Positions 1 to 64,000 of a DNA stretch of 64,000 nt are shown piece by piece. Location: contig NC_008255.1 of the NCBI RefSeq assembly GCF_000014145.1, positions 931,501-995,500 on the forward strand, read 5' to 3'. The position numbers and the translations under genes are program-made. The notes under the pieces are model-generated. The model was not told where the DNA came from, ran no database searches, and saw nothing but the letters and a program-made list of their open reading frames with translations. Position 1 is the first letter of the stretch. Every line of letters begins with the position of its first letter. The stretch comes from Cytophaga hutchinsonii ATCC 33406. GTDB lineage: Bacteria; Bacteroidota; Bacteroidia; Cytophagales; Cytophagaceae.

Positions 1-445
1 CGGGAATGTTATACATCTGTGCAATTTTTGTAGGAATAACGTCATCCAGATCGTACGGAGGATACTTGCCGCCCCAGGCATTATATCCCCAGTCGACAAT
101 TACTTTTTTCTGTTCTGCCGCCGGGTTTACAAGGAATGCAGGCCCGTGATCTCTGCACCAGGCATCGTTAGTAGGGAAATGATGAAAAAACACATTGTGC
201 ATGTCTGCACCTGCTTTTTCAATATATCCTCTGGCAAAAGCTTCCATTGCAGCATTGGCAACATTGATGCGTACTTCTTCACCTTCAGCAATCAATTTGA
301 TAAACTGCGCATACTGAGGAAAAATACTGTCTAATTTACCTGGCCAGGAAGCTTCCTTATGCGGCCAGCTTAACCAGGTTGCTTTATGTTTTGCCCATTC
401 TGCCGGAAACGAATAACCTTGTTGAGCTGGAGTATTTTTATTCAT
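1..445 (-). CDS. Agmatine deiminase / peptidyl-arginine deiminase family protein (5' part only)
   Basis: Translation of the reverse strand from the ATG at 445 gives 148 residues before the window edge, so the C-terminal half, including the expected catalytic His and Cys, is not visible. Visible family motifs are the N-terminal PAEWAKHKATWLSWPHKE, then DAWCRDHGPAF (the D-x-W-x-R-D-x-G-P signature near residues 94-104) and DWGYNAWGGKYPPYD. These are typical of the PF04371 agmatine deiminase fold. Agmatine deiminase hydrolyses agmatine to N-carbamoylputrescine and ammonia in the cytoplasm, as part of putrescine synthesis. There is no signal peptide, which argues against a secreted PPAD-type protein-arginine deiminase. 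The gene is divergent from the phosphoesterase at 631, with a 185-bp AT-rich spacer. Agmatine versus another guanidino substrate cannot be decided from this fragment. Confidence 0.88.
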   Translation of the reverse strand, partial: MNKNTPAQQGYSFPAEWAKHKATWLSWPHKEASWPGKLDSIFPQYAQFIKLIAEGEEVRINVANAAMEAFARGYIEKAGADMHNVFFHHFPTNDAWCRDHGPAFLVNPAAEQKKVIVDWGYNAWGGKYPPYDLDDVIPTKIAQMYNIP

Positions 446-630
446 ATGCGTAAATATCAATTTTAAAGCTTTTTTTGAAAGCCGAACAAACAAATATACA
501 AAAGTAGAATAAGTTTCCTGTCTCAGAACAAGGTCTTATTGTTGTTTGTGCGTTAAATAAAAAATGAAATATTTAAAGGAATTAAAATATTTACCTGACC
601 TTTGCGTCTCTGAAGTAAATACAAAAAAAT

Positions 631-1890
631 ATGCGTGGTAATATAATGGTTCTCTTTATTTCAATTGGTGTTTTTTTTCTGATTGATTGGTATGTTTTTA
701 CTGGTATTAAAGCACTTACAGATTTTGTTCAGCCAACAAGCCGAAAAATAATCCAATATGTTTATTGGGGTTTTACTGCGTGGACAATTTTTAATCTGCT
801 CATTATGTATTCCGGGGCATATGCTGCCTGGCCTACCTGGCTGCGCAGTATTTCAATCGGTTTGATCATGGGATTGTTTCTGACCAAATTAGTATTTGTA
901 CTGTTTCTTCTGCTTGATGACGGGCAACGGCTTGTACAACTTATATACGCCTGGTTTCAGCCAGAAACGCAGGTAGATACTGTAACCGGAAAAACAACTA
1001 TTTCACGTTCAGGTTTTTTATTGAAAGCAGGCCTGGCTGTTTCTGCAATCCCCTTTGCAGGCATGACATATGGAATACTTGTTGGCGCGCATGATTACAC
1101 GGTGCGTAAAAAAAGGCTGGTATTAAAAAAATTGCCATCCGCATGGAACGGATTGAAAATTGTACAGTTATCGGATATACACGCAGGCAGTTTTTATAAT
1201 AAAACCGCAGTACAGCGCGGTATTGATATGGTTATGCAGCAAAAGCCAGATATTATATTTTTTACCGGCGATCTGGTGAATAATATAGCCGCTGAAATGG
1301 ACGATTATATCGACTTATTTTCAACCTTGAAAGCTCCGTTGGGGATTTATTCTACACTTGGTAATCATGATTATGGTGATTATGTTGCCTGGAACTCGAT
1401 AGAAGAGAAGCATGAAAACTTAACGAAGCTGATTGGTGTGCATAAAAAAATGGGCTGGGATATTTTAATGAATGAACACCGGATTTTAAAAAAAGACGGT
1501 CAGGAACTGGCCATTATTGGTATTGAAAACTGGGGAGCCAAAGGGCATTTTCCAAAGTATGGTAAAATGAACCTGGCTTATGCAGGTACTGAAACAGTGC
1601 CGGTTAAGTTATTGTTATCACACGATCCAAGCCATTGGGATGCAGAAGTACGTCAGAAATATAAAGATATAGATGTTATGTTTGCCGGTCATACGCATGG
1701 TATGCAGTTCGGTATTGAAAAAGGCGGCATAAAATGGAGCCCTGTCCAGTGGATGTATGATCAGTGGGCCGGTTTGTATGAAAAAGACGGTCAGTATCTG
1801 TATGTTAACAGAGGGTTTGGCTTTATAGGATTTCCGGGAAGGGTTGGAATGTCTCCTGAAATAACGGTAATGGAATTACATAATTCCTAG
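631..1890 (+). CDS. Membrane-anchored calcineurin-like metallophosphoesterase
   Basis: The 419-aa protein starts with three or four hydrophobic segments (about residues 5-27, 40-65, 72-97 and 130-152). These are followed by a cytosol- or periplasm-facing phosphoesterase domain from about residue 172. All metal-binding blocks of the family are visible: QLSDIHAG (D182, H184), FTGDLVN, GNHD (residues 244-247), LLSHDP and AGHTHG (H354, H356). These place it with YkuE/YaeI-like enzymes, which hydrolyse phosphodiesters or pyrophosphates with two divalent metals; the natural substrate is not inferable. The ATG at 646 (residue 6) is an equally plausible start, as no ribosome binding site is obvious. 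It is a single gene, 109 bp before the efflux operon and probably transcribed separately. No catalytic residue looks missing. Confidence 0.9.
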   Translation: MRGNIMVLFISIGVFFLIDWYVFTGIKALTDFVQPTSRKIIQYVYWGFTAWTIFNLLIMYSGAYAAWPTWLRSISIGLIMGLFLTKLVFVLFLLLDDGQRLVQLIYAWFQPETQVDTVTGKTTISRSGFLLKAGLAVSAIPFAGMTYGILVGAHDYTVRKKRLVLKKLPSAWNGLKIVQLSDIHAGSFYNKTAVQRGIDMVMQQKPDIIFFTGDLVNNIAAEMDDYIDLFSTLKAPLGIYSTLGNHDYGDYVAWNSIEEKHENLTKLIGVHKKMGWDILMNEHRILKKDGQELAIIGIENWGAKGHFPKYGKMNLAYAGTETVPVKLLLSHDPSHWDAEVRQKYKDIDVMFAGHTHGMQFGIEKGGIKWSPVQWMYDQWAGLYEKDGQYLYVNRGFGFIGFPGRVGMSPEITVMELHNS

Positions 1891-1948
1891 TAATTTTTAA
1901 ACAATTTCATTTTCTGGCTTGTTTATTGTTGTGCGGATTGTACATGTA

Positions 1949-1970
1949 ATTCAGGATTCATTCAGGATTC
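1949..1970. repeat. Perfect 11-bp tandem duplication upstream of the efflux operon
   Basis: The unit ATTCAGGATTC occurs twice head to tail, 30 bp before the TolC-family start codon. It may be a small slippage duplication or part of the leader of the efflux operon. No regulator is known from this window. Confidence 0.7.
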
Positions 1971-1999
1971 AGAATTAAATTGCAGGAATTTCACAGAGA

Positions 2000-3286
2000 A
2001 TGAAAAGGAAAATAATTTTATGTGTACATGTATTTATTGCATGCACAACTGCTCTTTTTGCAGGTTCGCTAACACCGGCAGATACCGTTGAGCTTTCAGT
2101 TACAGAGGCTGAAAATAATTTTATCAAGCGCAATTTATTGCTGCTGGCTACTAATTATGATATCGAATCATCTAAAGCTCAGATCATTCAGGCAAAGCTC
2201 TGGCCCAATCCTACGGTCGAACTTCAGCAGGGAATTTATGATCCGAATACTAAAAAAGTATTTGATGCTTCAGGCACAGGCCAATCTAGTGTAGAAGTAA
2301 GCCAGCTGATAAATATTGCAGGTGCCCGTAATAAAAATGTAACCCTTCAGAAAATCAACAGTGAATTAGCAGAAGCACAGCTGTATGATTTGCTGCGTAC
2401 ATTAAAATTTGAATTGCGATCAACCGCCTATGACCTGTATTACAAACAGCAGTCGCTTAAAATGTATGAAACGCAGATTACCTCTCTTAAACAAACGGTT
2501 GCTTTATACGAAGCACAATATCAAAGAGGCAATGTGCCTTCCAGAGAAGTGATTCGTTTACAGGCATTTTTAATATCGCTTGAAAATGAAAAATATTCCA
2601 TCATGCGTTCGGTGCATGAACATCTGCAATACCTTTACATATTAACAGCAGATACTATACGGCCCTATTATAAAATTGTACTGCCGGAAGGTTATGCAGA
2701 ATCGTTTGCGAATGAAACATATGCCGTTGATTCGTTGTTCGAAACGGCCATGGAAAACAGATCAGATGTCCGTATCAAACAATTGGAAGTTAATCAGACC
2801 AGGCAAATGCATGTATTGGAAAAGGCCAATGCCTATCCGGGTTTACATGTAGGTGGTATCTGGGACAGACAATCAAACTACATCCGTAATTATACAGGCG
2901 TTGTTGTTGGGTTTGACCTTCCGGTCTTCAACCGGAACCAGGGTAATATTAAAATTGCACAGAATAATTATGAAAAAAGTCTGGTGAACCTTCAGTATGC
3001 CGAGCAGAATGTAATGAGTGAAGTTTTAACGGCATACAGACAAGTAAGCGATTACAATACGTTATATAGAAATAAAGACAATAATCTCATCGAAGAATTT
3101 GATAAAATGATTGTGGGTTTTATTGTTAATTATCAGAAACGAAATATTACACTCATTGAATTTATAGATTTTTATGAAACGTATAAAAACTATATCAACA
3201 GTGTATATGAATTAAGAGGGAATCGATTACAGGCAATAGAATACTTGAATTTTACAACAGGAGTTGATGTATATGAATTTAAATAA
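2000..3286 (+). CDS. TolC-family outer membrane efflux protein (CzcC/CusC-like)
   Basis: The 428-aa protein has an N-terminal Sec signal peptide (about residues 1-21, MKRKIILCVHVFIACTTALFA). It then shows the two repeated long amphipathic helical halves expected of OEP/TolC proteins, for example the YDLYYKQQSLKMYETQITSL stretch and the Gln/Asn-rich helix near residues 315-350. TolC proteins trimerise into an outer membrane channel that docks with a periplasmic adaptor and an inner membrane pump. The next two genes are exactly those partners, so metal or cation export is the likely role. The stop overlaps or abuts the adaptor start, which points to translational coupling. Length is typical of CzcC-like members. 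Assignment to the heavy-metal branch rests on the neighbouring CzcA-type pump. Confidence 0.9.
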   Translation: MKRKIILCVHVFIACTTALFAGSLTPADTVELSVTEAENNFIKRNLLLLATNYDIESSKAQIIQAKLWPNPTVELQQGIYDPNTKKVFDASGTGQSSVEVSQLINIAGARNKNVTLQKINSELAEAQLYDLLRTLKFELRSTAYDLYYKQQSLKMYETQITSLKQTVALYEAQYQRGNVPSREVIRLQAFLISLENEKYSIMRSVHEHLQYLYILTADTIRPYYKIVLPEGYAESFANETYAVDSLFETAMENRSDVRIKQLEVNQTRQMHVLEKANAYPGLHVGGIWDRQSNYIRNYTGVVVGFDLPVFNRNQGNIKIAQNNYEKSLVNLQYAEQNVMSEVLTAYRQVSDYNTLYRNKDNNLIEEFDKMIVGFIVNYQKRNITLIEFIDFYETYKNYINSVYELRGNRLQAIEYLNFTTGVDVYEFK

Positions 3287-4379
3287 TAAAATGAACTGCT
3301 TTGTTTTGCTGCTGGTTTTTGCAGGTTTACTTGGAACGTCTTGTTCGGATGAAAAAAAATCAATTGCTGAACCTATAGATACGAATTGTTTGTCAGACAG
3401 CATGCTTAAACTTATTGAGTTTGATACCATACAATATAAACAGGTAACAACAAGGCTGTTGCTGAGCGGCAAGATCACAGAGAATGAGGATAAGCTGGTA
3501 AAAGTATATCCGTTGGTTGGCGGTTATGTAAAAGATTTACGGGTGGAGCTGGGCGATTATGTAAATAAAGGAGATGTGCTTGCGGTTATTCAAAGTACCG
3601 AAGTTGCAGATTTTCAAAATCAATTGGTTATCGCAGAATCGAATTTAAATATTGCAGAAAAAAATCTGCAGGTAACGCAGGATATGTTTGAAGGGGGATT
3701 GTCTTCAGAAAAGGATCTGGTTGTAGCTAAAAAAGAATATCAGAAAGCAGTAGGAGAGCTCAGAAGAATTAAAGAAGTCATGAACATTTATGGTGTTGGC
3801 GAATTTTCTGCCTATACCGTTAAAGCACCTATTTCAGGTTTTATTACAGAAAAATTTATTAACGAGAATATGCAGTTCCGCATGGATAATACGGAGCAGC
3901 TTTTCACCATCGCTAACCTGGACAATGTATGGGTGATTGCAAATGTATTTGAATCGGATATTGATCATGTGAAAGAAGGCAGTGAGGTTGAAGTGACAAC
4001 CTTATCTTACCCCGATCAAGTCTACAAGGGCCGGGTAGATAAAATTTTCAACGTACTTGACAAAAGCTCAAGGGTAATGAAAGTGCGTATCATACTTGAT
4101 AACAAAGGCTATAAGTTAAAGCCTGAAATGTTTGCCAGTATATCACTCCTAAGTCAGTCCGGTGTAAAGAGTCTGATTGCTCCTGAAAACAGCCTCATTT
4201 TTGATAACAATAAAGATTATGTACTGGTATACAAAGACGCTTGTCACATTGATATCAGAGCGATTGAGCGTATTGATAAGATTGATAACAACGTACGTAT
4301 TCAGTCTGGTTTGAAAGAAGGGGAACGCGTAATTACAAAACACCAGTTGTTAATTTATAATCATTTAATTAATAGATAA
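3273..4379 (+). CDS. RND efflux periplasmic adaptor (membrane fusion) lipoprotein, CzcB/CusB-like
   Basis: The 368-aa product starts MNLNNKMNCFVLLLVFAGLL and carries a lipobox-like GTSC, so it is predicted to be a lipoprotein. The ATG at 3273 is chosen because an AGGAG sequence lies 9 bp upstream; TTG 3264 and ATG 3267 are also in frame. The protein has the adaptor layout: a biotinyl-lipoyl-like segment (VYPLVGGYVKDLRVELGDYVNKGDVL), a coiled-coil hairpin (about residues 110-165), the second lipoyl half (YTVKAPISGFITEK) and beta-barrel domains. It overlaps the TolC-family gene by 14 bp and lies 3 bp before the pump gene, giving a complete tripartite system. It would bridge the inner-membrane pump and the outer-membrane channel in the periplasm. 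No obvious His-rich metal-binding N-terminus is present. Confidence 0.9.
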   Translation: MNLNNKMNCFVLLLVFAGLLGTSCSDEKKSIAEPIDTNCLSDSMLKLIEFDTIQYKQVTTRLLLSGKITENEDKLVKVYPLVGGYVKDLRVELGDYVNKGDVLAVIQSTEVADFQNQLVIAESNLNIAEKNLQVTQDMFEGGLSSEKDLVVAKKEYQKAVGELRRIKEVMNIYGVGEFSAYTVKAPISGFITEKFINENMQFRMDNTEQLFTIANLDNVWVIANVFESDIDHVKEGSEVEVTTLSYPDQVYKGRVDKIFNVLDKSSRVMKVRIILDNKGYKLKPEMFASISLLSQSGVKSLIAPENSLIFDNNKDYVLVYKDACHIDIRAIERIDKIDNNVRIQSGLKEGERVITKHQLLIYNHLINR

Positions 4380-4382
4380 TTT

Positions 4383-7300
4383 ATGAATCGTTTTATATTA
4401 TCTATTGTATCCTTTTCATTAAAGAATCGCTTCTTTATCTTTTTTGCAACAGCGATTCTTGTTGTGTGGGGTATAGTCAGTTATTTAAATACACCCATCG
4501 AAGCCTTTCCGGACGTTACCAATACACGTGTTCAGATCATTACACAGTGGCCGGGCAGAAGTACAGAAGAGGTTGAGAAATTTGTTACCATTCCGCTGGA
4601 AGTAGAAATGAATGCGATTCCGGGTAAAACCAGCCTGCGTTCCATTTCCTTGTTCGGTCTTTCTGTTGTAACCATCATGTTTGATGATGATGTGGATGAA
4701 TTTAAAGCACGCCAGTTAGTAGCCAACCGGTTAATCTCTGTAGAAACCCCGGATGGTGCATCTCCCGAGCTGCAGCCAAGTTATGGTCCTACGGGCGAAA
4801 TCTTCCGGTATACATTAAAGGGCGATAATTTATCTTCCAGAGATTTAAAGACTGTACAGGATTGGGTTGTTGAACGTAATTTAAAAGGTGTACCTGGTAT
4901 TGCTGATGTAGTAAGCTTTGGAGGTGAAGTTAAAACATTTGAGATCAGTGTAGATCCGAACTTGTTACAGAACTATAACATTACAGCTCTGGATGTATTT
5001 CAGGCGGTGTCAAGAAGCAACGTCAATGTTGGTGGTGATGTTATTGAAAAGAACGATCAGGCATATGTTGTACGGGGTATAGGTGTGCTAAATAATCTGC
5101 GCGAAATACAGAATATTGTTATTGATAATATTGATGGTACACCGATACTTGTAAGCAATGTGGCACACGTGCATGAATCTGCTTTGCCGAAGTTGGGTTA
5201 TGTAGGAAGAGATACCATGCAGAATCAGGTAGAAGGTATTGTGGTGATGCTGAAGAATGAGAACCCAAGTGTTGTACTCGAAAATCTGAAAGCAAAGATT
5301 GATGAATTAAACGAACACATTCTGCCGCGTAATGTACAGATCGTACCATTCTACGACAGAAGTACGCTGATCGGTTTTACTACCCATACGGTTATGAAAA
5401 ACCTGATGGAGGGAATTTTCCTGGTTACGCTGATTGTATTTGTCTTTATGGCCGACTGGCGCACAACGGTTATTGTTGCTGTTGTTATTCCGATTGCATT
5501 ACTGTTTGCCTTTATTTGTATGCGTCTGAAAGGCATGAGTGCAAACCTGCTTTCCATGGGGGCGATCGACTTTGGTATCATTACCGATGGAGCTGTTGTA
5601 ATGGTGGAAGGTTTATTTGTATTGCTCGATCAGAAGGCGCATAAGCTGGGTATGACCAGGTACAACGGCTTGTTGAAATTTGGATTGATTCGCAAAGAAG
5701 CAGGTAAGCTGGGCAAAGCAATCTTCTTTTCAAAATTAATTATTGTTACGGCCTTGCTGCCGATTTTCGCTTTCCAGAAAGTGGAAGGTAAAATGTTTTC
5801 GCCGTTAGCATACACGCTTGGTTTTGCGTTATTGGGCGCTTTGATCTGCACCTTAACACTGGTGCCTGTTCTGGCGTCTTACCTGCTGAATAAAAACGTA
5901 CGCGAAAAGCATAACCCTGTTGTTAACTTTTTTGATAAGATTGTGATGCGTGCGTTCAACGTTACGTTCCACAATAAATTCAAGACGATGCTGGTTAGTA
6001 TAGGCATTGTTGCTTTCGGTTTGTTTTCCTATACATTTTTAGGAACAGAATTCCTTCCGGAGTTAAATGAAGGCGCTATATACATCCGTGCAAGTATGCC
6101 GATGAGTACATCGCTGGAACAGTCGATTAAGATTTCTGAAAAAATGCGTAAGTCGCTGCTCACCTTTGATGAAGTGAAAGGTGTTATGTCACAAAGCGGA
6201 CGTCCGAATGATGGAACAGATCCAACCGGATTTTTCAATATCGAATTTCATGTGGATCTGAAACAGGAAGGCGATTGGAAACGAAAAATTTCCAAAGAAG
6301 AATTGATCGCGGAAATGAAGAAAAAGCTTCTGGAGTATCAGGGTATCTCATTGAACTTCTCACAGCCAATCATGGATAACGTGGAAGAAGCCGTTTCGGG
6401 TGTTAAAGGTTCTTTGGCGGTAAAAATTTACGGACATGATCCGAATGAACTGGAAGCAAAAGCAAACAGCGTATATACGGTGCTGAATACGGTTGAAGGC
6501 ATTGAAGATCTTGGGGTGATACAATTGGTGGGCCAGCCGGAATACCACATTGATCTGGATCAGCAGAAGATGGCTATCTATGGCGTGAGTACAGCCGATT
6601 GTCAATCGGTCATTCAGATGGCTATTGGCGGAAAAGCTATTACAAAACTGTATGAAGGCGAACGCAAATTCGATGTGCGTATACGATATATGCCACAGTA
6701 CAGGATGTCCAGAGAGCAGCTTGGAAGTTTGCTGGTACCTACACTTGGTAATCAAAAGATTCTGTTGAAAGAAATTGCTACCATTTCAAAAGTTACCGGC
6801 CCTGCATTCCTGTACCGTGAAAACAACGAACGTTTTGTAGCGGTTAAATTTTCTATCCGGGGCCGTGATATGGGCAGTACCATTGAAGAGGCGCAATCAA
6901 AAGTGAATAAAACAATAACGCTGGATAAAGGCATGCGTATGGAATGGCGCGGTCAGTTTGAAAACCAGGTACGTGCAACCAAACGTCTGATGCAGGTTGT
7001 GCCGATCAGCCTGGTATTAATCTTTATTATTCTCTTTATCATGTTTGGCACAGGTAAAGATGCCGGACTTGTTTTAATGAATGTGCCGTTTGCTTTAATA
7101 GGAGGGATCTGGGCATTGTGGATTACGCAAACAAACTTCAGTATTTCGGCCGGGGTTGGTTTTATTGCCTTGTTTGGTATTTGTGTTCAAAATGGTGTAA
7201 TTCTTATATCCGTATTCAAACAAAAATTAATAGACGGAGAAGAACTGGATGCGGCAATTAAAGAAGGGCTGCAGTCGCGTATCCGTCCCGTAATTATGAC

Positions 7301-7481
7301 TGCGCTGATGGCTGCCTTAGGTTTATTACCCGCTGCCTTATCTCATGGTATCGGTTCAGAAACACAAAAGCCTCTTGCTATCGTAGTCATTGGCGGCCTG
7401 GTAAGTGCAACCATATTAACGTTGCTTGTATTCCCGATTATCTGTCATTTCTTCTACAAACATCCGGCATTGCGAAACTGA
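4383..7481 (+). CDS. czcA: CzcA/CusA-family heavy-metal efflux RND pump
   Basis: The 1032-aa length matches HME-RND pumps. It shows the usual layout of TM1 (about residues 12-30), a large periplasmic loop, a TM cluster (about 335-500), a second loop, and a final TM cluster (about 870-1020). The family-defining TM4 motif reads DFGIITDGAVVMVEG with D396, D402 and E409. The 6- and 7-residue spacing is the same as in the proton-relay residues D402/D408/E415 described for Cupriavidus CzcA. The pump would use proton influx to expel divalent cations (Co, Zn, Cd or Ni type) or, less likely, monovalent Cu/Ag. It is the last gene of the three-gene operon and is followed by a strong hairpin. No metal sensor or two-component regulator lies in this window. 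The symbol is given at family level and the metal is not established. Confidence 0.93.
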   Translation: MNRFILSIVSFSLKNRFFIFFATAILVVWGIVSYLNTPIEAFPDVTNTRVQIITQWPGRSTEEVEKFVTIPLEVEMNAIPGKTSLRSISLFGLSVVTIMFDDDVDEFKARQLVANRLISVETPDGASPELQPSYGPTGEIFRYTLKGDNLSSRDLKTVQDWVVERNLKGVPGIADVVSFGGEVKTFEISVDPNLLQNYNITALDVFQAVSRSNVNVGGDVIEKNDQAYVVRGIGVLNNLREIQNIVIDNIDGTPILVSNVAHVHESALPKLGYVGRDTMQNQVEGIVVMLKNENPSVVLENLKAKIDELNEHILPRNVQIVPFYDRSTLIGFTTHTVMKNLMEGIFLVTLIVFVFMADWRTTVIVAVVIPIALLFAFICMRLKGMSANLLSMGAIDFGIITDGAVVMVEGLFVLLDQKAHKLGMTRYNGLLKFGLIRKEAGKLGKAIFFSKLIIVTALLPIFAFQKVEGKMFSPLAYTLGFALLGALICTLTLVPVLASYLLNKNVREKHNPVVNFFDKIVMRAFNVTFHNKFKTMLVSIGIVAFGLFSYTFLGTEFLPELNEGAIYIRASMPMSTSLEQSIKISEKMRKSLLTFDEVKGVMSQSGRPNDGTDPTGFFNIEFHVDLKQEGDWKRKISKEELIAEMKKKLLEYQGISLNFSQPIMDNVEEAVSGVKGSLAVKIYGHDPNELEAKANSVYTVLNTVEGIEDLGVIQLVGQPEYHIDLDQQKMAIYGVSTADCQSVIQMAIGGKAITKLYEGERKFDVRIRYMPQYRMSREQLGSLLVPTLGNQKILLKEIATISKVTGPAFLYRENNERFVAVKFSIRGRDMGSTIEEAQSKVNKTITLDKGMRMEWRGQFENQVRATKRLMQVVPISLVLIFIILFIMFGTGKDAGLVLMNVPFALIGGIWALWITQTNFSISAGVGFIALFGICVQNGVILISVFKQKLIDGEELDAAIKEGLQSRIRPVIMTALMAALGLLPAALSHGIGSETQKPLAIVVIGGLVSATILTLLVFPIICHFFYKHPALRN

Positions 7482-7514
7482 TAAGCTGAACGCAACAAGC
7501 TGAATGCTTAAAGC

Positions 7515-7572
7515 TATAAAGGAGATGGCCTGTATTAAGAATACGTTCCTTATACAGGCCATCTCCTTTATA
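7515..7572. terminator. Bidirectional terminator: perfect 20-bp inverted repeat
   Basis: Arms 7515-7534 and 7553-7572 are exactly complementary, with an 18-base loop that can pair further at its edges. It lies between converging genes (czcA ending at 7481 and the minus-strand gene ending at 7614), so it can serve both strands. There is no long T run, only an AT-rich flank. Confidence 0.75.
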
Positions 7573-7613
7573 ATTATATTGCGGGCAACGCTTTCAGCCT
7601 TTAGTATTAGGCA

Positions 7614-8006
7614 TCAAGCTTCTTTTTCTCCCTGAATGTTAAGCGCGAGTGTCAATAACTTATTTTTAGTTTCCGTCTGAAAACGCAGTACGTGCAGGTC
7701 ATATTCTTCGTCCTTGGTTGCAGGCTTATCCAGAGATTCAACTTCATCGTGGTATACATTGATCAGATACGTTGCCCATGTTTTAAAATCTTCTAATGAA
7801 TTGATGTTTGGAAAACGCTCTTTATCTTCAAACACATAATGAATGTGCCCGTTCTCGTACATAGAGAAAAAAGGACCGGCCAGCACATCATTAATAAGAT
7901 CAAGACTCTGCCATAATTCAGCATATTTTGCCACCTTTAATTGAGGTCTGTGAAACGCATCCCAGAATAATTTTCTGTACGCTTCTAAATCAGCAGAGAT
8001 ATTCAT
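7614..8006 (-). CDS. Conserved-looking hypothetical protein, 130 aa
   Basis: I do not recognise this protein. From the ATG at 8006 it is a 130-aa acidic, mostly helical cytoplasmic protein with no signal peptide or membrane segment. The frame extends upstream to a TTG at 8033, but the ATG start MNISADLEAYRK is preferred. It is rich in Trp, Tyr and charged residues (WDAFHRPQLKVAKYAELWQ, HIHYVFEDKERFP) and has normal codon use, which argues that it is real. It converges with the efflux operon and is divergent from the epimerase at 8155. No function can be proposed from the sequence. Confidence 0.7.
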   Translation of the reverse strand: MNISADLEAYRKLFWDAFHRPQLKVAKYAELWQSLDLINDVLAGPFFSMYENGHIHYVFEDKERFPNINSLEDFKTWATYLINVYHDEVESLDKPATKDEEYDLHVLRFQTETKNKLLTLALNIQGEKEA

Positions 8007-8154
8007 TTTATTGATTGATGTTAGAAGCTGCAAGTTAAAACTTTTACCTTGATTTTTAAGGATTAAAATACGTGCAGGCTTGGCAGAACTTAATACCTAA
8101 AACTTAACACATAAAACGTAATACTTTTTTTATATTTACGCTTTAGCGTTTATT

Positions 8155-9114
8155 ATGAAAAGAATATTGATTACAGGCGGAGCAGGGTTTATCGGTTCAA
8201 ACCTGACAGAAGCGTTATTGAACAGAAGTGATGTTGAGCTGGTGCGTGTACTGGATAATTTTTCAACAGGATACCAGCACAACATACATGAATTTTTGAC
8301 CCACCCCAAATATGAATTTGTTGAGGGCGATATCCGTAACTATGAAGATGTAGTTAAAGCAGTAGAGGGAATCGAAGTGATCAGCCATCAGGCTGCACTT
8401 GGTTCTGTACCGCGTTCGCTAAAAGATCCTATGACCAGTAATAATGCAAACGTGCTGGGTTCCATGAATGTTTTTCATGCTGCAAAAGAATCAGGTGCAG
8501 ACCGTGTCGTGTACGCATCTTCCTCTTCGGTTTATGGAGATGATCCGGGTTCACCTAAGGAAGAAGACCGTTTGGGTAATGTGTTGTCTCCGTACGCTGC
8601 AAGTAAGCGCAGTATTGAACTGTATGCAAAGGCGTTCAGCAACGTCTATCCATTTCGTTTTATTGCTATGCGTTACTTCAATGTGTTTGGTCCCAGGCAA
8701 AATGCGCAGGGAGCATATGCTGCCGTAATACCTCAATTCATAACTGCATTATTAAATGGGCAGCAGGCTACAATCTTCGGAGATGGCTCCCAGACACGCG
8801 ATTTTACCTTTATTGATAATGTATTACAAATGAATATAAAAGCACTGTCTACAGATAATGCAGATGCGTTTAACAGATATTATAATGTAGCCTGCGGCTC
8901 AACAACTTCCTTGAACCGTGTATATGCTATACTTGCAGGCTGTGCCGGCTCAGACATTAAGCCCCATTATACGGATCCAAGACAAGGAGATATAAAAGAC
9001 AGTCTGGCCAATATCAGTTTAGCGCAAAAGCACATTGGATATAAACCCGAAATACAGATTGAAGAAGGATTAATTAAAACCTTCGACTGGTTTAAAAAGA
9101 ATCAAGGTGAATAA
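8155..9114 (+). CDS. NAD-dependent UDP-sugar 4-epimerase (WbpP/GalE-like SDR)
   Basis: This is a 319-aa extended short-chain dehydrogenase. The N-terminal Rossmann motif ITGGAGFIGSN binds NAD. The catalytic pair is Y147-x3-K151 in SPYAASK, preceded by the SSSSVYGDD block that supplies the Ser/Thr. RYFNVFGPRQNAQGAYAAVIP and GDGSQTRDFTFIDNV are the substrate-side blocks seen in UDP-GlcNAc 4-epimerases of the WbpP/TviC type, which make UDP-GalNAc or related acids' precursors. The enzyme is cytoplasmic and would feed nucleotide sugars to surface glycans, perhaps to the cluster that begins 26 kb downstream. The gene stands alone and is followed by a weak hairpin at 9131. Exact substrate specificity (UDP-Glc, UDP-GlcNAc or a uronic form) is not settled by motifs. 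Confidence 0.87.
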   Translation: MKRILITGGAGFIGSNLTEALLNRSDVELVRVLDNFSTGYQHNIHEFLTHPKYEFVEGDIRNYEDVVKAVEGIEVISHQAALGSVPRSLKDPMTSNNANVLGSMNVFHAAKESGADRVVYASSSSVYGDDPGSPKEEDRLGNVLSPYAASKRSIELYAKAFSNVYPFRFIAMRYFNVFGPRQNAQGAYAAVIPQFITALLNGQQATIFGDGSQTRDFTFIDNVLQMNIKALSTDNADAFNRYYNVACGSTTSLNRVYAILAGCAGSDIKPHYTDPRQGDIKDSLANISLAQKHIGYKPEIQIEEGLIKTFDWFKKNQGE

Positions 9115-9130
9115 TTTGTATTAAAAGCGT

Positions 9131-9155
9131 GCAGGAAAACAATTTTTCTGCTTTG
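9131..9155 (+). terminator. Possible intrinsic terminator after the epimerase gene
   Basis: Arms 9131-9139 and 9143-9151 form a 9-bp stem with one G-T wobble and a 3-base loop, followed by a short T-rich stretch. Confidence 0.45.
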
Positions 9156-9367
9156 TATAAAACATAAAAACGTACGTGCTACGTTGATTGCTTTTTTTTG
9201 TTTCATCCATAAAAAATAGAACTACGGAAAATATTACATAGAAAAAGTATATATATAATTCAGTTGTTTGTTTTTTATTTATAGCTAGAAAACCTTCTGT
9301 ATATAATTATTTTTATAATTAACATTCTTTAAAGAGGAACTTTGAATTTATTTGAATAACAACTTCT

Positions 9368-9381
9368 TTAACTATCGTTAA
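9368..9381. promoter_or_regulatory. Putative operator dyad TTAAC-TATC-GTTAA
   Basis: The half-sites TTAAC and GTTAA are exactly complementary with a 4-bp spacer, 94 bp before the start of the 909-aa protein. The same 5-4-5 dyad occurs before four other paralogues (15808, 19843, 23498, 28022). The layout resembles Crp/Fnr-type sites, but the regulator is not known. Confidence 0.55.
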
Positions 9382-9475
9382 TATTTTATATTTTTATACT
9401 ATTAATAATAAGCCTATTGAGCGTTTAATAGTTTCATAACCTCGATAGTTGTCAACTAAGTAAATCCTTCAGACT

Positions 9476-12205
9476 ATGCAATTCTATAAATCTTTGAATA
9501 CAAGTATTTTTTCTACGGGAAGATATACTTCTGTATTTATGACATTTTTTGTTACACTTATGTGTTATTCATTACAAATGACATATACGGAGGCAAAAAC
9601 GACCTCTACAACAGCAGCAGGTGCGTGGGCAGATGCAACTAAATGGTCGGCTGGATTACCTGCAGACGGCGATGTTGTGATTATTAACCATGTGATGGAC
9701 TTTACGAATGTGAACATCAACATTGGTGCAAACACAACGTATACATTTGCACCCGGTTCAAACGGATCATCCATTCCATTGTCATTGGGTATGTCAAGCT
9801 CAACGGCAGTGCTGAACATCAATGCGAATGTTTCATTTGCAGGCGGGATCAACTTAAACGGAGGAACGATTAATGTGTATGAAGGTGCTACTTTAACCGT
9901 TACCAATCAGATTAACCAGGCAGGTACAAAAATTAATGTTGAAGCAGGAGGGAATTTTAATGTTACAGGAAGTTATATAAATAACGGCGGAGATATTCAC
10001 GTAGATGGGTTGGTTACTATTTCCGGTACGTACGACGGACAGAACGCAACAGCTACTGTAACCGGTTCGGGAGATATTACTACAACGGGTCACATGAAAG
10101 GGTTGAACGGAAGTACCATTTTCGGTATTATCAATCCGGATTGCGGCGGCCCGTGCAGCGGTAGAAATCTATGCGGAAGAACTGTTTCATCATTACCGAG
10201 AGCGGCTACATACTGTACATCCGGAGCAGCTGTAGTATTAACGGCTTCATTCAGTTCCGGATCGTCTCCTACCTATCAATGGCAATCAAGCTTAACCAAT
10301 ACAGAAGCTGGTTTTTCAAATATTCTGGTAAACGGTAATTCAAATACCTATTCTGCAACACCGGGTGTTACGACTTATTACAGGGTTAAAATTACCATTG
10401 GCGGCTGTACAAGTGTTACTCCGGTATCTCTGGTAACAATCAGCACATGTAGTAAAACATGGCTGGGTGGAACTTCCGGAACGGAAACAAACTGGGCAAC
10501 GGCAACAAACTGGAGTCCAGCCGGTGTGCCCGCTGCGACGGATGATGTTACAATACCCGTACTGCCAGTGAACAAGCCTGTTATCAGCGGTTCAGTAAAT
10601 GTTAAGAGCATCACCATTGATTTAGGAAGTTCACTTACATTAGCGGCAAACAGTACCTTAAATTCTTATGGAAATATTGTAAATAACGGTACGTTTACTT
10701 CCGTACCAACAGCTGCTGTCGCATTTAAAGGAAGTACCCTGCAAACTATTTATGGCATACCTTCCTTACATAAAGTATCCGTAGATAATACACAAGGTAT
10801 TTCAATACTTACCGCTTTAACAGTAAACGGTACGCTTACTTTAACAAATGGGGCAGTTGCAACAAATTCTAATCTTACCCTAAACTTTGATAACGGAGGA
10901 AATATTGCCTACAACCCTGCAGATGCCGGCAGTATAACGGGGGAGATAACCGGCCGCAGAGACGGATTGGTGCGTACACATTATATCGCTTCTCCGTTCA
11001 GCAGTTCAACTTCAGGACAGGTAGGTGCAACAACCCCGTTGTATTACAACAATTACTGGAAAATGTATTCCAGAGATTTTACAACACAGGGATGGGTAGC
11101 TGTTACCAATACAACCACTCCACTTACACAGGGAACAGGGTTTTCAGTTGCTTTTTCCAATACAAGTTCATTGATACTGACAGGAAGTTATAGTCATACC
11201 TTTACGTTGCCGGCAACCAATTATTCTAATGCTGCTGCAGGTAAATACATACTGATTGGTAATCCATATCCATCAACGTTAGACTGGACTTCAGCCGGAT
11301 TTACAAAAACAAATGTAGGCGGTGCTATTTATTTATGGAGCGGAGCAAGCAGCCAGACATCAAGCTGGGTAGCCAATGTAGGAACAGGACCTAATGGTTC
11401 TCAATATATAGGTCCAATGCAGGCGTTTCTTGTAGCAACAACAGGTACCGGAGGAAATTCAAGTGTTGCTATTAACAATACAGCACGTTTAAGTACGCAG
11501 AATCCTTCTTATGCGCGGGTAGCATCAGATGAAATTGTACGTATTAAGATAACAACTGAAAATCCTGATTTATGGGATGACGCGGTAGTGCGATTCAATG
11601 AAAATGCAACCAGTGAGTTTGATGCAGAATTTGATGCGTATAAAATCATAAATCAAGGGTTTGTTCCATCTGTTTATACGACTTCCGGTACAAACAACTA
11701 TTCCATTCATTCCGTATCGGATGCTGCTGCATTACCAACTATTCCGGTAACTGTAAAACTTCCCTCTGATGGTAATTATACCTTAAGTGTATCGAAAAGT
11801 GATCCATCCGCAGAGTATGTATTGATAGATAAAAAACTTGGTACAGAAAATTTACTTTCAGGCCCGTCTTATGTATTCAGTGGTTTGGTATCAGATGATG
11901 CGAATCGTTTTGAACTGCAATTAAGAACAAGTGTTACAACAGGAACACATACGGCAAATGCAGCTTCTGGTCTTCAAATACATTCTTCTTCAAAAGGATT
12001 CGTAATACAAACCAGCCAATTCAATGGCAGTACAGCAAACATTGAAATTCTGGATGTAACCGGTAAAGTTGTGAAAGTACTTTCAGGTAAAAATATATCC
12101 GACAATACTACATTCATTCCGCTTGATCTTGCAGAGGGAGCTTATATCGTAAAAGTGAACATTGATCACAACGTGTTTGCACAGATGATATCCCTTGTTA
12201 AATAA
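9476..12205 (+). CDS. Giant secreted T9SS cargo protein, paralogue 1 (909 aa)
   Basis: The protein has a signal peptide (about residues 1-41). An N-terminal Thr/Asn/Gly-rich beta-solenoid-like block (about 42-212) opens with the W-x-x-x-x-KW-S-x-G-x-P motif. A cysteine cluster (about 213-238, IFG..DCGGPCSGRNLCG) is followed by an Ig-like domain (about 240-325, YQWQ). A second W..NWS beta block spans about 326-480, the shared GRRD / PLYYNNYWKMY / NPYPSTLDW module about 490-830, and a type A-like T9SS sorting domain about 833-909 ending GAYIVKV..ISLVK. Such proteins pass the outer membrane through the type IX system and are usually left attached to the cell surface. No glycosidase or protease domain is visible, so a structural, adhesive or matrix role is inferred. 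It is the first of six tandem paralogues, with its own dyad upstream and hairpin downstream. Confidence 0.88.
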   Translation: MQFYKSLNTSIFSTGRYTSVFMTFFVTLMCYSLQMTYTEAKTTSTTAAGAWADATKWSAGLPADGDVVIINHVMDFTNVNINIGANTTYTFAPGSNGSSIPLSLGMSSSTAVLNINANVSFAGGINLNGGTINVYEGATLTVTNQINQAGTKINVEAGGNFNVTGSYINNGGDIHVDGLVTISGTYDGQNATATVTGSGDITTTGHMKGLNGSTIFGIINPDCGGPCSGRNLCGRTVSSLPRAATYCTSGAAVVLTASFSSGSSPTYQWQSSLTNTEAGFSNILVNGNSNTYSATPGVTTYYRVKITIGGCTSVTPVSLVTISTCSKTWLGGTSGTETNWATATNWSPAGVPAATDDVTIPVLPVNKPVISGSVNVKSITIDLGSSLTLAANSTLNSYGNIVNNGTFTSVPTAAVAFKGSTLQTIYGIPSLHKVSVDNTQGISILTALTVNGTLTLTNGAVATNSNLTLNFDNGGNIAYNPADAGSITGEITGRRDGLVRTHYIASPFSSSTSGQVGATTPLYYNNYWKMYSRDFTTQGWVAVTNTTTPLTQGTGFSVAFSNTSSLILTGSYSHTFTLPATNYSNAAAGKYILIGNPYPSTLDWTSAGFTKTNVGGAIYLWSGASSQTSSWVANVGTGPNGSQYIGPMQAFLVATTGTGGNSSVAINNTARLSTQNPSYARVASDEIVRIKITTENPDLWDDAVVRFNENATSEFDAEFDAYKIINQGFVPSVYTTSGTNNYSIHSVSDAAALPTIPVTVKLPSDGNYTLSVSKSDPSAEYVLIDKKLGTENLLSGPSYVFSGLVSDDANRFELQLRTSVTTGTHTANAASGLQIHSSSKGFVIQTSQFNGSTANIEILDVTGKVVKVLSGKNISDNTTFIPLDLAEGAYIVKVNIDHNVFAQMISLVK

Positions 12206-12225
12206 TTAATCCATTTTTTAGAATT

Positions 12226-12270
12226 AATAATGCCCCTTAATCCAAATTGAGAGGCATTATTTTTTATTTT
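12226..12270 (+). terminator. Intrinsic terminator after paralogue 1
   Basis: The arms AATAATGCC (12226-12234) and GGCATTATT (12253-12261) pair perfectly and run straight into TTTTTATTTT. This is a classic Rho-independent layout 21 bp after the stop codon. Confidence 0.85.
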
Positions 12271-12437
12271 CGGTTTATTCTATAAACAAGCATCCTTTGT
12301 AAATCTTTTGTTTAGATCTTTCGTAGATGCTCATATAGCACATTGCACTTTTTCAATAAAGACTATGTTTTTAAATGGGGTTTTTATATATTTTATAAAA
12401 GAAAAAATGCATTCGATCAACACAAACAGCTACAATT

Positions 12438-15400
12438 ATGGAACATTTTCTACTAACTCAACGCAGTTATCTGTGTTGCTTTTACAGACTTTCCGGTAAA
12501 GACGATGTAAAAAAAAACAGGCTCACAAAAAACTTTAGAAAAAACTTTCTTGTTTGGGCAGTAATTTTTATGCTGCAATATTCTGTGCAGGCTGCAACAA
12601 AATCAACCAATACGGCAGGCCCATGGAATACGGGTACAAACTGGACAACCACAGGTGCACCGGCAAGCGGGGATATTGCGAATGTGAATCATACAATGTC
12701 AATAAATACCAATATTGCAATTTCTGCAGGAGGGTATTACACGATTAATTCTCCTGCAATTGATGCACCCGGGGGCACAGCATATACGTTAACGGTAGGC
12801 GGAACACTTCTGGGGGGATTCGGAACGCTTGAGGTAAAATCAAATATGACATTTGAAGGCGCACTTACTGTAAATGATTTTGGAAGACTGATTATACGCA
12901 ACGGTGCAGTACTGACAGTAGGGGCGGCTACCTTTGCAGCCTTGTCAGATGTTACAATAGATGAGGGTGGTACATTGATTGTAAATGGAAATATGCTGGT
13001 GTATGGCAATTCTCCTCTGATTAACGGCGATCTTATTGTTAACGGTAATTATACGGGAGATGCGTTATCTGCTATATATGGTACAGGTACCATGAAAAGT
13101 ACGGGTAGCGTAGCAACCATTCTTACCGGAACGGTGTATGGAAGTATTATAGATTGTGCTGCATCATGCACCTATACATCCTGTGGAAGTACGGCATCGG
13201 TTTCGCCTTCTTCAGCTTCTGTCTGTGCCGGCTCTTCTACAACGCTTACGGGCACATTTTCGCCTGTTACTATAGGTACAATAACCTATCAATGGCAATC
13301 AGGTTCATCTGCAACCGGGCCTTTTTCAAACATATCCGGCGCTACAGCAGCCACATATAATGCAGGTCCTGCTTCATCTGTTTATTACAGAGTACGGATT
13401 ACACAACTGGGGTGCACGGCAACAAGTTCTGCCGTATCCGTTACTGTTATTCCAATTCCTGCTATCACCTCCACTACTCCGGCCAGCAGATGCGGGAATG
13501 GCAGTATAACATTAAATGCAGCAGCAAGTGCCGGAACGGTGTATTGGTATGCTGCATTGACAGGGGGCGCCAGCATAGCTTCAGGAAACAGTTATTCACC
13601 TGCAGTTACAGGAACTACCACGTATTATGTATCTGCAACAACTGCAAGCGGTGGCTGTACAACAGCAGCCAGAACAGCAGTTACAGCAACCGTTAATACA
13701 ATACCTGCCATTGCTTCCGTTACCGGAGGAAGTCGGTGCGGTCCCGGAAGTGTAGCACTTTCAGCATCCGCAAGTGCAGCAACAATTAATTGGTACGATG
13801 CATCCGTTGGCGGTACATTGGTAAATACAGGTGTCAGTTTTAGTCCAACGGTAAGCAGTACCACAACCTATTATGTTGATGCTACAGCTACCGGTTGCAC
13901 AACAGCATCAAGAACAGCTGTCACAGCAACAGTATCTCCGTGTGCAGTAATATGGACAGGTACAGTAAGTACAAGCTGGAATACAGCCGGTAACTGGAAT
14001 CTTGCATTTGTTCCTACAAATATCAATAGTGTGACCATTCCTTCAGGTACTGCTTTCCAGCCAACAATTTCAGCTTCATCAACGGCTGCTGATCTAACAA
14101 TCAATTCCGGTGCTGCACTAACGGTAAGTGCCAGCGGTGTTTTAAATGCATATGGCAACATTGCAAACAGCGGCACCATAACAACCGTTGCCGGGTCAAC
14201 GGTTGTTATGGCCGGGAGTTCGGCACAAACCATTACTGGTGTACCATCATTATATAATGTACAGGTAACTAATGCCGCAGGCTTTTCAATACTATCCGCG
14301 CTTACTGTTAATGGCACCCTTACCTTATCAAACGGTGTTATTACAACCAATTCAAATCTTACGCTCAACTTTGATAACGGAGGTAACATCGCGTATAATG
14401 CTGCAGATGCAGGAAGTATAAGCGGAAATGTCACCGGCCGGAGGGACGGTCTGATACGCACGCACTATATTGCAGCGCCTTTCAGTGGCGTAACAACTGC
14501 GCAGGTAGGAGCCACCACACCGTTATATTATAATAATTACTGGAAATTGTATGAGCGGGATTTTACTTCGCAGGGCTGGCTTGCTGTAACCAATGCAACA
14601 ACAGCCATGACGTTGGGTACCGGGTATTCATTGGCTTTCCCGAATACAGCTTCGCTTATTATGACAGGTACCTATAATCACAGTTATACATTAACGGGTA
14701 CGGGATATTCAAATGCAGTTGCCAATAAATATATTCTGGTTGCGAATCCATATCCATCTACTCTCGACTGGACATCAGCAACAGGTTTTACTAAAACCAA
14801 TGTAGCCAATGCCATTTATTTGTGGAGTGCAAGTACCAATCAGTCTTCAAGCTATGTAGCAGGTGTAGGCACAGGTCCTAACGGAACACAATACATACCG
14901 GCCATGCAGTCCTTTCTTGTCAGAGTTACAGGCTCTGGTGGAACATCAAGTGTTTCTATAAATAATACCGCACGTATCAGCACACAAAATCCGTCGTTTG
15001 CACGTATCGCTTCAGATGGAATTGTGCGGATTAAAATACAAACCGAAGATCATCTTTTATGGGATGATGCTGTGATTCGTTTTAATGAAGGCGCTACAAA
15101 TGATTTTGATTTTGAGCTTGATGCATATAAAATTTTAAATTACGGAGTTGCGCCATCCATTTATACAACCATGGATGAAACGCCATATTCCATAAATTCT
15201 GTAGCATCACCTTCTGATTTGCCTAATATACCTGTATCCATAAAATTGCCGGCTGATGGTAATTATGAATTGGTTGTTACTCAAAACGATCCAACGATAG
15301 AATATACGTTAGTAGATAAAAAAAATGGCACAGAAAATCTGCTGTCAGATCCAACCTATGCGTTTAGCGGGCTTACTTCAGATGATCCAGGTCGTTTTGA

Positions 15401-15692
15401 ACTTAAACTGAGAACCAATGTTGCTACAAGTATACAGTCAGGCAATGCAGCAGGCGGCTTACGTATTAATTCTTCAACAAAAGGATTTGTTATCCAGACA
15501 CAGGAATTCGCAGGCGAAGCAGCGGTAATAGAAATTTCTGATATGGCAGGTAAAGTGATTCAAGTTATATCGAATGAAAATCTTGCAGCAGGTACAACAT
15601 TTGTGCCTTCAGCAATTCCTGAAGGTGCATATCTGGTTAATGTGACTGTTTCAGATAAAAAATTTGCAGGCTTGATTTCTGTTATAAAATAA
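12438..15692 (+). CDS. Giant secreted T9SS cargo protein, paralogue 2 (1084 aa)
   Basis: The signal region is long: a roughly 35-residue charged n-region precedes the hydrophobic stretch FLVWAVIFMLQYSVQA, with cleavage near residue 52. Then follow an N-terminal beta block opening W-x4-NW, a cysteine cluster (VYG..DCAASCTYTSCG, about residue 232) and three Ig-like domains (about 255-345, 345-430 and 430-505). The latter two carry the W-Y-.-TTTYYV pattern and paired Cys. The second W..NWN beta block is at about 508-660, the shared GRRD / NPYPSTLDW module from about 667, and the T9SS sorting domain at about 1005-1084. It is the only array member without a TTAAC-N4-GTTAA dyad upstream; its 232-bp leader holds the terminator of paralogue 1. 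The start could lie further downstream if the n-region is not translated. Confidence 0.87.
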   Translation: MEHFLLTQRSYLCCFYRLSGKDDVKKNRLTKNFRKNFLVWAVIFMLQYSVQAATKSTNTAGPWNTGTNWTTTGAPASGDIANVNHTMSINTNIAISAGGYYTINSPAIDAPGGTAYTLTVGGTLLGGFGTLEVKSNMTFEGALTVNDFGRLIIRNGAVLTVGAATFAALSDVTIDEGGTLIVNGNMLVYGNSPLINGDLIVNGNYTGDALSAIYGTGTMKSTGSVATILTGTVYGSIIDCAASCTYTSCGSTASVSPSSASVCAGSSTTLTGTFSPVTIGTITYQWQSGSSATGPFSNISGATAATYNAGPASSVYYRVRITQLGCTATSSAVSVTVIPIPAITSTTPASRCGNGSITLNAAASAGTVYWYAALTGGASIASGNSYSPAVTGTTTYYVSATTASGGCTTAARTAVTATVNTIPAIASVTGGSRCGPGSVALSASASAATINWYDASVGGTLVNTGVSFSPTVSSTTTYYVDATATGCTTASRTAVTATVSPCAVIWTGTVSTSWNTAGNWNLAFVPTNINSVTIPSGTAFQPTISASSTAADLTINSGAALTVSASGVLNAYGNIANSGTITTVAGSTVVMAGSSAQTITGVPSLYNVQVTNAAGFSILSALTVNGTLTLSNGVITTNSNLTLNFDNGGNIAYNAADAGSISGNVTGRRDGLIRTHYIAAPFSGVTTAQVGATTPLYYNNYWKLYERDFTSQGWLAVTNATTAMTLGTGYSLAFPNTASLIMTGTYNHSYTLTGTGYSNAVANKYILVANPYPSTLDWTSATGFTKTNVANAIYLWSASTNQSSSYVAGVGTGPNGTQYIPAMQSFLVRVTGSGGTSSVSINNTARISTQNPSFARIASDGIVRIKIQTEDHLLWDDAVIRFNEGATNDFDFELDAYKILNYGVAPSIYTTMDETPYSINSVASPSDLPNIPVSIKLPADGNYELVVTQNDPTIEYTLVDKKNGTENLLSDPTYAFSGLTSDDPGRFELKLRTNVATSIQSGNAAGGLRINSSTKGFVIQTQEFAGEAAVIEISDMAGKVIQVISNENLAAGTTFVPSAIPEGAYLVNVTVSDKKFAGLISVIK

Positions 15693-15710
15693 AGGCAGAA
15701 TTACTTTATC

Positions 15711-15745
15711 AGGAAGACCATAACACATTGTGTTATGGTCTTCCT
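15711..15745 (+). terminator. Strong hairpin terminator after paralogue 2
   Basis: Arms 15711-15726 and 15730-15745 form a perfect 16-bp stem with a 3-base loop, followed by TGTTTTAT. It lies 19 bp after the stop codon. Confidence 0.85.
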
Positions 15746-15807
15746 GTTTTATAGATGTAAGTATTGTTAACAAATGTATTAAAATGATTCATAAATGATG
15801 AATAAAA

Positions 15808-15821
15808 TTAACATATGTTAA
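15808..15821. promoter_or_regulatory. Putative operator palindrome TTAACATATGTTAA
   Basis: A perfect 14-bp palindrome 189 bp before the paralogue 3 start. Identical sequence occurs at 19843 and 23498. Confidence 0.6.
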
Positions 15822-16010
15822 CAGTTAAGTATTCCGTATACAATTGTTTATAAATTTTTCACATTGGAACTAAGAAGGTTAGATTCATGTGTGATTTTTG
15901 TGTAAGTTTTTAAACTTTTTTTTCCAAACATAATTTTTTAAGCGCTCGTTGAAACAGATTCAATGTTTATGCCGGTAATTTTTATTGCCGGTCAATTTTA
16001 AAGAGTTATT

Positions 16011-19000
16011 ATGGAAAAATTTTTACGAATAAAAATTGAAAATGAGAATCTGATTGCTGATCACACTTTTGACAAAGTAAAAAAACGGAAACAGGAATAT
16101 TTCAACTTAACTTTCTGTACAGGTAAAATTAAAGCCGTGGCTTTATCTATGCTTTTCTTTCTTTTACTAAGTTATTCAGGGCATGCAGCTGTAAAAACTT
16201 CTGCAGCTGCCGGTAACTGGAATGTCGCTGCAAACTGGACATCTTCGGGAGTTCCAGGCAGTACAGATCAGGTTACTGTAAATAACATAATGACATTAAA
16301 TGCGGATTTAACAATAAACAGCGGCGGCATTTATACCTTTAATTCAAACTCCACCGGTACAATGGTTTTGAAAATGGGGGATCATCTGTTAACAGGAGGA
16401 GGTGATCTGAATATCAATGCGCCTGCAGTTGTAACAATGGGGAGCGGTGATTTGTATTTTGGAACAATACATGTGTATGCAGGAGCCACACTAAACATTA
16501 CAGGCAATTTAGATATTACAGCTTCAAATATTATTGTTGATGAAGGAGGTATATTAAATGTTGGCGGAAACTTTTTAAATACAAACAGCAGTGTTGTTGT
16601 GAATGGTATCATTGCCATAGGCGGAAAGTATGTATCGAATGCAACAGCTTTAGCAAGTGCAACGGTTACAGGTACGGGAAGTATTACCAGTAATGGTGTA
16701 ATGACCAACAGTACATTTTTGGGTTCAAGTACCATCTTTGGTTCATCCGGTGATTGCAATGCCGGGCCGTGCAACGGCGGGTGCATTGCCGGCATGACCG
16801 CGCTGCCTGTAACCGGCCCGGGAATGATCTGTTCGGGCACATCCAATCTGGTATATACAACAAATCCGGTAAGCGGTGCAAGCAGCTACGTATGGACCTT
16901 GCCGGCAGGAACAGTCATTACATCAGGTGCAAATACCAGAACAATCACGGTAACAGCAGGGGCAACGTCAGGAAATATTTCTGTTAGACCAACAAATACG
17001 ACCTGTGCAGGAACAACCGCTTCGCTTGCTGTTACGGCTGGTGTACCAACAGGCACAGCAGCTATCAGCGGCGCGGCAACAGCGTGCCAGAGCACAGGTG
17101 GTTTTGTATATGCTGTTTCAGGTGTTAATGCAGCAACAACGTATAATTGGTCTGTACCGCCGGGAGCGAGTATTACAAGCGGTGCAGGTACAAATACCAT
17201 AACGGTTACAATGGGGACAACGGCAGGTGCGATAAGCGTTACTCCTGCAAATATCTGCGGCAATGCTACAGGTGTAACGGTTGCTACAAAAGCTGTAGCG
17301 CTTTCCGTTCAGCCGGCTGCAGCAATTGCATATCCGTATACAACGTATTGTAAAAATACAACTACTCAGGCTCCGCTAATCACGGGAACCACCGGCGGTA
17401 CATTTTCTTCCTCGCCAACAGGTTTATCTATGAACAGCTTAACAGGAATCATTACAGGGAGCTCAAGTACAGCAAGAGCGTATACGATAACCTATACTGC
17501 CCCGGCTGCTACAGGATGCAGCAATGCTACAGCAACACAATCCATTACCATTGTAAGCACAAATATGACACCTGTAACGTCTGCTATTACAGGTTCCGGT
17601 TCTTCTTGTCAAAATGGTACAGGCACTTATTCAATCACGAATACTGTTACGTCATATGACTGGAAACTTCCATCCGGTTCAACAATCAGCAGCGGATCTT
17701 CAACACAATCAATAGGTGTGCTGTTTGGTACCGCATCCGGTGTTATTTCTGTTACACCGCTTACTACTTGCGCCGGTAATACAGCAACAGTAACTGTTAC
17801 CGTGTCTCCATGCGCAAAAACCTGGAACGGTTCTGCAGGGTCTGATTGGAGTACTGCTGCTAACTGGTCGCCGTCTATTGTTCCTGCCGCTACAGAAGAT
17901 GTTACTATTGCTAATGTTGCGTCAAAGCCTGTTGTTAGTGCGGGAGCAACAGGCAATACAAAAAATCTTACCATTAATTCCGGAGCAGGCCTTACCATCA
18001 GTTCTGCCGGTACAGTAAATGTAACCGGCAATGTTGTGAACAACGGTACGTTTACAGCCTCTTCAGGTTCTACACTTGGTTTTACAGGTACTACAGCACA
18101 AACAATTACAGGTGTGCCTTCCATTTATAATTTAAATATTAATAACGCTGCTGGTGTATCCGTACTTTCACCACTTGCAGCGAACGGTACAATCTCCTTG
18201 CTAAACGGTGCCCTAACAACAAATTCCAATCTTACCCTGGAGTTCGATAATGGAGGGAATGTTGGATATGCTGCATCAGACGCAGGAAGTATTTCCGGAA
18301 ATGTTGCCGGCAGAAGAAATGCATTGATCCGTACGCATTATGTAGCCGCCCCTTTTAACGGAGTAAGTTCAGCACAGGTAGGCGCAACCACGCCGTTATT
18401 CTACAACGGTAACTGGAAAATGTATGTTAAATCATTTGATAACCAGGGTTGGAATGCGATAACAGATGCCACAATGGCAATGCCATTAGGTACCGGATAT
18501 TCGGTAGCGCTTCCTTCTCTTTCTGTTTTGCTGTTTTCAGGAACGTATAACCACAACTTTCAACTTACCGGTACATCGTATTCAAACACCGTAGCAGGAA
18601 AATATATGTTAGTTGGAAACCCATATCCATCAACATTAGATTGGAGCAGCACAAGCGGATGGACAAAAACAAATATTGCAGATGCCATTTATCTATGGAG
18701 TGCTTCTACAAATCAGATCTCAAGCTGGGTAGGGGGAGTTACTTCAGGACCTAATGCTTCAAAATATATTCCGGCAATGCAGGCATTTATGGTAACAACT
18801 ACAGGTTCCGGCGGAATGGCTAGTTTAGGCATTAATAATAATGCCCGTGTGAGTAACCAGAATGTGGCATATGCGCGGGAAGGTGCCGATGAAACAGTCC
18901 GGATTAAAATTCAGACAGAAAACAGTGATTTGTGGGATGATGCCGTAATTCGTTTTAATGAAATGGCAACAAACGATTTCGACCCTGATTTCGATGCCTA

Positions 19001-19565
19001 TAAAATTATTAATTATGGAATTGCGCCTTCTATTTATACAACCCTTGGCTCAACCCTCTACTCCATCAATTCTGTAGCGGATCCGCTTGCGTTGTCCAGT
19101 ATTCCTGTGTCTGTAAAATTACCTTCCGATGGTAATTATATATTAAGTGTAGTAAAAAGCGATCCGGCAATTGATTACGTGCTGATCGATAAAAAATTTG
19201 GAATAGAAAACCTGATTTCAGGACCCGGCTATACATTTGTTGGTCTGGCTTCGGATAATACCGATCGTTTTGAACTTCAGTTACGAACAGCAGTTACTAC
19301 AGGTATTTACCAGACTCAGGCACACAGCGGTTTGAAAATTAATGCTGCACCGAAAGGTTTTGTTATTCAGACAGACATGTATGCTGCGAATGACGCACGT
19401 ATAGAAATTTTGGATATGACTGGAAAAATAATTCAGGTAATGGCGCAAAATAATTTAAACAGTGGTACTACGTTTGTTCCGCTGGATCTGGCAGATGGGG
19501 CCTACCTTATTAAAGTGTCTGTGGCAGAGGAAGAATTTTCAGGAATGATTTCACTGATCAGGTAA
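16011..19565 (+). CDS. Giant secreted T9SS cargo protein, paralogue 3 (1184 aa)
   Basis: An unusually long n-region (about 40 residues, with KVKKRKQ) precedes the hydrophobic stretch ALSMLFFLLLSYSGHA; cleavage is predicted near residue 59. The order is then an N-terminal beta block opening W-x4-NW, and a cysteine cluster (IFG..GDCNAGPCNGGC, about residue 240). Two adjacent PKD-like units come next (YVWTLPAGTVITSG, YNWSVPPGASITSG), then a further Ig-like stretch and a third PKD-like unit (YDWKLPSGSTISSG). The second W..NWS block starts at about 602, the shared GRR / NPYPSTLDW module at about 767, and the T9SS sorting domain at about 1107-1184. Cell-surface attachment through type IX secretion is inferred from the C-terminus. 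No enzymatic motif is visible. An in-frame GTG just before ALSML could give a shorter signal peptide. Confidence 0.87.
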   Translation: MEKFLRIKIENENLIADHTFDKVKKRKQEYFNLTFCTGKIKAVALSMLFFLLLSYSGHAAVKTSAAAGNWNVAANWTSSGVPGSTDQVTVNNIMTLNADLTINSGGIYTFNSNSTGTMVLKMGDHLLTGGGDLNINAPAVVTMGSGDLYFGTIHVYAGATLNITGNLDITASNIIVDEGGILNVGGNFLNTNSSVVVNGIIAIGGKYVSNATALASATVTGTGSITSNGVMTNSTFLGSSTIFGSSGDCNAGPCNGGCIAGMTALPVTGPGMICSGTSNLVYTTNPVSGASSYVWTLPAGTVITSGANTRTITVTAGATSGNISVRPTNTTCAGTTASLAVTAGVPTGTAAISGAATACQSTGGFVYAVSGVNAATTYNWSVPPGASITSGAGTNTITVTMGTTAGAISVTPANICGNATGVTVATKAVALSVQPAAAIAYPYTTYCKNTTTQAPLITGTTGGTFSSSPTGLSMNSLTGIITGSSSTARAYTITYTAPAATGCSNATATQSITIVSTNMTPVTSAITGSGSSCQNGTGTYSITNTVTSYDWKLPSGSTISSGSSTQSIGVLFGTASGVISVTPLTTCAGNTATVTVTVSPCAKTWNGSAGSDWSTAANWSPSIVPAATEDVTIANVASKPVVSAGATGNTKNLTINSGAGLTISSAGTVNVTGNVVNNGTFTASSGSTLGFTGTTAQTITGVPSIYNLNINNAAGVSVLSPLAANGTISLLNGALTTNSNLTLEFDNGGNVGYAASDAGSISGNVAGRRNALIRTHYVAAPFNGVSSAQVGATTPLFYNGNWKMYVKSFDNQGWNAITDATMAMPLGTGYSVALPSLSVLLFSGTYNHNFQLTGTSYSNTVAGKYMLVGNPYPSTLDWSSTSGWTKTNIADAIYLWSASTNQISSWVGGVTSGPNASKYIPAMQAFMVTTTGSGGMASLGINNNARVSNQNVAYAREGADETVRIKIQTENSDLWDDAVIRFNEMATNDFDPDFDAYKIINYGIAPSIYTTLGSTLYSINSVADPLALSSIPVSVKLPSDGNYILSVVKSDPAIDYVLIDKKFGIENLISGPGYTFVGLASDNTDRFELQLRTAVTTGIYQTQAHSGLKINAAPKGFVIQTDMYAANDARIEILDMTGKIIQVMAQNNLNSGTTFVPLDLADGAYLIKVSVAEEEFSGMISLIR

Positions 19566-19598
19566 ATTTTTCAGCGTATTTACTATAGTATTATTGCG

Positions 19599-19640
19599 TC
19601 CCATTTTCATGAATTATCATGGGAATGGGATGTTTCATTT
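19599..19640 (+). terminator. Hairpin terminator after paralogue 3
   Basis: Arms 19599-19612 and 19617-19630 form a 14-bp stem with two G-T wobbles and a 4-base loop, then TGTTTCATTT. Confidence 0.75.
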
Positions 19641-19769
19641 ATGTCTGATGGCTTAATAAGCTTCGCTGATTTTTAAGAACACAGTAAAGAGTCTTTTTGC
19701 AATACCGCTTTTTGAATTCAGGACTTATTTTTTGAATCCATAAATTTTCTCTCCTGTAAAATATAGTAA

Positions 19770-19809
19770 ATATTACATGTACAAAATAAAATGTTTAAAC
19801 ATGTAATAT
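19770..19809. repeat. Inverted repeat with TATTACATGT / ACATGTAATA arms
   Basis: The arms 19770-19780 and 19799-19809 match over 11 bp around an 18-bp centre. A TTACAT-GTAA theme recurs just upstream of paralogues 4 and 5, so a second regulator site is possible. Confidence 0.5.
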
Positions 19810-19842
19810 GCATTTTCAGCGAATATTAGTAGTTTTTAATAT

Positions 19843-19856
19843 TTAACATATGTTAA
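19843..19856. promoter_or_regulatory. Putative operator palindrome TTAACATATGTTAA
   Basis: Perfect 14-bp palindrome, identical to those at 15808 and 23498, 183 bp before the paralogue 4 start. Confidence 0.6.
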
Positions 19857-20039
19857 CAAATTGATTAATCTGTGTTAATGTTATTTTTATGCGTGCATAT
19901 TACATTCTTGTAAAAAGCGCTTAAAACCGATTGTGGGGTGGTTTCGTTAGTTTTCTAGAGAATAAAAAAACAGACGGAAATTTTTCCTGAAGATATTTTT
20001 ATTTAAAAATAAAAACCCAAACGCTAATCAAGCAAAGCT

Positions 20040-23000
20040 ATGAATACCTTCTTTCATCTTCAACCAGTAAATGTATTCCTTAAAAGAGTTGTTTTTACAA
20101 TCTTCTTTTTAAATACATGTTTTTTGGCTGTGGCAGAGTTAAATTCAACTTCCAGCCAGACAATATCGACCTCACAAGCATATACAGGTGCCAGCAAAAT
20201 CGCAAACGGCAGTACGCTAACTATTTCGGGGGGGACAACAACGTTTAATGGTACTTTAACCGTAGGTAACGGTGCTGCAGGTACATTAATTGTAAAAAGC
20301 GGAGCTATCGTGATTGTAAACGGTACCTTATCTATTGGTACATCCAGCAATGGTGCTGTAGTGATTGAAAACGGCGGTCAATTGATTGTTAATCCGGGCT
20401 CAGCAAGCGGGACAGCCGCAATCAATATCAATAGTTCAGCAGCAACGGCTCTGGATATTCAGACAGGTGGCTCCGTGATTGTAAAAGCAGCCGCATCAGG
20501 CAACAACATTTTAGGCATGTATCAGACGGCGGCATCGAATGTAACTGTTGCCGGTGCTCTTCAGATCAGAGGAGGCGGGTTTAAAATGGATGGTACTTCA
20601 AAATTAACGTATTCAGGTTCGGGTAACGATACCATTATAGGTACACCTAATACTTCGGGGGCATATTTCTCAAATTCAACAAAGTTAACGGTTGGCTCAA
20701 ATGTTAACTTATATATAAGCGGTGATGTTAAAAATGATTCGAATGCAGAGTTTGCCATTAATGGGAATGTGTCTATTAACGGTAATTATCAGTCAGGAAA
20801 CAATACAGCAAATGTTACCGGTACGGGTACATTAACAACAACGGGTTCATTAAATTCCGATAGTTACCAGGGTTCTGTTTTTGGAGAAAGATACAGCTGT
20901 CCGACAGGTCCTTGTGGGGGCAGTAACGTCATTACTTCAAGTAATATGACCACCTGTAACGGAGGCAGTGTTATAATAACCGGGCCAGCTATTGCCGGAG
21001 CTGCTTATAAGTGGCTGGTAAGTGTTACCAGTGCTTCAAGCGGCTTTACAAATGCCCCGGGTGCAAATACCGGACAGAATTATTCAACTACCGGTTCACC
21101 GGCTGCTCAATATACCTACTACAAAAGACAATACACATTAAATGGTGTTACAATAAACAGCAATACATTGACCATAACATCCTCATTCTGGGTAACAGCT
21201 TCAACAACTCCGGCTATTGGAGGTGCAAGCACGGTATGTACAGGTTCTGCTATAACACTTACAAATTCATTAAGCGGCGGCCGATGGACAAGTGCTTCTC
21301 CCAATATTGCAACAGTATCTTCTTCCGGTGTGGTAACAGGTGTTTCTGCCGGGACTTCTGTAATAACCTATTCAGGCAACGGATGTTATACACCTTCCAA
21401 TAAGACAATAACGGTATCATCCTGTGTGATCACCTGGACGGGGGCAACAAACAGTGCCTGGACAACCATGTCAAACTGGAGTTCCGGTTCTGTTCCTACA
21501 GCATCAGATAGTATTTTAATTCCGGCAGGTGCACCTAATTACCCTCAAATTTCAACAAGTGTATCCAGTTATAAAACAACGGTTAATTCCGGAGCTTCAT
21601 TAACAATTACTTCATCTGGTGTATTAAATGCATATGGGAATATTATTAATAATGGTACAGTTACAACGAATGCCGGTTCAACGGTAGCGTTTAAAGGAAG
21701 CAGTGCACAGACAATAAGCGGTGTTCCGGTATTGTACAATGTACAGGTTGCAAATACTTCTGGTGGTGTAGCCTTATCTTCAGCGGTTACATTAAAAGGA
21801 GCATTAACGTTAACAAGCGGTGTATTAACAACCAACGCTAATCTTACAGTGAATTTTGATAATGGTGGTAACATAGCCTACAATTCAACAGATGCGGGAA
21901 GTATCAGCGGTAATGTAACCGGCCGCCGTGATGTGGTAGCACGTACACATTATATCAGTGCGCCTTTTAACGGTGTCACATCTGCACAGGTTGGAGCAAC
22001 CACACCATTGTACTATAACAACTACTGGAAAATGTATGCAAAGAATTTTGCTACACAAGGGTGGACAGCTGTAACAGATGTGACTACAGCAATGCCTCTG
22101 GGTACTGGTTTCTCTATTGCTTTACCGAATGCCGCTCCATTGATCTTTACCGGAACGTATAATCATAGCTATACATTACCGGCAACAACTTACTCCAATG
22201 CAGCAGCAGGTAAATATATCTTAATCGGAAATCCATATCCATCAGCGCTGGATTGGACAAGTGCGGCAGGCTGGACAAAAACAAATGTGGCCAACGCTAT
22301 TTATTACTGGGATGCAGCAAGCAGTAAAGTTTCTTCATACGTTGCAGGTGTAAGCACAAATGGCGGTACACAGTATATACCGGCAATGCAATCATTCATG
22401 GTGTCTACAACAGGTACCGGAGGTAATTCAAGTGTTGCGATCAATAATGCAGCGCGTGTTAGTTTACAGAATCCTTCGTTCTTACGTAACGGTTCGGATG
22501 AAACTGTCCGAATCAAAATAACAGCAGCAAATGCAGAACAGTGGGATGATGCTGTTGTACGCTTTAATGAGATGGCAACAAATTCATTTGATGATGACTG
22601 GGATGCGTATAAGTTATTAAGCCGTGGTCCGAGCCCTTCTGTTTATACGGTACTTGGTGAAGATATTTATTCTGTTAACTCTGTAGCGCATCCTTCAGCA
22701 TTGCCAATCATTGATCTGGCTGTATATATTCCGGCAGATGGTAACTACAGCTTAACGATTACTAACAGTGACCCTGCTACAGACTATGTATTAATAGATA
22801 AAAAATTAGGAACAGAAAATCTTTTATCCGGATCCGATTATATGTTTAGCGGACTGCGTACGGATGATGGAAACCGTTTCCAGCTTCAGTTGCGTATTTC
22901 AGAGAATAACATTACTACAGGTACTACAGCTGCACAAAATAACAAAGGGCTTCAGATTCATTCAACAGATAAAGGCTTTGTGGTTCAGACAGATGTTTTT

Positions 23001-23180
23001 GGAGGCAGCAAAGCTACGATTGAAGTTCTGGATATGAGCGGAAAATCTGTAGCTGCTATGGAAAACACACTCGCAGCAGGTGCAACATTTATTTCTTCAG
23101 ATCTTTCAGCAGGTGCTTATCTGGTTAAAGTAACGGTTGATGGAAATACGTTTGCGGGAATGATCAGTTTACTAAAATAA
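20040..23180 (+). CDS. Giant secreted T9SS cargo protein, paralogue 4 (1046 aa)
   Basis: It has a normal signal peptide (VVFTIFFLNTCFLAVA, cleavage near residue 32). The N-terminal block (about 33-275) is a regular Gly/Asn/Thr/Val solenoid-like repeat different from that of paralogues 1-3 (runs such as GTLIVKSGAIVIVNGTLSIG). It ends in VFG..YSCPTGPCGG. An Ig-like domain (about 295-385) is followed by a Big_2-like domain (about 385-462, with ATVSSSGVVTGVSAGTSVITY split across its strands). The second W..NWS block starts at about 463, the GRRD / NPYPSALDW module at about 627, and the T9SS sorting domain spans about 968-1046. The C-terminal half is nearly the same as in paralogue 5 at DNA level, which suggests a recent duplication or gene conversion. 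Role inferred as a surface structural or adhesive protein. Confidence 0.88.
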   Translation: MNTFFHLQPVNVFLKRVVFTIFFLNTCFLAVAELNSTSSQTISTSQAYTGASKIANGSTLTISGGTTTFNGTLTVGNGAAGTLIVKSGAIVIVNGTLSIGTSSNGAVVIENGGQLIVNPGSASGTAAININSSAATALDIQTGGSVIVKAAASGNNILGMYQTAASNVTVAGALQIRGGGFKMDGTSKLTYSGSGNDTIIGTPNTSGAYFSNSTKLTVGSNVNLYISGDVKNDSNAEFAINGNVSINGNYQSGNNTANVTGTGTLTTTGSLNSDSYQGSVFGERYSCPTGPCGGSNVITSSNMTTCNGGSVIITGPAIAGAAYKWLVSVTSASSGFTNAPGANTGQNYSTTGSPAAQYTYYKRQYTLNGVTINSNTLTITSSFWVTASTTPAIGGASTVCTGSAITLTNSLSGGRWTSASPNIATVSSSGVVTGVSAGTSVITYSGNGCYTPSNKTITVSSCVITWTGATNSAWTTMSNWSSGSVPTASDSILIPAGAPNYPQISTSVSSYKTTVNSGASLTITSSGVLNAYGNIINNGTVTTNAGSTVAFKGSSAQTISGVPVLYNVQVANTSGGVALSSAVTLKGALTLTSGVLTTNANLTVNFDNGGNIAYNSTDAGSISGNVTGRRDVVARTHYISAPFNGVTSAQVGATTPLYYNNYWKMYAKNFATQGWTAVTDVTTAMPLGTGFSIALPNAAPLIFTGTYNHSYTLPATTYSNAAAGKYILIGNPYPSALDWTSAAGWTKTNVANAIYYWDAASSKVSSYVAGVSTNGGTQYIPAMQSFMVSTTGTGGNSSVAINNAARVSLQNPSFLRNGSDETVRIKITAANAEQWDDAVVRFNEMATNSFDDDWDAYKLLSRGPSPSVYTVLGEDIYSVNSVAHPSALPIIDLAVYIPADGNYSLTITNSDPATDYVLIDKKLGTENLLSGSDYMFSGLRTDDGNRFQLQLRISENNITTGTTAAQNNKGLQIHSTDKGFVVQTDVFGGSKATIEVLDMSGKSVAAMENTLAAGATFISSDLSAGAYLVKVTVDGNTFAGMISLLK

Positions 23181-23226
23181 GCCATTTAATAGTGCCGGAT
23201 TAAAAATAATACCTGGTAATGCATAT

Positions 23227-23272
23227 GTAAAACAAAAAAGGAAGACTGAAAAGTTTTCCTTTTTTGTTTTAC
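23227..23272 (+). terminator. Strong intrinsic terminator after paralogue 4
   Basis: Arms 23227-23243 and 23256-23272 give a perfect 17-bp A/T-rich stem. It can extend by 4 pairs to a GAAA tetraloop, and the 3' arm itself carries T runs. Confidence 0.85.
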
Positions 23273-23497
23273 GTGTTTTGTAATGTGAATGGAATTTTGC
23301 TGATACTGTTTGCTTAATTGTATTTTTTGAATCAACATATTTACGTGTAATTCAAAAGCGAAGCTTGTATTCTTCGTTCAATTGCAATCTTTATTAAAAA
23401 TAAATCACACAAAAATATTACATGGTGTAAAAAAACGCATTAAAACATTTAATCCTATTAATTAGTTCATTTATAGTGATTTATTATTCAATTAAAA

Positions 23498-23511
23498 TTA
23501 ACATATGTTAA
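23498..23511. promoter_or_regulatory. Putative operator palindrome TTAACATATGTTAA
   Basis: Third identical copy of the 14-bp palindrome, 111 bp before the paralogue 5 start. Confidence 0.6.
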
Positions 23512-23524
23512 TAGTGTAAAATTT

Positions 23525-23542
23525 AATATGTTCAAACATATT
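23525..23542. repeat. Short perfect inverted repeat AATATGTT-CA-AACATATT
   Basis: 8-bp arms with a 2-bp centre, 13 bp downstream of the TTAAC palindrome. It could be a second protein-binding site or a small hairpin in the leader. Confidence 0.45.
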
Positions 23543-23622
23543 TTATTACATGTGTAAAAAAGGGCTTTCTAACGTTTGTTTAAGCGTTTCGTTAGTCTGA
23601 GAAATGGTTTAAATGTAACACA

Positions 23623-26600
23623 ATGAAACATCTATTACACACAATTTTTAGATCTCTTTATTCAATAATTTATATTGAATTTTTAGGAAAAAGAAAATTA
23701 AGCGCACCGGTATTGATTCCGGTAAATGTCTTAACAGAAAAGACTCAAAAAATAAATATCCGGGGAACTGTTTTATATAAGATGCTCGGATGTTTTGTAC
23801 TTGTGACATTATTTTCAACTGTCTCTCAGGCTCAAACGTATCTTAGTCCATCAGGGAATTTAAATATTACAACAAATACAACATATTCCGGTGCAGGTAT
23901 TTATACCGGCACAACAACAGTTAAAGCTGGGGTAACAGTTATTTTCACCGGCGGAGTATCATTAAGTAATTCAGCAAAGTTTGTTATAGAAGCCGGGGCT
24001 ACAGTAATTATTAATTCAGGAGGATTTAGTACAAGCAGTTCAACAGAAGCAACAACAGCCACAGGATCTAAACTTATAATTATAGCAGGCGGTTTGAATC
24101 TGAGTAATTCATCTAAATTTACCAGTAATGGTGCATTGGCCGTACGCGATGGAGGCTTGAGTATCAGTTCTTCAGCAACACTTGGTTTGTATGGATTAAA
24201 TCAGGATACGATCAGAGGGGCCGTTTCATTGAATAACTCAACAACAACAACCATTGATACAGGGGTTGAATTATATATAGATGGAGATATTACGAGTACA
24301 TCATCTGCCGGCATGGCAGTGAATGGAAATGTTGCTGTTGATGGAAATTATCAATCCTGGAATTCTGCTAAGATTACAGGTACAGGAGATATAACAACAA
24401 CAGGATCTATGAATGCTGGAGGCAGCAGCACAATTTTCGGAGTCAATCCGTATAGCTGCAGCGGACCTGATTGTAATGGACGTAATTCATGCGGACGAAC
24501 CATTACCGCATCTACACCGTCAACCGGAGTATGTTTAAATTCATCCGTAATACTAACAGGAGTATTGAGCGGGTCGGGGACAAAAGCATATCAGTGGCAA
24601 GTAAGTACCACTTTAGGCGGTACATATTCTAATATCACAGGCGCAACATCAAGTACTTATACCTTTACAGCAACTGCTGCCAGATATTATAAGGTTAGAA
24701 TAACAGTTTCAGGTTGTGCATCGACAAGTAATATAATACCGATAACCATAAATACGCCGGCTGTGGCACCTGCTGCAATTACAGGCAATACTTCTATTTG
24801 TGCAGGAGAATCTACAACATTAACTGTGAGCGGCGGTAACTTGGGTACAGATGGATCGGCAGTATGGTATGATGCAGCTTCTTGCGGAAGTTTTATACAA
24901 AACTGGACAAGCCAGCCTTATGCAACAATAAGAACAACTGTAAATGGTGCGAACGGAATTTTGAATGTAACATCAGCATTTGATTCCTGGATTGAAATGT
25001 ATGGGTTGGGAACATTTAATCCGAATATTTACAAATACATTAATATCCGTTACCGCGTGAATTCAGGAGATGCACAAGCTGTACAGATGTATTTTACAAA
25101 TGCTACTTACACAACAGCAAACGAAAATGCAGTAGTAGTTAGTCCTTTAATCAGTGACGGGAACTGGCAGGTACTTACAATTGATATGTCTACGCATCCG
25201 CTCTGGACTTCATCAACCGTAACAGGCTGGAGATATGATTTTGCATCCGGAGTTGCCAATATGGATATTGATTATATTTCACTGACAGCAAAGCCTGCCG
25301 GTGGAAACAACGGTACACTTTCCTCTACCTTTAGTCCTTTGGTTACAACAATATACCAGGTTCGATATGAAAGTGTATGTAATTTTACTACTTGCCAGGC
25401 GGTAACAATAACGGTAAATAGTCCTGCAACAGCAGTAGCCGGAAGCGACATCTCAATGTGTGCGGGATCAACAGCTGTGCCTATTATAGCAGGGTCAAGC
25501 GCAGCAAATACGAGTGGAATTACATGGACTTCAAACGGAACGGCAGGCACAATCAGCGCGCCTACTTCTTTAACAAACGCAAAATATACGCCAAGTCCTG
25601 CGGATATTGCAGCAGGCAGCAGAACGGTAACGTTAACCGCAACAGGCCAGGGAGCTTGTCCGAATGTTACGTCAACAAAAACAATAACGATTATATCGTC
25701 TCCGGCTGCAATCGGTACGCTTACAGGTACAGCTACAGTATGTAAAGAGCAAACAATTACGTATAGTATTCCTTCCGTTGCAAATGCTGCAAGTTACAAC
25801 TGGACAGTTCCAACAGGTGCTGCCATTACCGCAGGTACCGGTACAACATCTATTACAGTTTCCTATGCAGGAGCATCGGTGACTTCAGGGTCAGTTTCTG
25901 TAGATGCTATAAATACCTGTGCAACTACATCAAAAAGTTTAGCCATAACAATCAATAATACCTGTGCAAACAGCTGGATCGGAGTTACAAGTACAGATTG
26001 GAATACAACATCAAACTGGAGTCTTGGTATGATTCCATCAAGTGCACATGATGTGATGGTTCCGGCTTCAACACCGTTTTCTCCAACGGTTTCCGCTACA
26101 GCTAACGTAGCGTCCTTTACAAATAACAATACACTGACTGTAGCTTTCGGAGCAATATTGAATGTATATGGCAATATTACAAACAACAGCAATGTAAGTC
26201 CTGCAAGCGGTTCAACGGTAGCGTTTAAAGGGAACAGTGCACAGACAGTAAGCGGTGTTCCGGTATTGTACAATGTACAGGTAGCAAATACGTCAGGCGG
26301 TGTAGCCTTATCTTCAGCTGTTACAGTCAGAGGCACATTGACATTGACAAGCGGTGTGCTTACAACAAATTCAAACCTTACGGTCAATTTTGATACTGGC
26401 GGTAATATTGCGTACAATTCAACAGACGCAGGAAGTATCAGTGGCAGTGTAACCGGCCGCAGAGATGCGATAGCACGTACACATTATATCGGTGCACCTT
26501 TCAATGGCGTAACTTCAGCGCAGGTTGGGGCAACCACACCATTGTATTATAACAATTACTGGAAAATGTATGCAAAGAATTTTGCCAACCAAGGCTGGTT

Positions 26601-27708
26601 AGCAGTAACAGACGCCACTACGGCAATGTCTCCTGGTACAGGATATTCTCTTGCATTACCAAATGCAGCTTCGTTGATTTTTACGGGTACCTATAGCCAT
26701 AGCTATACATTACCGGGAGCAACGTACTCGAATGCGGCAGCAGGAAAATATATCCTGATAGGAAATCCGTATCCATCTACACTGGATTGGAATAAAGCAT
26801 CCGGCTGGACAAAAACAAATGTTGCGAACGCTGTTTATTACTGGGATGCTGCAGGGAACAAAGTATCTTCTTATGTGGCAGGTGTAAGCACTAATGGAGG
26901 TACACAATATATACCCGCTATGCAGGCGTTCATGGTAACAACAACCGGTACAGGCGGAAGCAATTCAAGTGTTGCGATTAATAATAACGCACGTTTGAGT
27001 ACGCAGAATCCATCCTTCTTACGTACAGGTGCCGATGAAACGATCCGTATTAAATTAACAGGTGCAAATGCAGAGCAGTGGGATGATGCTGTAATTCGCT
27101 TCAATGAAATGGCAACTACAGCATTCGATACCGATTGGGATGCTTACAAAATTCTGAGCCGTGGCCCAAGCCCGTTGGTATATACAACACTTGGAGAGGA
27201 TATTTATTCCATTAACTCAGTAGCAGAAGCTGCTTCACTTCCAGCAGTAGATGTCCTGGTATATATTCCTGCAGATGGTAATTATACCTTAACGATAACA
27301 AACAGTGATCCAACCACTGATTACATATTGATAGATAAAAAATTGGGTACAGAAAATCTTTTATCCGGATCAGATTATAAGTTTAGCGGTGCAGGTACAG
27401 ATGCTGCAGATCGTTTCCAACTTCAGTTGCGTACAGCAGTAACTACAGGGACGCAGCTATCACAGAAGGGTAGAGGGCTTCAGATTGGTTCAGCAACAAA
27501 AGGGTTTGTCATCCAGACAGATCAGTTTGCCGGTAATGCAGCAGGTATTGAAATTATGGATATGAATGGAAAATCGATAAGCGTATTTACAAGCAACCTT
27601 AGTGCTGCTGCCACATACGTGCCGGTAGAACTTGCAGATGGTGCGTATCTGGTTAAGGTAACTGTTGAGGGCAATACGTTTGCTGGTCTGATCAGCCTGA
27701 TAAAATAA
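23623..27708 (+). CDS. Giant secreted T9SS cargo protein, paralogue 5 (1361 aa), with a nested CBM-like domain
   Basis: A roughly 50-residue n-region precedes the signal core MLGCFVLVTLFSTVSQA (cleavage near residue 70). A solenoid-like N-terminal block ends in IFG..YSCSGPDCNGRNSCG. Ig-like domain 1 is at about 300-385. A second Ig-like domain (starting ICAGESTTLTVSGG) is interrupted at its SCG loop by a jelly-roll-like insert of about 140 residues (about 421-560, including YINIRYRVNSG and DGNWQVLTIDMSTHPLW) and then resumes at GGNNGTLSSTFSPLVTTIYQV. The insert resembles the beta-sandwich modules appended to glycan-active enzymes, so glycan binding is a reasonable inference. A further Ig-like and one PKD-like unit (YNWTVPTGAAITAG) follow. 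The W..NWS block starts at about 783, the GRRD / NPYPSTLDW module at about 945 and the T9SS sorting domain at about 1285-1361. Confidence 0.87.
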   Translation: MKHLLHTIFRSLYSIIYIEFLGKRKLSAPVLIPVNVLTEKTQKINIRGTVLYKMLGCFVLVTLFSTVSQAQTYLSPSGNLNITTNTTYSGAGIYTGTTTVKAGVTVIFTGGVSLSNSAKFVIEAGATVIINSGGFSTSSSTEATTATGSKLIIIAGGLNLSNSSKFTSNGALAVRDGGLSISSSATLGLYGLNQDTIRGAVSLNNSTTTTIDTGVELYIDGDITSTSSAGMAVNGNVAVDGNYQSWNSAKITGTGDITTTGSMNAGGSSTIFGVNPYSCSGPDCNGRNSCGRTITASTPSTGVCLNSSVILTGVLSGSGTKAYQWQVSTTLGGTYSNITGATSSTYTFTATAARYYKVRITVSGCASTSNIIPITINTPAVAPAAITGNTSICAGESTTLTVSGGNLGTDGSAVWYDAASCGSFIQNWTSQPYATIRTTVNGANGILNVTSAFDSWIEMYGLGTFNPNIYKYINIRYRVNSGDAQAVQMYFTNATYTTANENAVVVSPLISDGNWQVLTIDMSTHPLWTSSTVTGWRYDFASGVANMDIDYISLTAKPAGGNNGTLSSTFSPLVTTIYQVRYESVCNFTTCQAVTITVNSPATAVAGSDISMCAGSTAVPIIAGSSAANTSGITWTSNGTAGTISAPTSLTNAKYTPSPADIAAGSRTVTLTATGQGACPNVTSTKTITIISSPAAIGTLTGTATVCKEQTITYSIPSVANAASYNWTVPTGAAITAGTGTTSITVSYAGASVTSGSVSVDAINTCATTSKSLAITINNTCANSWIGVTSTDWNTTSNWSLGMIPSSAHDVMVPASTPFSPTVSATANVASFTNNNTLTVAFGAILNVYGNITNNSNVSPASGSTVAFKGNSAQTVSGVPVLYNVQVANTSGGVALSSAVTVRGTLTLTSGVLTTNSNLTVNFDTGGNIAYNSTDAGSISGSVTGRRDAIARTHYIGAPFNGVTSAQVGATTPLYYNNYWKMYAKNFANQGWLAVTDATTAMSPGTGYSLALPNAASLIFTGTYSHSYTLPGATYSNAAAGKYILIGNPYPSTLDWNKASGWTKTNVANAVYYWDAAGNKVSSYVAGVSTNGGTQYIPAMQAFMVTTTGTGGSNSSVAINNNARLSTQNPSFLRTGADETIRIKLTGANAEQWDDAVIRFNEMATTAFDTDWDAYKILSRGPSPLVYTTLGEDIYSINSVAEAASLPAVDVLVYIPADGNYTLTITNSDPTTDYILIDKKLGTENLLSGSDYKFSGAGTDAADRFQLQLRTAVTTGTQLSQKGRGLQIGSATKGFVIQTDQFAGNAAGIEIMDMNGKSISVFTSNLSAAATYVPVELADGAYLVKVTVEGNTFAGLISLIK

Positions 27709-27730
27709 AACATCTTAGTGTAATGCCAAA

Positions 27731-27767
27731 TAAAAAATGAGTCTTCATACCGGAGACTCATTTTTTA
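27731..27767 (+). terminator. Intrinsic terminator after paralogue 5
   Basis: Arms 27731-27744 and 27754-27767 form a perfect 14-bp stem with a 9-base loop and a T6 run within the 3' arm. Confidence 0.85.
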
Positions 27768-28021
27768 TTACATACCAATATGATTCCCTAACTTGAAATA
27801 GCTGTATGATAAAACTGCAATTTTTTAATGTTTTTACAATATTTTATCTGTTCTAAATATTGAATTTTACTAAGTTAAAATAGCATTTTAAATGCTGTTT
27901 GATGTGATTATCAATGTGTAGTACATTTTTTTGAAATTTAGATTTTACATTTGTTATCAAAAAACTTACATGCGGAAAATACTTAGTTTACACCTAAAAG
28001 TGCCATTTAATGCTTATAGAC

Positions 28022-28035
28022 TTAACAATTGTTAA
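28022..28035. promoter_or_regulatory. Putative operator dyad TTAAC-AATT-GTTAA
   Basis: Perfect 14-bp palindrome, extended by one more C/G pair on each side, 156 bp before the paralogue 6 start. It has the same half-sites as the other array dyads with a different 4-bp centre. Confidence 0.58.
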
Positions 28036-28144
28036 GTTTATGAGATTTTTGCTAAATGCAACTGGGTAAAAAATCTACATTTTGAATATAAATTCCCCAA
28101 TAACTAACATCTAAAAAAACTGCTATTACAGGCCTGTAAAAACC

Positions 28145-28170
28145 TTGGATATGTTGGGACGTTATATTTG
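28145..28170 (+). promoter_or_regulatory. Possible Bacteroidetes-type promoter of paralogue 6
   Basis: TATATTTG at 28163-28170 matches the -7 element TAnnTTTG, with a TTG at 28145-28147 upstream. The 15-bp spacing is shorter than usual, so this is tentative. The transcript leader would be about 15 nt. Confidence 0.35.
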
Positions 28171-28191
28171 CAGCAGTTATTTAGAACGACT

Positions 28192-31100
28192 ATGAAAAAA
28201 AATTACCAGCGTGTTTTTAAGGTTTTATCAATAGCTTTATTTACCCTATTTTTAAATTATCAGGCATTTGCTCAACCCAATTGTGCTACAGGTATGGTTC
28301 CGCTGAATGGAGGTACCATTGTAAATCCTACTACACCTTTTACATGGAATGCTCCTACAGGAACGGTTACCGGGTATAGAATATACATAGGTACAACTGC
28401 AGCATCAAATGAACTGGTAAACGGTACAAGTGTAACAGCTACTACTTATACCTATACAGGCGCATTGGCCTGCGGAACTACCTATTACTGGAAAGTTGTT
28501 CCGTACAACGGTTCGGGTCCGGCAACAGGTTGTGCCGCACAAACCTTTACAATCATTGCATCTGGTAACTCGTCCATTTTTCCGGTAGGGTCATGGAATG
28601 CATATTGTTTCAATTCTACTAACTGGACAAACTATACCGGATATTATACCGCAACCGGACAGGATTTTAATTCTACATCCAGTTGGGGAGCCAACTATTC
28701 TCCTTCTGTAATTTCACCCAATGGTGCTGCTGGCTATCAAGGCTGTAGTGTACCGAATGACAACCATTCTGTGATATATAAAAGACAAGGTTTTACAGCT
28801 GGTACCTATTCATTAGACGTAATAAATGATGATGGTTGTTTTTTATATCTGAATGGGAATCTGATTTATTCACGGAACACCTATACAGCTACTTTTATAA
28901 ATAATGTCTGGACGGGGAATCTGGACGCGAGTTCGCAAATAGAATTCCGGTGGGCAGATACCGGAGGAGGGGGATCTTATGGAGGCATAACATTTAACGC
29001 TATTCCTACGCCAACATTAATAGCCGGGGCAATTTCCGGAGATCAGACCATGTGTCCGGGCAATGATCCATATGTATTCAAAAATGTAACACCTGGTTCA
29101 GGAACATGCGGTCCGTTGGTATATCAATGGCAGCAGAGCGTTGGCTGTACAGGTACGTTTTCAGACATTGCTTCTGCAACAAATGCTACGTATGATGTGC
29201 CGGCTGGTATCACACAAACTACATGCTACAGACGTGCTGTTGTTGACGCAAATTGCAATAGAATAGAGTATACCAATACCGTTACAGTAACCATTACTTC
29301 TGTACAGCAGGGTAATCCAGCTGTGTTTCCGTTGAATACATGGAATGGATATGTATATGATTTTAACGTTACGGGTTATACCGGAGCAGATGATAACTGG
29401 ACAGATTATAAAGGATTCTTTTCTTATGCTGGTACATCAGCATCTGATCCGGGCTTTTATACTTCCACAGGTATTTATTCTTCCGCTTCACCACCGTCTT
29501 CAGCACCCGGGTATGTTGGTTGTCAGGTAACGTATCCATTGAGCGGTGTACAATTTAAACGCCAGGGCTTTACTCCCGGCATCTATCAGATTGATTTTGA
29601 TGGAGATGATGCCAGTTATTTATACATTAACGGAGTATTGATATACGGAAGAACAGCATGCTGTAATGTGGTTTCAAACGTCTGGACAGGTATTCTGGAT
29701 GCATCTTCAAAGATCGACTATCATTATAAAAATAACGGAGGAAATGGTTTTGGCAGATTGATCATTACTGCGGTAACACCTGCACCCATAGACCCGGGAA
29801 GTATTGCAAGTTCAGCTTCTTCTGTAATTTGTTCCGGAGATACTCCGCCGCCATTTACATCAACAGCAGTATCCTCAGGAGGCTGTACAAGAGCCGGCTA
29901 TCAGTGGCAGGCAGATGCGGGCAGTGGTTTTGCAGATATTCCGGGAGCGACCAATACAACCTATGCAGCAACAAGTGTAACAGCAACAACATCATACAGA
30001 AGAAAAATTACGGATATATGCGGTACCGTAGCATATACAAATACAGTTACATTAACAGTAGGTACGCCTTCATTGCCAACACCAGCATTCGGAAGCAATG
30101 TGTGGAATGCATACGTATATAATTTTGCAGTTACAGGATATACAGGTGCAGATGATAACTGGACAGATTATAAAGGATATTTTACATATAACGGTCTTTC
30201 CTTTAATACCGGATCAATATATGGTAACAGTATTGCTCCTTCATATGCACCAGGTTATTATGGCTGTCAGGTAGGGCAGACTCAAAGCGGTGTGCAGTTA
30301 AAAAGACAAGGCTTTCCTGCAGGTACCTATCAGATTGATTTTAATTCAGATGATGCCGGATATCTGTATGTTAACGGTGTATTGGTGTTTGGCAGAACAG
30401 GATGCTGTACAACAGTACCAAACGTATGGACAGGAAATTTAGATGCATCATCAACTATTGATTACCATTACAAGAATAACGGTAGTTCAGGATATGGTGT
30501 CTTATCCTTTACGCTGGTAACGCCTACACAACCGCTGGATCCGGGTATTATCGCCAATAATAATTCCACTACAGTTTGTTCCGGCAATACGCTTCCTCCT
30601 TTTGTTTCAACAGCAGATGCAACCAGCGGATGTTACGTGTATTATGAGTGGGAAAGAAATACAGGATCTGGCTGGAATGCCATTGCAGGTGCAACAGCAT
30701 CAACCTATACAGCAAGCAGCATAACAGTTAATACTTCCTATCGACGTAAGGCGACAGATGCCTGCGGAGCAGTAGATTACTCAAATATTATTGTAATTAA
30801 TGTAGGCACATACACACCGGTTACGCCAACGTTTGGTGCTGATTCGTGGAATGCGTATGTATATAATTTCAGCGCTGGTAACCCTACTGGTAATGGAGGC
30901 TTCACTGTTGCAAATACAGGGTGGAGTAATAATTCAGGAATGTTTCAGACTCCGGGTATTTCAATTGTTAATCCGGGTTTTAATACCAATAGTTTATATA
31001 ATTCCAATGATGCACCTTCTTTTGCAACCGGTTATCAGGGATGTCAGGTAGGTACAACATTAAATGGTGTAATCTTTAAACGCCAGGGTTTCCCGGCAGG

Positions 31101-34100
31101 AACCTATCAGATTGATTTCACATCTGATGATCCCGGCTACTTGTATATAAATGGTATAGTGGTTTCTTCCAGAACAGGAGCCGGTACAACGCTGAATGCA
31201 TGGACTGGCGTATTGAATGCTTCTTCTACGGTAGAGTTCCGTTATAAAAATAATGGCGGGCCGGGAAGTGCAATCGTCACATTTACAGTTATAACCAGTA
31301 CAACACCATTAAATCCAGGAACAATTTCAGGGACACAAACAATTTGTCAGGGAACTGCTCCAAGTGTTTTGTTAAATACATTAAGTGCTACTTCAGGGTG
31401 TTCTATAACATATAAGTGGCAAAGTTCAACAGTTTCAGCTACTGGTCCATGGACAGATATCGTAGGTGCTGCAAGCCCTTCTTATTCTTCACCTGCTCTT
31501 ACACAAACAACACATTTCCGGCGTGCTGTAACAGATGGTTGCGGGGCAAGTGATGCAACACCTGTAAGAACAGTTACAGTAAATCCATTGCCTGATGCTG
31601 CCGGTACAATTACGGGACAAACGACATTCTGCCCGAATCAGGCAGGAGTTTCATATAGCATTGCATCTGTAAATAATGCGACAGGCTATAACTGGACCTT
31701 GCCAGCAGGAGCAACAATAGCATCGGGTGCAAATACAAATTCGATAACAGTAAACTTCGGAACGACAAGCGGTAATATTGGTGTTACACCTACAAATTCC
31801 TGTGGAAATGGAACCGCCGCTCCTGCACTGGCCGTAGCAGTTACTCCATTGCCTGCTAATGCCGGCACATTTACAACTTCTTCGGCAACAGTATGTGCCG
31901 GGCAAGCCGGTGTGGTATATACAATCGCAGCGGTAACCGGAGCAACATCATATGCATGGGTCGTTCCTTCAGATGCTACGATAACATCGGCAACAAATAC
32001 AAATTCAATTACAGTTACCTTTGGTACTGCAGCAGGCAGCGTTAGTGTTACACCAACAAATTCATGTGGTACAGGTAATTCAAGAACCATTACAGTGACT
32101 GTTAATACCGTTCCTGCAGCAGCCGGTGTTATGACAGGCTTGTCAGATGTGTGTAAACCGCAATCAGGTCTTTCATACAGCATTGCTGCTGTAACAGGTG
32201 CCACAAGTTATTCATGGACAGCACCTTCAGGCGTTACGTTTACAGGTGGAACTACCCGTTCTATTGTTGCTAGCTTTACAGCTTCGAGTGTAAGCGGTAA
32301 TATGGTTGTTACACCAATAAATGCTTGCGGGAACGGAGTATCTACAACATATGCTGTTGCCGTATCATCTGTACCGCCATTAGCTGCAGGCACGATATCA
32401 GGACCTGCTTCAGCCTGTGCGGGCTCCATTGGTCTGGTATACAGTGTTGGAGCTGTTACAGGTGCAACGGGCTATAGCTGGACAGTACCAACCGGTACCG
32501 TAATCACATCCGGGCTTAACACAAACTCCATTACAGTTACATTAGGATCAGCATCAGGCAATTTCAGGGTAACACCTACAAATGCCTGTGGAAACGGGAC
32601 ATTAAGTGCTGCATATCCAATAATTGTAAATCCATATCCGGGTACTGCCGGAACCATTACAGGAAATACATCCGTATGTGGCGGTACAAGCCAGTCATAT
32701 AGTATTGCAGCAGTTTCCAATGCATTGGGATATACCTGGACGCTGCCTTCCGGAAGTACTATCACAACAGGGGCAGGCACCAGAAGTATTACAGCAACAA
32801 TGGGTACTGTGTCAGGAACTGTTACCGTAACACCTACGAATGGCTGCGGCGATGGAACATCTAATTCAGTCGCTGTAACGGTTAGCGTTCCCGCAGGTGC
32901 TGCCGGTACAATTTCCGGCCCGGCTGAAGTATGTAAAGGCGCAACTGGTATTATTTACAGCATTGCTGCTGTAACACCAGCACCAACAAGCTATAACTGG
33001 TCATTGCCATCTGGTACAATTATTACCGCAGGGGCCAATTCTAATTCTATTACAGTCACGATTGGTGCAAATTCCGGTACAATTACTGTAACTCCTACGC
33101 ATACATGTGGTAATGGAGCAAGTGCTTCACTGCCTATCGCAGTTTCTGCTTCAATTCCAGCCGCCGCCGGAACAATTACAGGAAATACAGCGGTATGTGA
33201 TGGTGCTACAGGTGTTACATATAGCATTCCTGCAGTAACAAGAGCAACAAGCTACAACTGGATAGTGCCTGCAGGCTCAACCATCACAGCGGGTGCCGGT
33301 ACGAATTCCATTACTGTTACAGTTGGATCAACATCAGGAACTGTTTCGGTAACACCGGTTAATGCGTGCGGGAACGGAACGGCAGCTACAAAAGCAATGA
33401 CAGTGAGTACTGTACCTGGTGCAGTAGGCGCTATTACAGGATCTGCAACGGTATGCAAAGGACAGACAGGAGTAACATATAGTATTGCTGCTGTATCCGG
33501 AGCTACAGGTTATACCTGGACACTTCCAACCGGGGCGTCAATTACAGCCGGATCAGGAACCGCTTCTATTACCGTTTCATACGCGGCGCATGCTACGGTA
33601 TCGGGTACATTAAGTGTTGATGCAACAAATTTATGCGGAACAACATCAAACAGTATTGCGGTTACAGTTGATAATGCATGTCCGTATACTTGGACCGGTG
33701 TTACAAGTGTAGATTGGAATACAGCCAGTAACTGGAGTTTGGGATATGTGCCGACAAATATCAATAATATTGTAATACCAACCGGTACGCCTTTTGCGCC
33801 AACAATATCTGCAGCAACAAGTACTGCTGCAGCGGTTACAATTAATTCAGGCGCAACAGTAACAATTGCTGCTGCCGGAACATGGAATGTATATGGTAAT
33901 TTAACGGATAATGGAGCTGTAAATGCGCTTGCCGGATCTACACTTGCATTTAAAGGTACTGCCGCACAGACAGTAACAGGAGTGCCTGTAGTATACAATG
34001 TTCAGGTAAATAATTCCGCAGGAGTTTCGATAGCATCACCCATGCTGGTTAAAGGAACACTTTCATTATTGAATGGTGTGTTGACGACTAACTCAAACCT

Positions 34101-35442
34101 TACCATGAATTTTGATACCGGCGGTAATATTGCATACGCGGTATCAGATAACGGAAGTATCAGCGGGGTTGTAACAGGACGGAGAGATGCAATTGCACGT
34201 ACCCATTATATAAGTGCCCCGTTCAACGGTTCTACATCGGCACAGGTTGGTGCAACAACACCATTGTATTATAACAACTATTGGAAAATGTACACGAAAA
34301 CATTTGACACCCAAGGTTGGGCAGCTGTAACAGATGCCACAACAGCAATGCCTTTGGGTACAGGGTTTTCATTAGCCATTCCAAATAGTACGTCACTCGT
34401 ACTTACCGGAACATATAACCATAATTTCTCTTTCCCGGGAATCAGCTATTCAAATGCAGCAGCGGGTAAATACATGCTTATAGGTAACCCATATCCTTCT
34501 ACGCTTGACTGGACAACCATTTACGCAAGTGCAGTAAATACCGGAGGTGCGGTTTATTACTGGAATGCAGCAAATAACCAGGTTGCAAGCTGGATTGCAC
34601 CTGCCAGCGGTACAAACGGCGGAACCAAATATATCCCGGCAATGCAGGCATTCATGGCTACAACAACAGGTACCGGCGGTCCTACATCCATTGTTTCAAT
34701 TAATAATAATGCGCGTATCTTAACAAATCAGTCTTATTTCAGAACAGCGCAGGAAGATATTTCAACGCTTAAACTATATGTGAAAACTGCCGATGGAGTT
34801 AAGGATGAAACAATTATTAATCTCAATGAGTCTGCTTCAGAAGAATTTGAATTTGATAAAGATGCATATAAAATTATAAACGGGGGACTTACACCTTCTT
34901 TATATTCAGGAACAAATACAGACGCAACACTTTACTCTATTAACGCGCTTCCTGTAAATGCCGAACAGACTATACCATTGAATCTGAAAGTTCGCGTAGA
35001 TGGTACTTATGAAATCCATTGCAGTGAATTTGTTAATCAGACAGGTTATAAACTATTGCTTGAAGACAAATCAGCGAATACATTTATGCCTGTAGATACT
35101 TCATTGACCTATGTTATAACAGCCAAGGCTACAGATAACGCAGATCGTTTTGTATTGAGATACATAGCAAATCTATCAACAGATATTTTATCAGATTCGT
35201 ATAAAGGAATTGACCTTTCAACATACGATAACAATCTTATGTTGCTGGTGAAAGCAATTACAGCAGATGGGGTAAACATGGAAGTGTATAATGCGGCAGG
35301 TAGTCTGGTTCAGTTACTTCCAAATCAATCTGTAACACCTGGAGTAAAAATGATTCCATTAGAAGGGTTAGCATCAGGAGTTTATTTGGTGAAATTTACC
35401 ATAGGTGATGTGCCATACACAGGAAAAGTTGTAATTAAATAA
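28192..35442 (+). CDS. Giant secreted T9SS cargo protein, paralogue 6 (about 2416 aa): PA14-like and PKD-like repeats
   Basis: The ATG at 28192 starts a clean signal peptide (MKKNYQRVFK.., cleavage after AFA near residue 27); a TTG 24 bp upstream is in frame but less likely. The order is a fibronectin-III-like domain (about 28-125), then four PA14-like modules (about 126-273, 373-528, 630-775 and 878-1035) marked by KRQGF.AGTYQIDF and SDD.GYLYINGV. Ig-like domains carrying a Y-x-W motif (QWQ, EWE or KWQ) alternate with them. Eight tandem PKD-like units follow (about 1134-1830), then the W..NWS block (about 1832), the GRRD / NPYPSTLDW module (about 1993) and a T9SS sorting domain (about 2340-2416) ending GVYLVKF..GKVVIK. 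PA14 domains often bind glycans, so a carbohydrate-binding surface protein is inferred. It lacks the cysteine cluster of paralogues 1-5. No clear terminator follows it. Confidence 0.9.
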   Translation: MKKNYQRVFKVLSIALFTLFLNYQAFAQPNCATGMVPLNGGTIVNPTTPFTWNAPTGTVTGYRIYIGTTAASNELVNGTSVTATTYTYTGALACGTTYYWKVVPYNGSGPATGCAAQTFTIIASGNSSIFPVGSWNAYCFNSTNWTNYTGYYTATGQDFNSTSSWGANYSPSVISPNGAAGYQGCSVPNDNHSVIYKRQGFTAGTYSLDVINDDGCFLYLNGNLIYSRNTYTATFINNVWTGNLDASSQIEFRWADTGGGGSYGGITFNAIPTPTLIAGAISGDQTMCPGNDPYVFKNVTPGSGTCGPLVYQWQQSVGCTGTFSDIASATNATYDVPAGITQTTCYRRAVVDANCNRIEYTNTVTVTITSVQQGNPAVFPLNTWNGYVYDFNVTGYTGADDNWTDYKGFFSYAGTSASDPGFYTSTGIYSSASPPSSAPGYVGCQVTYPLSGVQFKRQGFTPGIYQIDFDGDDASYLYINGVLIYGRTACCNVVSNVWTGILDASSKIDYHYKNNGGNGFGRLIITAVTPAPIDPGSIASSASSVICSGDTPPPFTSTAVSSGGCTRAGYQWQADAGSGFADIPGATNTTYAATSVTATTSYRRKITDICGTVAYTNTVTLTVGTPSLPTPAFGSNVWNAYVYNFAVTGYTGADDNWTDYKGYFTYNGLSFNTGSIYGNSIAPSYAPGYYGCQVGQTQSGVQLKRQGFPAGTYQIDFNSDDAGYLYVNGVLVFGRTGCCTTVPNVWTGNLDASSTIDYHYKNNGSSGYGVLSFTLVTPTQPLDPGIIANNNSTTVCSGNTLPPFVSTADATSGCYVYYEWERNTGSGWNAIAGATASTYTASSITVNTSYRRKATDACGAVDYSNIIVINVGTYTPVTPTFGADSWNAYVYNFSAGNPTGNGGFTVANTGWSNNSGMFQTPGISIVNPGFNTNSLYNSNDAPSFATGYQGCQVGTTLNGVIFKRQGFPAGTYQIDFTSDDPGYLYINGIVVSSRTGAGTTLNAWTGVLNASSTVEFRYKNNGGPGSAIVTFTVITSTTPLNPGTISGTQTICQGTAPSVLLNTLSATSGCSITYKWQSSTVSATGPWTDIVGAASPSYSSPALTQTTHFRRAVTDGCGASDATPVRTVTVNPLPDAAGTITGQTTFCPNQAGVSYSIASVNNATGYNWTLPAGATIASGANTNSITVNFGTTSGNIGVTPTNSCGNGTAAPALAVAVTPLPANAGTFTTSSATVCAGQAGVVYTIAAVTGATSYAWVVPSDATITSATNTNSITVTFGTAAGSVSVTPTNSCGTGNSRTITVTVNTVPAAAGVMTGLSDVCKPQSGLSYSIAAVTGATSYSWTAPSGVTFTGGTTRSIVASFTASSVSGNMVVTPINACGNGVSTTYAVAVSSVPPLAAGTISGPASACAGSIGLVYSVGAVTGATGYSWTVPTGTVITSGLNTNSITVTLGSASGNFRVTPTNACGNGTLSAAYPIIVNPYPGTAGTITGNTSVCGGTSQSYSIAAVSNALGYTWTLPSGSTITTGAGTRSITATMGTVSGTVTVTPTNGCGDGTSNSVAVTVSVPAGAAGTISGPAEVCKGATGIIYSIAAVTPAPTSYNWSLPSGTIITAGANSNSITVTIGANSGTITVTPTHTCGNGASASLPIAVSASIPAAAGTITGNTAVCDGATGVTYSIPAVTRATSYNWIVPAGSTITAGAGTNSITVTVGSTSGTVSVTPVNACGNGTAATKAMTVSTVPGAVGAITGSATVCKGQTGVTYSIAAVSGATGYTWTLPTGASITAGSGTASITVSYAAHATVSGTLSVDATNLCGTTSNSIAVTVDNACPYTWTGVTSVDWNTASNWSLGYVPTNINNIVIPTGTPFAPTISAATSTAAAVTINSGATVTIAAAGTWNVYGNLTDNGAVNALAGSTLAFKGTAAQTVTGVPVVYNVQVNNSAGVSIASPMLVKGTLSLLNGVLTTNSNLTMNFDTGGNIAYAVSDNGSISGVVTGRRDAIARTHYISAPFNGSTSAQVGATTPLYYNNYWKMYTKTFDTQGWAAVTDATTAMPLGTGFSLAIPNSTSLVLTGTYNHNFSFPGISYSNAAAGKYMLIGNPYPSTLDWTTIYASAVNTGGAVYYWNAANNQVASWIAPASGTNGGTKYIPAMQAFMATTTGTGGPTSIVSINNNARILTNQSYFRTAQEDISTLKLYVKTADGVKDETIINLNESASEEFEFDKDAYKIINGGLTPSLYSGTNTDATLYSINALPVNAEQTIPLNLKVRVDGTYEIHCSEFVNQTGYKLLLEDKSANTFMPVDTSLTYVITAKATDNADRFVLRYIANLSTDILSDSYKGIDLSTYDNNLMLLVKAITADGVNMEVYNAAGSLVQLLPNQSVTPGVKMIPLEGLASGVYLVKFTIGDVPYTGKVVIK
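28570..31295 (+). repeat. Four PA14-like modules alternating with Ig-like domains inside paralogue 6
   Basis: The units lie at roughly 28570-29010, 29310-29775, 30080-30515 and 30825-31295. Each contains W-N-A/G-Y, G-x-Q/S-V, KRQGF, an I/L-D-x-x-x-D-D turn and Y-L-Y-I/V/L-N-G. Modules 2 and 3 are the most alike (YTGADDNWTDYKG in both). Confidence 0.75.
31591..33680 (+). repeat. Eight tandem PKD-like units (about 260 bp each) inside paralogue 6
   Basis: Each unit of about 85-88 residues has the pattern G-x-I-x-G, Cys, YSIAAV, Y-x-W-x-x-P-x-G, N-S-I-T-V, V-T-P-T-N-x-C-G-N-G. One Cys lies near the start and one near the end, perhaps a disulfide. DNA-level variation between units is clear, so this is an old protein-domain array, not a short tandem repeat. 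Confidence 0.85.
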
Positions 35443-35569
35443 TCATAAAAATAGTAACCGGAACAATTATACAGCAATATGTTATAGGATTTTAACAATA
35501 ATAATCATTGATTAAAGGGTAATAGCAGTTAAAAAAGTCCGGATTATGATTTAAAATGAATATTATTAG

Positions 35570-35577
35570 TAAATTTG
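35570..35577 (+). promoter_or_regulatory. Possible promoter -7 box (TAAATTTG) before the PFDGG-tail gene
   Basis: An exact TAnnTTTG match, 60 bp before the start codon, in a 194-bp spacer with no visible terminator for the upstream gene. No convincing -33 TTTG element was found. Confidence 0.35.
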
Positions 35578-35636
35578 TATAATAGCTTTTAATTAGCGTC
35601 AGGCTTTCAATTAGTTACGTTTTAAATTTATTCGAT

Positions 35637-35876
35637 ATGAAAATGTATAAAATTGTAATGTTTTTATTATTCACGTTAAATGTATCCTTTAATACATTTG
35701 CTCAGGATTGCGGAACATTGCCTCCATGCACAGGAGATGGTTGGGAAATTCCAGGTACAAACTGTTGTAACAATGTGACTGTTCCGTTTGATGGTGGAAT
35801 AAGCTTATTGCTTGCAGCTGGTCTTGGCATTGGAGCCAGAAGTGTTTATAAAAAAAGAAAACAGACTGCATCGTAA
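35637..35876 (+). CDS. Small exosortase-substrate protein with PFDGG (PID-CTERM-like) sorting tail
   Basis: 79 aa. A signal peptide covers residues 1-22 (cleavage after FNTFA). Residues 23-49 form a tiny mature stretch with four cysteines (C25, C31, C43, C44). The end is a tripartite sorting signal: P50-F-D-G-G, a hydrophobic helix ISLLLAAGLGIGA, and a basic tail (RSVYKKRK). This is the layout of PEP-CTERM-type signals, in the Bacteroidetes form usually written PIDGG. The exosortase gene starts within 20 bp downstream, so this is almost certainly its dedicated substrate. After both cleavages the exported peptide would be only about 27-30 residues long. Its role is unknown; a structural peptide, a maturation tag or a linker to the polysaccharide are all possible. 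Recognition of the tail is strong; function is inference. Confidence 0.85.
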   Translation: MKMYKIVMFLLFTLNVSFNTFAQDCGTLPPCTGDGWEIPGTNCCNNVTVPFDGGISLLLAAGLGIGARSVYKKRKQTAS

Positions 35877-35894
35877 ATAGTGCATCAGTATTTA

Positions 35895-36443
35895 ATGAAT
35901 CTATTAGACTCTGGCACAAAAAAAATACTCATTATATTTATTAAGACACTTGGTATATACACGATACTAAGTGTCTTTTTTTATTGTTATGAAGGCCTTG
36001 TAGACCAACAGGGGAAATACTATTCGCCTTTTCTGGATCAATACAGCATCATAAAACTTATTCTGAATTTATTGATATACCCCCTGGTATGGATCTTGAA
36101 AATTCTGGGTTATACAATCTCGGTTCATAGCCCCTCTGTTTGGGTAGGAGCAAGCGGTGTTACAATTTTAACACCTTGTTTAGGTATACAGATTATGATT
36201 GGTTATGTTTCATTGATTTTAGGTTTTCCCGCTGCAAAAAAACTGCTTTTTCTAATCGCCGGACTCGTTCTGATTCATTTGCTCAATATCGGGCGCATGT
36301 TATCCATTTTACTGACAATTGAAAAGCATCCTTCCGTTATCGATATTTCACATGATATTTTTACATACCTCAGTTATGCAGCAATTTTAGTACTGTATTA
36401 TGTTTGGGTAAAAAACTATTCGGATATTGAAGTAACCGGTTAA
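35895..36443 (+). CDS. Short Bacteroidetes-type exosortase (transpeptidase-like membrane protein)
   Basis: A multi-pass membrane protein of 182 aa from the ATG at 35895 (a GTG at 35880 would add five residues). About five or six hydrophobic helices are visible. The exosortase triad is present in the expected order: C95 in TPCLGIQ, R134 in LNIGRM and H153 in ISHDIF. Exosortases cut PEP-CTERM-like tails in the inner membrane and are thought to transfer the protein to another molecule. At about 180 aa it matches the short exosortases of Bacteroidetes (XrtF/XrtX/XrtY kinds), rather than the roughly 280-aa EpsH type. The precise subtype cannot be fixed here. It sits between its probable substrate and the polysaccharide export genes, as exosortases of Gram-negatives often do. 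Confidence 0.87.
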   Translation: MNLLDSGTKKILIIFIKTLGIYTILSVFFYCYEGLVDQQGKYYSPFLDQYSIIKLILNLLIYPLVWILKILGYTISVHSPSVWVGASGVTILTPCLGIQIMIGYVSLILGFPAAKKLLFLIAGLVLIHLLNIGRMLSILLTIEKHPSVIDISHDIFTYLSYAAILVLYYVWVKNYSDIEVTG

Positions 36444-36577
36444 CGATTTTTTCGGCCTGCTGAAAATAGAATCAGAAAACAGCTGCTCATTTCAGATGAA
36501 TGGAGGCTAGTATCTCTCAGAATTATAACTTAAATTACATTGGAATAACTATTTTAAACGTTTTTGTTTCTAAACAA

Positions 36578-37339
36578 ATGAATAATCGTACTTCATTATA
36601 TATAAAATTTCTTATCGGTTCTTTTTTATTGCTGGCGGGTTCATGTATAGGGTATAAAAAGACGTTATACTTTCAAGGTGCAGCGGAAACATTGCCGCCA
36701 CCAAAGCTAACACAAACATATACGTTACGGGTACACGACATTGTTCAGATTAAAATCGCAAATCCGGATGCCGAAAATCCCGCAGTATTATCCGGAGAAC
36801 AAGGCAACATCCAATCTAACGTTGCGGATGCGTATTTTAGAGATTATTATATCAATGATTCGGGCTATGTTGAACTGCCGGTTATAGGCAAACTAAAACT
36901 TGTTGGTTACACCATTTTTCAGGCTGATTCATTAATAGCGAAAAAGGCTGTTGAATATTACAGCAATGTTACTGTAGAAGTTAAATTAGCTTCGTTTAAA
37001 TTCATGGCACTTGGAGAATTTACAAAAGCAGGCCTTTGTTTTGTATCCAATGAAACATGTACCATTTATGAAGCAATAGCAATTGCCGGAGATGCTACCG
37101 ATTTTGCGAATAATCAAAAGCTGCAGCTTATACGAACGTTAGAAGATGGAAGTAAAAAAATTTATCATATAAACCTGACAGATTATTCTTCCTTTACTTC
37201 CGATAATTATTACCTGCAGCCAAACGATATCCTGTATCTGCAGGCACAAAAAGCAAAAGTTGACAAGCAAAACATAACCTATATATCGATTGCATTGTCT
37301 GCAGCATCATTTATACTATTGCTTTTAACAAGAATTTAA
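36578..37339 (+). CDS. Wza-like outer-membrane polysaccharide export lipoprotein
   Basis: The ATG at 36578 is preferred: it gives a lipoprotein signal (MNNRTSLYIKFLIGSFLLLAGSC, shown to C23). A longer frame from 36500 would bury this signal. The 253-aa product has the polysaccharide export (Poly_export) block (YTLRVHDIVQIKI, then DSGYVELPVIGKLKLVGYT) and a SLBB-like segment (FMALGEFTKAGLCFV). A C-terminal hydrophobic helix (ISIALSAASFILLLLTRI) is probably the outer-membrane span. Wza-type proteins form the outer membrane exit channel for capsule or exopolysaccharide and work with a Wzc-like co-polymerase, which is the next gene 22 bp downstream. Confidence 0.9.
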   Translation: MNNRTSLYIKFLIGSFLLLAGSCIGYKKTLYFQGAAETLPPPKLTQTYTLRVHDIVQIKIANPDAENPAVLSGEQGNIQSNVADAYFRDYYINDSGYVELPVIGKLKLVGYTIFQADSLIAKKAVEYYSNVTVEVKLASFKFMALGEFTKAGLCFVSNETCTIYEAIAIAGDATDFANNQKLQLIRTLEDGSKKIYHINLTDYSSFTSDNYYLQPNDILYLQAQKAKVDKQNITYISIALSAASFILLLLTRI

Positions 37340-37361
37340 AAGACTTATTTGTTTAGAAATA

Positions 37362-39764
37362 ATGACTGAATTAGAAGAAGAGAAGGATCTTATTGACTTT
37401 AAACAATACATTAGAATTTTATCGAAATATTGGTATGTAGTAGGGCTGATATTGATTTTTTCTATGGTATTTGCCTATTATAAAATAAGGTATTCAACAC
37501 CGATATACATGGTTAAAACCACTATGCATATCAAAGATAAATCTTCCTATTCATACGGCAGTAAATCCTTTTTAGAAGGATCCTCCATGTTCCAGCCATT
37601 CAAAAACTTAAAAAATGAAATGGAGCTGATCAGGTCTTACAATCGAATTCAACTGGTTGTAAAGGAGCTGGATTTTATGTGGGAGTATCGTGTTAAAGGC
37701 AAGATCCGTGACATAGAATTATATAAAACGAATCCAATTGAAATCGTTTGTGATTCAGGATTGATTGTAACCAATTACCCATTACTGATTACCATACAGA
37801 ATGAAGATTACTTTACATTAACCGCTAATGGTGGAATGTATAGATTGTATGATCCTGTATCAAATACGTATGTAGACACAATTATTTCTATTAAAAGAGA
37901 TGAAAATGTTAAATACAGGTTTGGGCAGAATATTTCTTTAGGCGGTTTATTTAACTTCAAGATCAATAAAACCCAGCACTATCATGCAAATGATAATAAC
38001 ATTCAGTTTACCATAAATGCACGCGATTTACATTCACTCACCAAAGAATATAAATACAAAGTTGTAGTTACGGAAAATGAAAGATCGTCAATTATAACAA
38101 TCTCTTCTTCCGGTTCCATTATACAGAAAGAAGTAGCTTTCTTAAATAAGCTATCTGAAGTATATGTGCGAAAAGAATTAGAAGATAAAAATCAGATTGC
38201 GAACAACACCATCAACTTTATCGATTCGCAACTCAAAGTTATTTCGGACTCTTTAAATAACACCGGGAATGAAATTGAATCGTATAGAGAGAAAAATAAA
38301 ATTTATAATTTTGAAGAACAATCCATTGGTATTATTACTCAATTGAATGGATTGGAAGGTAAAAAATTAGAAGCCGAATTGCAGCTTAGGTATTATGAAT
38401 ATCTGAAAGGTTATCTGAATACAGATAAAGAATTAACTGACCTGGTAGCGCCTTCAACAATCAATGTTGAAGATCCGGTATTGAATCAATTAGTTGCTCA
38501 GCTTGTAACATTGTATCAGCAGAAAAATACGCTAAAGTATAGCAGCAGCGAAAAAAGTCCTGCGTATCAAACATTATTAATTCGTATCAAAACAACCAAA
38601 GACGCACTTTTAGAAACAACGAATAATTTAGTAAATACCTCCAGATCATCTATCAACGATCTGGATAAGAGAATTTCAAAAGTAGAAATGCAGATGTCTT
38701 CCATTCCTTCTCAGCAAAGGAAGCTTATTAATATTGAAAGAAAACATACTATCAATGATGAAATTTATAATTATTTATTACAAAAAAGAGCTGAGGCAAG
38801 TATTGCCCGTGCATCAAACCTGCCGGATGCCTTTACGGTGGAAAGCCCCTTAGACGACGACTATGTGCAGATAGCACCTACGGTTAATAAAATTTATACA
38901 ACGTATATATTAGGAGCTGTTGGCCTGATTGTTTTTTTAGCTGTGATATATGGTAAGATTGATAATAAAATTCATACAAAAGAAGATATTATAAAACGTA
39001 CGGATGTTGCTGTGCTGGGTACTGTTGGCCTCACCGGAAGCGACAGTATTGAAAAGCTTGTTCACTCCGGACACGGATCGCTTACAGAAAGTTTCAGGTC
39101 TATCCGTACAAATCTTCAATTTGTTCTGCAAGGTAAAAAGACCTTCATGATTGGTGTTACTTCCTGTATAAGCGGAGATGGCAAATCATTCTGTTCCCAT
39201 AACCTTGCCCGTATATACGCAATCAGTGGTAAAAAGACGCTATTGATACGCGGTGATATGCGCAAAGCATTTAACGCACCAGCCAATTTAATTCCACAGG
39301 GCTCAATGGGCTTAAGCCAGCATTTAATTGGCATGGCTACCATAGATCAGATCATTCATAAAGGAGAAATTGAGAATTTATACCAGATCATTCCCGGCCC
39401 AGTACCGCCCAATGCTTCTGAGTTAGTCGCTTCACAAAAAATGGAAGAATTTATCCGGATAATGAAAGATAAATTCGAAGTGGTAATTATGGATTCTCCG
39501 CCTGTAGGTTTGGTTTCCGATTATATGTCTGTTATAAAACATATAGATGCGAACCTGTATATTGTGCGGTACGATTACACACCTAAGGAAACGTTGGAAG
39601 CAATTAAAGATCTTAAAAATAAATATCCGGCCCAATCACATTCAATCATTTTCAATGGTATTACAGCAAGGCTGTTAAGTAAATATTCGTATTACGGCAA
39701 TCCCGTAGAATATGGGTATGAGCCGGCTTTAAAGAAAAAATGGTGGCAATTTTTTTCTAAATAA
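37362..39764 (+). CDS. Wzc-like polysaccharide co-polymerase / BY-type tyrosine autokinase
   Basis: 800 aa. TM1 is at about 28-48, with a Wzz-type N-terminus. A large periplasmic coiled-coil region (about 265-465) is followed by a second TM near 515-533, then the cytoplasmic kinase domain. Walker A is SGDGKS with K608. Walker B is VVIMDSPPVG. The C-terminus holds a tyrosine cluster (KYSYYGNPVEYGYEP), the usual autophosphorylation site. The Walker A' motif reads LLIRGDMRKA: the first Asp of the usual I-D-x-D-x-R is an Arg (R630), while D632 and R634 remain. Wzc proteins control chain length and export together with Wza. Adjacent genes encode Wza-like and ABC transport proteins. The altered residue may lower catalytic activity; this is not shown. 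Confidence 0.92.
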   Translation: MTELEEEKDLIDFKQYIRILSKYWYVVGLILIFSMVFAYYKIRYSTPIYMVKTTMHIKDKSSYSYGSKSFLEGSSMFQPFKNLKNEMELIRSYNRIQLVVKELDFMWEYRVKGKIRDIELYKTNPIEIVCDSGLIVTNYPLLITIQNEDYFTLTANGGMYRLYDPVSNTYVDTIISIKRDENVKYRFGQNISLGGLFNFKINKTQHYHANDNNIQFTINARDLHSLTKEYKYKVVVTENERSSIITISSSGSIIQKEVAFLNKLSEVYVRKELEDKNQIANNTINFIDSQLKVISDSLNNTGNEIESYREKNKIYNFEEQSIGIITQLNGLEGKKLEAELQLRYYEYLKGYLNTDKELTDLVAPSTINVEDPVLNQLVAQLVTLYQQKNTLKYSSSEKSPAYQTLLIRIKTTKDALLETTNNLVNTSRSSINDLDKRISKVEMQMSSIPSQQRKLINIERKHTINDEIYNYLLQKRAEASIARASNLPDAFTVESPLDDDYVQIAPTVNKIYTTYILGAVGLIVFLAVIYGKIDNKIHTKEDIIKRTDVAVLGTVGLTGSDSIEKLVHSGHGSLTESFRSIRTNLQFVLQGKKTFMIGVTSCISGDGKSFCSHNLARIYAISGKKTLLIRGDMRKAFNAPANLIPQGSMGLSQHLIGMATIDQIIHKGEIENLYQIIPGPVPPNASELVASQKMEEFIRIMKDKFEVVIMDSPPVGLVSDYMSVIKHIDANLYIVRYDYTPKETLEAIKDLKNKYPAQSHSIIFNGITARLLSKYSYYGNPVEYGYEPALKKKWWQFFSK

Positions 39765-39785
39765 ATATCGAAATAAAATAATTTA

Positions 39786-40637
39786 ATGGAAGATAATAAG
39801 GATTGGGATATATACATACAGCCAGAATCTCCCTGGTTTGAATTGCGTCTGAAAGAAGTATGGCGATACAAAGATCTTATATACATGTTTATTAAACGCG
39901 ATTTTGTCGCGCAATATAAACAGACTATTTTAGGTCCGTTGTGGTTTATTATTCAGCCGCTTATTACAACGCTTACCTATGTTATCGTTTTCGGAAACAT
40001 CGCAAACCTATCTACAGATGGGCAGCCGAAACTGCTTTTTTATATGAGCGGTATTTTATTCTGGAATTACTTTTCCACTTCTTTTTTGCGAACCTCTGAA
40101 ACATTTTCAGCTAATGCAGGAATTTTTGGTAAGGTTTATTTTCCAAGATTAACCGTGCCTATTGCAAGTGTGTGCAGTTCGTTCATTTCTTTTCTGATTC
40201 AGTTTTTATTGTTACTGATAATTTATGCAGCCTATATCTTGAATGGACTTTCGTTTGAATGGAACTGGGCTATGTTATTATTGCCTGTATTAATGATCCT
40301 CAGCGCTGTGCAGGCATTGGGTTTTGGAATTATTATTTCTTCCATGACAACAAAATACAGAGATTTAAAATACCTGATTTCTTTTGGTATACAACTATTG
40401 ATGTATGCTACGCCTGTTGTTTACCCATTGTCTGCTGTAACAGATGTGCGGTTGGCATGGATATTAAAACTAAATCCAATGACAGCCATTATTGAAACAT
40501 TTCGATATGCATTGCTTGGTTCAGGCACACTGAATGTTTCATTGCTTATCTATTCATCGGTTATATCCTTCGTTGTGCTGTTGTTGGGTATGTCTGTTTT
40601 TAATAGAGTTCAGAAAAATTTTATGGATACCATTTAA
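39786..40637 (+). CDS. Polysaccharide ABC transporter permease (Wzm-like)
   Basis: 283 aa with an amphipathic N-terminus (PWFELRLKEVWRYKDLIYMFIKRDFVAQYKQT), typical of ABC-2 exporters for O-antigen or teichoic acid. Six transmembrane helices follow, from about residue 55 to 275. GPLWFIIQPLITTLTYVIVFG and YRDLKYLISFGIQ are characteristic. It works with the ATPase encoded 9 bp downstream to flip undecaprenyl-linked glycan across the inner membrane. The family is certain; the glycan substrate is not known. Its presence next to Wza/Wzc-like genes is a mixed export layout. Confidence 0.92.
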   Translation: MEDNKDWDIYIQPESPWFELRLKEVWRYKDLIYMFIKRDFVAQYKQTILGPLWFIIQPLITTLTYVIVFGNIANLSTDGQPKLLFYMSGILFWNYFSTSFLRTSETFSANAGIFGKVYFPRLTVPIASVCSSFISFLIQFLLLLIIYAAYILNGLSFEWNWAMLLLPVLMILSAVQALGFGIIISSMTTKYRDLKYLISFGIQLLMYATPVVYPLSAVTDVRLAWILKLNPMTAIIETFRYALLGSGTLNVSLLIYSSVISFVVLLLGMSVFNRVQKNFMDTI

Positions 40638-40646
40638 GCGAAGATA

Positions 40647-41903
40647 ATGTCAGATATAGCCATTCAGGTTGAGAATATATCAAAGATGTATCGGTTGGGT
40701 GCATTGGGAGGAGGTACATTAGTTTCTGATGTAAACAGATTTATTGCTAAAGTACGTGGGAAAGAAGATCCGTATGCAGTGATCGGCTTAAACGACCGTA
40801 CATCTAAAGCAGAAAGCGAATACGTGTGGTCGTTAAAAGATATTAATTTTGATATTAAACAAGGAGATGCCGTAGGCATTATCGGTAAGAATGGTGCAGG
40901 CAAAAGTACGTTACTCAAAATTCTGTCTCAAATAACAGCTCCTACAACCGGGAGTATAAAAATTAAAGGCCGTATTGCATCTCTGTTAGAAGTAGGTACC
41001 GGATTTCATCCGGACCTTACCGGTAGAGATAACATTTACATGAATGGCGCTATCCTGGGCATGTCACGCGCCGAGGTGCGAAACAAGTTTGATGAAATTG
41101 TTGAATTCTCTGGTGTAGAAAAATATATTGATACACCCGTTAAAAGATATAGTTCGGGTATGTACGTGCGTTTAGCATTTGCTGTTGCCGCACATCTTGA
41201 ACCGGAAATTTTGATTGTAGATGAAGTACTAGCCGTTGGTGATGCGGAGTTTCAAAAAAAATGCCTGGGCAAAATGCAGGATGTGAATAGCAAAGACGGC
41301 CGTACCGTATTATTTGTAAGCCACAATATGGGTGCCGTAGCAGAGCTGTGCCGCTCAGGTATTGTACTTTCAAACGGCAACCTCAAATTTATGGGAAGTA
41401 ATTCGGAAGCAATCGCTTTTTATTCCCGCATCGATTCCGATCAGAATGCTGAAGGATACAAAGCCAATGAATTAACAGCTGCATTAAAACAGAATTATAT
41501 TGCTTCTATCAATGTGCTGAATCAGGATGGACATGCCAATACGGAATTTTTGTTTGATGACAGGATTACAATTAAACTAGTATTAAAAAGTAATACAGGT
41601 AAAATTGACACAACACTTGGATTGGCCTTATTAAATAAAAATCTGAACCGCGTATTTACATTGCATAGAGTTATTCAGGCAGATAAAAGTGCGTGTGAAG
41701 TTGAAATAACATTGCCTGCTCAATTTATAGCACCCAATTTATATTCATTCCATGCGGCATTATTTATTCCCAATAAAATAGTCTTTGATAATATTGAAAC
41801 CGTTTGCCCGATAAAGATTATTGATAACGGTACTGAATTTACTGCATATGAAGGCTTGGATTACGGGAATGTTATCATACATGCTGAATGGCGGATAAAT
41901 TAA
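40647..41903 (+). CDS. Polysaccharide ABC transporter ATPase (Wzt-like) with C-terminal glycan-binding domain
   Basis: 418 aa. The ATPase domain spans about 1-255, with Walker A GKNGAGKST (K86), ABC signature YSSGMYVRLAF, Walker B ILIVDEVLAVGD (D192, E193) and the SHN switch histidine. A further beta-rich domain (about 270-418) resembles the C-terminal domain of Wzt, which recognises the finished non-reducing end of the chain before export. This points to an exporter for a fully assembled, end-modified polymer. Sulfate, acetyl or similar caps made by nearby genes could be the recognised end, which is inference. Start ATG 40647 lies 9 bp after the permease stop. Confidence 0.93.
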   Translation: MSDIAIQVENISKMYRLGALGGGTLVSDVNRFIAKVRGKEDPYAVIGLNDRTSKAESEYVWSLKDINFDIKQGDAVGIIGKNGAGKSTLLKILSQITAPTTGSIKIKGRIASLLEVGTGFHPDLTGRDNIYMNGAILGMSRAEVRNKFDEIVEFSGVEKYIDTPVKRYSSGMYVRLAFAVAAHLEPEILIVDEVLAVGDAEFQKKCLGKMQDVNSKDGRTVLFVSHNMGAVAELCRSGIVLSNGNLKFMGSNSEAIAFYSRIDSDQNAEGYKANELTAALKQNYIASINVLNQDGHANTEFLFDDRITIKLVLKSNTGKIDTTLGLALLNKNLNRVFTLHRVIQADKSACEVEITLPAQFIAPNLYSFHAALFIPNKIVFDNIETVCPIKIIDNGTEFTAYEGLDYGNVIIHAEWRIN

Positions 41904-41953
41904 AAATCGAATAGGATAGTTGATTTAGCAAATACTCTTAAGAAAATAAAAAT

Positions 41954-42607
41954 ATGTTTTTGCGGATAGCAAATAAAATATTGAAACGTTTGGCTGGAGT
42001 ACAGGTTATTCCTGTAAATAAAAAGCGTTTATCTGTTTTAGATAATAAGCATCTGCATATTGCCTCCAATTCAATCTTGCTGGAAGGTACGTCATTGGAT
42101 TTCAGACAGGAAATTTCTTCTTCCGATACGTATGTTTCTATTGGCGGGTATTGCCTGATCAAAGCTATCTTCACATTTGAAACAACTACAGGATTAATAA
42201 CCATAGGTAATAATGTTCATATTGGAAATGCACATTTTATATGCCGGTCCGCCATTACGATTCATGATGATGTAACAATGGCGTGGGGTATTACCTTATA
42301 CGATCATAATTCACATAGCATTCATTGGGAAGAACGGAAGGATGATAATAAAACCTGTTACGAAGATTTTGTTCAGCATCATGGAAATAATATCGTTAAT
42401 AAAAACTGGATAAACGTTCTTTCCAGGCCCATAGTAATTGAATCTAAAGCCTGGATAGGTTTTAATGTAACAATATTAAAAGGCGTAACTATAGGTGAAG
42501 GCGCAGTGATAGGAGCCTGCAGCGTTGTGACAAAAGACGTTCCCGCGTGGACAGTTGTTGCCGGAAACCCGGCTGCTGTTGTAAAACATTTACAAAAACC
42601 GGAATGA
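41954..42607 (+). CDS. Hexapeptide-repeat (left-handed beta-helix) acyltransferase
   Basis: 217 aa. The C-terminal half has the [LIV]-G-x-x-x-x repeats of left-handed beta-helix acyltransferases (ITIGNNVHIGNAHFICR, WIGFNVTILKGVTIGEGAVIG) and the typical final segment VVTKDVPAWTVVAGNPAAVV. The loop YDHNSHSIHW has the catalytic-type His seen in WcaF-like O-acetyltransferases. It would acetylate or otherwise acylate a sugar of the polymer or a nucleotide sugar. Its stop overlaps the epimerase start by 4 bp (ATGA), indicating coupling. Confidence 0.88.
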   Translation: MFLRIANKILKRLAGVQVIPVNKKRLSVLDNKHLHIASNSILLEGTSLDFRQEISSSDTYVSIGGYCLIKAIFTFETTTGLITIGNNVHIGNAHFICRSAITIHDDVTMAWGITLYDHNSHSIHWEERKDDNKTCYEDFVQHHGNNIVNKNWINVLSRPIVIESKAWIGFNVTILKGVTIGEGAVIGACSVVTKDVPAWTVVAGNPAAVVKHLQKPE

Positions 42608-43509
42608 AAAAAATACTTGTAATCGGCTCAAAAGGTTTTATAGGCTCTAACCTGGTTGCCTATTATGAAAAGATAAATACTATTGACGTTTGGGGCTGCG
42701 ATGTAATCAGTGATTATTCAAGCAGGAATTATTTTCTGATCGATGCAAGCAATTCTGATTTCAACGAAGTATTTCAACAGGTAGCGTTTGATGTTTGTAT
42801 CAATTGTTCTGGTTCTGCAAGCGTGCCGCTGTCAATGATTAATCCGGGAAGGGATTTTCACTTGAATGTATTGAATGTGTTTAACATGCTGGATTCGATA
42901 CGTAAAAATATACCTTCTTGTAAATTTGTTAATCTTTCAAGTGCAGCCGTATATGGCAATCCGGAGTCTCTTCCTATTAAAGAAGATACACCCATAAATC
43001 CTTTATCGCCTTATGGCTGGCATAAGTTACAAAGTGAAATACTATGTAAACAATTCAATCAGAATTTTGCTCTGCACACCTGTTCCTTACGTATTTTTTC
43101 TGCCTACGGAATCGGATTAAGAAAGCAACTCTTCTGGGATTGGTTTCAGAAAATAAACGATGCGGCTTCTATGTCTATTTATGGCACAGGAAAAGAATCA
43201 CGCGATTTTATTTATATCGATGATCTTATTCAGTGTATTGAGTGTGTAGTGGCAAGAGGCGATTTTAATGCAGGTATTTATAACATTGCTAATGGACAGG
43301 AAATCTATATAGCCGATGCAATAAAAGAATTTAAAAAGGCATCCGGCAAATCGTTTGAATATACGTTTACTCAAGAGACACGGCCCGGTGATCCTATTAA
43401 TTGGGTCGCAGATATTTCAAAATTAAAAACACTGGGCTATCAGCAACAGGTTACATTTGAAAAGGGCGTAGAAATATTAATGAAATGGCTGCAGCAAGAA
43501 AAAAAATAG
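42604..43509 (+). CDS. NAD-dependent epimerase/dehydratase (sugar nucleotide SDR)
   Basis: 301 aa from the ATG at 42604, whose ATGA overlaps the previous stop. The Rossmann motif is GSKGFIGSN. The catalytic residues are Y137 and K141 in SPYGWHK, with LSSAAVYG as the Ser-bearing block, and SRDFIYIDDL and RPGDPINWVADISKL near the C-terminus. It probably epimerises or reduces a UDP- or GDP-linked sugar for the glycan. It is distinct from the epimerase at 8155 (SPYGWHK versus SPYAASK). The substrate is not determinable. Confidence 0.88.
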   Translation: MKKILVIGSKGFIGSNLVAYYEKINTIDVWGCDVISDYSSRNYFLIDASNSDFNEVFQQVAFDVCINCSGSASVPLSMINPGRDFHLNVLNVFNMLDSIRKNIPSCKFVNLSSAAVYGNPESLPIKEDTPINPLSPYGWHKLQSEILCKQFNQNFALHTCSLRIFSAYGIGLRKQLFWDWFQKINDAASMSIYGTGKESRDFIYIDDLIQCIECVVARGDFNAGIYNIANGQEIYIADAIKEFKKASGKSFEYTFTQETRPGDPINWVADISKLKTLGYQQQVTFEKGVEILMKWLQQEKK

Positions 43510-44654
43510 GAATACTTCTGTATAATCAAAAATTATGGACGGGTGGTTTTTATTATACGTTGAACCTTATCCGTTCATTACAATTTCTGCCGGACGCTGA
43601 AAAGCCAGAGGTTTGTTTTTTTTATAGCGGAAATCTGACAGATATTTCAAATGAAATTACAACTATAAATTATCCATATGTATCGTATCTTCCCGTATAT
43701 GTACGTGTTAATGTTGTGCAGCGTATTATAAATAAGTTTAAACGGCTGATTGATAAAGACGCTGTTCTGCTTGGTAATTATCCGGCCAATACCGTTAACT
43801 ATATATATCCCTGTCTGAATTTTTCATTGGATGGTACCTATAGTGTTTTAAGAAGAATTCATAAAATATACTGGATTCCGGATTTTCAGGATAAATATTA
43901 TCCGGATTTTTTCAGCAAAGAAGAATTGAAAAACAGAGATGCGTTAAAAAAAGAATTTATTGAAAAAAATGTTCCGCTGGTCTTCAGTAGCTTTAATGCA
44001 GCAGATGATTTTAAGAAATTTTACCCGCAGGCAGAAAATAATATACAGGTGCTTCGCTTCACCAGTATCCTTCCGGATATGCAAGGTGTTTCATGGGAAG
44101 AAGTATCTGAAACGTATAACATTGACGGCTCTTATTTTATTTCGCCGAACCAGTTCTGGCCGCATAAAAACCATAACGTTGTAATTGATGCTGTTGACCT
44201 GCTTGTTAAAAAAGGAATAAACGTAACGCTGCTTTTTACCGGAAAAGAGTTTAATGATCAGGCTCCGGAATATGCTGTAAATCTGAAAAAGAAAGTAGCG
44301 GATCTTGGGTTAAACAAACAAATAAAATTTTTAGGATTTATAGACCGGGCAGAACAGCTGCTGCTTATGAAACACGCTGCTGCAGTTATTCAGCCCTCTT
44401 TGTTTGAAGGCTGGAGTACCGTTGTTGAAGATACCAAAGCAGTAGGGGGAAGGATGATTGTTTCAGATCTTCCCATTCATAGAGAGCAATGTGTAGAGAA
44501 TGCAGTATTCTTTCAGCCATACGATGCGCAGCAATTAGCAGATGAAATTATAACTGCACAGACAGAACCTGCTGAAATAAAAAAAATAGATTACGATGCT
44601 CATATCAGAGCATTCGCGCAGGATTTTTTAACGCTGGGGAATTTATTAAACTAG
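43485..44654 (+). CDS. Glycosyltransferase family 4 (GT-B fold)
   Basis: 389 aa. The start at 43485 overlaps the epimerase gene by 25 bp in another frame and gives MAAARKKIGILLYNQKLWTGG. The C-terminal domain has FISPNQFWPHKNHNVVIDA, VTLLFTGKEF and the donor-site block PSLFEGWSTVVEDTKAVG, with an E-x7-E arrangement. This is the retaining GT4 signature. It is cytoplasmic or membrane-associated and would transfer one sugar of the repeat unit or chain. The acceptor is unknown. Confidence 0.88.
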   Translation: MAAARKKIGILLYNQKLWTGGFYYTLNLIRSLQFLPDAEKPEVCFFYSGNLTDISNEITTINYPYVSYLPVYVRVNVVQRIINKFKRLIDKDAVLLGNYPANTVNYIYPCLNFSLDGTYSVLRRIHKIYWIPDFQDKYYPDFFSKEELKNRDALKKEFIEKNVPLVFSSFNAADDFKKFYPQAENNIQVLRFTSILPDMQGVSWEEVSETYNIDGSYFISPNQFWPHKNHNVVIDAVDLLVKKGINVTLLFTGKEFNDQAPEYAVNLKKKVADLGLNKQIKFLGFIDRAEQLLLMKHAAAVIQPSLFEGWSTVVEDTKAVGGRMIVSDLPIHREQCVENAVFFQPYDAQQLADEIITAQTEPAEIKKIDYDAHIRAFAQDFLTLGNLLN

Positions 44655-44664
44655 TCTGACTGAT

Positions 44665-45621
44665 ATGGCACAGCTGTTACCTAAAATAACGATCATTACA
44701 CCCAGCTATAACCAGGGACAGTTTATAGAACAAACCATACGCTCCGTCACAGAACAGGAATATCCTGAACTGGAGTATATCATTATCGATGGGGGAAGTA
44801 CCGATCAGTCCGTTGATGTGATAAAAAAATATGCGGATAAAATTTCTTATTGGATCAGTGAAAAAGATCAGGGAACATTTGACGCCAATAATAAAGCACT
44901 TGCAAAAGTAACGGGAGATTTCTGGTGTATTGTCAATTCGGATGATTTACTTTTGCCGGGTGCGCTCAAAAAAGTAGCGGAAGCAATTATAAATAATCCG
45001 GATCAGAAATGGTTTGCCGGGGGGATTCACTATATTGATGAAACGGGCCGTAAGACAGGAGAAGAAATGCCTGCTTCGCCTGAACGTATAGCCGGATACG
45101 CATTTATAAATGGTTGCTGGATCTCACACCCGACTGTTTTTTTAAGTAAAGATGTATTACAGGAAGTAGGACATTTTGAGAAATATCATTTAATGGATTT
45201 AAATTATTGGCTGCGGATGGAAAAAAAAGGGTATAGTCCAATGATACTTCCTGAATACCTGGCGGCGCTACGCATCCACGTTGATTGTAAAAGTTTTGAC
45301 AGAATAAAAATTTACAAAGAAATTAATACGGTACTTTCTGATTTTGCAGAGAATAATACGCTGAAAGCAAATTATGCCGTTCAGCAGGCATTAAGAGCGC
45401 ATAAAGGTAATTACTATAAGATGGTGTTTTTAACCCATCTCTTCAATAATGAAAAAGAGCAATCCGTTACGTGGATGAAGCAGGTGTTAAAAAATAAACC
45501 GGGAGTTGTATTTGAAAAATGGTTTTGGGGTGCAGTAAAAAGGATGGTTTTTGGAATTGACGTGAATGATCCGTTGCGGGAAGAATTTGCTTTTGATAAA
45601 AGCAGGGCAAACTGGAACTAG
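44665..45621 (+). CDS. Glycosyltransferase family 2, tandem copy A
   Basis: 318 aa, GT-A fold. ITIITPSYNQGQFIEQTIRS, DGGSTD and the D-x-D-like VNSDDLL block bind the nucleotide sugar; the GCWISHPTVF and LMDLNYWLRM blocks form the acceptor side. A weakly conserved helical C-terminus of about 100 residues follows. It is an inverting GT acting at the inner membrane face. It is clearly homologous along its full length to the next gene, which suggests a local duplication and a change in acceptor. Confidence 0.9.
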   Translation: MAQLLPKITIITPSYNQGQFIEQTIRSVTEQEYPELEYIIIDGGSTDQSVDVIKKYADKISYWISEKDQGTFDANNKALAKVTGDFWCIVNSDDLLLPGALKKVAEAIINNPDQKWFAGGIHYIDETGRKTGEEMPASPERIAGYAFINGCWISHPTVFLSKDVLQEVGHFEKYHLMDLNYWLRMEKKGYSPMILPEYLAALRIHVDCKSFDRIKIYKEINTVLSDFAENNTLKANYAVQQALRAHKGNYYKMVFLTHLFNNEKEQSVTWMKQVLKNKPGVVFEKWFWGAVKRMVFGIDVNDPLREEFAFDKSRANWN

Positions 45622-45673
45622 GATAGTTGTTAAATAAATAATTAAATTAAGAAAGAGATTTACATCCGGAAAA

Positions 45674-46651
45674 ATGAATCAAGATACTCATACATATCCT
45701 AAAATATCTATCATTACACCAAGTTATAATCAGGGAGCGTTTATAGAACGTACAATCAAATCGGTTCTGGAACAAAACTACTCAAACCTTGAATATATTA
45801 TTGTTGATGGAGGAAGTACGGATAATACGGTTGAGATTATAAAAAAATACCAGGATAAGATTCACTACTGGATAAGTGAAAGAGATAAGGGGACATATGA
45901 AGCAAATAATAAAGCATTAGAAAAAGTTACGGGCGATTTTTGGTGTGTGGTTAATTCAGATGATCTTCTGGCAGAAGGAGCTCTGGAAAAAATTGCAGCG
46001 CACATTCAACGTAATCCTGAATCAAAATGGTTTGCAGGTGGTATAGATTATATAGATGAAAATGATGCTGTAACAGGGCACTTTATACCTGAAAAACCAG
46101 AAGCTGTTAACGGCTTTACATTTATAGATGGATGCTGGATATCACATCCCGCAGTTTTTTTGAGTAGCGATCTGATCAATACAATTGGTAAATTTGAAAA
46201 GTACCATTTGATGGATTTGAACTATTGGCTTCGTATGGAATTGCAAGGGTATTCACCTTTCATTGTGCATACATCGCTGGCCGCACTTAGACTGCATAAG
46301 GATTCTAAAAGTGCAGACCGCATAAAATTACACGCAGAATTTTTAAAAGTATTACATACATTTATCGTTCAGAATAAGTTAAACCGTTTTAATGCAATAC
46401 TTCGTACTTATAATTTTCATGTTAGAAATTATATGCGCGTAGTTTTTTATGAAACGTTGGTAACCGGCAATAAGAAATCGGCATGGAGCCAATTCATTGA
46501 TCTGACAGTTAAATTTCCGAGTTCAATTGTAACCAGATGGTATTGGGGAGGTGTAAAACGATTGATGCTGGGTGTGTCTTCAACGGATCTGTTACGAAAA
46601 GATTTTTTTGAAAAAGAAAATAATAGCAACTGGAACAATCTGGATGAGTAA
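45674..46651 (+). CDS. Glycosyltransferase family 2, tandem copy B
   Basis: 325 aa. Nearly every motif of copy A recurs: ITPSYNQGAFIERTIKS, DGGSTDNT, VNSDDLL, GCWISHPAVF, LMDLNYWLRM. The two proteins are alike from end to end, with the greatest divergence in the C-terminal helices. It overlaps the next gene by 8 bp. Probably a duplicate that adds a second, similar linkage. Confidence 0.9.
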   Translation: MNQDTHTYPKISIITPSYNQGAFIERTIKSVLEQNYSNLEYIIVDGGSTDNTVEIIKKYQDKIHYWISERDKGTYEANNKALEKVTGDFWCVVNSDDLLAEGALEKIAAHIQRNPESKWFAGGIDYIDENDAVTGHFIPEKPEAVNGFTFIDGCWISHPAVFLSSDLINTIGKFEKYHLMDLNYWLRMELQGYSPFIVHTSLAALRLHKDSKSADRIKLHAEFLKVLHTFIVQNKLNRFNAILRTYNFHVRNYMRVVFYETLVTGNKKSAWSQFIDLTVKFPSSIVTRWYWGGVKRLMLGVSSTDLLRKDFFEKENNSNWNNLDE

Positions 46652-47672
46652 CATGCAGCAAATAAATAATGCTTCTGTAAGGCCTGTTAGTGCTTACAAT
46701 ACAAAGCATCTGCAAATACCTGCAATTGCATTGCTTCAATCTTCTCCATTGCCTGAACAGGCCATACGTACATTTAGCAGGGCGCTTCTGACACCAACAA
46801 ACCATTTATTCGTAAATGGCAGATACATTCGCACCGGATTAATTTCCGGTTTCGATTCAAGAAAGCTTTCTTTTTTTCAAAGAATATATTTATTCTTAAA
46901 ATCACGATTTTTTACAGAAAATAAATCAGTTAAAATTTCAGCAGTATGGGCGCATGATAGCTGGAGTAATAATTATTTCCACTGGTTTAATGACACGTTG
47001 CCTCGATTATTTTTATTGAGTAAACAAATTGAAGACTCGGTTGCGGTATTGCCTGTTGAATTAAGTAAGATCACATTCATTGTTGAATCATTGGAGTTAC
47101 TTAAAATTGAACATCAATGGATTGATCAGAAAAAGTCTCATCGGTTTGAATCGTTAAGTGTATTACATACGGCAACACTTCAGCCTGACATTAATCCGTT
47201 GCTTCAAAAACAGATGCGCGACGCTGTTTTTTCAGCAATGAAAATTGACCCGCAAGAAAGACCTTTCAGGAAAATATATATTTCGAGAGCACATGCGAGG
47301 TATAGGAAAATTATAAATGAACAGGAATTATTGCCTGTACTGAAAAAATATGGATATGATATTATTTATCCTGAAACATATTCTTTTAAAGAACAGGTAA
47401 AACTTTTTGCTGAGTCAAATGCGTTAATTTCTATTCATGGAGCAGGGCATACAAACTGCATGTTTATGAAGCAAGATGCTAAAGTGATGGAAATACGAAA
47501 TACTGAATGGGAGTCGCAGCCACTTTGCTTCTGGGGGTTGGCAAATATTTTTGAATTAAAGTGGGAATATATTACAGCCACACGGGTAAGTGAAGTTTCG
47601 AATTTTAATGATGTTTTTATAGCTCCACATATATTTGAAGAATCGTTACGGACATTTGAAAACATTAAATAA
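46644..47672 (+). CDS. GT61-like glycosyltransferase (DUF563 type)
   Basis: 342 aa from the ATG at 46644 (MSNMQQINNASVRP), which overlaps the previous gene. A longer frame from 46572 runs inside the neighbour and is unlikely. Motifs typical of this family are WAHDSWSNNYFHWFNDTLPRL, IYISRAHARYRK and SIHGAGHTNCMFM. In plants and bacteria, GT61 enzymes transfer xylose, arabinose or related sugars; here the sugar is unknown. It is cytoplasmic, without a signal peptide. Confidence 0.83.
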   Translation: MSNMQQINNASVRPVSAYNTKHLQIPAIALLQSSPLPEQAIRTFSRALLTPTNHLFVNGRYIRTGLISGFDSRKLSFFQRIYLFLKSRFFTENKSVKISAVWAHDSWSNNYFHWFNDTLPRLFLLSKQIEDSVAVLPVELSKITFIVESLELLKIEHQWIDQKKSHRFESLSVLHTATLQPDINPLLQKQMRDAVFSAMKIDPQERPFRKIYISRAHARYRKIINEQELLPVLKKYGYDIIYPETYSFKEQVKLFAESNALISIHGAGHTNCMFMKQDAKVMEIRNTEWESQPLCFWGLANIFELKWEYITATRVSEVSNFNDVFIAPHIFEESLRTFENIK

Positions 47673-47732
47673 GTTTCTTATTTTTTTATCTGTTGTGGTT
47701 TTAATCTACGCATGCAGGCATCGTAATAATGC

Positions 47733-47755
47733 GGTATTAATGTGGTATTAATACC
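47733..47755. repeat. Short repeat/palindrome in the 189-bp spacer before the sulfotransferase gene
   Basis: GGTATTAAT occurs at 47733-47741 and again at 47744-47752, the latter as part of the palindrome GGTATTAATACC (47744-47755). This spacer is one of the longest gaps in the cluster, so an internal promoter or regulator site is possible. Confidence 0.4.
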
Positions 47756-47861
47756 GAAAAATAAGTACATTAGCACATTAGCAATATATCTGCGTAGAGG
47801 TTTTGCAGAATAAAAATCTTCCGGTCTTTCTTCTGTAAAATCACATACGTTATTAACAGAC

Positions 47862-48665
47862 ATGAGTGAACCAATTATTATTTCAATTCACAATTATAAA
47901 TCAGCTGGTGTTACATTTTATTCAATCATTGACAGGCAATTTAAAAAGGATGAAATTTTAAATTCAGATTTGTTAGGTATGGATGATACTTATTTAATGC
48001 TTAGTCAGGCAGATGAAAAAATAATAAATAAAATAAAAATCATTCATGGGCATTTTCCATTTGGTCTGGATAGACTTTTGCCACAAAAATCCACCTACAT
48101 TACTTTTTTAAGAAATCCCATAGAACGCCTTATTTCAGATTATTATTATTGTAAAGATTTTGCACTGGCTCATAATCATAGCTACGCATCTACAATGTCA
48201 TTTAAAGAATATTTGTCCTGCAGCGATATTTTAAATATAGATAATGGGCAGACACGTTTTGTTGCAGGCGGTGAAAACGTACCTTATGGCGATAATTCAA
48301 TAGAGATGTTAAACCGTGCAATTGAAAATATTGAGAAACGGTTTTCATTTGTTGGTATAACTGAAAAATTTGATGAATCGTTATTAATTGCAAACGCTGT
48401 TTTTTCCTGGAATCAATATTACTATACATCAAAAAATATCACCTCATCAAAGTCTTATGATTTTGATGAAGAAACCTGGGAATTGCTTCGTAAAAGAAAC
48501 TTTCTTGATTTACAATTGTATGAATACGCATTGAAAAAACATGCAGGTGATTTGAAAAAAATTCCTTATGTTAAATTGAAAATGATTCTTCTTAAGACGC
48601 TTAAATCACTGTTTGTAGTAACAAAGAGTATTTATGCACCCGTTAAAAAACGTTTTTTCAGATAA
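47862..48665 (+). CDS. Carbohydrate sulfotransferase-like protein (PAPS-dependent, sulfotransferase family 2 type)
   Basis: 267 aa, no signal peptide. The N-terminal HNYKSAGVTFYS (K13) fits the 5'-phosphosulfate loop. ITFLRNPIERLISDYYY fits the 3'-phosphate-binding motif (R-N/D-P-x-x-R-x-x-S-x-Y) of PF03567-type sulfotransferases. IHGHFPFG between them is also typical. It would transfer sulfate from PAPS to a sugar hydroxyl, in the cytoplasm in bacteria. This makes a sulfated surface glycan possible. No PAPS synthesis genes lie in the window. It is preceded by a 189-bp spacer, so it may start a sub-operon. Confidence 0.8.
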   Translation: MSEPIIISIHNYKSAGVTFYSIIDRQFKKDEILNSDLLGMDDTYLMLSQADEKIINKIKIIHGHFPFGLDRLLPQKSTYITFLRNPIERLISDYYYCKDFALAHNHSYASTMSFKEYLSCSDILNIDNGQTRFVAGGENVPYGDNSIEMLNRAIENIEKRFSFVGITEKFDESLLIANAVFSWNQYYYTSKNITSSKSYDFDEETWELLRKRNFLDLQLYEYALKKHAGDLKKIPYVKLKMILLKTLKSLFVVTKSIYAPVKKRFFR

Positions 48666-48716
48666 GAAAAATTGACAGGAGATAATTATGAACAACAATA
48701 TTTTATATAGCGCCCT

Positions 48717-49838
48717 ATGAAAGTATTGCATATTTTCCCATCAGCCTTTTTAGGCGGAAGCGAATTGTGCGCCATAGAAAGTATTGAGTCTCTGCAAAAG
48801 ACAGGTGTTGAGAATCATGTCATTTTGCCGGCAGAAGGAGCGGTTATAAACCGGCTGGAAAATTTATCCGTCTCGTATAAAATTATACAACATAATTGGT
48901 GGATGTCTTCCAAACCATGGAAGACGTATTTAAAAGTATTCATGCTGAAAGGGTTTTATTCTTCAGCAGCATCAATCAGAGAATATATTAAGAACAATGG
49001 AATTGATGTGGTGATTACACATTCTATTGTTATCCCATCAGGCGCTTTGGGCGCAAGGTTAACCAATACGCCGCATGTTTGGTATCTGCATGAATATGGT
49101 GATCTGGATCATCAGCTGAAATTTGAATATGGCAAAAGCTTTTCACTGAATCTAATCAATAAGCTGTCAAAGAAAATAATTGTAAATTCTGATGCACTAA
49201 AAAAGCATTTTTCAAAAAAACTTCCTGCCGCTAAAATAAACCGGTTGTATTATTCCGTTAACTACCCTGAATTTACACCTTTGACGGAAAAGCCTTCGGG
49301 AGAATTGTTACTATGTATGGTTGGCCGTATTGCTAAAGGGAAGAATCAATTGGTTGCTTTAAAAGCATTGGCGCTTTTGAAGCAAGAACAGATATTTCCG
49401 CAGCTTGTTTTTGTAGGAGGGGCAGATCCGGATTATTTAAAACTACTTGAAGCGTATATTAAAACGCATGAACTGGAAAAACAAATTGCATTTGCCGGAC
49501 AGACAGATCGGCCATGGGATTTTGTGATGAGGTCGCAGGCGGTTGTTGTAGGCAGTGCGATGGAAGCCTTCGGCAGGGTTACTGTTGAAGCGATGAAAGC
49601 AGGGCGTATACCTATCGTTTCTGATACAGGCGCCGGACCGGAATTAATTACACACAATGAAAACGGCTTTTTATTTGATCCTGAAAAGGAAAAACAGCTT
49701 GCCGAAATAATAAAACAGATTTGGTTAGGAACTGATTTTACTGAAATGACTGTTCAGGCAAAACAATATGCCTTGGCACATTTTAATTCAAAATTGCATG
49801 GACATGAATTATTGAAAATTCTAACGGGGCTGGTATGA
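48717..49838 (+). CDS. Glycosyltransferase family 4
   Basis: 373 aa. HIFPSAFLGGSELCAIES is the N-terminal acceptor loop. LLCMVGRIAKGKNQLVALKAL and the C-terminal GSAMEAFGRVTVEAMKAGRIPIVSDTGAGPELI block carry the GT4 E-x7-E donor site. The protein is typical in length. Its stop overlaps the start of the next gene (ATGA), so the two are coupled. Confidence 0.9.
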   Translation: MKVLHIFPSAFLGGSELCAIESIESLQKTGVENHVILPAEGAVINRLENLSVSYKIIQHNWWMSSKPWKTYLKVFMLKGFYSSAASIREYIKNNGIDVVITHSIVIPSGALGARLTNTPHVWYLHEYGDLDHQLKFEYGKSFSLNLINKLSKKIIVNSDALKKHFSKKLPAAKINRLYYSVNYPEFTPLTEKPSGELLLCMVGRIAKGKNQLVALKALALLKQEQIFPQLVFVGGADPDYLKLLEAYIKTHELEKQIAFAGQTDRPWDFVMRSQAVVVGSAMEAFGRVTVEAMKAGRIPIVSDTGAGPELITHNENGFLFDPEKEKQLAEIIKQIWLGTDFTEMTVQAKQYALAHFNSKLHGHELLKILTGLV

Positions 49839-50740
49839 TGGTTTCAATAATAATTGTAAACTATAATACCTATCATTTAACTAAAAAATGTATAGAGTCC
49901 GTTTATGCGAAGACAAAGAACTGTTTGTTTGAGGTGATTCTTGTTGATAATGCAAGTACAGAGTGTGATCCGTATATTTTCAAAAAAGACTTCCCTGAAA
50001 TAGCATTGATTGTTAATACAACCAATAAGGGGTTTGCAGGGGGCAATAATACCGGGATTGAACAGGCTAAAGGCGAATACATGCTGTTGCTGAATAGCGA
50101 TACGGAGCTGGTTAACGATGCTGTATCGATAGCGCTTGCGGCAATGTTACAGAATTCGGATATTGGTGTGCTGACCGGTAAATTGATTTACCCCGACGGG
50201 CGCCCGCAAGGCGTAGCCGGCAGTTTTCCAAGTCTTAAAAACGAATTAATGGAACTGTTCCGTTTCTCAAAATTTGAATCTTTGAAAAAAAAGGCGATCC
50301 GCTTAAAAGGTGATTTGTGGGACTATAATACCCCTACAAAAACAGATTGGGTATGGGGAACATTTTTCATGTTTAATAAAAAACTATTGGAAGTATTCCC
50401 GGATCAAAAGCTGCATGAAGATTTTTTTATGTATTTTGAAGATGTATTGTGGTGTTATCATGTAAAAAAGCATACTAATCTGTCGGTTTGTTATTTACCG
50501 GAACCGGTTATTATACATCATCTTTCAGGAAGCAGTAAAAACAATGACCCGGTTGCGGTCTACAGGACTAAAGTATTGCCGCATAAATTTGAGTTCCTGA
50601 AAAAAAATAAAGGTGCTTTCTATACGTATGTTTATTTTTTAACAAAAGCGTTGCATGAAATTACGTTAAGGAAAAAAGATAAATGGAAGGATGCTCAATT
50701 TTTATTTCAATTTATAAAAAAGCAATTGCTGCATAACTAA
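49835..50740 (+). CDS. Glycosyltransferase family 2 (rhamnosyltransferase-like)
   Basis: 301 aa, GT-A fold: VSIIIVNYNTYHLTKKCIESV, VDNAST, NKGFAGGNNTGI, LLLNSDTEL. This pattern, with WVWGTFFMF and FMYFEDVLWC blocks, is the WbbL/rhamnosyltransferase-like subgroup of GT2. The donor sugar is nevertheless not certain. The C-terminal end is basic and may touch the membrane. Confidence 0.9.
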   Translation: MMVSIIIVNYNTYHLTKKCIESVYAKTKNCLFEVILVDNASTECDPYIFKKDFPEIALIVNTTNKGFAGGNNTGIEQAKGEYMLLLNSDTELVNDAVSIALAAMLQNSDIGVLTGKLIYPDGRPQGVAGSFPSLKNELMELFRFSKFESLKKKAIRLKGDLWDYNTPTKTDWVWGTFFMFNKKLLEVFPDQKLHEDFFMYFEDVLWCYHVKKHTNLSVCYLPEPVIIHHLSGSSKNNDPVAVYRTKVLPHKFEFLKKNKGAFYTYVYFLTKALHEITLRKKDKWKDAQFLFQFIKKQLLHN

Positions 50741-50744
50741 TACG

Positions 50745-51425
50745 ATGCTGACGAAACTGAAAGGTAGTATTAAAAAAAATAAGCAGGTCATGAACCTGTT
50801 TTATAGATGCCGTTTTTTTTTATTTAACAACAAGGTTAAGAACCGTGGCAGGGGAAATAAAGTAGTAACGAACAGCGCATCTGCAAAAGCGTGTACAATA
50901 CTTTTTAACGGGAATAACAATACCGTTATTTTAGGGGAAAGCGCTTCGTTGAGAGGATGCCTGATAATTATGAGTGGTGATGACCATGTTCTGGAGATCG
51001 GGGCGCACACAAGTATTTATAAGTCAAACATCGCATTTGAAGACCATCATTGCCTGATTAGCATTGGCGACTATACAACTATTCAGGAAAACGGCGGTAT
51101 TTCAGCCGTTGAACCTTACTCTAAGATTATTATTGGAAAGAGATGCATGTTTTCCGTAGACGTAGATATCCGTAATACCGATTCACATTCCATTATAAAG
51201 CTAGATACAGGCGAACGGATCAATCCGGGAAAAAATATTTTTATTGATGATAAGGTTTGGCTTGGCGCTTATGTGCAGGTATTAAAAGGCGTTTCAATAG
51301 GCAACAATAGTATTGTTGGTATCCGGTCTCTGGTTACAAAAGATATACCTTCCCATGCATTGGCGGTAGGTGTACCTGCCAAAGTTATTAAAACCAATGT
51401 TGATTGGCGCGAAGAACGCATATGA
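50745..51425 (+). CDS. Hexapeptide-repeat acyltransferase, second copy type
   Basis: 226 aa. Left-handed beta-helix repeats run from about residue 40 (NNNTVILGESASLRG to VWLGAYVQVLKGVSIGNNSIVG), ending in LVTKDIPSHALAVGVPAKVI. The insertion NTDSHSIIKL carries the catalytic-type His. The basic N-terminal 35 residues are not part of the helix. Probably an O-acetyltransferase of the glycan; it is different from the 41954 gene. Confidence 0.86.
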   Translation: MLTKLKGSIKKNKQVMNLFYRCRFFLFNNKVKNRGRGNKVVTNSASAKACTILFNGNNNTVILGESASLRGCLIIMSGDDHVLEIGAHTSIYKSNIAFEDHHCLISIGDYTTIQENGGISAVEPYSKIIIGKRCMFSVDVDIRNTDSHSIIKLDTGERINPGKNIFIDDKVWLGAYVQVLKGVSIGNNSIVGIRSLVTKDIPSHALAVGVPAKVIKTNVDWREERI

Positions 51426-51444
51426 TAAAAATAATCAGCTATAG

Positions 51445-52389
51445 ATGAATATCTCAGTGATCATACCCATTAAAAACCGAGCGCATCTGATTGCAGAGAC
51501 GCTGGAAAGTATTTGGGCGCAATCGTTGCCGGCTGCAGAGGTCATAATTGTAGACGACGGTTCAACAGATAATTTAAGAGATATTCTTCAACCATATGCT
51601 GACAAAATAATTTTTGTCAGCAGCAAAGGGCATGGTCCCGGAGCGGCACGGAACACAGGACTTGAAATTGCTATAGGAGACGCAATTCAGTTTTTTGATT
51701 CGGATGATATTATGTCACCGAATAAATTAGAAGTACAAGCAGCACTACTCGGAGGAAATATAAAAACCGGTTGTGTGATCGGTCCATTTGTAGCGGCTAA
51801 AAAAGAGCAGCACAAATGGGTTCAGACAGATGTTATTATGCAATATTTTCCAATACGCAATATGCCGTTTAATAACATTGTAGCGCAAGGGTGGTGTTCC
51901 ATTACACAGGCGTGTTTGTTTTCAAGGTCATTGGTTGATCAGGTTGGTGCCTGGCGTGAAGATATTATGACGCATGAGGACAAAGAATATTGGTCACGTA
52001 TAGCAATGCTTGTTCCCTTTCCCGTGCACGAAAATAAAAGCCTCACAATTTACCGGCAACATGAGCAGCAGATAACAGATAAGCATACAAAAGAATTAGA
52101 ACGTACCCAAAATGGTATTGCCGTTTTTTCGGAGATTTTAAAACGAGATAAAAAGCAGCTGTCTTTATTAAGTATCTTTGTACTGAAAGGTCTGATTGCG
52201 AATTATAAAAAATATTGTAAACGCTATCAGGTACATTATCCGTTAACGCTGTCGGATCATCTCTCAGGAATCATTAGCAAAGTATATTCAAAATACGGGC
52301 GTGTTAAAACGGGTACGGATTGGCAGCCCATACATGGTGTCAATGCAGATAAAACAGTATTTCAAAAATATTTAAAACTATTTGTGTAG
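51445..52389 (+). CDS. Glycosyltransferase family 2
   Basis: 314 aa. ISVIIPIKNRAHLIAETLESI, VDDGSTDN, GPGAARNTGLEIAIGDAIQFFDSDDIM (with the D-x-D-like site) and THEDKEYWSRIAM are the GT-A motifs. The C-terminal third is helical and poorly conserved. It probably adds one sugar; donor unknown. Confidence 0.9.
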   Translation: MNISVIIPIKNRAHLIAETLESIWAQSLPAAEVIIVDDGSTDNLRDILQPYADKIIFVSSKGHGPGAARNTGLEIAIGDAIQFFDSDDIMSPNKLEVQAALLGGNIKTGCVIGPFVAAKKEQHKWVQTDVIMQYFPIRNMPFNNIVAQGWCSITQACLFSRSLVDQVGAWREDIMTHEDKEYWSRIAMLVPFPVHENKSLTIYRQHEQQITDKHTKELERTQNGIAVFSEILKRDKKQLSLLSIFVLKGLIANYKKYCKRYQVHYPLTLSDHLSGIISKVYSKYGRVKTGTDWQPIHGVNADKTVFQKYLKLFV

Positions 52390-52440
52390 AAATTCTATTA
52401 GTCCGTTGGATTAATATTTAAAACGAAACACGTTAAGAAT

Positions 52441-53343
52441 ATGAAAATTGGATTTTCGATATTGTCACATAAAAAACCTGATCGGGTGTATATTGAGCTC
52501 ATCAATCAATTGGCGAAGTATCCGGATCATTCAATAGCAATACATCACGACGAATCTAAATCCAAGCTGGATACGGTAGTTTTTAACGGTGTTGACGTTG
52601 ATGTGGTAAAAGATACTGTGGTGACAGAATGGTCGCATGTAAATAATATTGAAGCCTTATTAAAAACCTTCCGATTACTATATGATAAAAAATGTGAGTG
52701 GTTTGTTACCTTGAGTGCGAACTGTTTTCCAATTAAGAGTCATACTGAATTAATTGATTTTTTAAACAACAGTAAGGTTGATGGCTACATAGAATGTAAT
52801 AATGTGAATACCGATCATTTTGATTTTTATAGATATTTCAGAAAAGCATTTGAAACCCGCATGTTGTTTCGGATTCCTTTTATAAGAAAAAATGGAACAT
52901 TTTATTTGAAACCCATCCGGATTAAAAGAAAGGCTTCCTCAAATATTTTTGCACATTCGTTTATTCCCTACCATGGCTCTGATTGGTTTATGATAAACCG
53001 AAAATCAATGAAATATATATTGGATAATAAATCCCGTATTGAGGAGGTAACGGATTTTTTAAGATCAGTGAATAAATATCCCGATTTAAATGTTTGTCCG
53101 CCGGAAGTTGTTTTTCAAACAGTGCTGGCAAATAATAAATCGCTTGTTTTGAATAATAATAATTACAGATATATTGATTGGACAAACGCGGTTAACTGGC
53201 ACCCCAATAATTTAACGGAAAATGATTATGATGCGATAAGCCGATCCGAAGCATTTTTTGCCCGGAAGCTGGAAGAACCTTCATCAATCAACTTGTTAGA
53301 AAAAATTAAAGAAAATATTTTAACGGATATCAATGAAAAATAA
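52441..53343 (+). CDS. Branching glycosyltransferase, core-2/I-branching (GT14) type
   Basis: 300 aa. KIGFSILSHKKPDRVYIELINQL, IAIHHDESKS, EWSHVNNIEALLKTFRLL and FVTLSANCFPIKS are the ordered motifs of the Branch/GT14 family, followed by GSDWFMINRKSMKYILDN. Eukaryotic relatives add beta-1,6-GlcNAc branches; bacterial ones probably add xylose or GlcNAc branches. It overlaps the flavoprotein start by 11 bp. The presence of a branching enzyme suggests the glycan has side chains. Confidence 0.82.
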   Translation: MKIGFSILSHKKPDRVYIELINQLAKYPDHSIAIHHDESKSKLDTVVFNGVDVDVVKDTVVTEWSHVNNIEALLKTFRLLYDKKCEWFVTLSANCFPIKSHTELIDFLNNSKVDGYIECNNVNTDHFDFYRYFRKAFETRMLFRIPFIRKNGTFYLKPIRIKRKASSNIFAHSFIPYHGSDWFMINRKSMKYILDNKSRIEEVTDFLRSVNKYPDLNVCPPEVVFQTVLANNKSLVLNNNNYRYIDWTNAVNWHPNNLTENDYDAISRSEAFFARKLEEPSSINLLEKIKENILTDINEK

Positions 53344-54607
53344 AATTGCTGTTATTGGCTCAGGTATTTCAGGTTTGTCTGCTGCTGCGGTATTAAACGA
53401 TACACATGACGTGCATGTATTTGAACGTAATGCAGCTATCGGAGGCCTTGTACATTGCGACCGTTCGGCAGACGTATTGTATCACCGCGTTGGAGGGCAT
53501 GTATTTAACAGCAAAAACAAAGAAGTATTAGAATGGTTCTGGAATAAATTTGATAAAGAACAGGAATTTGTTCAAGCCAAACGCAATGCAAAGATTTTTT
53601 ATAAAGAAGGATTTATTGGTTATCCGATAGAAAATTTTTTATATCAGCTTGATCCATCTGTAGTAGAGCAGGTGATGAAAGAATTGATAGACATAAGCCA
53701 GGCCGGAGTAAAAGAACCTATGTCTTATGAGCACTTTGAATCCTTTCTTCAGAATACGTTTGGGCCAACGTTATATGAATTGTATTTTAAACCTTATAAC
53801 AACAAGATATGGAAAACGGATCTGCGTACCGTATCGATGCAGTGGCTGGAAGGTAAGTTGCCCATGCCGAAATTGATTGAAATCATTACAAGTAACATCG
53901 TGCGCCGCGATGAAGCCGATATGGTACATGCAAATTTTTATTATCCCAAATCAGGCGGTTCGCAGTTTATTGCTGACAGATTAGCAACAGGGTTATCTGT
54001 TACATGTAATAAAAAATTAGAAACTATTGCAATAAAAGAAAATAAGCTGACTGTTTTTGGCGAAGCATTTGATCAGATCATTTATACGGCAGATGTAAGA
54101 AAACTGCCGGATATATTGGCGTTACAAACAGATCCTCCATTCCGGTATAACGAACAAATAAAAAAGCTTAGGTCTAACGGTACATCAAGTGTGTTGTGCA
54201 GCTGCGACAAAAGTGATTTGTCTTGGTTATACATTCCCGAAGAACACTTCAAAGCGCATCGCATTATCTACACAGGCAATTTCAGTGCTACGAATAATTC
54301 TGACCTATTAACAGACTCCAATCGTTCTTCGTGCACCGTAGAATTTTCAGGAATATGCAGCTATGAAGAAATGGTAGAAGAACTTAGCTTATTGCCCGGT
54401 AATCTGCAGCCGATCGATTATAACAACGAGCCTAATTCCTATGTGATTCAGGACAAAGAGACGCGTAAAATTATTCAGGAATATAAAGAATATTTAGCTC
54501 CATACGGCATACATCTGTTAGGCCGCTTTGCTGAATGGGAATATTATAATATGGATAAGGCTATGGAAGCAGCATTTGCGCTGAAACGGCAGATGCAGCC
54601 AGGTTAA
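53333..54607 (+). CDS. FAD-dependent UDP-galactopyranose mutase-like oxidoreductase
   Basis: 424 aa. The dinucleotide-binding motif is GSGISGLSAAAVL, followed by the FAD-ribose acidic residue in VFERN and the RVGGHVFNSKN block, which corresponds to the G-P/G-H-x-F region of UDP-galactopyranose mutase. YNNKIWKTDLRTVSMQWLEG and FYYPKSGGSQFIADRL are also typical of the mutase-like branch. Galactofuranose formation is the likely role, but protoporphyrinogen-oxidase-like amine oxidoreductases share much of this pattern. The glycan context favours the first. Confidence 0.78.
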   Translation: MKNKIAVIGSGISGLSAAAVLNDTHDVHVFERNAAIGGLVHCDRSADVLYHRVGGHVFNSKNKEVLEWFWNKFDKEQEFVQAKRNAKIFYKEGFIGYPIENFLYQLDPSVVEQVMKELIDISQAGVKEPMSYEHFESFLQNTFGPTLYELYFKPYNNKIWKTDLRTVSMQWLEGKLPMPKLIEIITSNIVRRDEADMVHANFYYPKSGGSQFIADRLATGLSVTCNKKLETIAIKENKLTVFGEAFDQIIYTADVRKLPDILALQTDPPFRYNEQIKKLRSNGTSSVLCSCDKSDLSWLYIPEEHFKAHRIIYTGNFSATNNSDLLTDSNRSSCTVEFSGICSYEEMVEELSLLPGNLQPIDYNNEPNSYVIQDKETRKIIQEYKEYLAPYGIHLLGRFAEWEYYNMDKAMEAAFALKRQMQPG

Positions 54608-54969
54608 TACTTTTTTATTGTTTTAAGTTATCTGATTTTATTTGATCCAGCTTTATTTAAAAATGTCCGGCATAACTTCATCTGCCTCTTTACCCAAAAG
54701 TAATAATTTCAATTTTATGCGCATCCTTGCAGCAGCGATGATGATTATTACCCATTCGCTGGTGCTTACAGGAGAAACTTAAAAGAGTGATGTATAAGAT
54801 CAGTGGCGGCGAAATTATGATCAGTACATTAGGCTTAAGAATGTTTTTCGTGATCTGAATGCCGACCGACGTGTTGGTGCATCTTAAATAACATGCAATG
54901 CAGATTTACACATGTATCTTTGCCATACACAACTTTAATGGTTAAATTGCTAATTGTTAGCGCATAACT
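54608..54969. other. 362-bp gap holding an acyltransferase relic
   Basis: Apart from the relic at 54663-54858, about 110 bp before the next gene show no coding potential or clear hairpin. A new promoter for the downstream genes may lie here, but I could not point to one. Confidence 0.6.
54663..54858 (+). pseudogene. Remnant of an acyltransferase-3 (OafA/YrhL-like) gene
   Basis: Frame 1 from 54663 reads MSGITSSASLPKSNNFNFMR then ILAAAMMIITHSLVLTGET and a stop at 54780. Shifted by one base, the reading continues from 54787 as VMYKISGGEIMISTLGLRMF then FVI and a stop at 54856. Joined, they match the start of acyltransferase-3 proteins (NNFNFxRxLAA..THS.xLTG...G.LGxxxFFVISG). The remaining roughly 300 residues are missing, so this is a truncated and frameshifted relic of a glycan O-acylase. 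Length and frames were read by eye. Confidence 0.75.
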
Positions 54970-56007
54970 ATGGATGTCTTGAATTTTACACTTGTTTCAA
55001 CCGTATATAATGAAGCACTTCGATTAGATCAAACAATTGAAGAATTAAAACTGCAAACACTTCAGCCATCTGAGATTATAATTACCGATGCAGGCTCTAC
55101 AGACGGTACTTATGAAATGCTGTTAGCCTGGAAAGCTTCTTCTTCCGTACCGATAAAAGTACTTCAAAAGAATCGGTGCAATGTAGCTGAAGGTCGTAAC
55201 ATGGCGATACACGCGGCCTCATATGCATTGATTGCAAGTACCGATTTCGGTTGCCGTTTTCATCCGCAATGGCTCGAAAGTATTATTTCACCATTTACCG
55301 ATCCTTCCGTTAAAGCAGTCGGCGGCGCCTTTGCCGTTGTCGAAGAAGACATACAGACATTGCCTGCTAAAGCTGCTTACTTATTGTTTGACGGGTATAA
55401 AGATGATATACATGAAGAGTGGTTTACGCCAACATCCCGTTCTGTAGCGTACTATAAAGAAGTCTTCGATGCCGTAGGAGGTTATCCCGAATGGCTTACC
55501 CTGGCTGCAGATGATACCGTCTTCGGACGTGTTGCCAAGAAAATTGGTTATACGTTTTATATGGTAGATAAACGCTATGTATACTGGGGCAGACATACAA
55601 CTGCGGTTGCCTATGCAAAAGAAGCCTTTAGGTATGGCTTGGGAGACGGAGAGGCGCGTATCAATGGCAAAAGTACAATCTCAAAAACGATTGAATTGAT
55701 TTTGCGTGCATTGTTTCTGAAAACAGGCCCGGCTATTGCCTTGCTGGTATTTTCAGGCATCCTCCCAGCTTACGCATTACTTGGAGTACTTCCGTTTTTA
55801 GCAGGCTTCAGGCCGTATTGGCGCCATGCTGGTGTATGGAAACGTCTCCGGTCAGATAAATATAATTTCAAGGTATTTCTTTATAGTCTCTATCTGATGG
55901 AAAAAACGCGTTTTTTTTATTTGAAAGGATATTACAAGGGATACGTGAAATCACCGGCATTTCGTAAAGAAGCAGCGCGTATGCTTCAAAAGAAATTTCA
56001 GGTATGA
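54970..56007 (+). CDS. Membrane-associated glycosyltransferase family 2
   Basis: 345 aa. The GT-A domain starts FTLVSTVYNEALRLDQTIEEL, with TDAGSTDGT, CNVAEGRNMAI and the STDFGCR site. LAADDTVFGRVAKKIGY follows. One or two hydrophobic segments near residues 250-285 (TGPAIALLVFSGILPAYALL, LGVLPFLAGF) anchor it in the inner membrane. Its stop overlaps the next start by 4 bp (ATGA). Confidence 0.88.
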   Translation: MDVLNFTLVSTVYNEALRLDQTIEELKLQTLQPSEIIITDAGSTDGTYEMLLAWKASSSVPIKVLQKNRCNVAEGRNMAIHAASYALIASTDFGCRFHPQWLESIISPFTDPSVKAVGGAFAVVEEDIQTLPAKAAYLLFDGYKDDIHEEWFTPTSRSVAYYKEVFDAVGGYPEWLTLAADDTVFGRVAKKIGYTFYMVDKRYVYWGRHTTAVAYAKEAFRYGLGDGEARINGKSTISKTIELILRALFLKTGPAIALLVFSGILPAYALLGVLPFLAGFRPYWRHAGVWKRLRSDKYNFKVFLYSLYLMEKTRFFYLKGYYKGYVKSPAFRKEAARMLQKKFQV

Positions 56008-57161
56008 ATATAATCATTCTGAATACAAATAGTTTTGGAGGCAATTATGAGTATTCCCGTTGCCTTGCGGCTGCTTATGCCGAACATGCGGATGTAAAGA
56101 AATGTACCGTAGTTATTCCGGAAAATGCAGCACAGCCTGAAACCGAAATTTTTAAAAAAATATTGATTTCAGATCTGCCTGCAATAAATGTTACGTTATT
56201 TAAAAAAATATATTTTTTATACCGAAGCCTGGTTAATCCATTTCGCGTATTCAGGTATCTGAAAAATGCCCCTGCCTCGGCTGTTGTGTTTAATGATTAC
56301 GAACAGATAACAGCATTGATTTGGGTACCCTTTATTAAAAAGCTAAAAAAGAAACATACTTTTCTTGTCATCCTGCACGATCCGGACCGGGACGCGTACC
56401 TGCCTGTTAAGTGGCTGTCTGAAATCACCATGAAAAAAGTTATGTCGATTATGGATGTAGCTTTATATCACGAATTGCTGCCGGATAAAGTTTATTATAA
56501 AAAAGAAATTCCAAAGATCAATATTCCTCACGGTTTATATACCCATTCGCTTTTTGATCAGCACCTATTGAATCACCTGATTCATCAAAAGGGAGAAAAG
56601 AAAATGATGGGTGTGATCGGTAATATCCGGGATGAAAAAAATTATTCATTTTTGATTCAGTGTTTACCTGAATTACCTGACGTTATTTTATTGATTGCCG
56701 GCAGCCCTTCAAATTCATCTGTTTCAATAGCTTCATATAAAGAAGAAATTGAAAAAAGGAATGTACAGGATCGGGTTATATGGATTGAAAAAAAACTGAC
56801 GGATGAAGAAATGCAAGGCATTATTCAGGCATGTGATCTGATGTTATTGTATTATAAATACAGCTTCACTTCACAAAGCGGCTTGCTGAATCTGATCGCT
56901 CCGCATAAAAAGAAATTGATCGTTAGTGACGGACAGTCGGGCTTAACAAAAATCGTAGAGCAATATAAGTTAGGAGCCGTTGTACCAATAGATAAAAAAT
57001 CTTTCGTTCAGGCAGTTAATCAAATTGTTTTTACAGACATGTCCGCGGAACAGCAATTGGCCTGGGATCGATATCTTGACTATGCAAGCTGGCATAATCA
57101 TACACGCATTGTTATTGAACAGGTACAAAAAATGAAAAAAACGTTTTCTGCAAAAATATGA
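56004..57161 (+). CDS. Probable GT-B glycosyltransferase (GT4-like)
   Basis: 385 aa. The family is less clear. An N-terminal NTNSFGGNYEYSR loop, the central FLVILHDPDRDAYLPV and INIPHGLYTHSLF, and the C-terminal MMGVIGNIRDEKNYSFLIQCL, VILLIAGSP and LMLLYYKYSFTSQSGLLNL blocks follow the order of GT4-like enzymes. The E-x7-E is replaced by a TSQSGLL segment, as in GumK- and AmsK-like relatives. It overlaps neighbours at both ends by 4 bp, so it belongs to the operon. Role inferred. Confidence 0.72.
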   Translation: MNIIILNTNSFGGNYEYSRCLAAAYAEHADVKKCTVVIPENAAQPETEIFKKILISDLPAINVTLFKKIYFLYRSLVNPFRVFRYLKNAPASAVVFNDYEQITALIWVPFIKKLKKKHTFLVILHDPDRDAYLPVKWLSEITMKKVMSIMDVALYHELLPDKVYYKKEIPKINIPHGLYTHSLFDQHLLNHLIHQKGEKKMMGVIGNIRDEKNYSFLIQCLPELPDVILLIAGSPSNSSVSIASYKEEIEKRNVQDRVIWIEKKLTDEEMQGIIQACDLMLLYYKYSFTSQSGLLNLIAPHKKKLIVSDGQSGLTKIVEQYKLGAVVPIDKKSFVQAVNQIVFTDMSAEQQLAWDRYLDYASWHNHTRIVIEQVQKMKKTFSAKI

Positions 57162-58033
57162 TACCCGTAGTCTTTATTCATAAAGGTAATAGTTCATATC
57201 TGTATAATACATTATATCAGCTTAGACAGACCAATCCGCTGGTTAAGATGTATCTGCTGGGTACGGAAGAGTCGCGCGTGTATGAGCCACTTGCTGAAAC
57301 GATACTGATCGGGTCATTATCTGAAGAAGCAGATTTGTTTGCAGGTGTTTATAAGCATTACAGCACCAATTCAGAATCATTTGAATTGATGTGTATTCAA
57401 CGCTGGCTTGTACTTAAAGCATTTATGATTAAAAAAGATATCCGGCGTTGCCTCTACCTGGATTCAGATGTATTGGTATATGAGGATGTACAACGGTTAT
57501 CTGATGCACATGCACATGTGGGCATGACGTTGTGCGGTATTTCCGGACATACAAATTTTGTTGATAGGAATGTACTGATTGATTTTTGCGCGTTTATTTT
57601 TGATCGTTATGCAGGGGCAGATGCATTAAGCGCGCTGGAAAAACATTATCACGCGTTTGTCGCTAAGCATGGTGCCGGCGGTGTGTCAGATATGACCTTG
57701 CTTACAATGTATGCCGAGAAAAATCCGCAAAAAGTTGAAAATATATATTTCAGTAATGGCCTTCCTACCTTTGATCCCTCGCTGGAAGTAGGGGAAGAAT
57801 ATTTTGAAATGGAGAACGGTCAAAAGAAAATCCTGTTTAATGATTCTAAACCTTATGGATTCTTGAAAGCAGAACAGAAACCGGTTTTGTTTTATACGCT
57901 CCATTTTCAGGGTGCAAAAGCCAAAAGTATGATGCTGAAGTATATTCCGGTAAAGTCGGTTCTGTTTTGGATTCAGTATATAAAATATACCGGTATGTAT
58001 TATTTTCAGAAAATAAAAAGCAAAATCGTTTAA
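57158..58033 (+). CDS. Putative nucleotide-sugar transferase (GT8-like fold)
   Basis: 291 aa. It begins MIPVVFIHKGNSSYLYNTLY, like an enzyme of the nucleotide-diphospho-sugar transferase fold. The single clear motif is CLYLDSDVLVYEDV, a D-x-D in the right place. The middle (GAGGVSDMTLLTMYAEKNPQ) resembles the acceptor region of GT8-type galactosyl or glucosyl transferases. The C-terminus (HFQGAKAKSMMLKYI) also fits. No close family can be named with confidence. Confidence 0.65.
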   Translation: MIPVVFIHKGNSSYLYNTLYQLRQTNPLVKMYLLGTEESRVYEPLAETILIGSLSEEADLFAGVYKHYSTNSESFELMCIQRWLVLKAFMIKKDIRRCLYLDSDVLVYEDVQRLSDAHAHVGMTLCGISGHTNFVDRNVLIDFCAFIFDRYAGADALSALEKHYHAFVAKHGAGGVSDMTLLTMYAEKNPQKVENIYFSNGLPTFDPSLEVGEEYFEMENGQKKILFNDSKPYGFLKAEQKPVLFYTLHFQGAKAKSMMLKYIPVKSVLFWIQYIKYTGMYYFQKIKSKIV

Positions 58034-58077
58034 TAACGCGAAATCATCTTATGATTTTTTAGTAACCATACACGAAC

Positions 58078-59739
58078 ATGATCTTATTAATTATCTATTG
58101 GGTTTTATTGTTACCGCTTTTTTTAGGATGGGGGATATGGGTACATGGTTTTATTACACGTTATTTCAAACAGCAAAATAATGCTGAAAATTTCTTCATA
58201 CTTACATTAACAGGAGTGTGTATGGTCGGTCTGCTGTCCAATGTTTGTTCATTGTTTATACCACTTGGTCAGAATCCGTATCTCTTACTTGTTCTCTATT
58301 TTCTGGCAGTCATGGCCATATACCGGAAAAAAAATCTGGTTGTGCAGATGCTCAATCAGATTTCCTGGACTACTGTAACGGGTATATTATTTTTAGCTAT
58401 ACTTATTATTGTGGTGTCTAAAAGTGCTTCTGCTTCAGAGATACTGGATGAAAAAGGATATTATCTGCCTTTTATAAAATGGGTGGAAACGTATGGAATA
58501 ACGCCCGGGCTTGCCAATCTGCAAGGGCGCTTTGGATTTAATTCTTCCTGGCATATTCTGAGCGCACTGGTAAGTTTGCGCTGGTCAGGTCTCTTGTTTT
58601 ATGATCTGAATGGTTTTATCATTTTACTCATTCTTGGATATTATCTGCTAGGTGTTTCCAGAACCGATGCCCCTGTGCAGTATGTATTTGGCTTATTTGT
58701 TTCCGCATTTATTTTCAGGAATTTTTTAACTTCTTCAGCCGCAGATCTCCCCAATATTTATTTAAGTTCACTGATACTTTTATGGATGGTTGGTAAATAT
58801 GAAAATAAAACCTTAGGAGAAATTGATTATACCTTTGTCGTTTCCTTTTTTATTTCCTTTTATCTGGTAACGATAAAACCTTCTTCCATTTATTTATTGC
58901 TTATTTATGTACCAACCATTTTTATTGCACTGCGGCAGATGCAATTCAATAAAATCGTATGGCTCATCTGTATCGCAACGATTGTAATCATTCCCTGGTG
59001 CATACGGTTTTACATTACAACGGGCTACCTGGTTTTCCCGGTAGCAGGTATTGATCTTTTTAATCCGGATTGGAAACTGCCTTTGCAGCATGTGATTGAA
59101 GAACGAAACGCAGTCAAATGTTTCCCGATTTCAGATCGGTTGCCTGCAGAAGAAGTTTTTAAGATGTCATTTTCTGAATGGTTTCCGCAATGGTTTAAAA
59201 AGAGCCTGTTTGAACAGAAAGCTTTCTTTCTCGCAATTATTTTTGTTTCGGTGTATCATATACTAACGTTTAAAAAAAGGCTGCAGCAGCTGAATGACCG
59301 GTTATTTCTGGCTATTCAGATATGCGTGTTAATCAATATTACTATCTGGCTCACACAATTTCCTGATTTCAGATTTGCATGGGGATACATTTTAGTATAT
59401 GTGTTTACAGGAATGTATTTCATGGCAACAGATGCAGGCTTTTTTAGAAATAAATTTCAGCGGTTAACGTTGATTTTTTTAATTGCCATGACAGGTATAC
59501 ATTTGATCCGAACCCTTAAAGATGTTTCCGGTAATTATAAAAACATATTCCTTCAGCAGGCACAATTTACTGAAGGTGAAATTGAGATCAGGAAAATCAA
59601 TACTGTTTCATATTATAAAAGTGAAACAGCCTGGGATTTACCGTTGCCAAGTATTTTATCATGGCAAAATCCTTCTATTGAATTGCGTGGAGATTCTACC
59701 TTAAAAGAAGGTTTTAGATCTGTACCTGAAAAGAAATAA
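58078..59739 (+). CDS. Large multi-pass membrane protein, possible LIC_10190-type / glycosyltransferase-like
   Basis: 553 aa with roughly 11-13 hydrophobic segments, starting MILLIIYWVLLLPLFLGWGI. A conserved-looking stretch near residues 120-165 (SEILDEKGYYLPFIKW, GLANLQGRFGFNSSWHIL) resembles the membrane protein family called LIC_10190 in Bacteroidetes and Leptospira. The DEKGYY segment lies where GT-C enzymes have their acidic catalytic loop. GT-C transferase activity or a polymerase role is inference. It lies next to the Wzy-like gene. No signal peptide beyond TM1. Confidence 0.7.
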   Translation: MILLIIYWVLLLPLFLGWGIWVHGFITRYFKQQNNAENFFILTLTGVCMVGLLSNVCSLFIPLGQNPYLLLVLYFLAVMAIYRKKNLVVQMLNQISWTTVTGILFLAILIIVVSKSASASEILDEKGYYLPFIKWVETYGITPGLANLQGRFGFNSSWHILSALVSLRWSGLLFYDLNGFIILLILGYYLLGVSRTDAPVQYVFGLFVSAFIFRNFLTSSAADLPNIYLSSLILLWMVGKYENKTLGEIDYTFVVSFFISFYLVTIKPSSIYLLLIYVPTIFIALRQMQFNKIVWLICIATIVIIPWCIRFYITTGYLVFPVAGIDLFNPDWKLPLQHVIEERNAVKCFPISDRLPAEEVFKMSFSEWFPQWFKKSLFEQKAFFLAIIFVSVYHILTFKKRLQQLNDRLFLAIQICVLINITIWLTQFPDFRFAWGYILVYVFTGMYFMATDAGFFRNKFQRLTLIFLIAMTGIHLIRTLKDVSGNYKNIFLQQAQFTEGEIEIRKINTVSYYKSETAWDLPLPSILSWQNPSIELRGDSTLKEGFRSVPEKK

Positions 59740-59829
59740 ATCTGTAAGAAGGCTTTGGATGAATATTGTACCGTTTTTTCTGTTTTTTTAAGTAGATTCA
59801 GGTAATTATTGTTTGGATGAAATAGGTGA

Positions 59830-61092
59830 ATGGATAAGGATTTGATATATATAGTACTGGCAATAAACCTCGTACTGGCTATAGTGTTTTACCTTCAAAA
59901 GCGTTGTGAGATACCCATCTTTATATCACTTTTTAATATTATGGTCCAATACAGAATATTGTCGCTCGAATTGGGGCTCAGTAATTTTGTAAATTTTAAC
60001 TATCAGATCAATTTTGTTTTTACATTAGAAATGGCCTATGAGGTGGCAACCCTTATCTTAGTGGGCAGTTCAACGATGCAGTACATGGTTATGTACTTTT
60101 ATAAAAAACCTCAGAAACTTGTTCCGGATTCAAACGAATACCTGAAGAATTTTTTACTGCAACGCAAGACTATTATTTTCATTGGTTTGGGAATTTTTAC
60201 ATTCTTTCAAATCGTTCTTCACAATGTTGAGAATAGTTATAGCTATTTAACCAAGCTGGCTAACAGCTCATTTATATTACTGTTCTTTATGATCTTTATT
60301 GTTACAAAAGTTTCTAACACACAAATAAAGATTATTTATCTCGTTTCATTTTTATGCATTGCTTTTATCTCGTACAGTCCGGAATTACGCTTTCAGTTTT
60401 TAGGCTGGATGATTCCTGTTGGCTATTTCGTTACACGAAACATTAAACCCATAAATAAATTATGGTTTATGGCAGCAGGGTTATTTGCCATTCTTGTGAT
60501 TTTTTCCGCAGCACGGGTGTTACGTTACTCCAACGCTGAATCGAGATCGCTGTCTATTGATGAGCTGTATGAAGAAAGTGTAGACCGGATGGAAGAATCA
60601 GACGATGTAAATTTTATTGATGGTTTCATGATGATGTATCAGGTCTATCCAAAATACCTGGATTATACCTATGGATTTGATCACTTGAATATTCTGCTCA
60701 GGCCTATCCCCCGCAATTTCTGGCCAGACAAACCCTTAGCAGGCTGGTTTCAGAATTATCAGAAAAAATATGGTTTGGAAAAAACAACGGTTGGTTTTTC
60801 TCCAACAATTTATGGCGTATTTTATGGTGAGATGGGCGCTGAAGGAGTCGTTATCTTTTCAATACTATGGGCATTTTTTTTAGTGTGGCTATATCGGTAT
60901 ATCAACCAATTCAGATCAGATCTTTCGTGGGTATTAACAGGTGTTTTATTAACCGCATTGATCCCGCTTTTCAGAAGTGGAGATTTGCCCGGAGATGTTG
61001 CAGTAGTATTGATGAGCTATTGGCCGATTATATATTTTGTATATAAATACAAACAGTTTGTAAAAAAACAATTGCTGCTTGAAAAAGTCTAA
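59830..61092 (+). CDS. Wzy-like oligosaccharide repeat-unit polymerase
   Basis: 420 aa with about 10-11 hydrophobic segments. A large loop (about residues 240-330) holds NILLRPIPRNFWPDKPLAGW, then GFSPTIYGVFYGEMGAEGVVI. The P-R-x-x-W-P-x-K-P and the G-E-x-G-x-x-G blocks are characteristic of Wzy/O-antigen polymerases. It would join undecaprenyl-linked repeat units in the periplasm. A Wzx flippase is expected with it but none is seen in the window. It overlaps the next gene by 14 bp. Confidence 0.78.
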   Translation: MDKDLIYIVLAINLVLAIVFYLQKRCEIPIFISLFNIMVQYRILSLELGLSNFVNFNYQINFVFTLEMAYEVATLILVGSSTMQYMVMYFYKKPQKLVPDSNEYLKNFLLQRKTIIFIGLGIFTFFQIVLHNVENSYSYLTKLANSSFILLFFMIFIVTKVSNTQIKIIYLVSFLCIAFISYSPELRFQFLGWMIPVGYFVTRNIKPINKLWFMAAGLFAILVIFSAARVLRYSNAESRSLSIDELYEESVDRMEESDDVNFIDGFMMMYQVYPKYLDYTYGFDHLNILLRPIPRNFWPDKPLAGWFQNYQKKYGLEKTTVGFSPTIYGVFYGEMGAEGVVIFSILWAFFLVWLYRYINQFRSDLSWVLTGVLLTALIPLFRSGDLPGDVAVVLMSYWPIIYFVYKYKQFVKKQLLLEKV

Positions 61093-62287
61093 GGTTATAT
61101 GTGTCCACATAGGTGCGCGTGCGCATTACCTGCTTCCCAAAGCAATAGAAGCTTCTGGGCAGCTGGATATGCTGATTACAGATACATGGATCGGTTCAGG
61201 ATGTACGCGCTATCTGCTCACGCTGTTGCCTGTAAGAGCTTTACGTTCTCTTGCCGGCCGTTACTCAAAAGATATTTCTTCTCAAAAAGTCCGGTCTTTT
61301 GGTTTCTTTTTTTTATTGCTTGAATTTTACCTGCGGTTTAAACATACCTATGGCTGGGCACTGATAATGAAAAGAGACCGGCAGTTTCAGCTTCGGGCTG
61401 TTAATAAAATGCATGAATCAGTGCAGGCCAACTGTGTATTCGGAATCAGTTACACGGCTTTGGAGTGTTTTAAAATTGCCAGGCAAAAAGGAATGAAAAC
61501 AATATTGTTCCAGGTAGATCCGGGCATAGAGGAAGAGCTGATCGTTTCAGATTTATTAAACACATATGCTTCTGTTACAAGCTGGGAGCCAGCTCCGGAG
61601 GTATATTGGGAAAGATGGAAACAGGAGTGCAGCCTGGCTGATCGGATTATGGTTAACTCGGAATGGAGCAAAACCGGATTGATAAAGCACGGAATTCCTG
61701 CACATAAAATCAGTGTAATTTCCTTGCCCTTCATCGTAGAAAAAAAGCATGCAGCATTTTCGCGTGTTTACCCTGCCGCATTTTCAGCTGAACGGCCGTT
61801 GCGCTGTTTGTTTTTAGGAACGCTGACCGTACGGAAAGGTATTCATCTTGTAATACAGGCAGCGAAAGAATTATACGGCTTACCGATAGAGTTTATATGT
61901 GTAGGCCGTTCTGAAATATCAGATGACTTTTCAACGCAAGCCAACATTGTTCATCATGGCCTGGTAACACGGGAAGAAACAGATATGTATTACAGGCAGG
62001 CAGATGTATTTTTATTTCCAACGTTCTCCGATGGGTTTGGATTAACGCAATTAGAATCCATGGCCTGGCAGCTGCCTGTTATAGCAACAACGCATTGCGG
62101 TGACGTAGTGCAGCACGGAAAAAATGGCTGGATAATAGAACCGGTAACTAGTAAAGAATTGGCCGCGGTATTAAAAAATATACTGTCTGATCCGGATCTG
62201 CTGCGTATGTGTGCAGGTAACTGTCTGAATACCGTTAGCGCATTCAATACAGAAAAATTTACAGCCGATATAGCAAGCATACTATGA
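61079..62287 (+). CDS. Glycosyltransferase family 4
   Basis: 402 aa. The only suitable start is TTG at 61079 (MKKSKVICVHIGARAHYLLPKA), overlapping the polymerase gene by 14 bp. The N-terminal HIGARAHYLLP loop, MVNSEWSKTGLIKHGIP and CLFLGTLTVRKGIHLVIQAA are present, and the donor block is PTFSDGFGLTQLESMAWQLPVIATTHCGDVV. This is a typical GT4 protein. It overlaps the next gene by 4 bp (ATGA). Confidence 0.88.
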   Translation: MKKSKVICVHIGARAHYLLPKAIEASGQLDMLITDTWIGSGCTRYLLTLLPVRALRSLAGRYSKDISSQKVRSFGFFFLLLEFYLRFKHTYGWALIMKRDRQFQLRAVNKMHESVQANCVFGISYTALECFKIARQKGMKTILFQVDPGIEEELIVSDLLNTYASVTSWEPAPEVYWERWKQECSLADRIMVNSEWSKTGLIKHGIPAHKISVISLPFIVEKKHAAFSRVYPAAFSAERPLRCLFLGTLTVRKGIHLVIQAAKELYGLPIEFICVGRSEISDDFSTQANIVHHGLVTREETDMYYRQADVFLFPTFSDGFGLTQLESMAWQLPVIATTHCGDVVQHGKNGWIIEPVTSKELAAVLKNILSDPDLLRMCAGNCLNTVSAFNTEKFTADIASIL

Positions 62288-63360
62288 GTCAAGATACTAT
62301 ATTATTGATCTGGGACCGGATAGGCGACTATCATCTTTCACGTGTAAAAGCATGTGAAAAATTGCTTGGAGCACCTGTATTTACAGCTGATCTGGCAGGT
62401 ACAGATAACCTATATAAATGGGATAGCATTGCAAAAACAACACATACGGTGCTTTCATCAAAACCTGCAGAGCAATCAGATATCTGGAACCGTTTCCGCA
62501 CATTCCGCAGGATTATTAAAACACATTCCATTGCTGTGGTTGCAATGCCATACGGGCGTACGGAATATCATATATTTTTATTGTATGCACGATTAAAAGG
62601 TATCCGTACAATTATTTTTTCTGAATCCTGGTATTCCAGGGGAAAACTAAAAGATTTCTTAAAATCCCTACTGTTAAAATCACTCGGTAATTACTTCTTT
62701 GTTTCCGGGAAAAGAGCGTTTGATCATTTTACAAAAAACTATAAAATCAATCCGGAGAAAATTGAAACGGGTTATAGTGTAGTCGATAATAATCATTTTC
62801 AGCGAAGGCTATTTACAGAAAAAAAATATGTCTTAACCATTGCCCGTTACAGTGAAGAAAAAAATCTTTCTTTTCTGATTGATAGTTATGCAAAATCAGT
62901 GATCAGCAATACCTACAACTTAATGCTGATAGGTGAAGGGCCGCTTCGCCCTGCATTACAGTCCCAAATTGATATACTCGGCCTTTCAGACCGGGTTCAG
63001 CTGGCAGGCTGGGTGCCTTATGCTGCATTGCCAAAAGCATATGCCGAAGCCGTTGTTTTTGTTTTGCCAAGTTCTTTTGAACCCTGGGGGCTGGTAGTGA
63101 ATGAAGCGATGTCGGCCGGTTTACCCATCCTGGTATCAGATGCCTGTGGGTGTATGCCGGAGTTGGTAGCAGAAGGTGTAAATGGCTGGTCTTTTAATAG
63201 CAATACGCAACAGGAACTGATTGAACGGCTTAATGCTTTTGCGGCCTTGAGTGAAAAGGGGATAGAGATAACAGGAAAAAATTCTATGCAATTGATTCGT
63301 AACTACACACCCGATACATGGGCAGGGTCCATAGCACGGCTGGCACAGGCTGGCAGATAG
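62284..63360 (+). CDS. Glycosyltransferase family 4
   Basis: 358 aa. VLTIARYSEEKNLSFLIDSYA, LMLIGEGPLRPAL and VQLAGWVPYAALPKAYAEA lead to the donor block PSSFEPWGLVVNEAMSAGLPILVSDACGCMPELV, with the E-x7-E. It is the last complete gene of the cluster, 214 bp before the next one. A partly paired GATTTGTTTTGTAGA / TCTACAAAAAAATC hairpin near 63374-63431 may be its terminator. Confidence 0.9.
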   Translation: MSQDTILLIWDRIGDYHLSRVKACEKLLGAPVFTADLAGTDNLYKWDSIAKTTHTVLSSKPAEQSDIWNRFRTFRRIIKTHSIAVVAMPYGRTEYHIFLLYARLKGIRTIIFSESWYSRGKLKDFLKSLLLKSLGNYFFVSGKRAFDHFTKNYKINPEKIETGYSVVDNNHFQRRLFTEKKYVLTIARYSEEKNLSFLIDSYAKSVISNTYNLMLIGEGPLRPALQSQIDILGLSDRVQLAGWVPYAALPKAYAEAVVFVLPSSFEPWGLVVNEAMSAGLPILVSDACGCMPELVAEGVNGWSFNSNTQQELIERLNAFAALSEKGIEITGKNSMQLIRNYTPDTWAGSIARLAQAGR

Positions 63361-63574
63361 CGGGAAGAAAAAAAGATTTGTTTTGTAGAAATAGTTTACA
63401 TCGTGTGCAGACAATCTCTACAAAAAAATCAGGTTCCTTGTTTGCCGATTAAAAATCTTGATCAAAGACATGCGTAATTCAACTATTTTTTCGCACTTTT
63501 AGCATATTAATTTAATCTGAGGAATAAAGCGTAAGGTTTTTGCGTTTTCGACGTCTAAAGATGATTGTTCTTGT

Positions 63575-64000
63575 ATGAAAGTGTTGATGATAGGGCCTTT
63601 TCCTCCGGTTGTAAATGGAGTTACTGTAAGTAATGATTTTTTATATCATTCTTTAACAAGTCAAGGTGATCAGGTAAACCGTATTAATACAGAAACCGGT
63701 AAAATTGCCTCCATGCAGGGAGATAAAATAAGCCTCCATAAGATCCTTACTTTTTTATCTATTTATAAAAATATATTCAAGGTTTCCGGAAAGGATGTTG
63801 TGTATATGACCATTGGTCAGACATTCTGGGGTGTTGTAAAATATTCACCTTTTATCTGTTATTGCTGGCTTGCAGGTATTCCGTACGTTTTTCACATTCA
63901 TGGGGGATATTTAAGTAAATCGTACTTGAATATGAGCCGCAGAAAACAACGTATCATAAAAGTCTTATTCTCAAAAAGCAGTTGTGTAATAGCTTTGTCT
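63575..64000 (+). CDS. Glycosyltransferase family 4 (N-terminal part, cut by the window edge)
   Basis: From the ATG at 63575, 142 codons are open to the window end. MKVLMIGPFPPVVNGVTVSN is the classic N-terminal G-x-P-P loop of GT4, followed by VVYMTIGQTFWGVVKY, PYVFHIHGGYLSK and SSCVIALS. The catalytic C-terminal half lies outside the window. It is separated from the previous gene by 214 bp, so it may have its own promoter. Confidence 0.85.
   Translation, partial: MKVLMIGPFPPVVNGVTVSNDFLYHSLTSQGDQVNRINTETGKIASMQGDKISLHKILTFLSIYKNIFKVSGKDVVYMTIGQTFWGVVKYSPFICYCWLAGIPYVFHIHGGYLSKSYLNMSRRKQRIIKVLFSKSSCVIALS

Follow-up and report, generated by a model that had tools for sequence, protein, structure and literature searches.

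The window analysed here is a stretch of 64,000 nucleotides, bases 931501-995500 of a single-contig genome of 4,433,218 bases. It contains a small gene for a PID-CTERM mini-protein and an adjoining exosortase gene, with a row of giant T9SS type A cargos upstream and a polysaccharide cluster downstream. The features, all on the forward (+) strand, are as follows:

9476-27708, +, five further giant ORFs (9476-12205, 12438-15692, 16011-19565, 20040-23180 and 23623-27708), each with a shared pre-signal module and a T9SS type A signal by profile
28168-35442, +, T9SS type A cargo of 2424 aa with eight PKD-like repeats (TIGR04183, PKD_6), the proposed partner of the mini-protein
34288-35139, +, RemA/RemZ-type pre-CTD module of the 2424-aa cargo (HMM from another family, RemA/RemZ profile match)
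35230-35439, +, T9SS type A C-terminal signal of the 2424-aa cargo (TIGR04183, residues 2355-2424)
35637-35876, +, PID-CTERM mini-protein gene, 79 aa (ORF, NF046080 match, same-genus ortholog)
35637-35702, +, predicted signal peptide, residues 1-22, with cleavage expected before Gln23 (sequence and our own heuristic)
35703-35783, +, mature stretch ahead of the sorting signal, 27 aa with four Cys
35784-35873, +, PFDGG signature, hydrophobic helix and basic tail (NF046080 matched at residues 49-73)
35880-36443, +, exosortase (XrtX/XrtY-like, by TIGR04178), 187 aa from GTG or 182 aa from the ATG at 35895
36177-36179, +, codon of the catalytic Cys100
36294-36296, +, codon of Arg139
36351-36353, +, codon of His158
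36500-37339, +, Wza-like export protein (profile match)
37362-39764, +, Wzc-like kinase (profile match)
39786-63360, +, polysaccharide cluster with an ABC-2 transporter, glycosyltransferases, an epimerase and a sulfotransferase-like gene (Pfam, on 20 of its ORFs)

The 79-aa ORF runs from a signal peptide through the 27-aa stretch QDCGTLPPCTGDGWEIPGTNCCNNVTV to PFDGG, a hydrophobic helix and a basic tail. Its tail scores above the curated cut-off of the NCBIfam PID-CTERM protein-sorting domain NF046080 (36.9 bits against 26, E 2.3e-9), and a genome of the same genus (G001) has the gene too (57.5% identity by BLAST), likewise flanked by a giant ORF and an exosortase. The profile match and the synteny together exclude chance, and the mini-gene at 35637-35876 is real. 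These data agree with the earlier note on this DNA, which had read here a substrate with a signal peptide, a four-cysteine stretch and a PFDGG-helix-basic tail adjoining its exosortase. They do not agree with its proposal of an undescribed system, as the substrate tail belongs to a named domain. A search of the available papers for the term PID-CTERM returned none; as far as we found, the pair is a member of a named, seemingly uncharacterised sorting family with no assigned role.

For comparison, 114 distinct PID-CTERM proteins were parsed from the loci of sampled Bacteroidota (115 with the window protein), and their mature lengths were estimated with a home-made signal-peptide rule that favoured Gln, in place of SignalP. 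By this estimate the median length of the mature stretch ahead of the signature is 13 aa in the 114 proteins (quartiles 11 and 19). At 27 aa that of the window protein is longer than in 104 of them, and so the released peptide is not, as had been proposed, among the smallest possible exosortase products. Under the Gln-favouring rule 108 of the 115 mature parts start with Gln; with that rule left off, 109 of the 114 have [AGS]Q at some point in residues 15-45. By the Q-rule of the Bacteroidetes, an N-terminal pyroglutamate would be expected on the mature mini-protein. Cysteine is present in just 11 of the 115 proteins and absent from the other 104. Four cysteines are seen only in the window protein and that of G001; two are found in the protein of a second same-genus genome (G002), in the paralogs of the window genome, in four relatives from the same family and in two proteins from other families, and one further protein has a single cysteine. 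Conservation of the four-cysteine stretch thus stands for G001 and fails for G002 and for most of the family, so that this core is not conserved where the gene pair is, which is largely what the earlier note had said would speak against it. Accordingly, we rejected the four-Cys peptide as a conserved functional core, as it is kept in only one of the two same-genus genomes. In a PDB search with the mini-protein the best match had an E of 0.9. Separately, tandem PID-CTERM mini-genes occur behind a single cargo in two loci (L061 1159-1584 and L133 4911-5293, oriented along the genes).

The exosortase ORF starts 3 nt behind the mini-gene. Its product is recovered by the general exosortase/archaeosortase model TIGR04178 (42.3 bits, cut-off 23). 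The best-scoring named exosortases are XrtY (NF046083, 72.9 bits) and XrtX (NF046081, 63 bits); these scores lie far under the curated cut-offs of 160 and 170, so that the window enzyme falls outside both subfamilies as defined and we do not apply either name. Against the XrtF model TIGR04128 it likewise scores under the cut-off (50 bits, cut-off 90). It has no match to the EpsH-type family PF09721 (Pfam gathering score 25.7), and its paralogs reach 22.3 and 21.3 bits with this model in the genome search, one of them 25.4 bits as a protein. The active site is retained: Cys100, Arg139 and His158 are each identical in 27 of 29 aligned exosortases, the window sequence included. This confirms the triad reported earlier as C95-R134-H153, which was numbered from the internal ATG rather than from the GTG. 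The remaining two aligned entries (L024 and L025) lack all three residues and are probably wrong ORFs chosen by our script. A single-sequence exosortase scan of the genome contigs confirmed no relative.

The same genome encodes three exosortases, and a PID-CTERM search of it gave three matches above cut-off, each adjoined by one of the exosortases found in an XrtY search. The other two pairs are on the opposite strand, at distances of ~30 and ~34 kb from the first, and differ hardly at all from one another in mini-protein, exosortase or cargo C-terminus. Each stands behind an ORF of ~1050 aa with a T9SS-type end signal, seen by profile in one and by motif only in the other (L088). The polysaccharide genes sit between the first pair and these two. 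The two units lie in tandem just past the window end (L088 3219-11610), each made up of a T9SS cargo, a PID-CTERM gene and an exosortase, and they close the polysaccharide cluster in opposite orientation.

Directly upstream of the mini-gene is the gene for the 2424-aa cargo, which is recovered by the T9SS type A model TIGR04183 (29.4 bits for the whole protein, cut-off 23). Pfam finds in it PKD-like repeats and no lectin family above cut-off. We also note that at 9476-35442 six giant T9SS type A ORFs with the RemA/RemZ-type module stand in a row with a PID-CTERM gene behind the last only. None of the five at 9476-27708 has a PID-CTERM gene of its own, and hence one mini-protein may serve the whole row.

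We then asked which neighbours of PID-CTERM genes are kept across Bacteroidota. On either side of each gene we took the closest ORF of 100 aa or more within 1.5 kb, scanned its last 120 aa and counted TIGR04183 matches at E up to 0.001. The upstream set comprised 113 ORFs (112 for the 114 parsed genes, two of which shared their ORF with another gene, and that of the window); the downstream set comprised 87, after removal of one duplicate and of genes that had no ORF within 1.5 kb or one truncated by the end of the locus. Upstream, 93 of 113 neighbours carry the T9SS signal, as against eight of 87 downstream (Fisher p 8e-27), where exosortases account for 11 of the 87. Across the sampled phylum the kept partner is therefore the upstream T9SS adhesin-like gene, which the earlier note did not connect with the pair, and not the polysaccharide cluster. 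Our own T9SS-signal HMM detects the signal in 95 of 114 upstream ORFs, every one of them encoded on the strand of its PID-CTERM gene, at a median distance of 78 nt. The background of TIGR04183 is 22 to 128 matches per genome (15 genomes).

By family, the upstream signal was found in 65 of 71 cases in f43, 11 of 12 in f1, seven of eight in f13, three of four each in f24 and f70, two of two in f62, one of one in f23, one of two each in f26 and f63, and one of four in f55, and in none of two in f41 or the single cases of f19 and f29. The linkage is hence seen in ten of thirteen sample families, and 45 of 56 genomes have at least one such pair; it is uneven across families, with f43 supplying most PID-CTERM genes. 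Among the 19 exceptions to the upstream rule, four adjoin the exosortase itself and five have a module protein downstream. Thirteen PID loci yielded no new parsed protein and stayed outside these counts. A looser re-reading of eight of them gave nine genes, some duplicates of parsed ones, of which five have signal and module upstream, three do not and one has no upstream ORF; the other five loci belong to family f41. In one f41 genome (G167) the genome-search tables place a T9SS signal just upstream of two PID-CTERM matches.

The upstream proteins have more in common than their end signal. With the last 100 aa removed, 93 of 100 remain in one BLAST cluster, and most matches among the trimmed proteins end just ahead of the removed signal. 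This region is a shared all-beta module of ~300 aa that precedes the T9SS signal in partnered cargos; their N-terminal parts vary and include PKD-like, ice-binding-like, laminin-G-like and FG-GAP regions (seven proteins). An HMM of the module, trained on 42 cargos of family f43, finds the 2424-aa cargo (81.7 bits) and the five other giants at 9476-27708, and is positive in 93 of the 95 signal-bearing upstream proteins. Of 53 partnered cargos not used for training it finds 51, and 28 of the 30 that lie outside family f43. It misses L150 and L071, the latter the same-genus counterpart of the 2424-aa cargo, which aligns with the window module at 43% identity. Against the 51 of 53, the module HMM is positive in five of 40 other T9SS cargos of the same genomes (p 8e-18), a comparison set that was hand-picked and non-random, with stronger signal scores and positions away from the listed PID-CTERM matches. 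Behind one of the five positive comparison cargos (L196) lies a degenerate mini-protein with PVGSG replacing PxDGG. Behind three others are ORFs of 37-40 aa that lack a signal peptide (G163 L184 2815 +, L199 2878 -, L208 2780 -); these share the motif W-Q-[ST]-P-x-[IL]-x-T-L-x-I, followed by T-E-Q and a Pro-containing end, and resemble leader sequences of modified peptides.

A profile of the module (A5, built with the window module included and the signal excluded) matches RemA (5.3e-30) and RemZ (1.2e-25), so that by profile comparison the module corresponds to the C-terminal part of these Flavobacterium gliding adhesins; as a single-sequence query the window module reached neither of them. 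RemA is described as a gliding adhesin in the parts of PMC10994853 and PMC12618676 used here, and PMC8481357, likewise used in part, reports an interaction of RemA with EPS in F. johnsoniae, where its overexpression aggregates cells via galactose-containing EPS. As far as the available text of PMC10994853 goes, only the signal domain of RemZ is well resolved in T9SS translocon structures. An AlphaFold model of the module (mean pLDDT 85.8, pTM 0.87) is all-beta apart from short helices. A Foldseek search with this model gave no match at E up to 0.001, and the best VIA-align hit (Z 5.2, 86 residues, rmsd 2.8, with rows mainly in residues 200-335) indicates no confident fold.

We also scanned the named genome contigs with the module, using the best 80 of 423 loci. 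In this set a strict DGG tail lies downstream of nine of 83 tested module cargos. Small proteins of the same layout with varied signatures, such as APIGSG, SPIGGG, APVGSG, PVPITG and PIPLDSS, are common downstream, and a same-layout mini-protein lies behind 28 of the 81 module cargos, picked out by the module alone, from which a tree was built. None of ten such variants reaches the PID-CTERM cut-off of 26 in NCBIfam: five have matches below it (14.8 to 23.7 bits) and five have none, and thus the named domain spans only part of the companions. These ten (L211, L212, L220, L225, L247, L253, L261, L273, L282 and L288) provide candidate unnamed exosortase sorting signals. In one locus (L226) a module cargo and a mini-protein occur outside Bacteroidota, on a contig titled Candidatus Tenebribacter (Cloacimonadota); that genome, for which completeness is not given, has no exosortase match.

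At the level of genomes, we counted PID-CTERM matches at E up to 0.001 in a sample of 395 Bacteroidota, and scored at most five module candidates per genome among the matches listed. PID-CTERM was found in 62 genomes, an exosortase in 143 and the module in 131. All 62 PID-CTERM genomes have an exosortase and 60 of them have the module. Module and exosortase occur together in 97 of the 395 genomes (p 3e-28, with phylogeny ignored and all exosortase types counted). Outside the PID-CTERM genomes the tie is weaker and remains: 37 of the 71 genomes with the module have an exosortase, compared with 44 of the 262 without it (p 1e-8, phylogeny-uncorrected). At the named module loci, exosortases were present in the genome for 22 of 27 with a mini-protein call and for 41 of 45 without one, so that this split did not discriminate; one genome stood in both groups, and four loci of the second were too short to show a mini-protein. 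In some genomes a single exosortase match stands against as many as nine PID-CTERM matches at scattered positions, which suggests a need for the mini-protein in proportion to cargo.

The partnership of the mini-gene with a T9SS cargo is thus well supported. On balance, we favour the reading that the window pair is a PID-CTERM/exosortase unit whose mini-protein is the dedicated, exosortase-processed companion of the upstream RemA/RemZ-type T9SS adhesin, and hold it to be somewhat more probable than not. Its most likely role would be that of a surface anchor or adaptor. That the 2424-aa cargo acts as an adhesin is itself presumed. The companion would be stoichiometric, because similar copies recur beside different cargos in single-exosortase genomes. 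Exosortases are expected to cut such tails near the signature and to join the new C-terminus to some compound. On this basis the mini-protein would cross the inner membrane by Sec, signal peptidase would expose its N-terminal Gln, and the C-terminal helix would retain it in the membrane. The exosortase, through Cys100, Arg139 and His158, would cut at or near PFDGG and join the new C-terminus of a peptide of ~27-31 aa to a putative lipid- or glycan-borne acceptor. At the outer surface the modified peptide could then serve the co-produced adhesin as a small anchor or adaptor, with the module ahead of the T9SS signal as the likely docking site that the peptide would contact. PMC7468200, in the part used here, also describes tail cutting and joining of the new C-terminus by exosortases. 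Counting against a companion are the five of six module giants in the window, and the 53 of 81 module cargos elsewhere (best 80 of 423 loci), that have no adjacent mini-protein. Furthermore, the mature peptides are short and variable, and so a specific binding surface is not obvious.

The same linkage could reflect a periplasmic escort, in which the mini-protein aids folding or T9SS targeting of the adhesin and the exosortase cut frees it from the inner membrane. The operon-like arrangement, the occurrence of mini-genes beside several cargos in many genomes and the large size of the cargos would all suit such a role. However, ~13 aa of mature sequence is very little for a chaperone, other T9SS cargos manage with no such partner, and a chaperone need not depend on an exosortase, yet every PID-CTERM genome has one. 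We therefore regard an escort as unlikely.

The downstream genes bear on a second alternative, the polysaccharide tag considered in the earlier note. Here the exosortase would attach the peptide to the polysaccharide made by the cluster, where it would serve as cap, tag or carrier signal, and the adhesin gene upstream would be a chance neighbour. In the window the profiles at 36500-39764 bear out the earlier observation that the pair heads a polysaccharide cluster beside Wza- and Wzc-like genes. Among the eight relatives whose exosortase matches are strongest, six (G001, G002, G008, G013, G016 and G018, compared with the window's own proteins only) have such genes in the same stretch as a pair. 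PEP-CTERM exosortases too are linked to EPS clusters, according to the parts of PMC10936215 and PMC7468200 used here. On the other hand, by the same comparison Wza/Wzc-like genes were not found in G007, in G011, whose pair sits at a contig end, or in three weaker matches (G004, G012 and G017). At 19 other exosortase loci, Wza-type families make up only three of 67 neighbour proteins scanned, out of 108 listed (a further locus, L310, gave no exosortase), and it is the adhesin-like neighbour that is general. The polysaccharide tie hence exists in the window genome, recurs regularly only among its close relatives, and was rejected as a general rule. A glycan or lipid tag may still be the chemical step; as the explanation of the pair, a polysaccharide tag appears somewhat less plausible still than an escort.

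Several other features of these loci deserve mention. Within the cluster, 47862-48665 is a galactose-3-O-sulfotransferase-like gene, which suggests a sulfated polymer, and three consecutive ORFs at 57158-61092 (291, 553 and 420 aa) have no Pfam match at E up to 1e-4. In 10 of the 19 other exosortase loci an ORF of 152-191 aa with hydrophobic stretches lies behind the exosortase. In six genomes of family f43 (L292, L293 and L295-L298) this position is taken by a homologous hydrophobic protein of ~160 aa, a single representative of which has no Pfam or NCBIfam match at E up to 1e-5.

A further possibility is that the mini-protein is a secreted peptide signal or regulator, and that its liberation by the exosortase serves as a readout or control of adhesin expression. 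Peptides that are short, rich in Pro and Gly and equipped with a processing signal would fit; as many as nine copies in a genome and similar peptides beside structural proteins are unlike a signal, and we consider this quite improbable. Passive hitchhiking, in which the mini-gene was duplicated along with cargo 3' ends with no functional tie, might account for the two near-identical duplicate units of the window genome (L001, L002 and L088) and is the least credible reading, given linkage in ten of thirteen sample families and a module tree (81 cargos; a quick method, with matches from six loci judged spurious by eye left out of the labels) in which strongly supported branches force at least seven changes of mini-protein label.

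The dedicated companion that we favour has partial parallels among known systems. The window protein resembles other PID-CTERM proteins, a family named merely as a sorting domain, in its tail signature, helix and basic end, and differs from them in its Cys-rich mature part. With the PEP-CTERM/EpsH system the pair shares a signal peptide, a short motif, a helix, a basic tail and an adjoining EPS cluster. It differs in having PFDGG in place of PEP, an enzyme with no PF09721 match and, in the window genome, one dedicated mini-substrate per exosortase. XrtF of F. johnsoniae (Fjoh_1448) is likewise a Bacteroidota exosortase, the substrates of which its authors leave to future research in the part of PMC10936215 used here. 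In T9SS type B systems, the PorP-SprF pairs also place a dedicated partner directly downstream of the cargo. That partner is a shuttle protein (PMC12618676, in part), whereas the partner in the window is an exosortase substrate beside a type A cargo. RemA and RemZ (PDB 8gl6 and 8gl8) have in common with the window cargo the T9SS type A signal and the homologous C-terminal module, and the window cargo differs from them by its PKD-like repeats. The available text of PMC10994853 mentions no PID-CTERM partner for either. That of PMC7468200 compares T9SS and exosortase systems via sugar-linkage genes and not via companion proteins. In the literature, as far as these partly available sources extend, we found no statement that ties exosortase mini-substrates to RemA/RemZ-type T9SS cargos; NCBIfam curator notes may mention a T9SS link. 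What appears to be new is this link, which points to a little-known helper or anchor system joining two secretion pathways.

Deletion phenotypes in F. johnsoniae agree with the companion model without proving it. Loss of xrtF results in less sand colonisation, much less biofilm and no zorbs, and xrtF and its associated gene share a table row with the T9SS porU and porZ deletions, as do Fjoh_0334 and Fjoh_0651, genes of other kinds (PMC10936215, in the part used here). We further offer, as a tentative extension that is distinctly less secure than the companion itself, that Bacteroidota possess a two-pathway form of anchoring, in which the RemA/RemZ-type module of a co-encoded T9SS adhesin would dock on a peptide of 10-30 aa that an inner-membrane exosortase had attached to a surface glycan or lipid, so that the adhesin would be held, or held movably, by a second attachment after export besides the usual T9SS one.

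The regular gene-level tie gives PID-CTERM mini-substrates and RemA/RemZ-type cargos a testable partner each. It raises the question of how type A adhesins stay attached to the cell surface and travel during gliding, and may explain the likeness of the F. johnsoniae exosortase deletion to deletions of T9SS attachment genes. If two-pathway anchoring were true, the anchoring of adhesins would be a main role of exosortases in the phylum.
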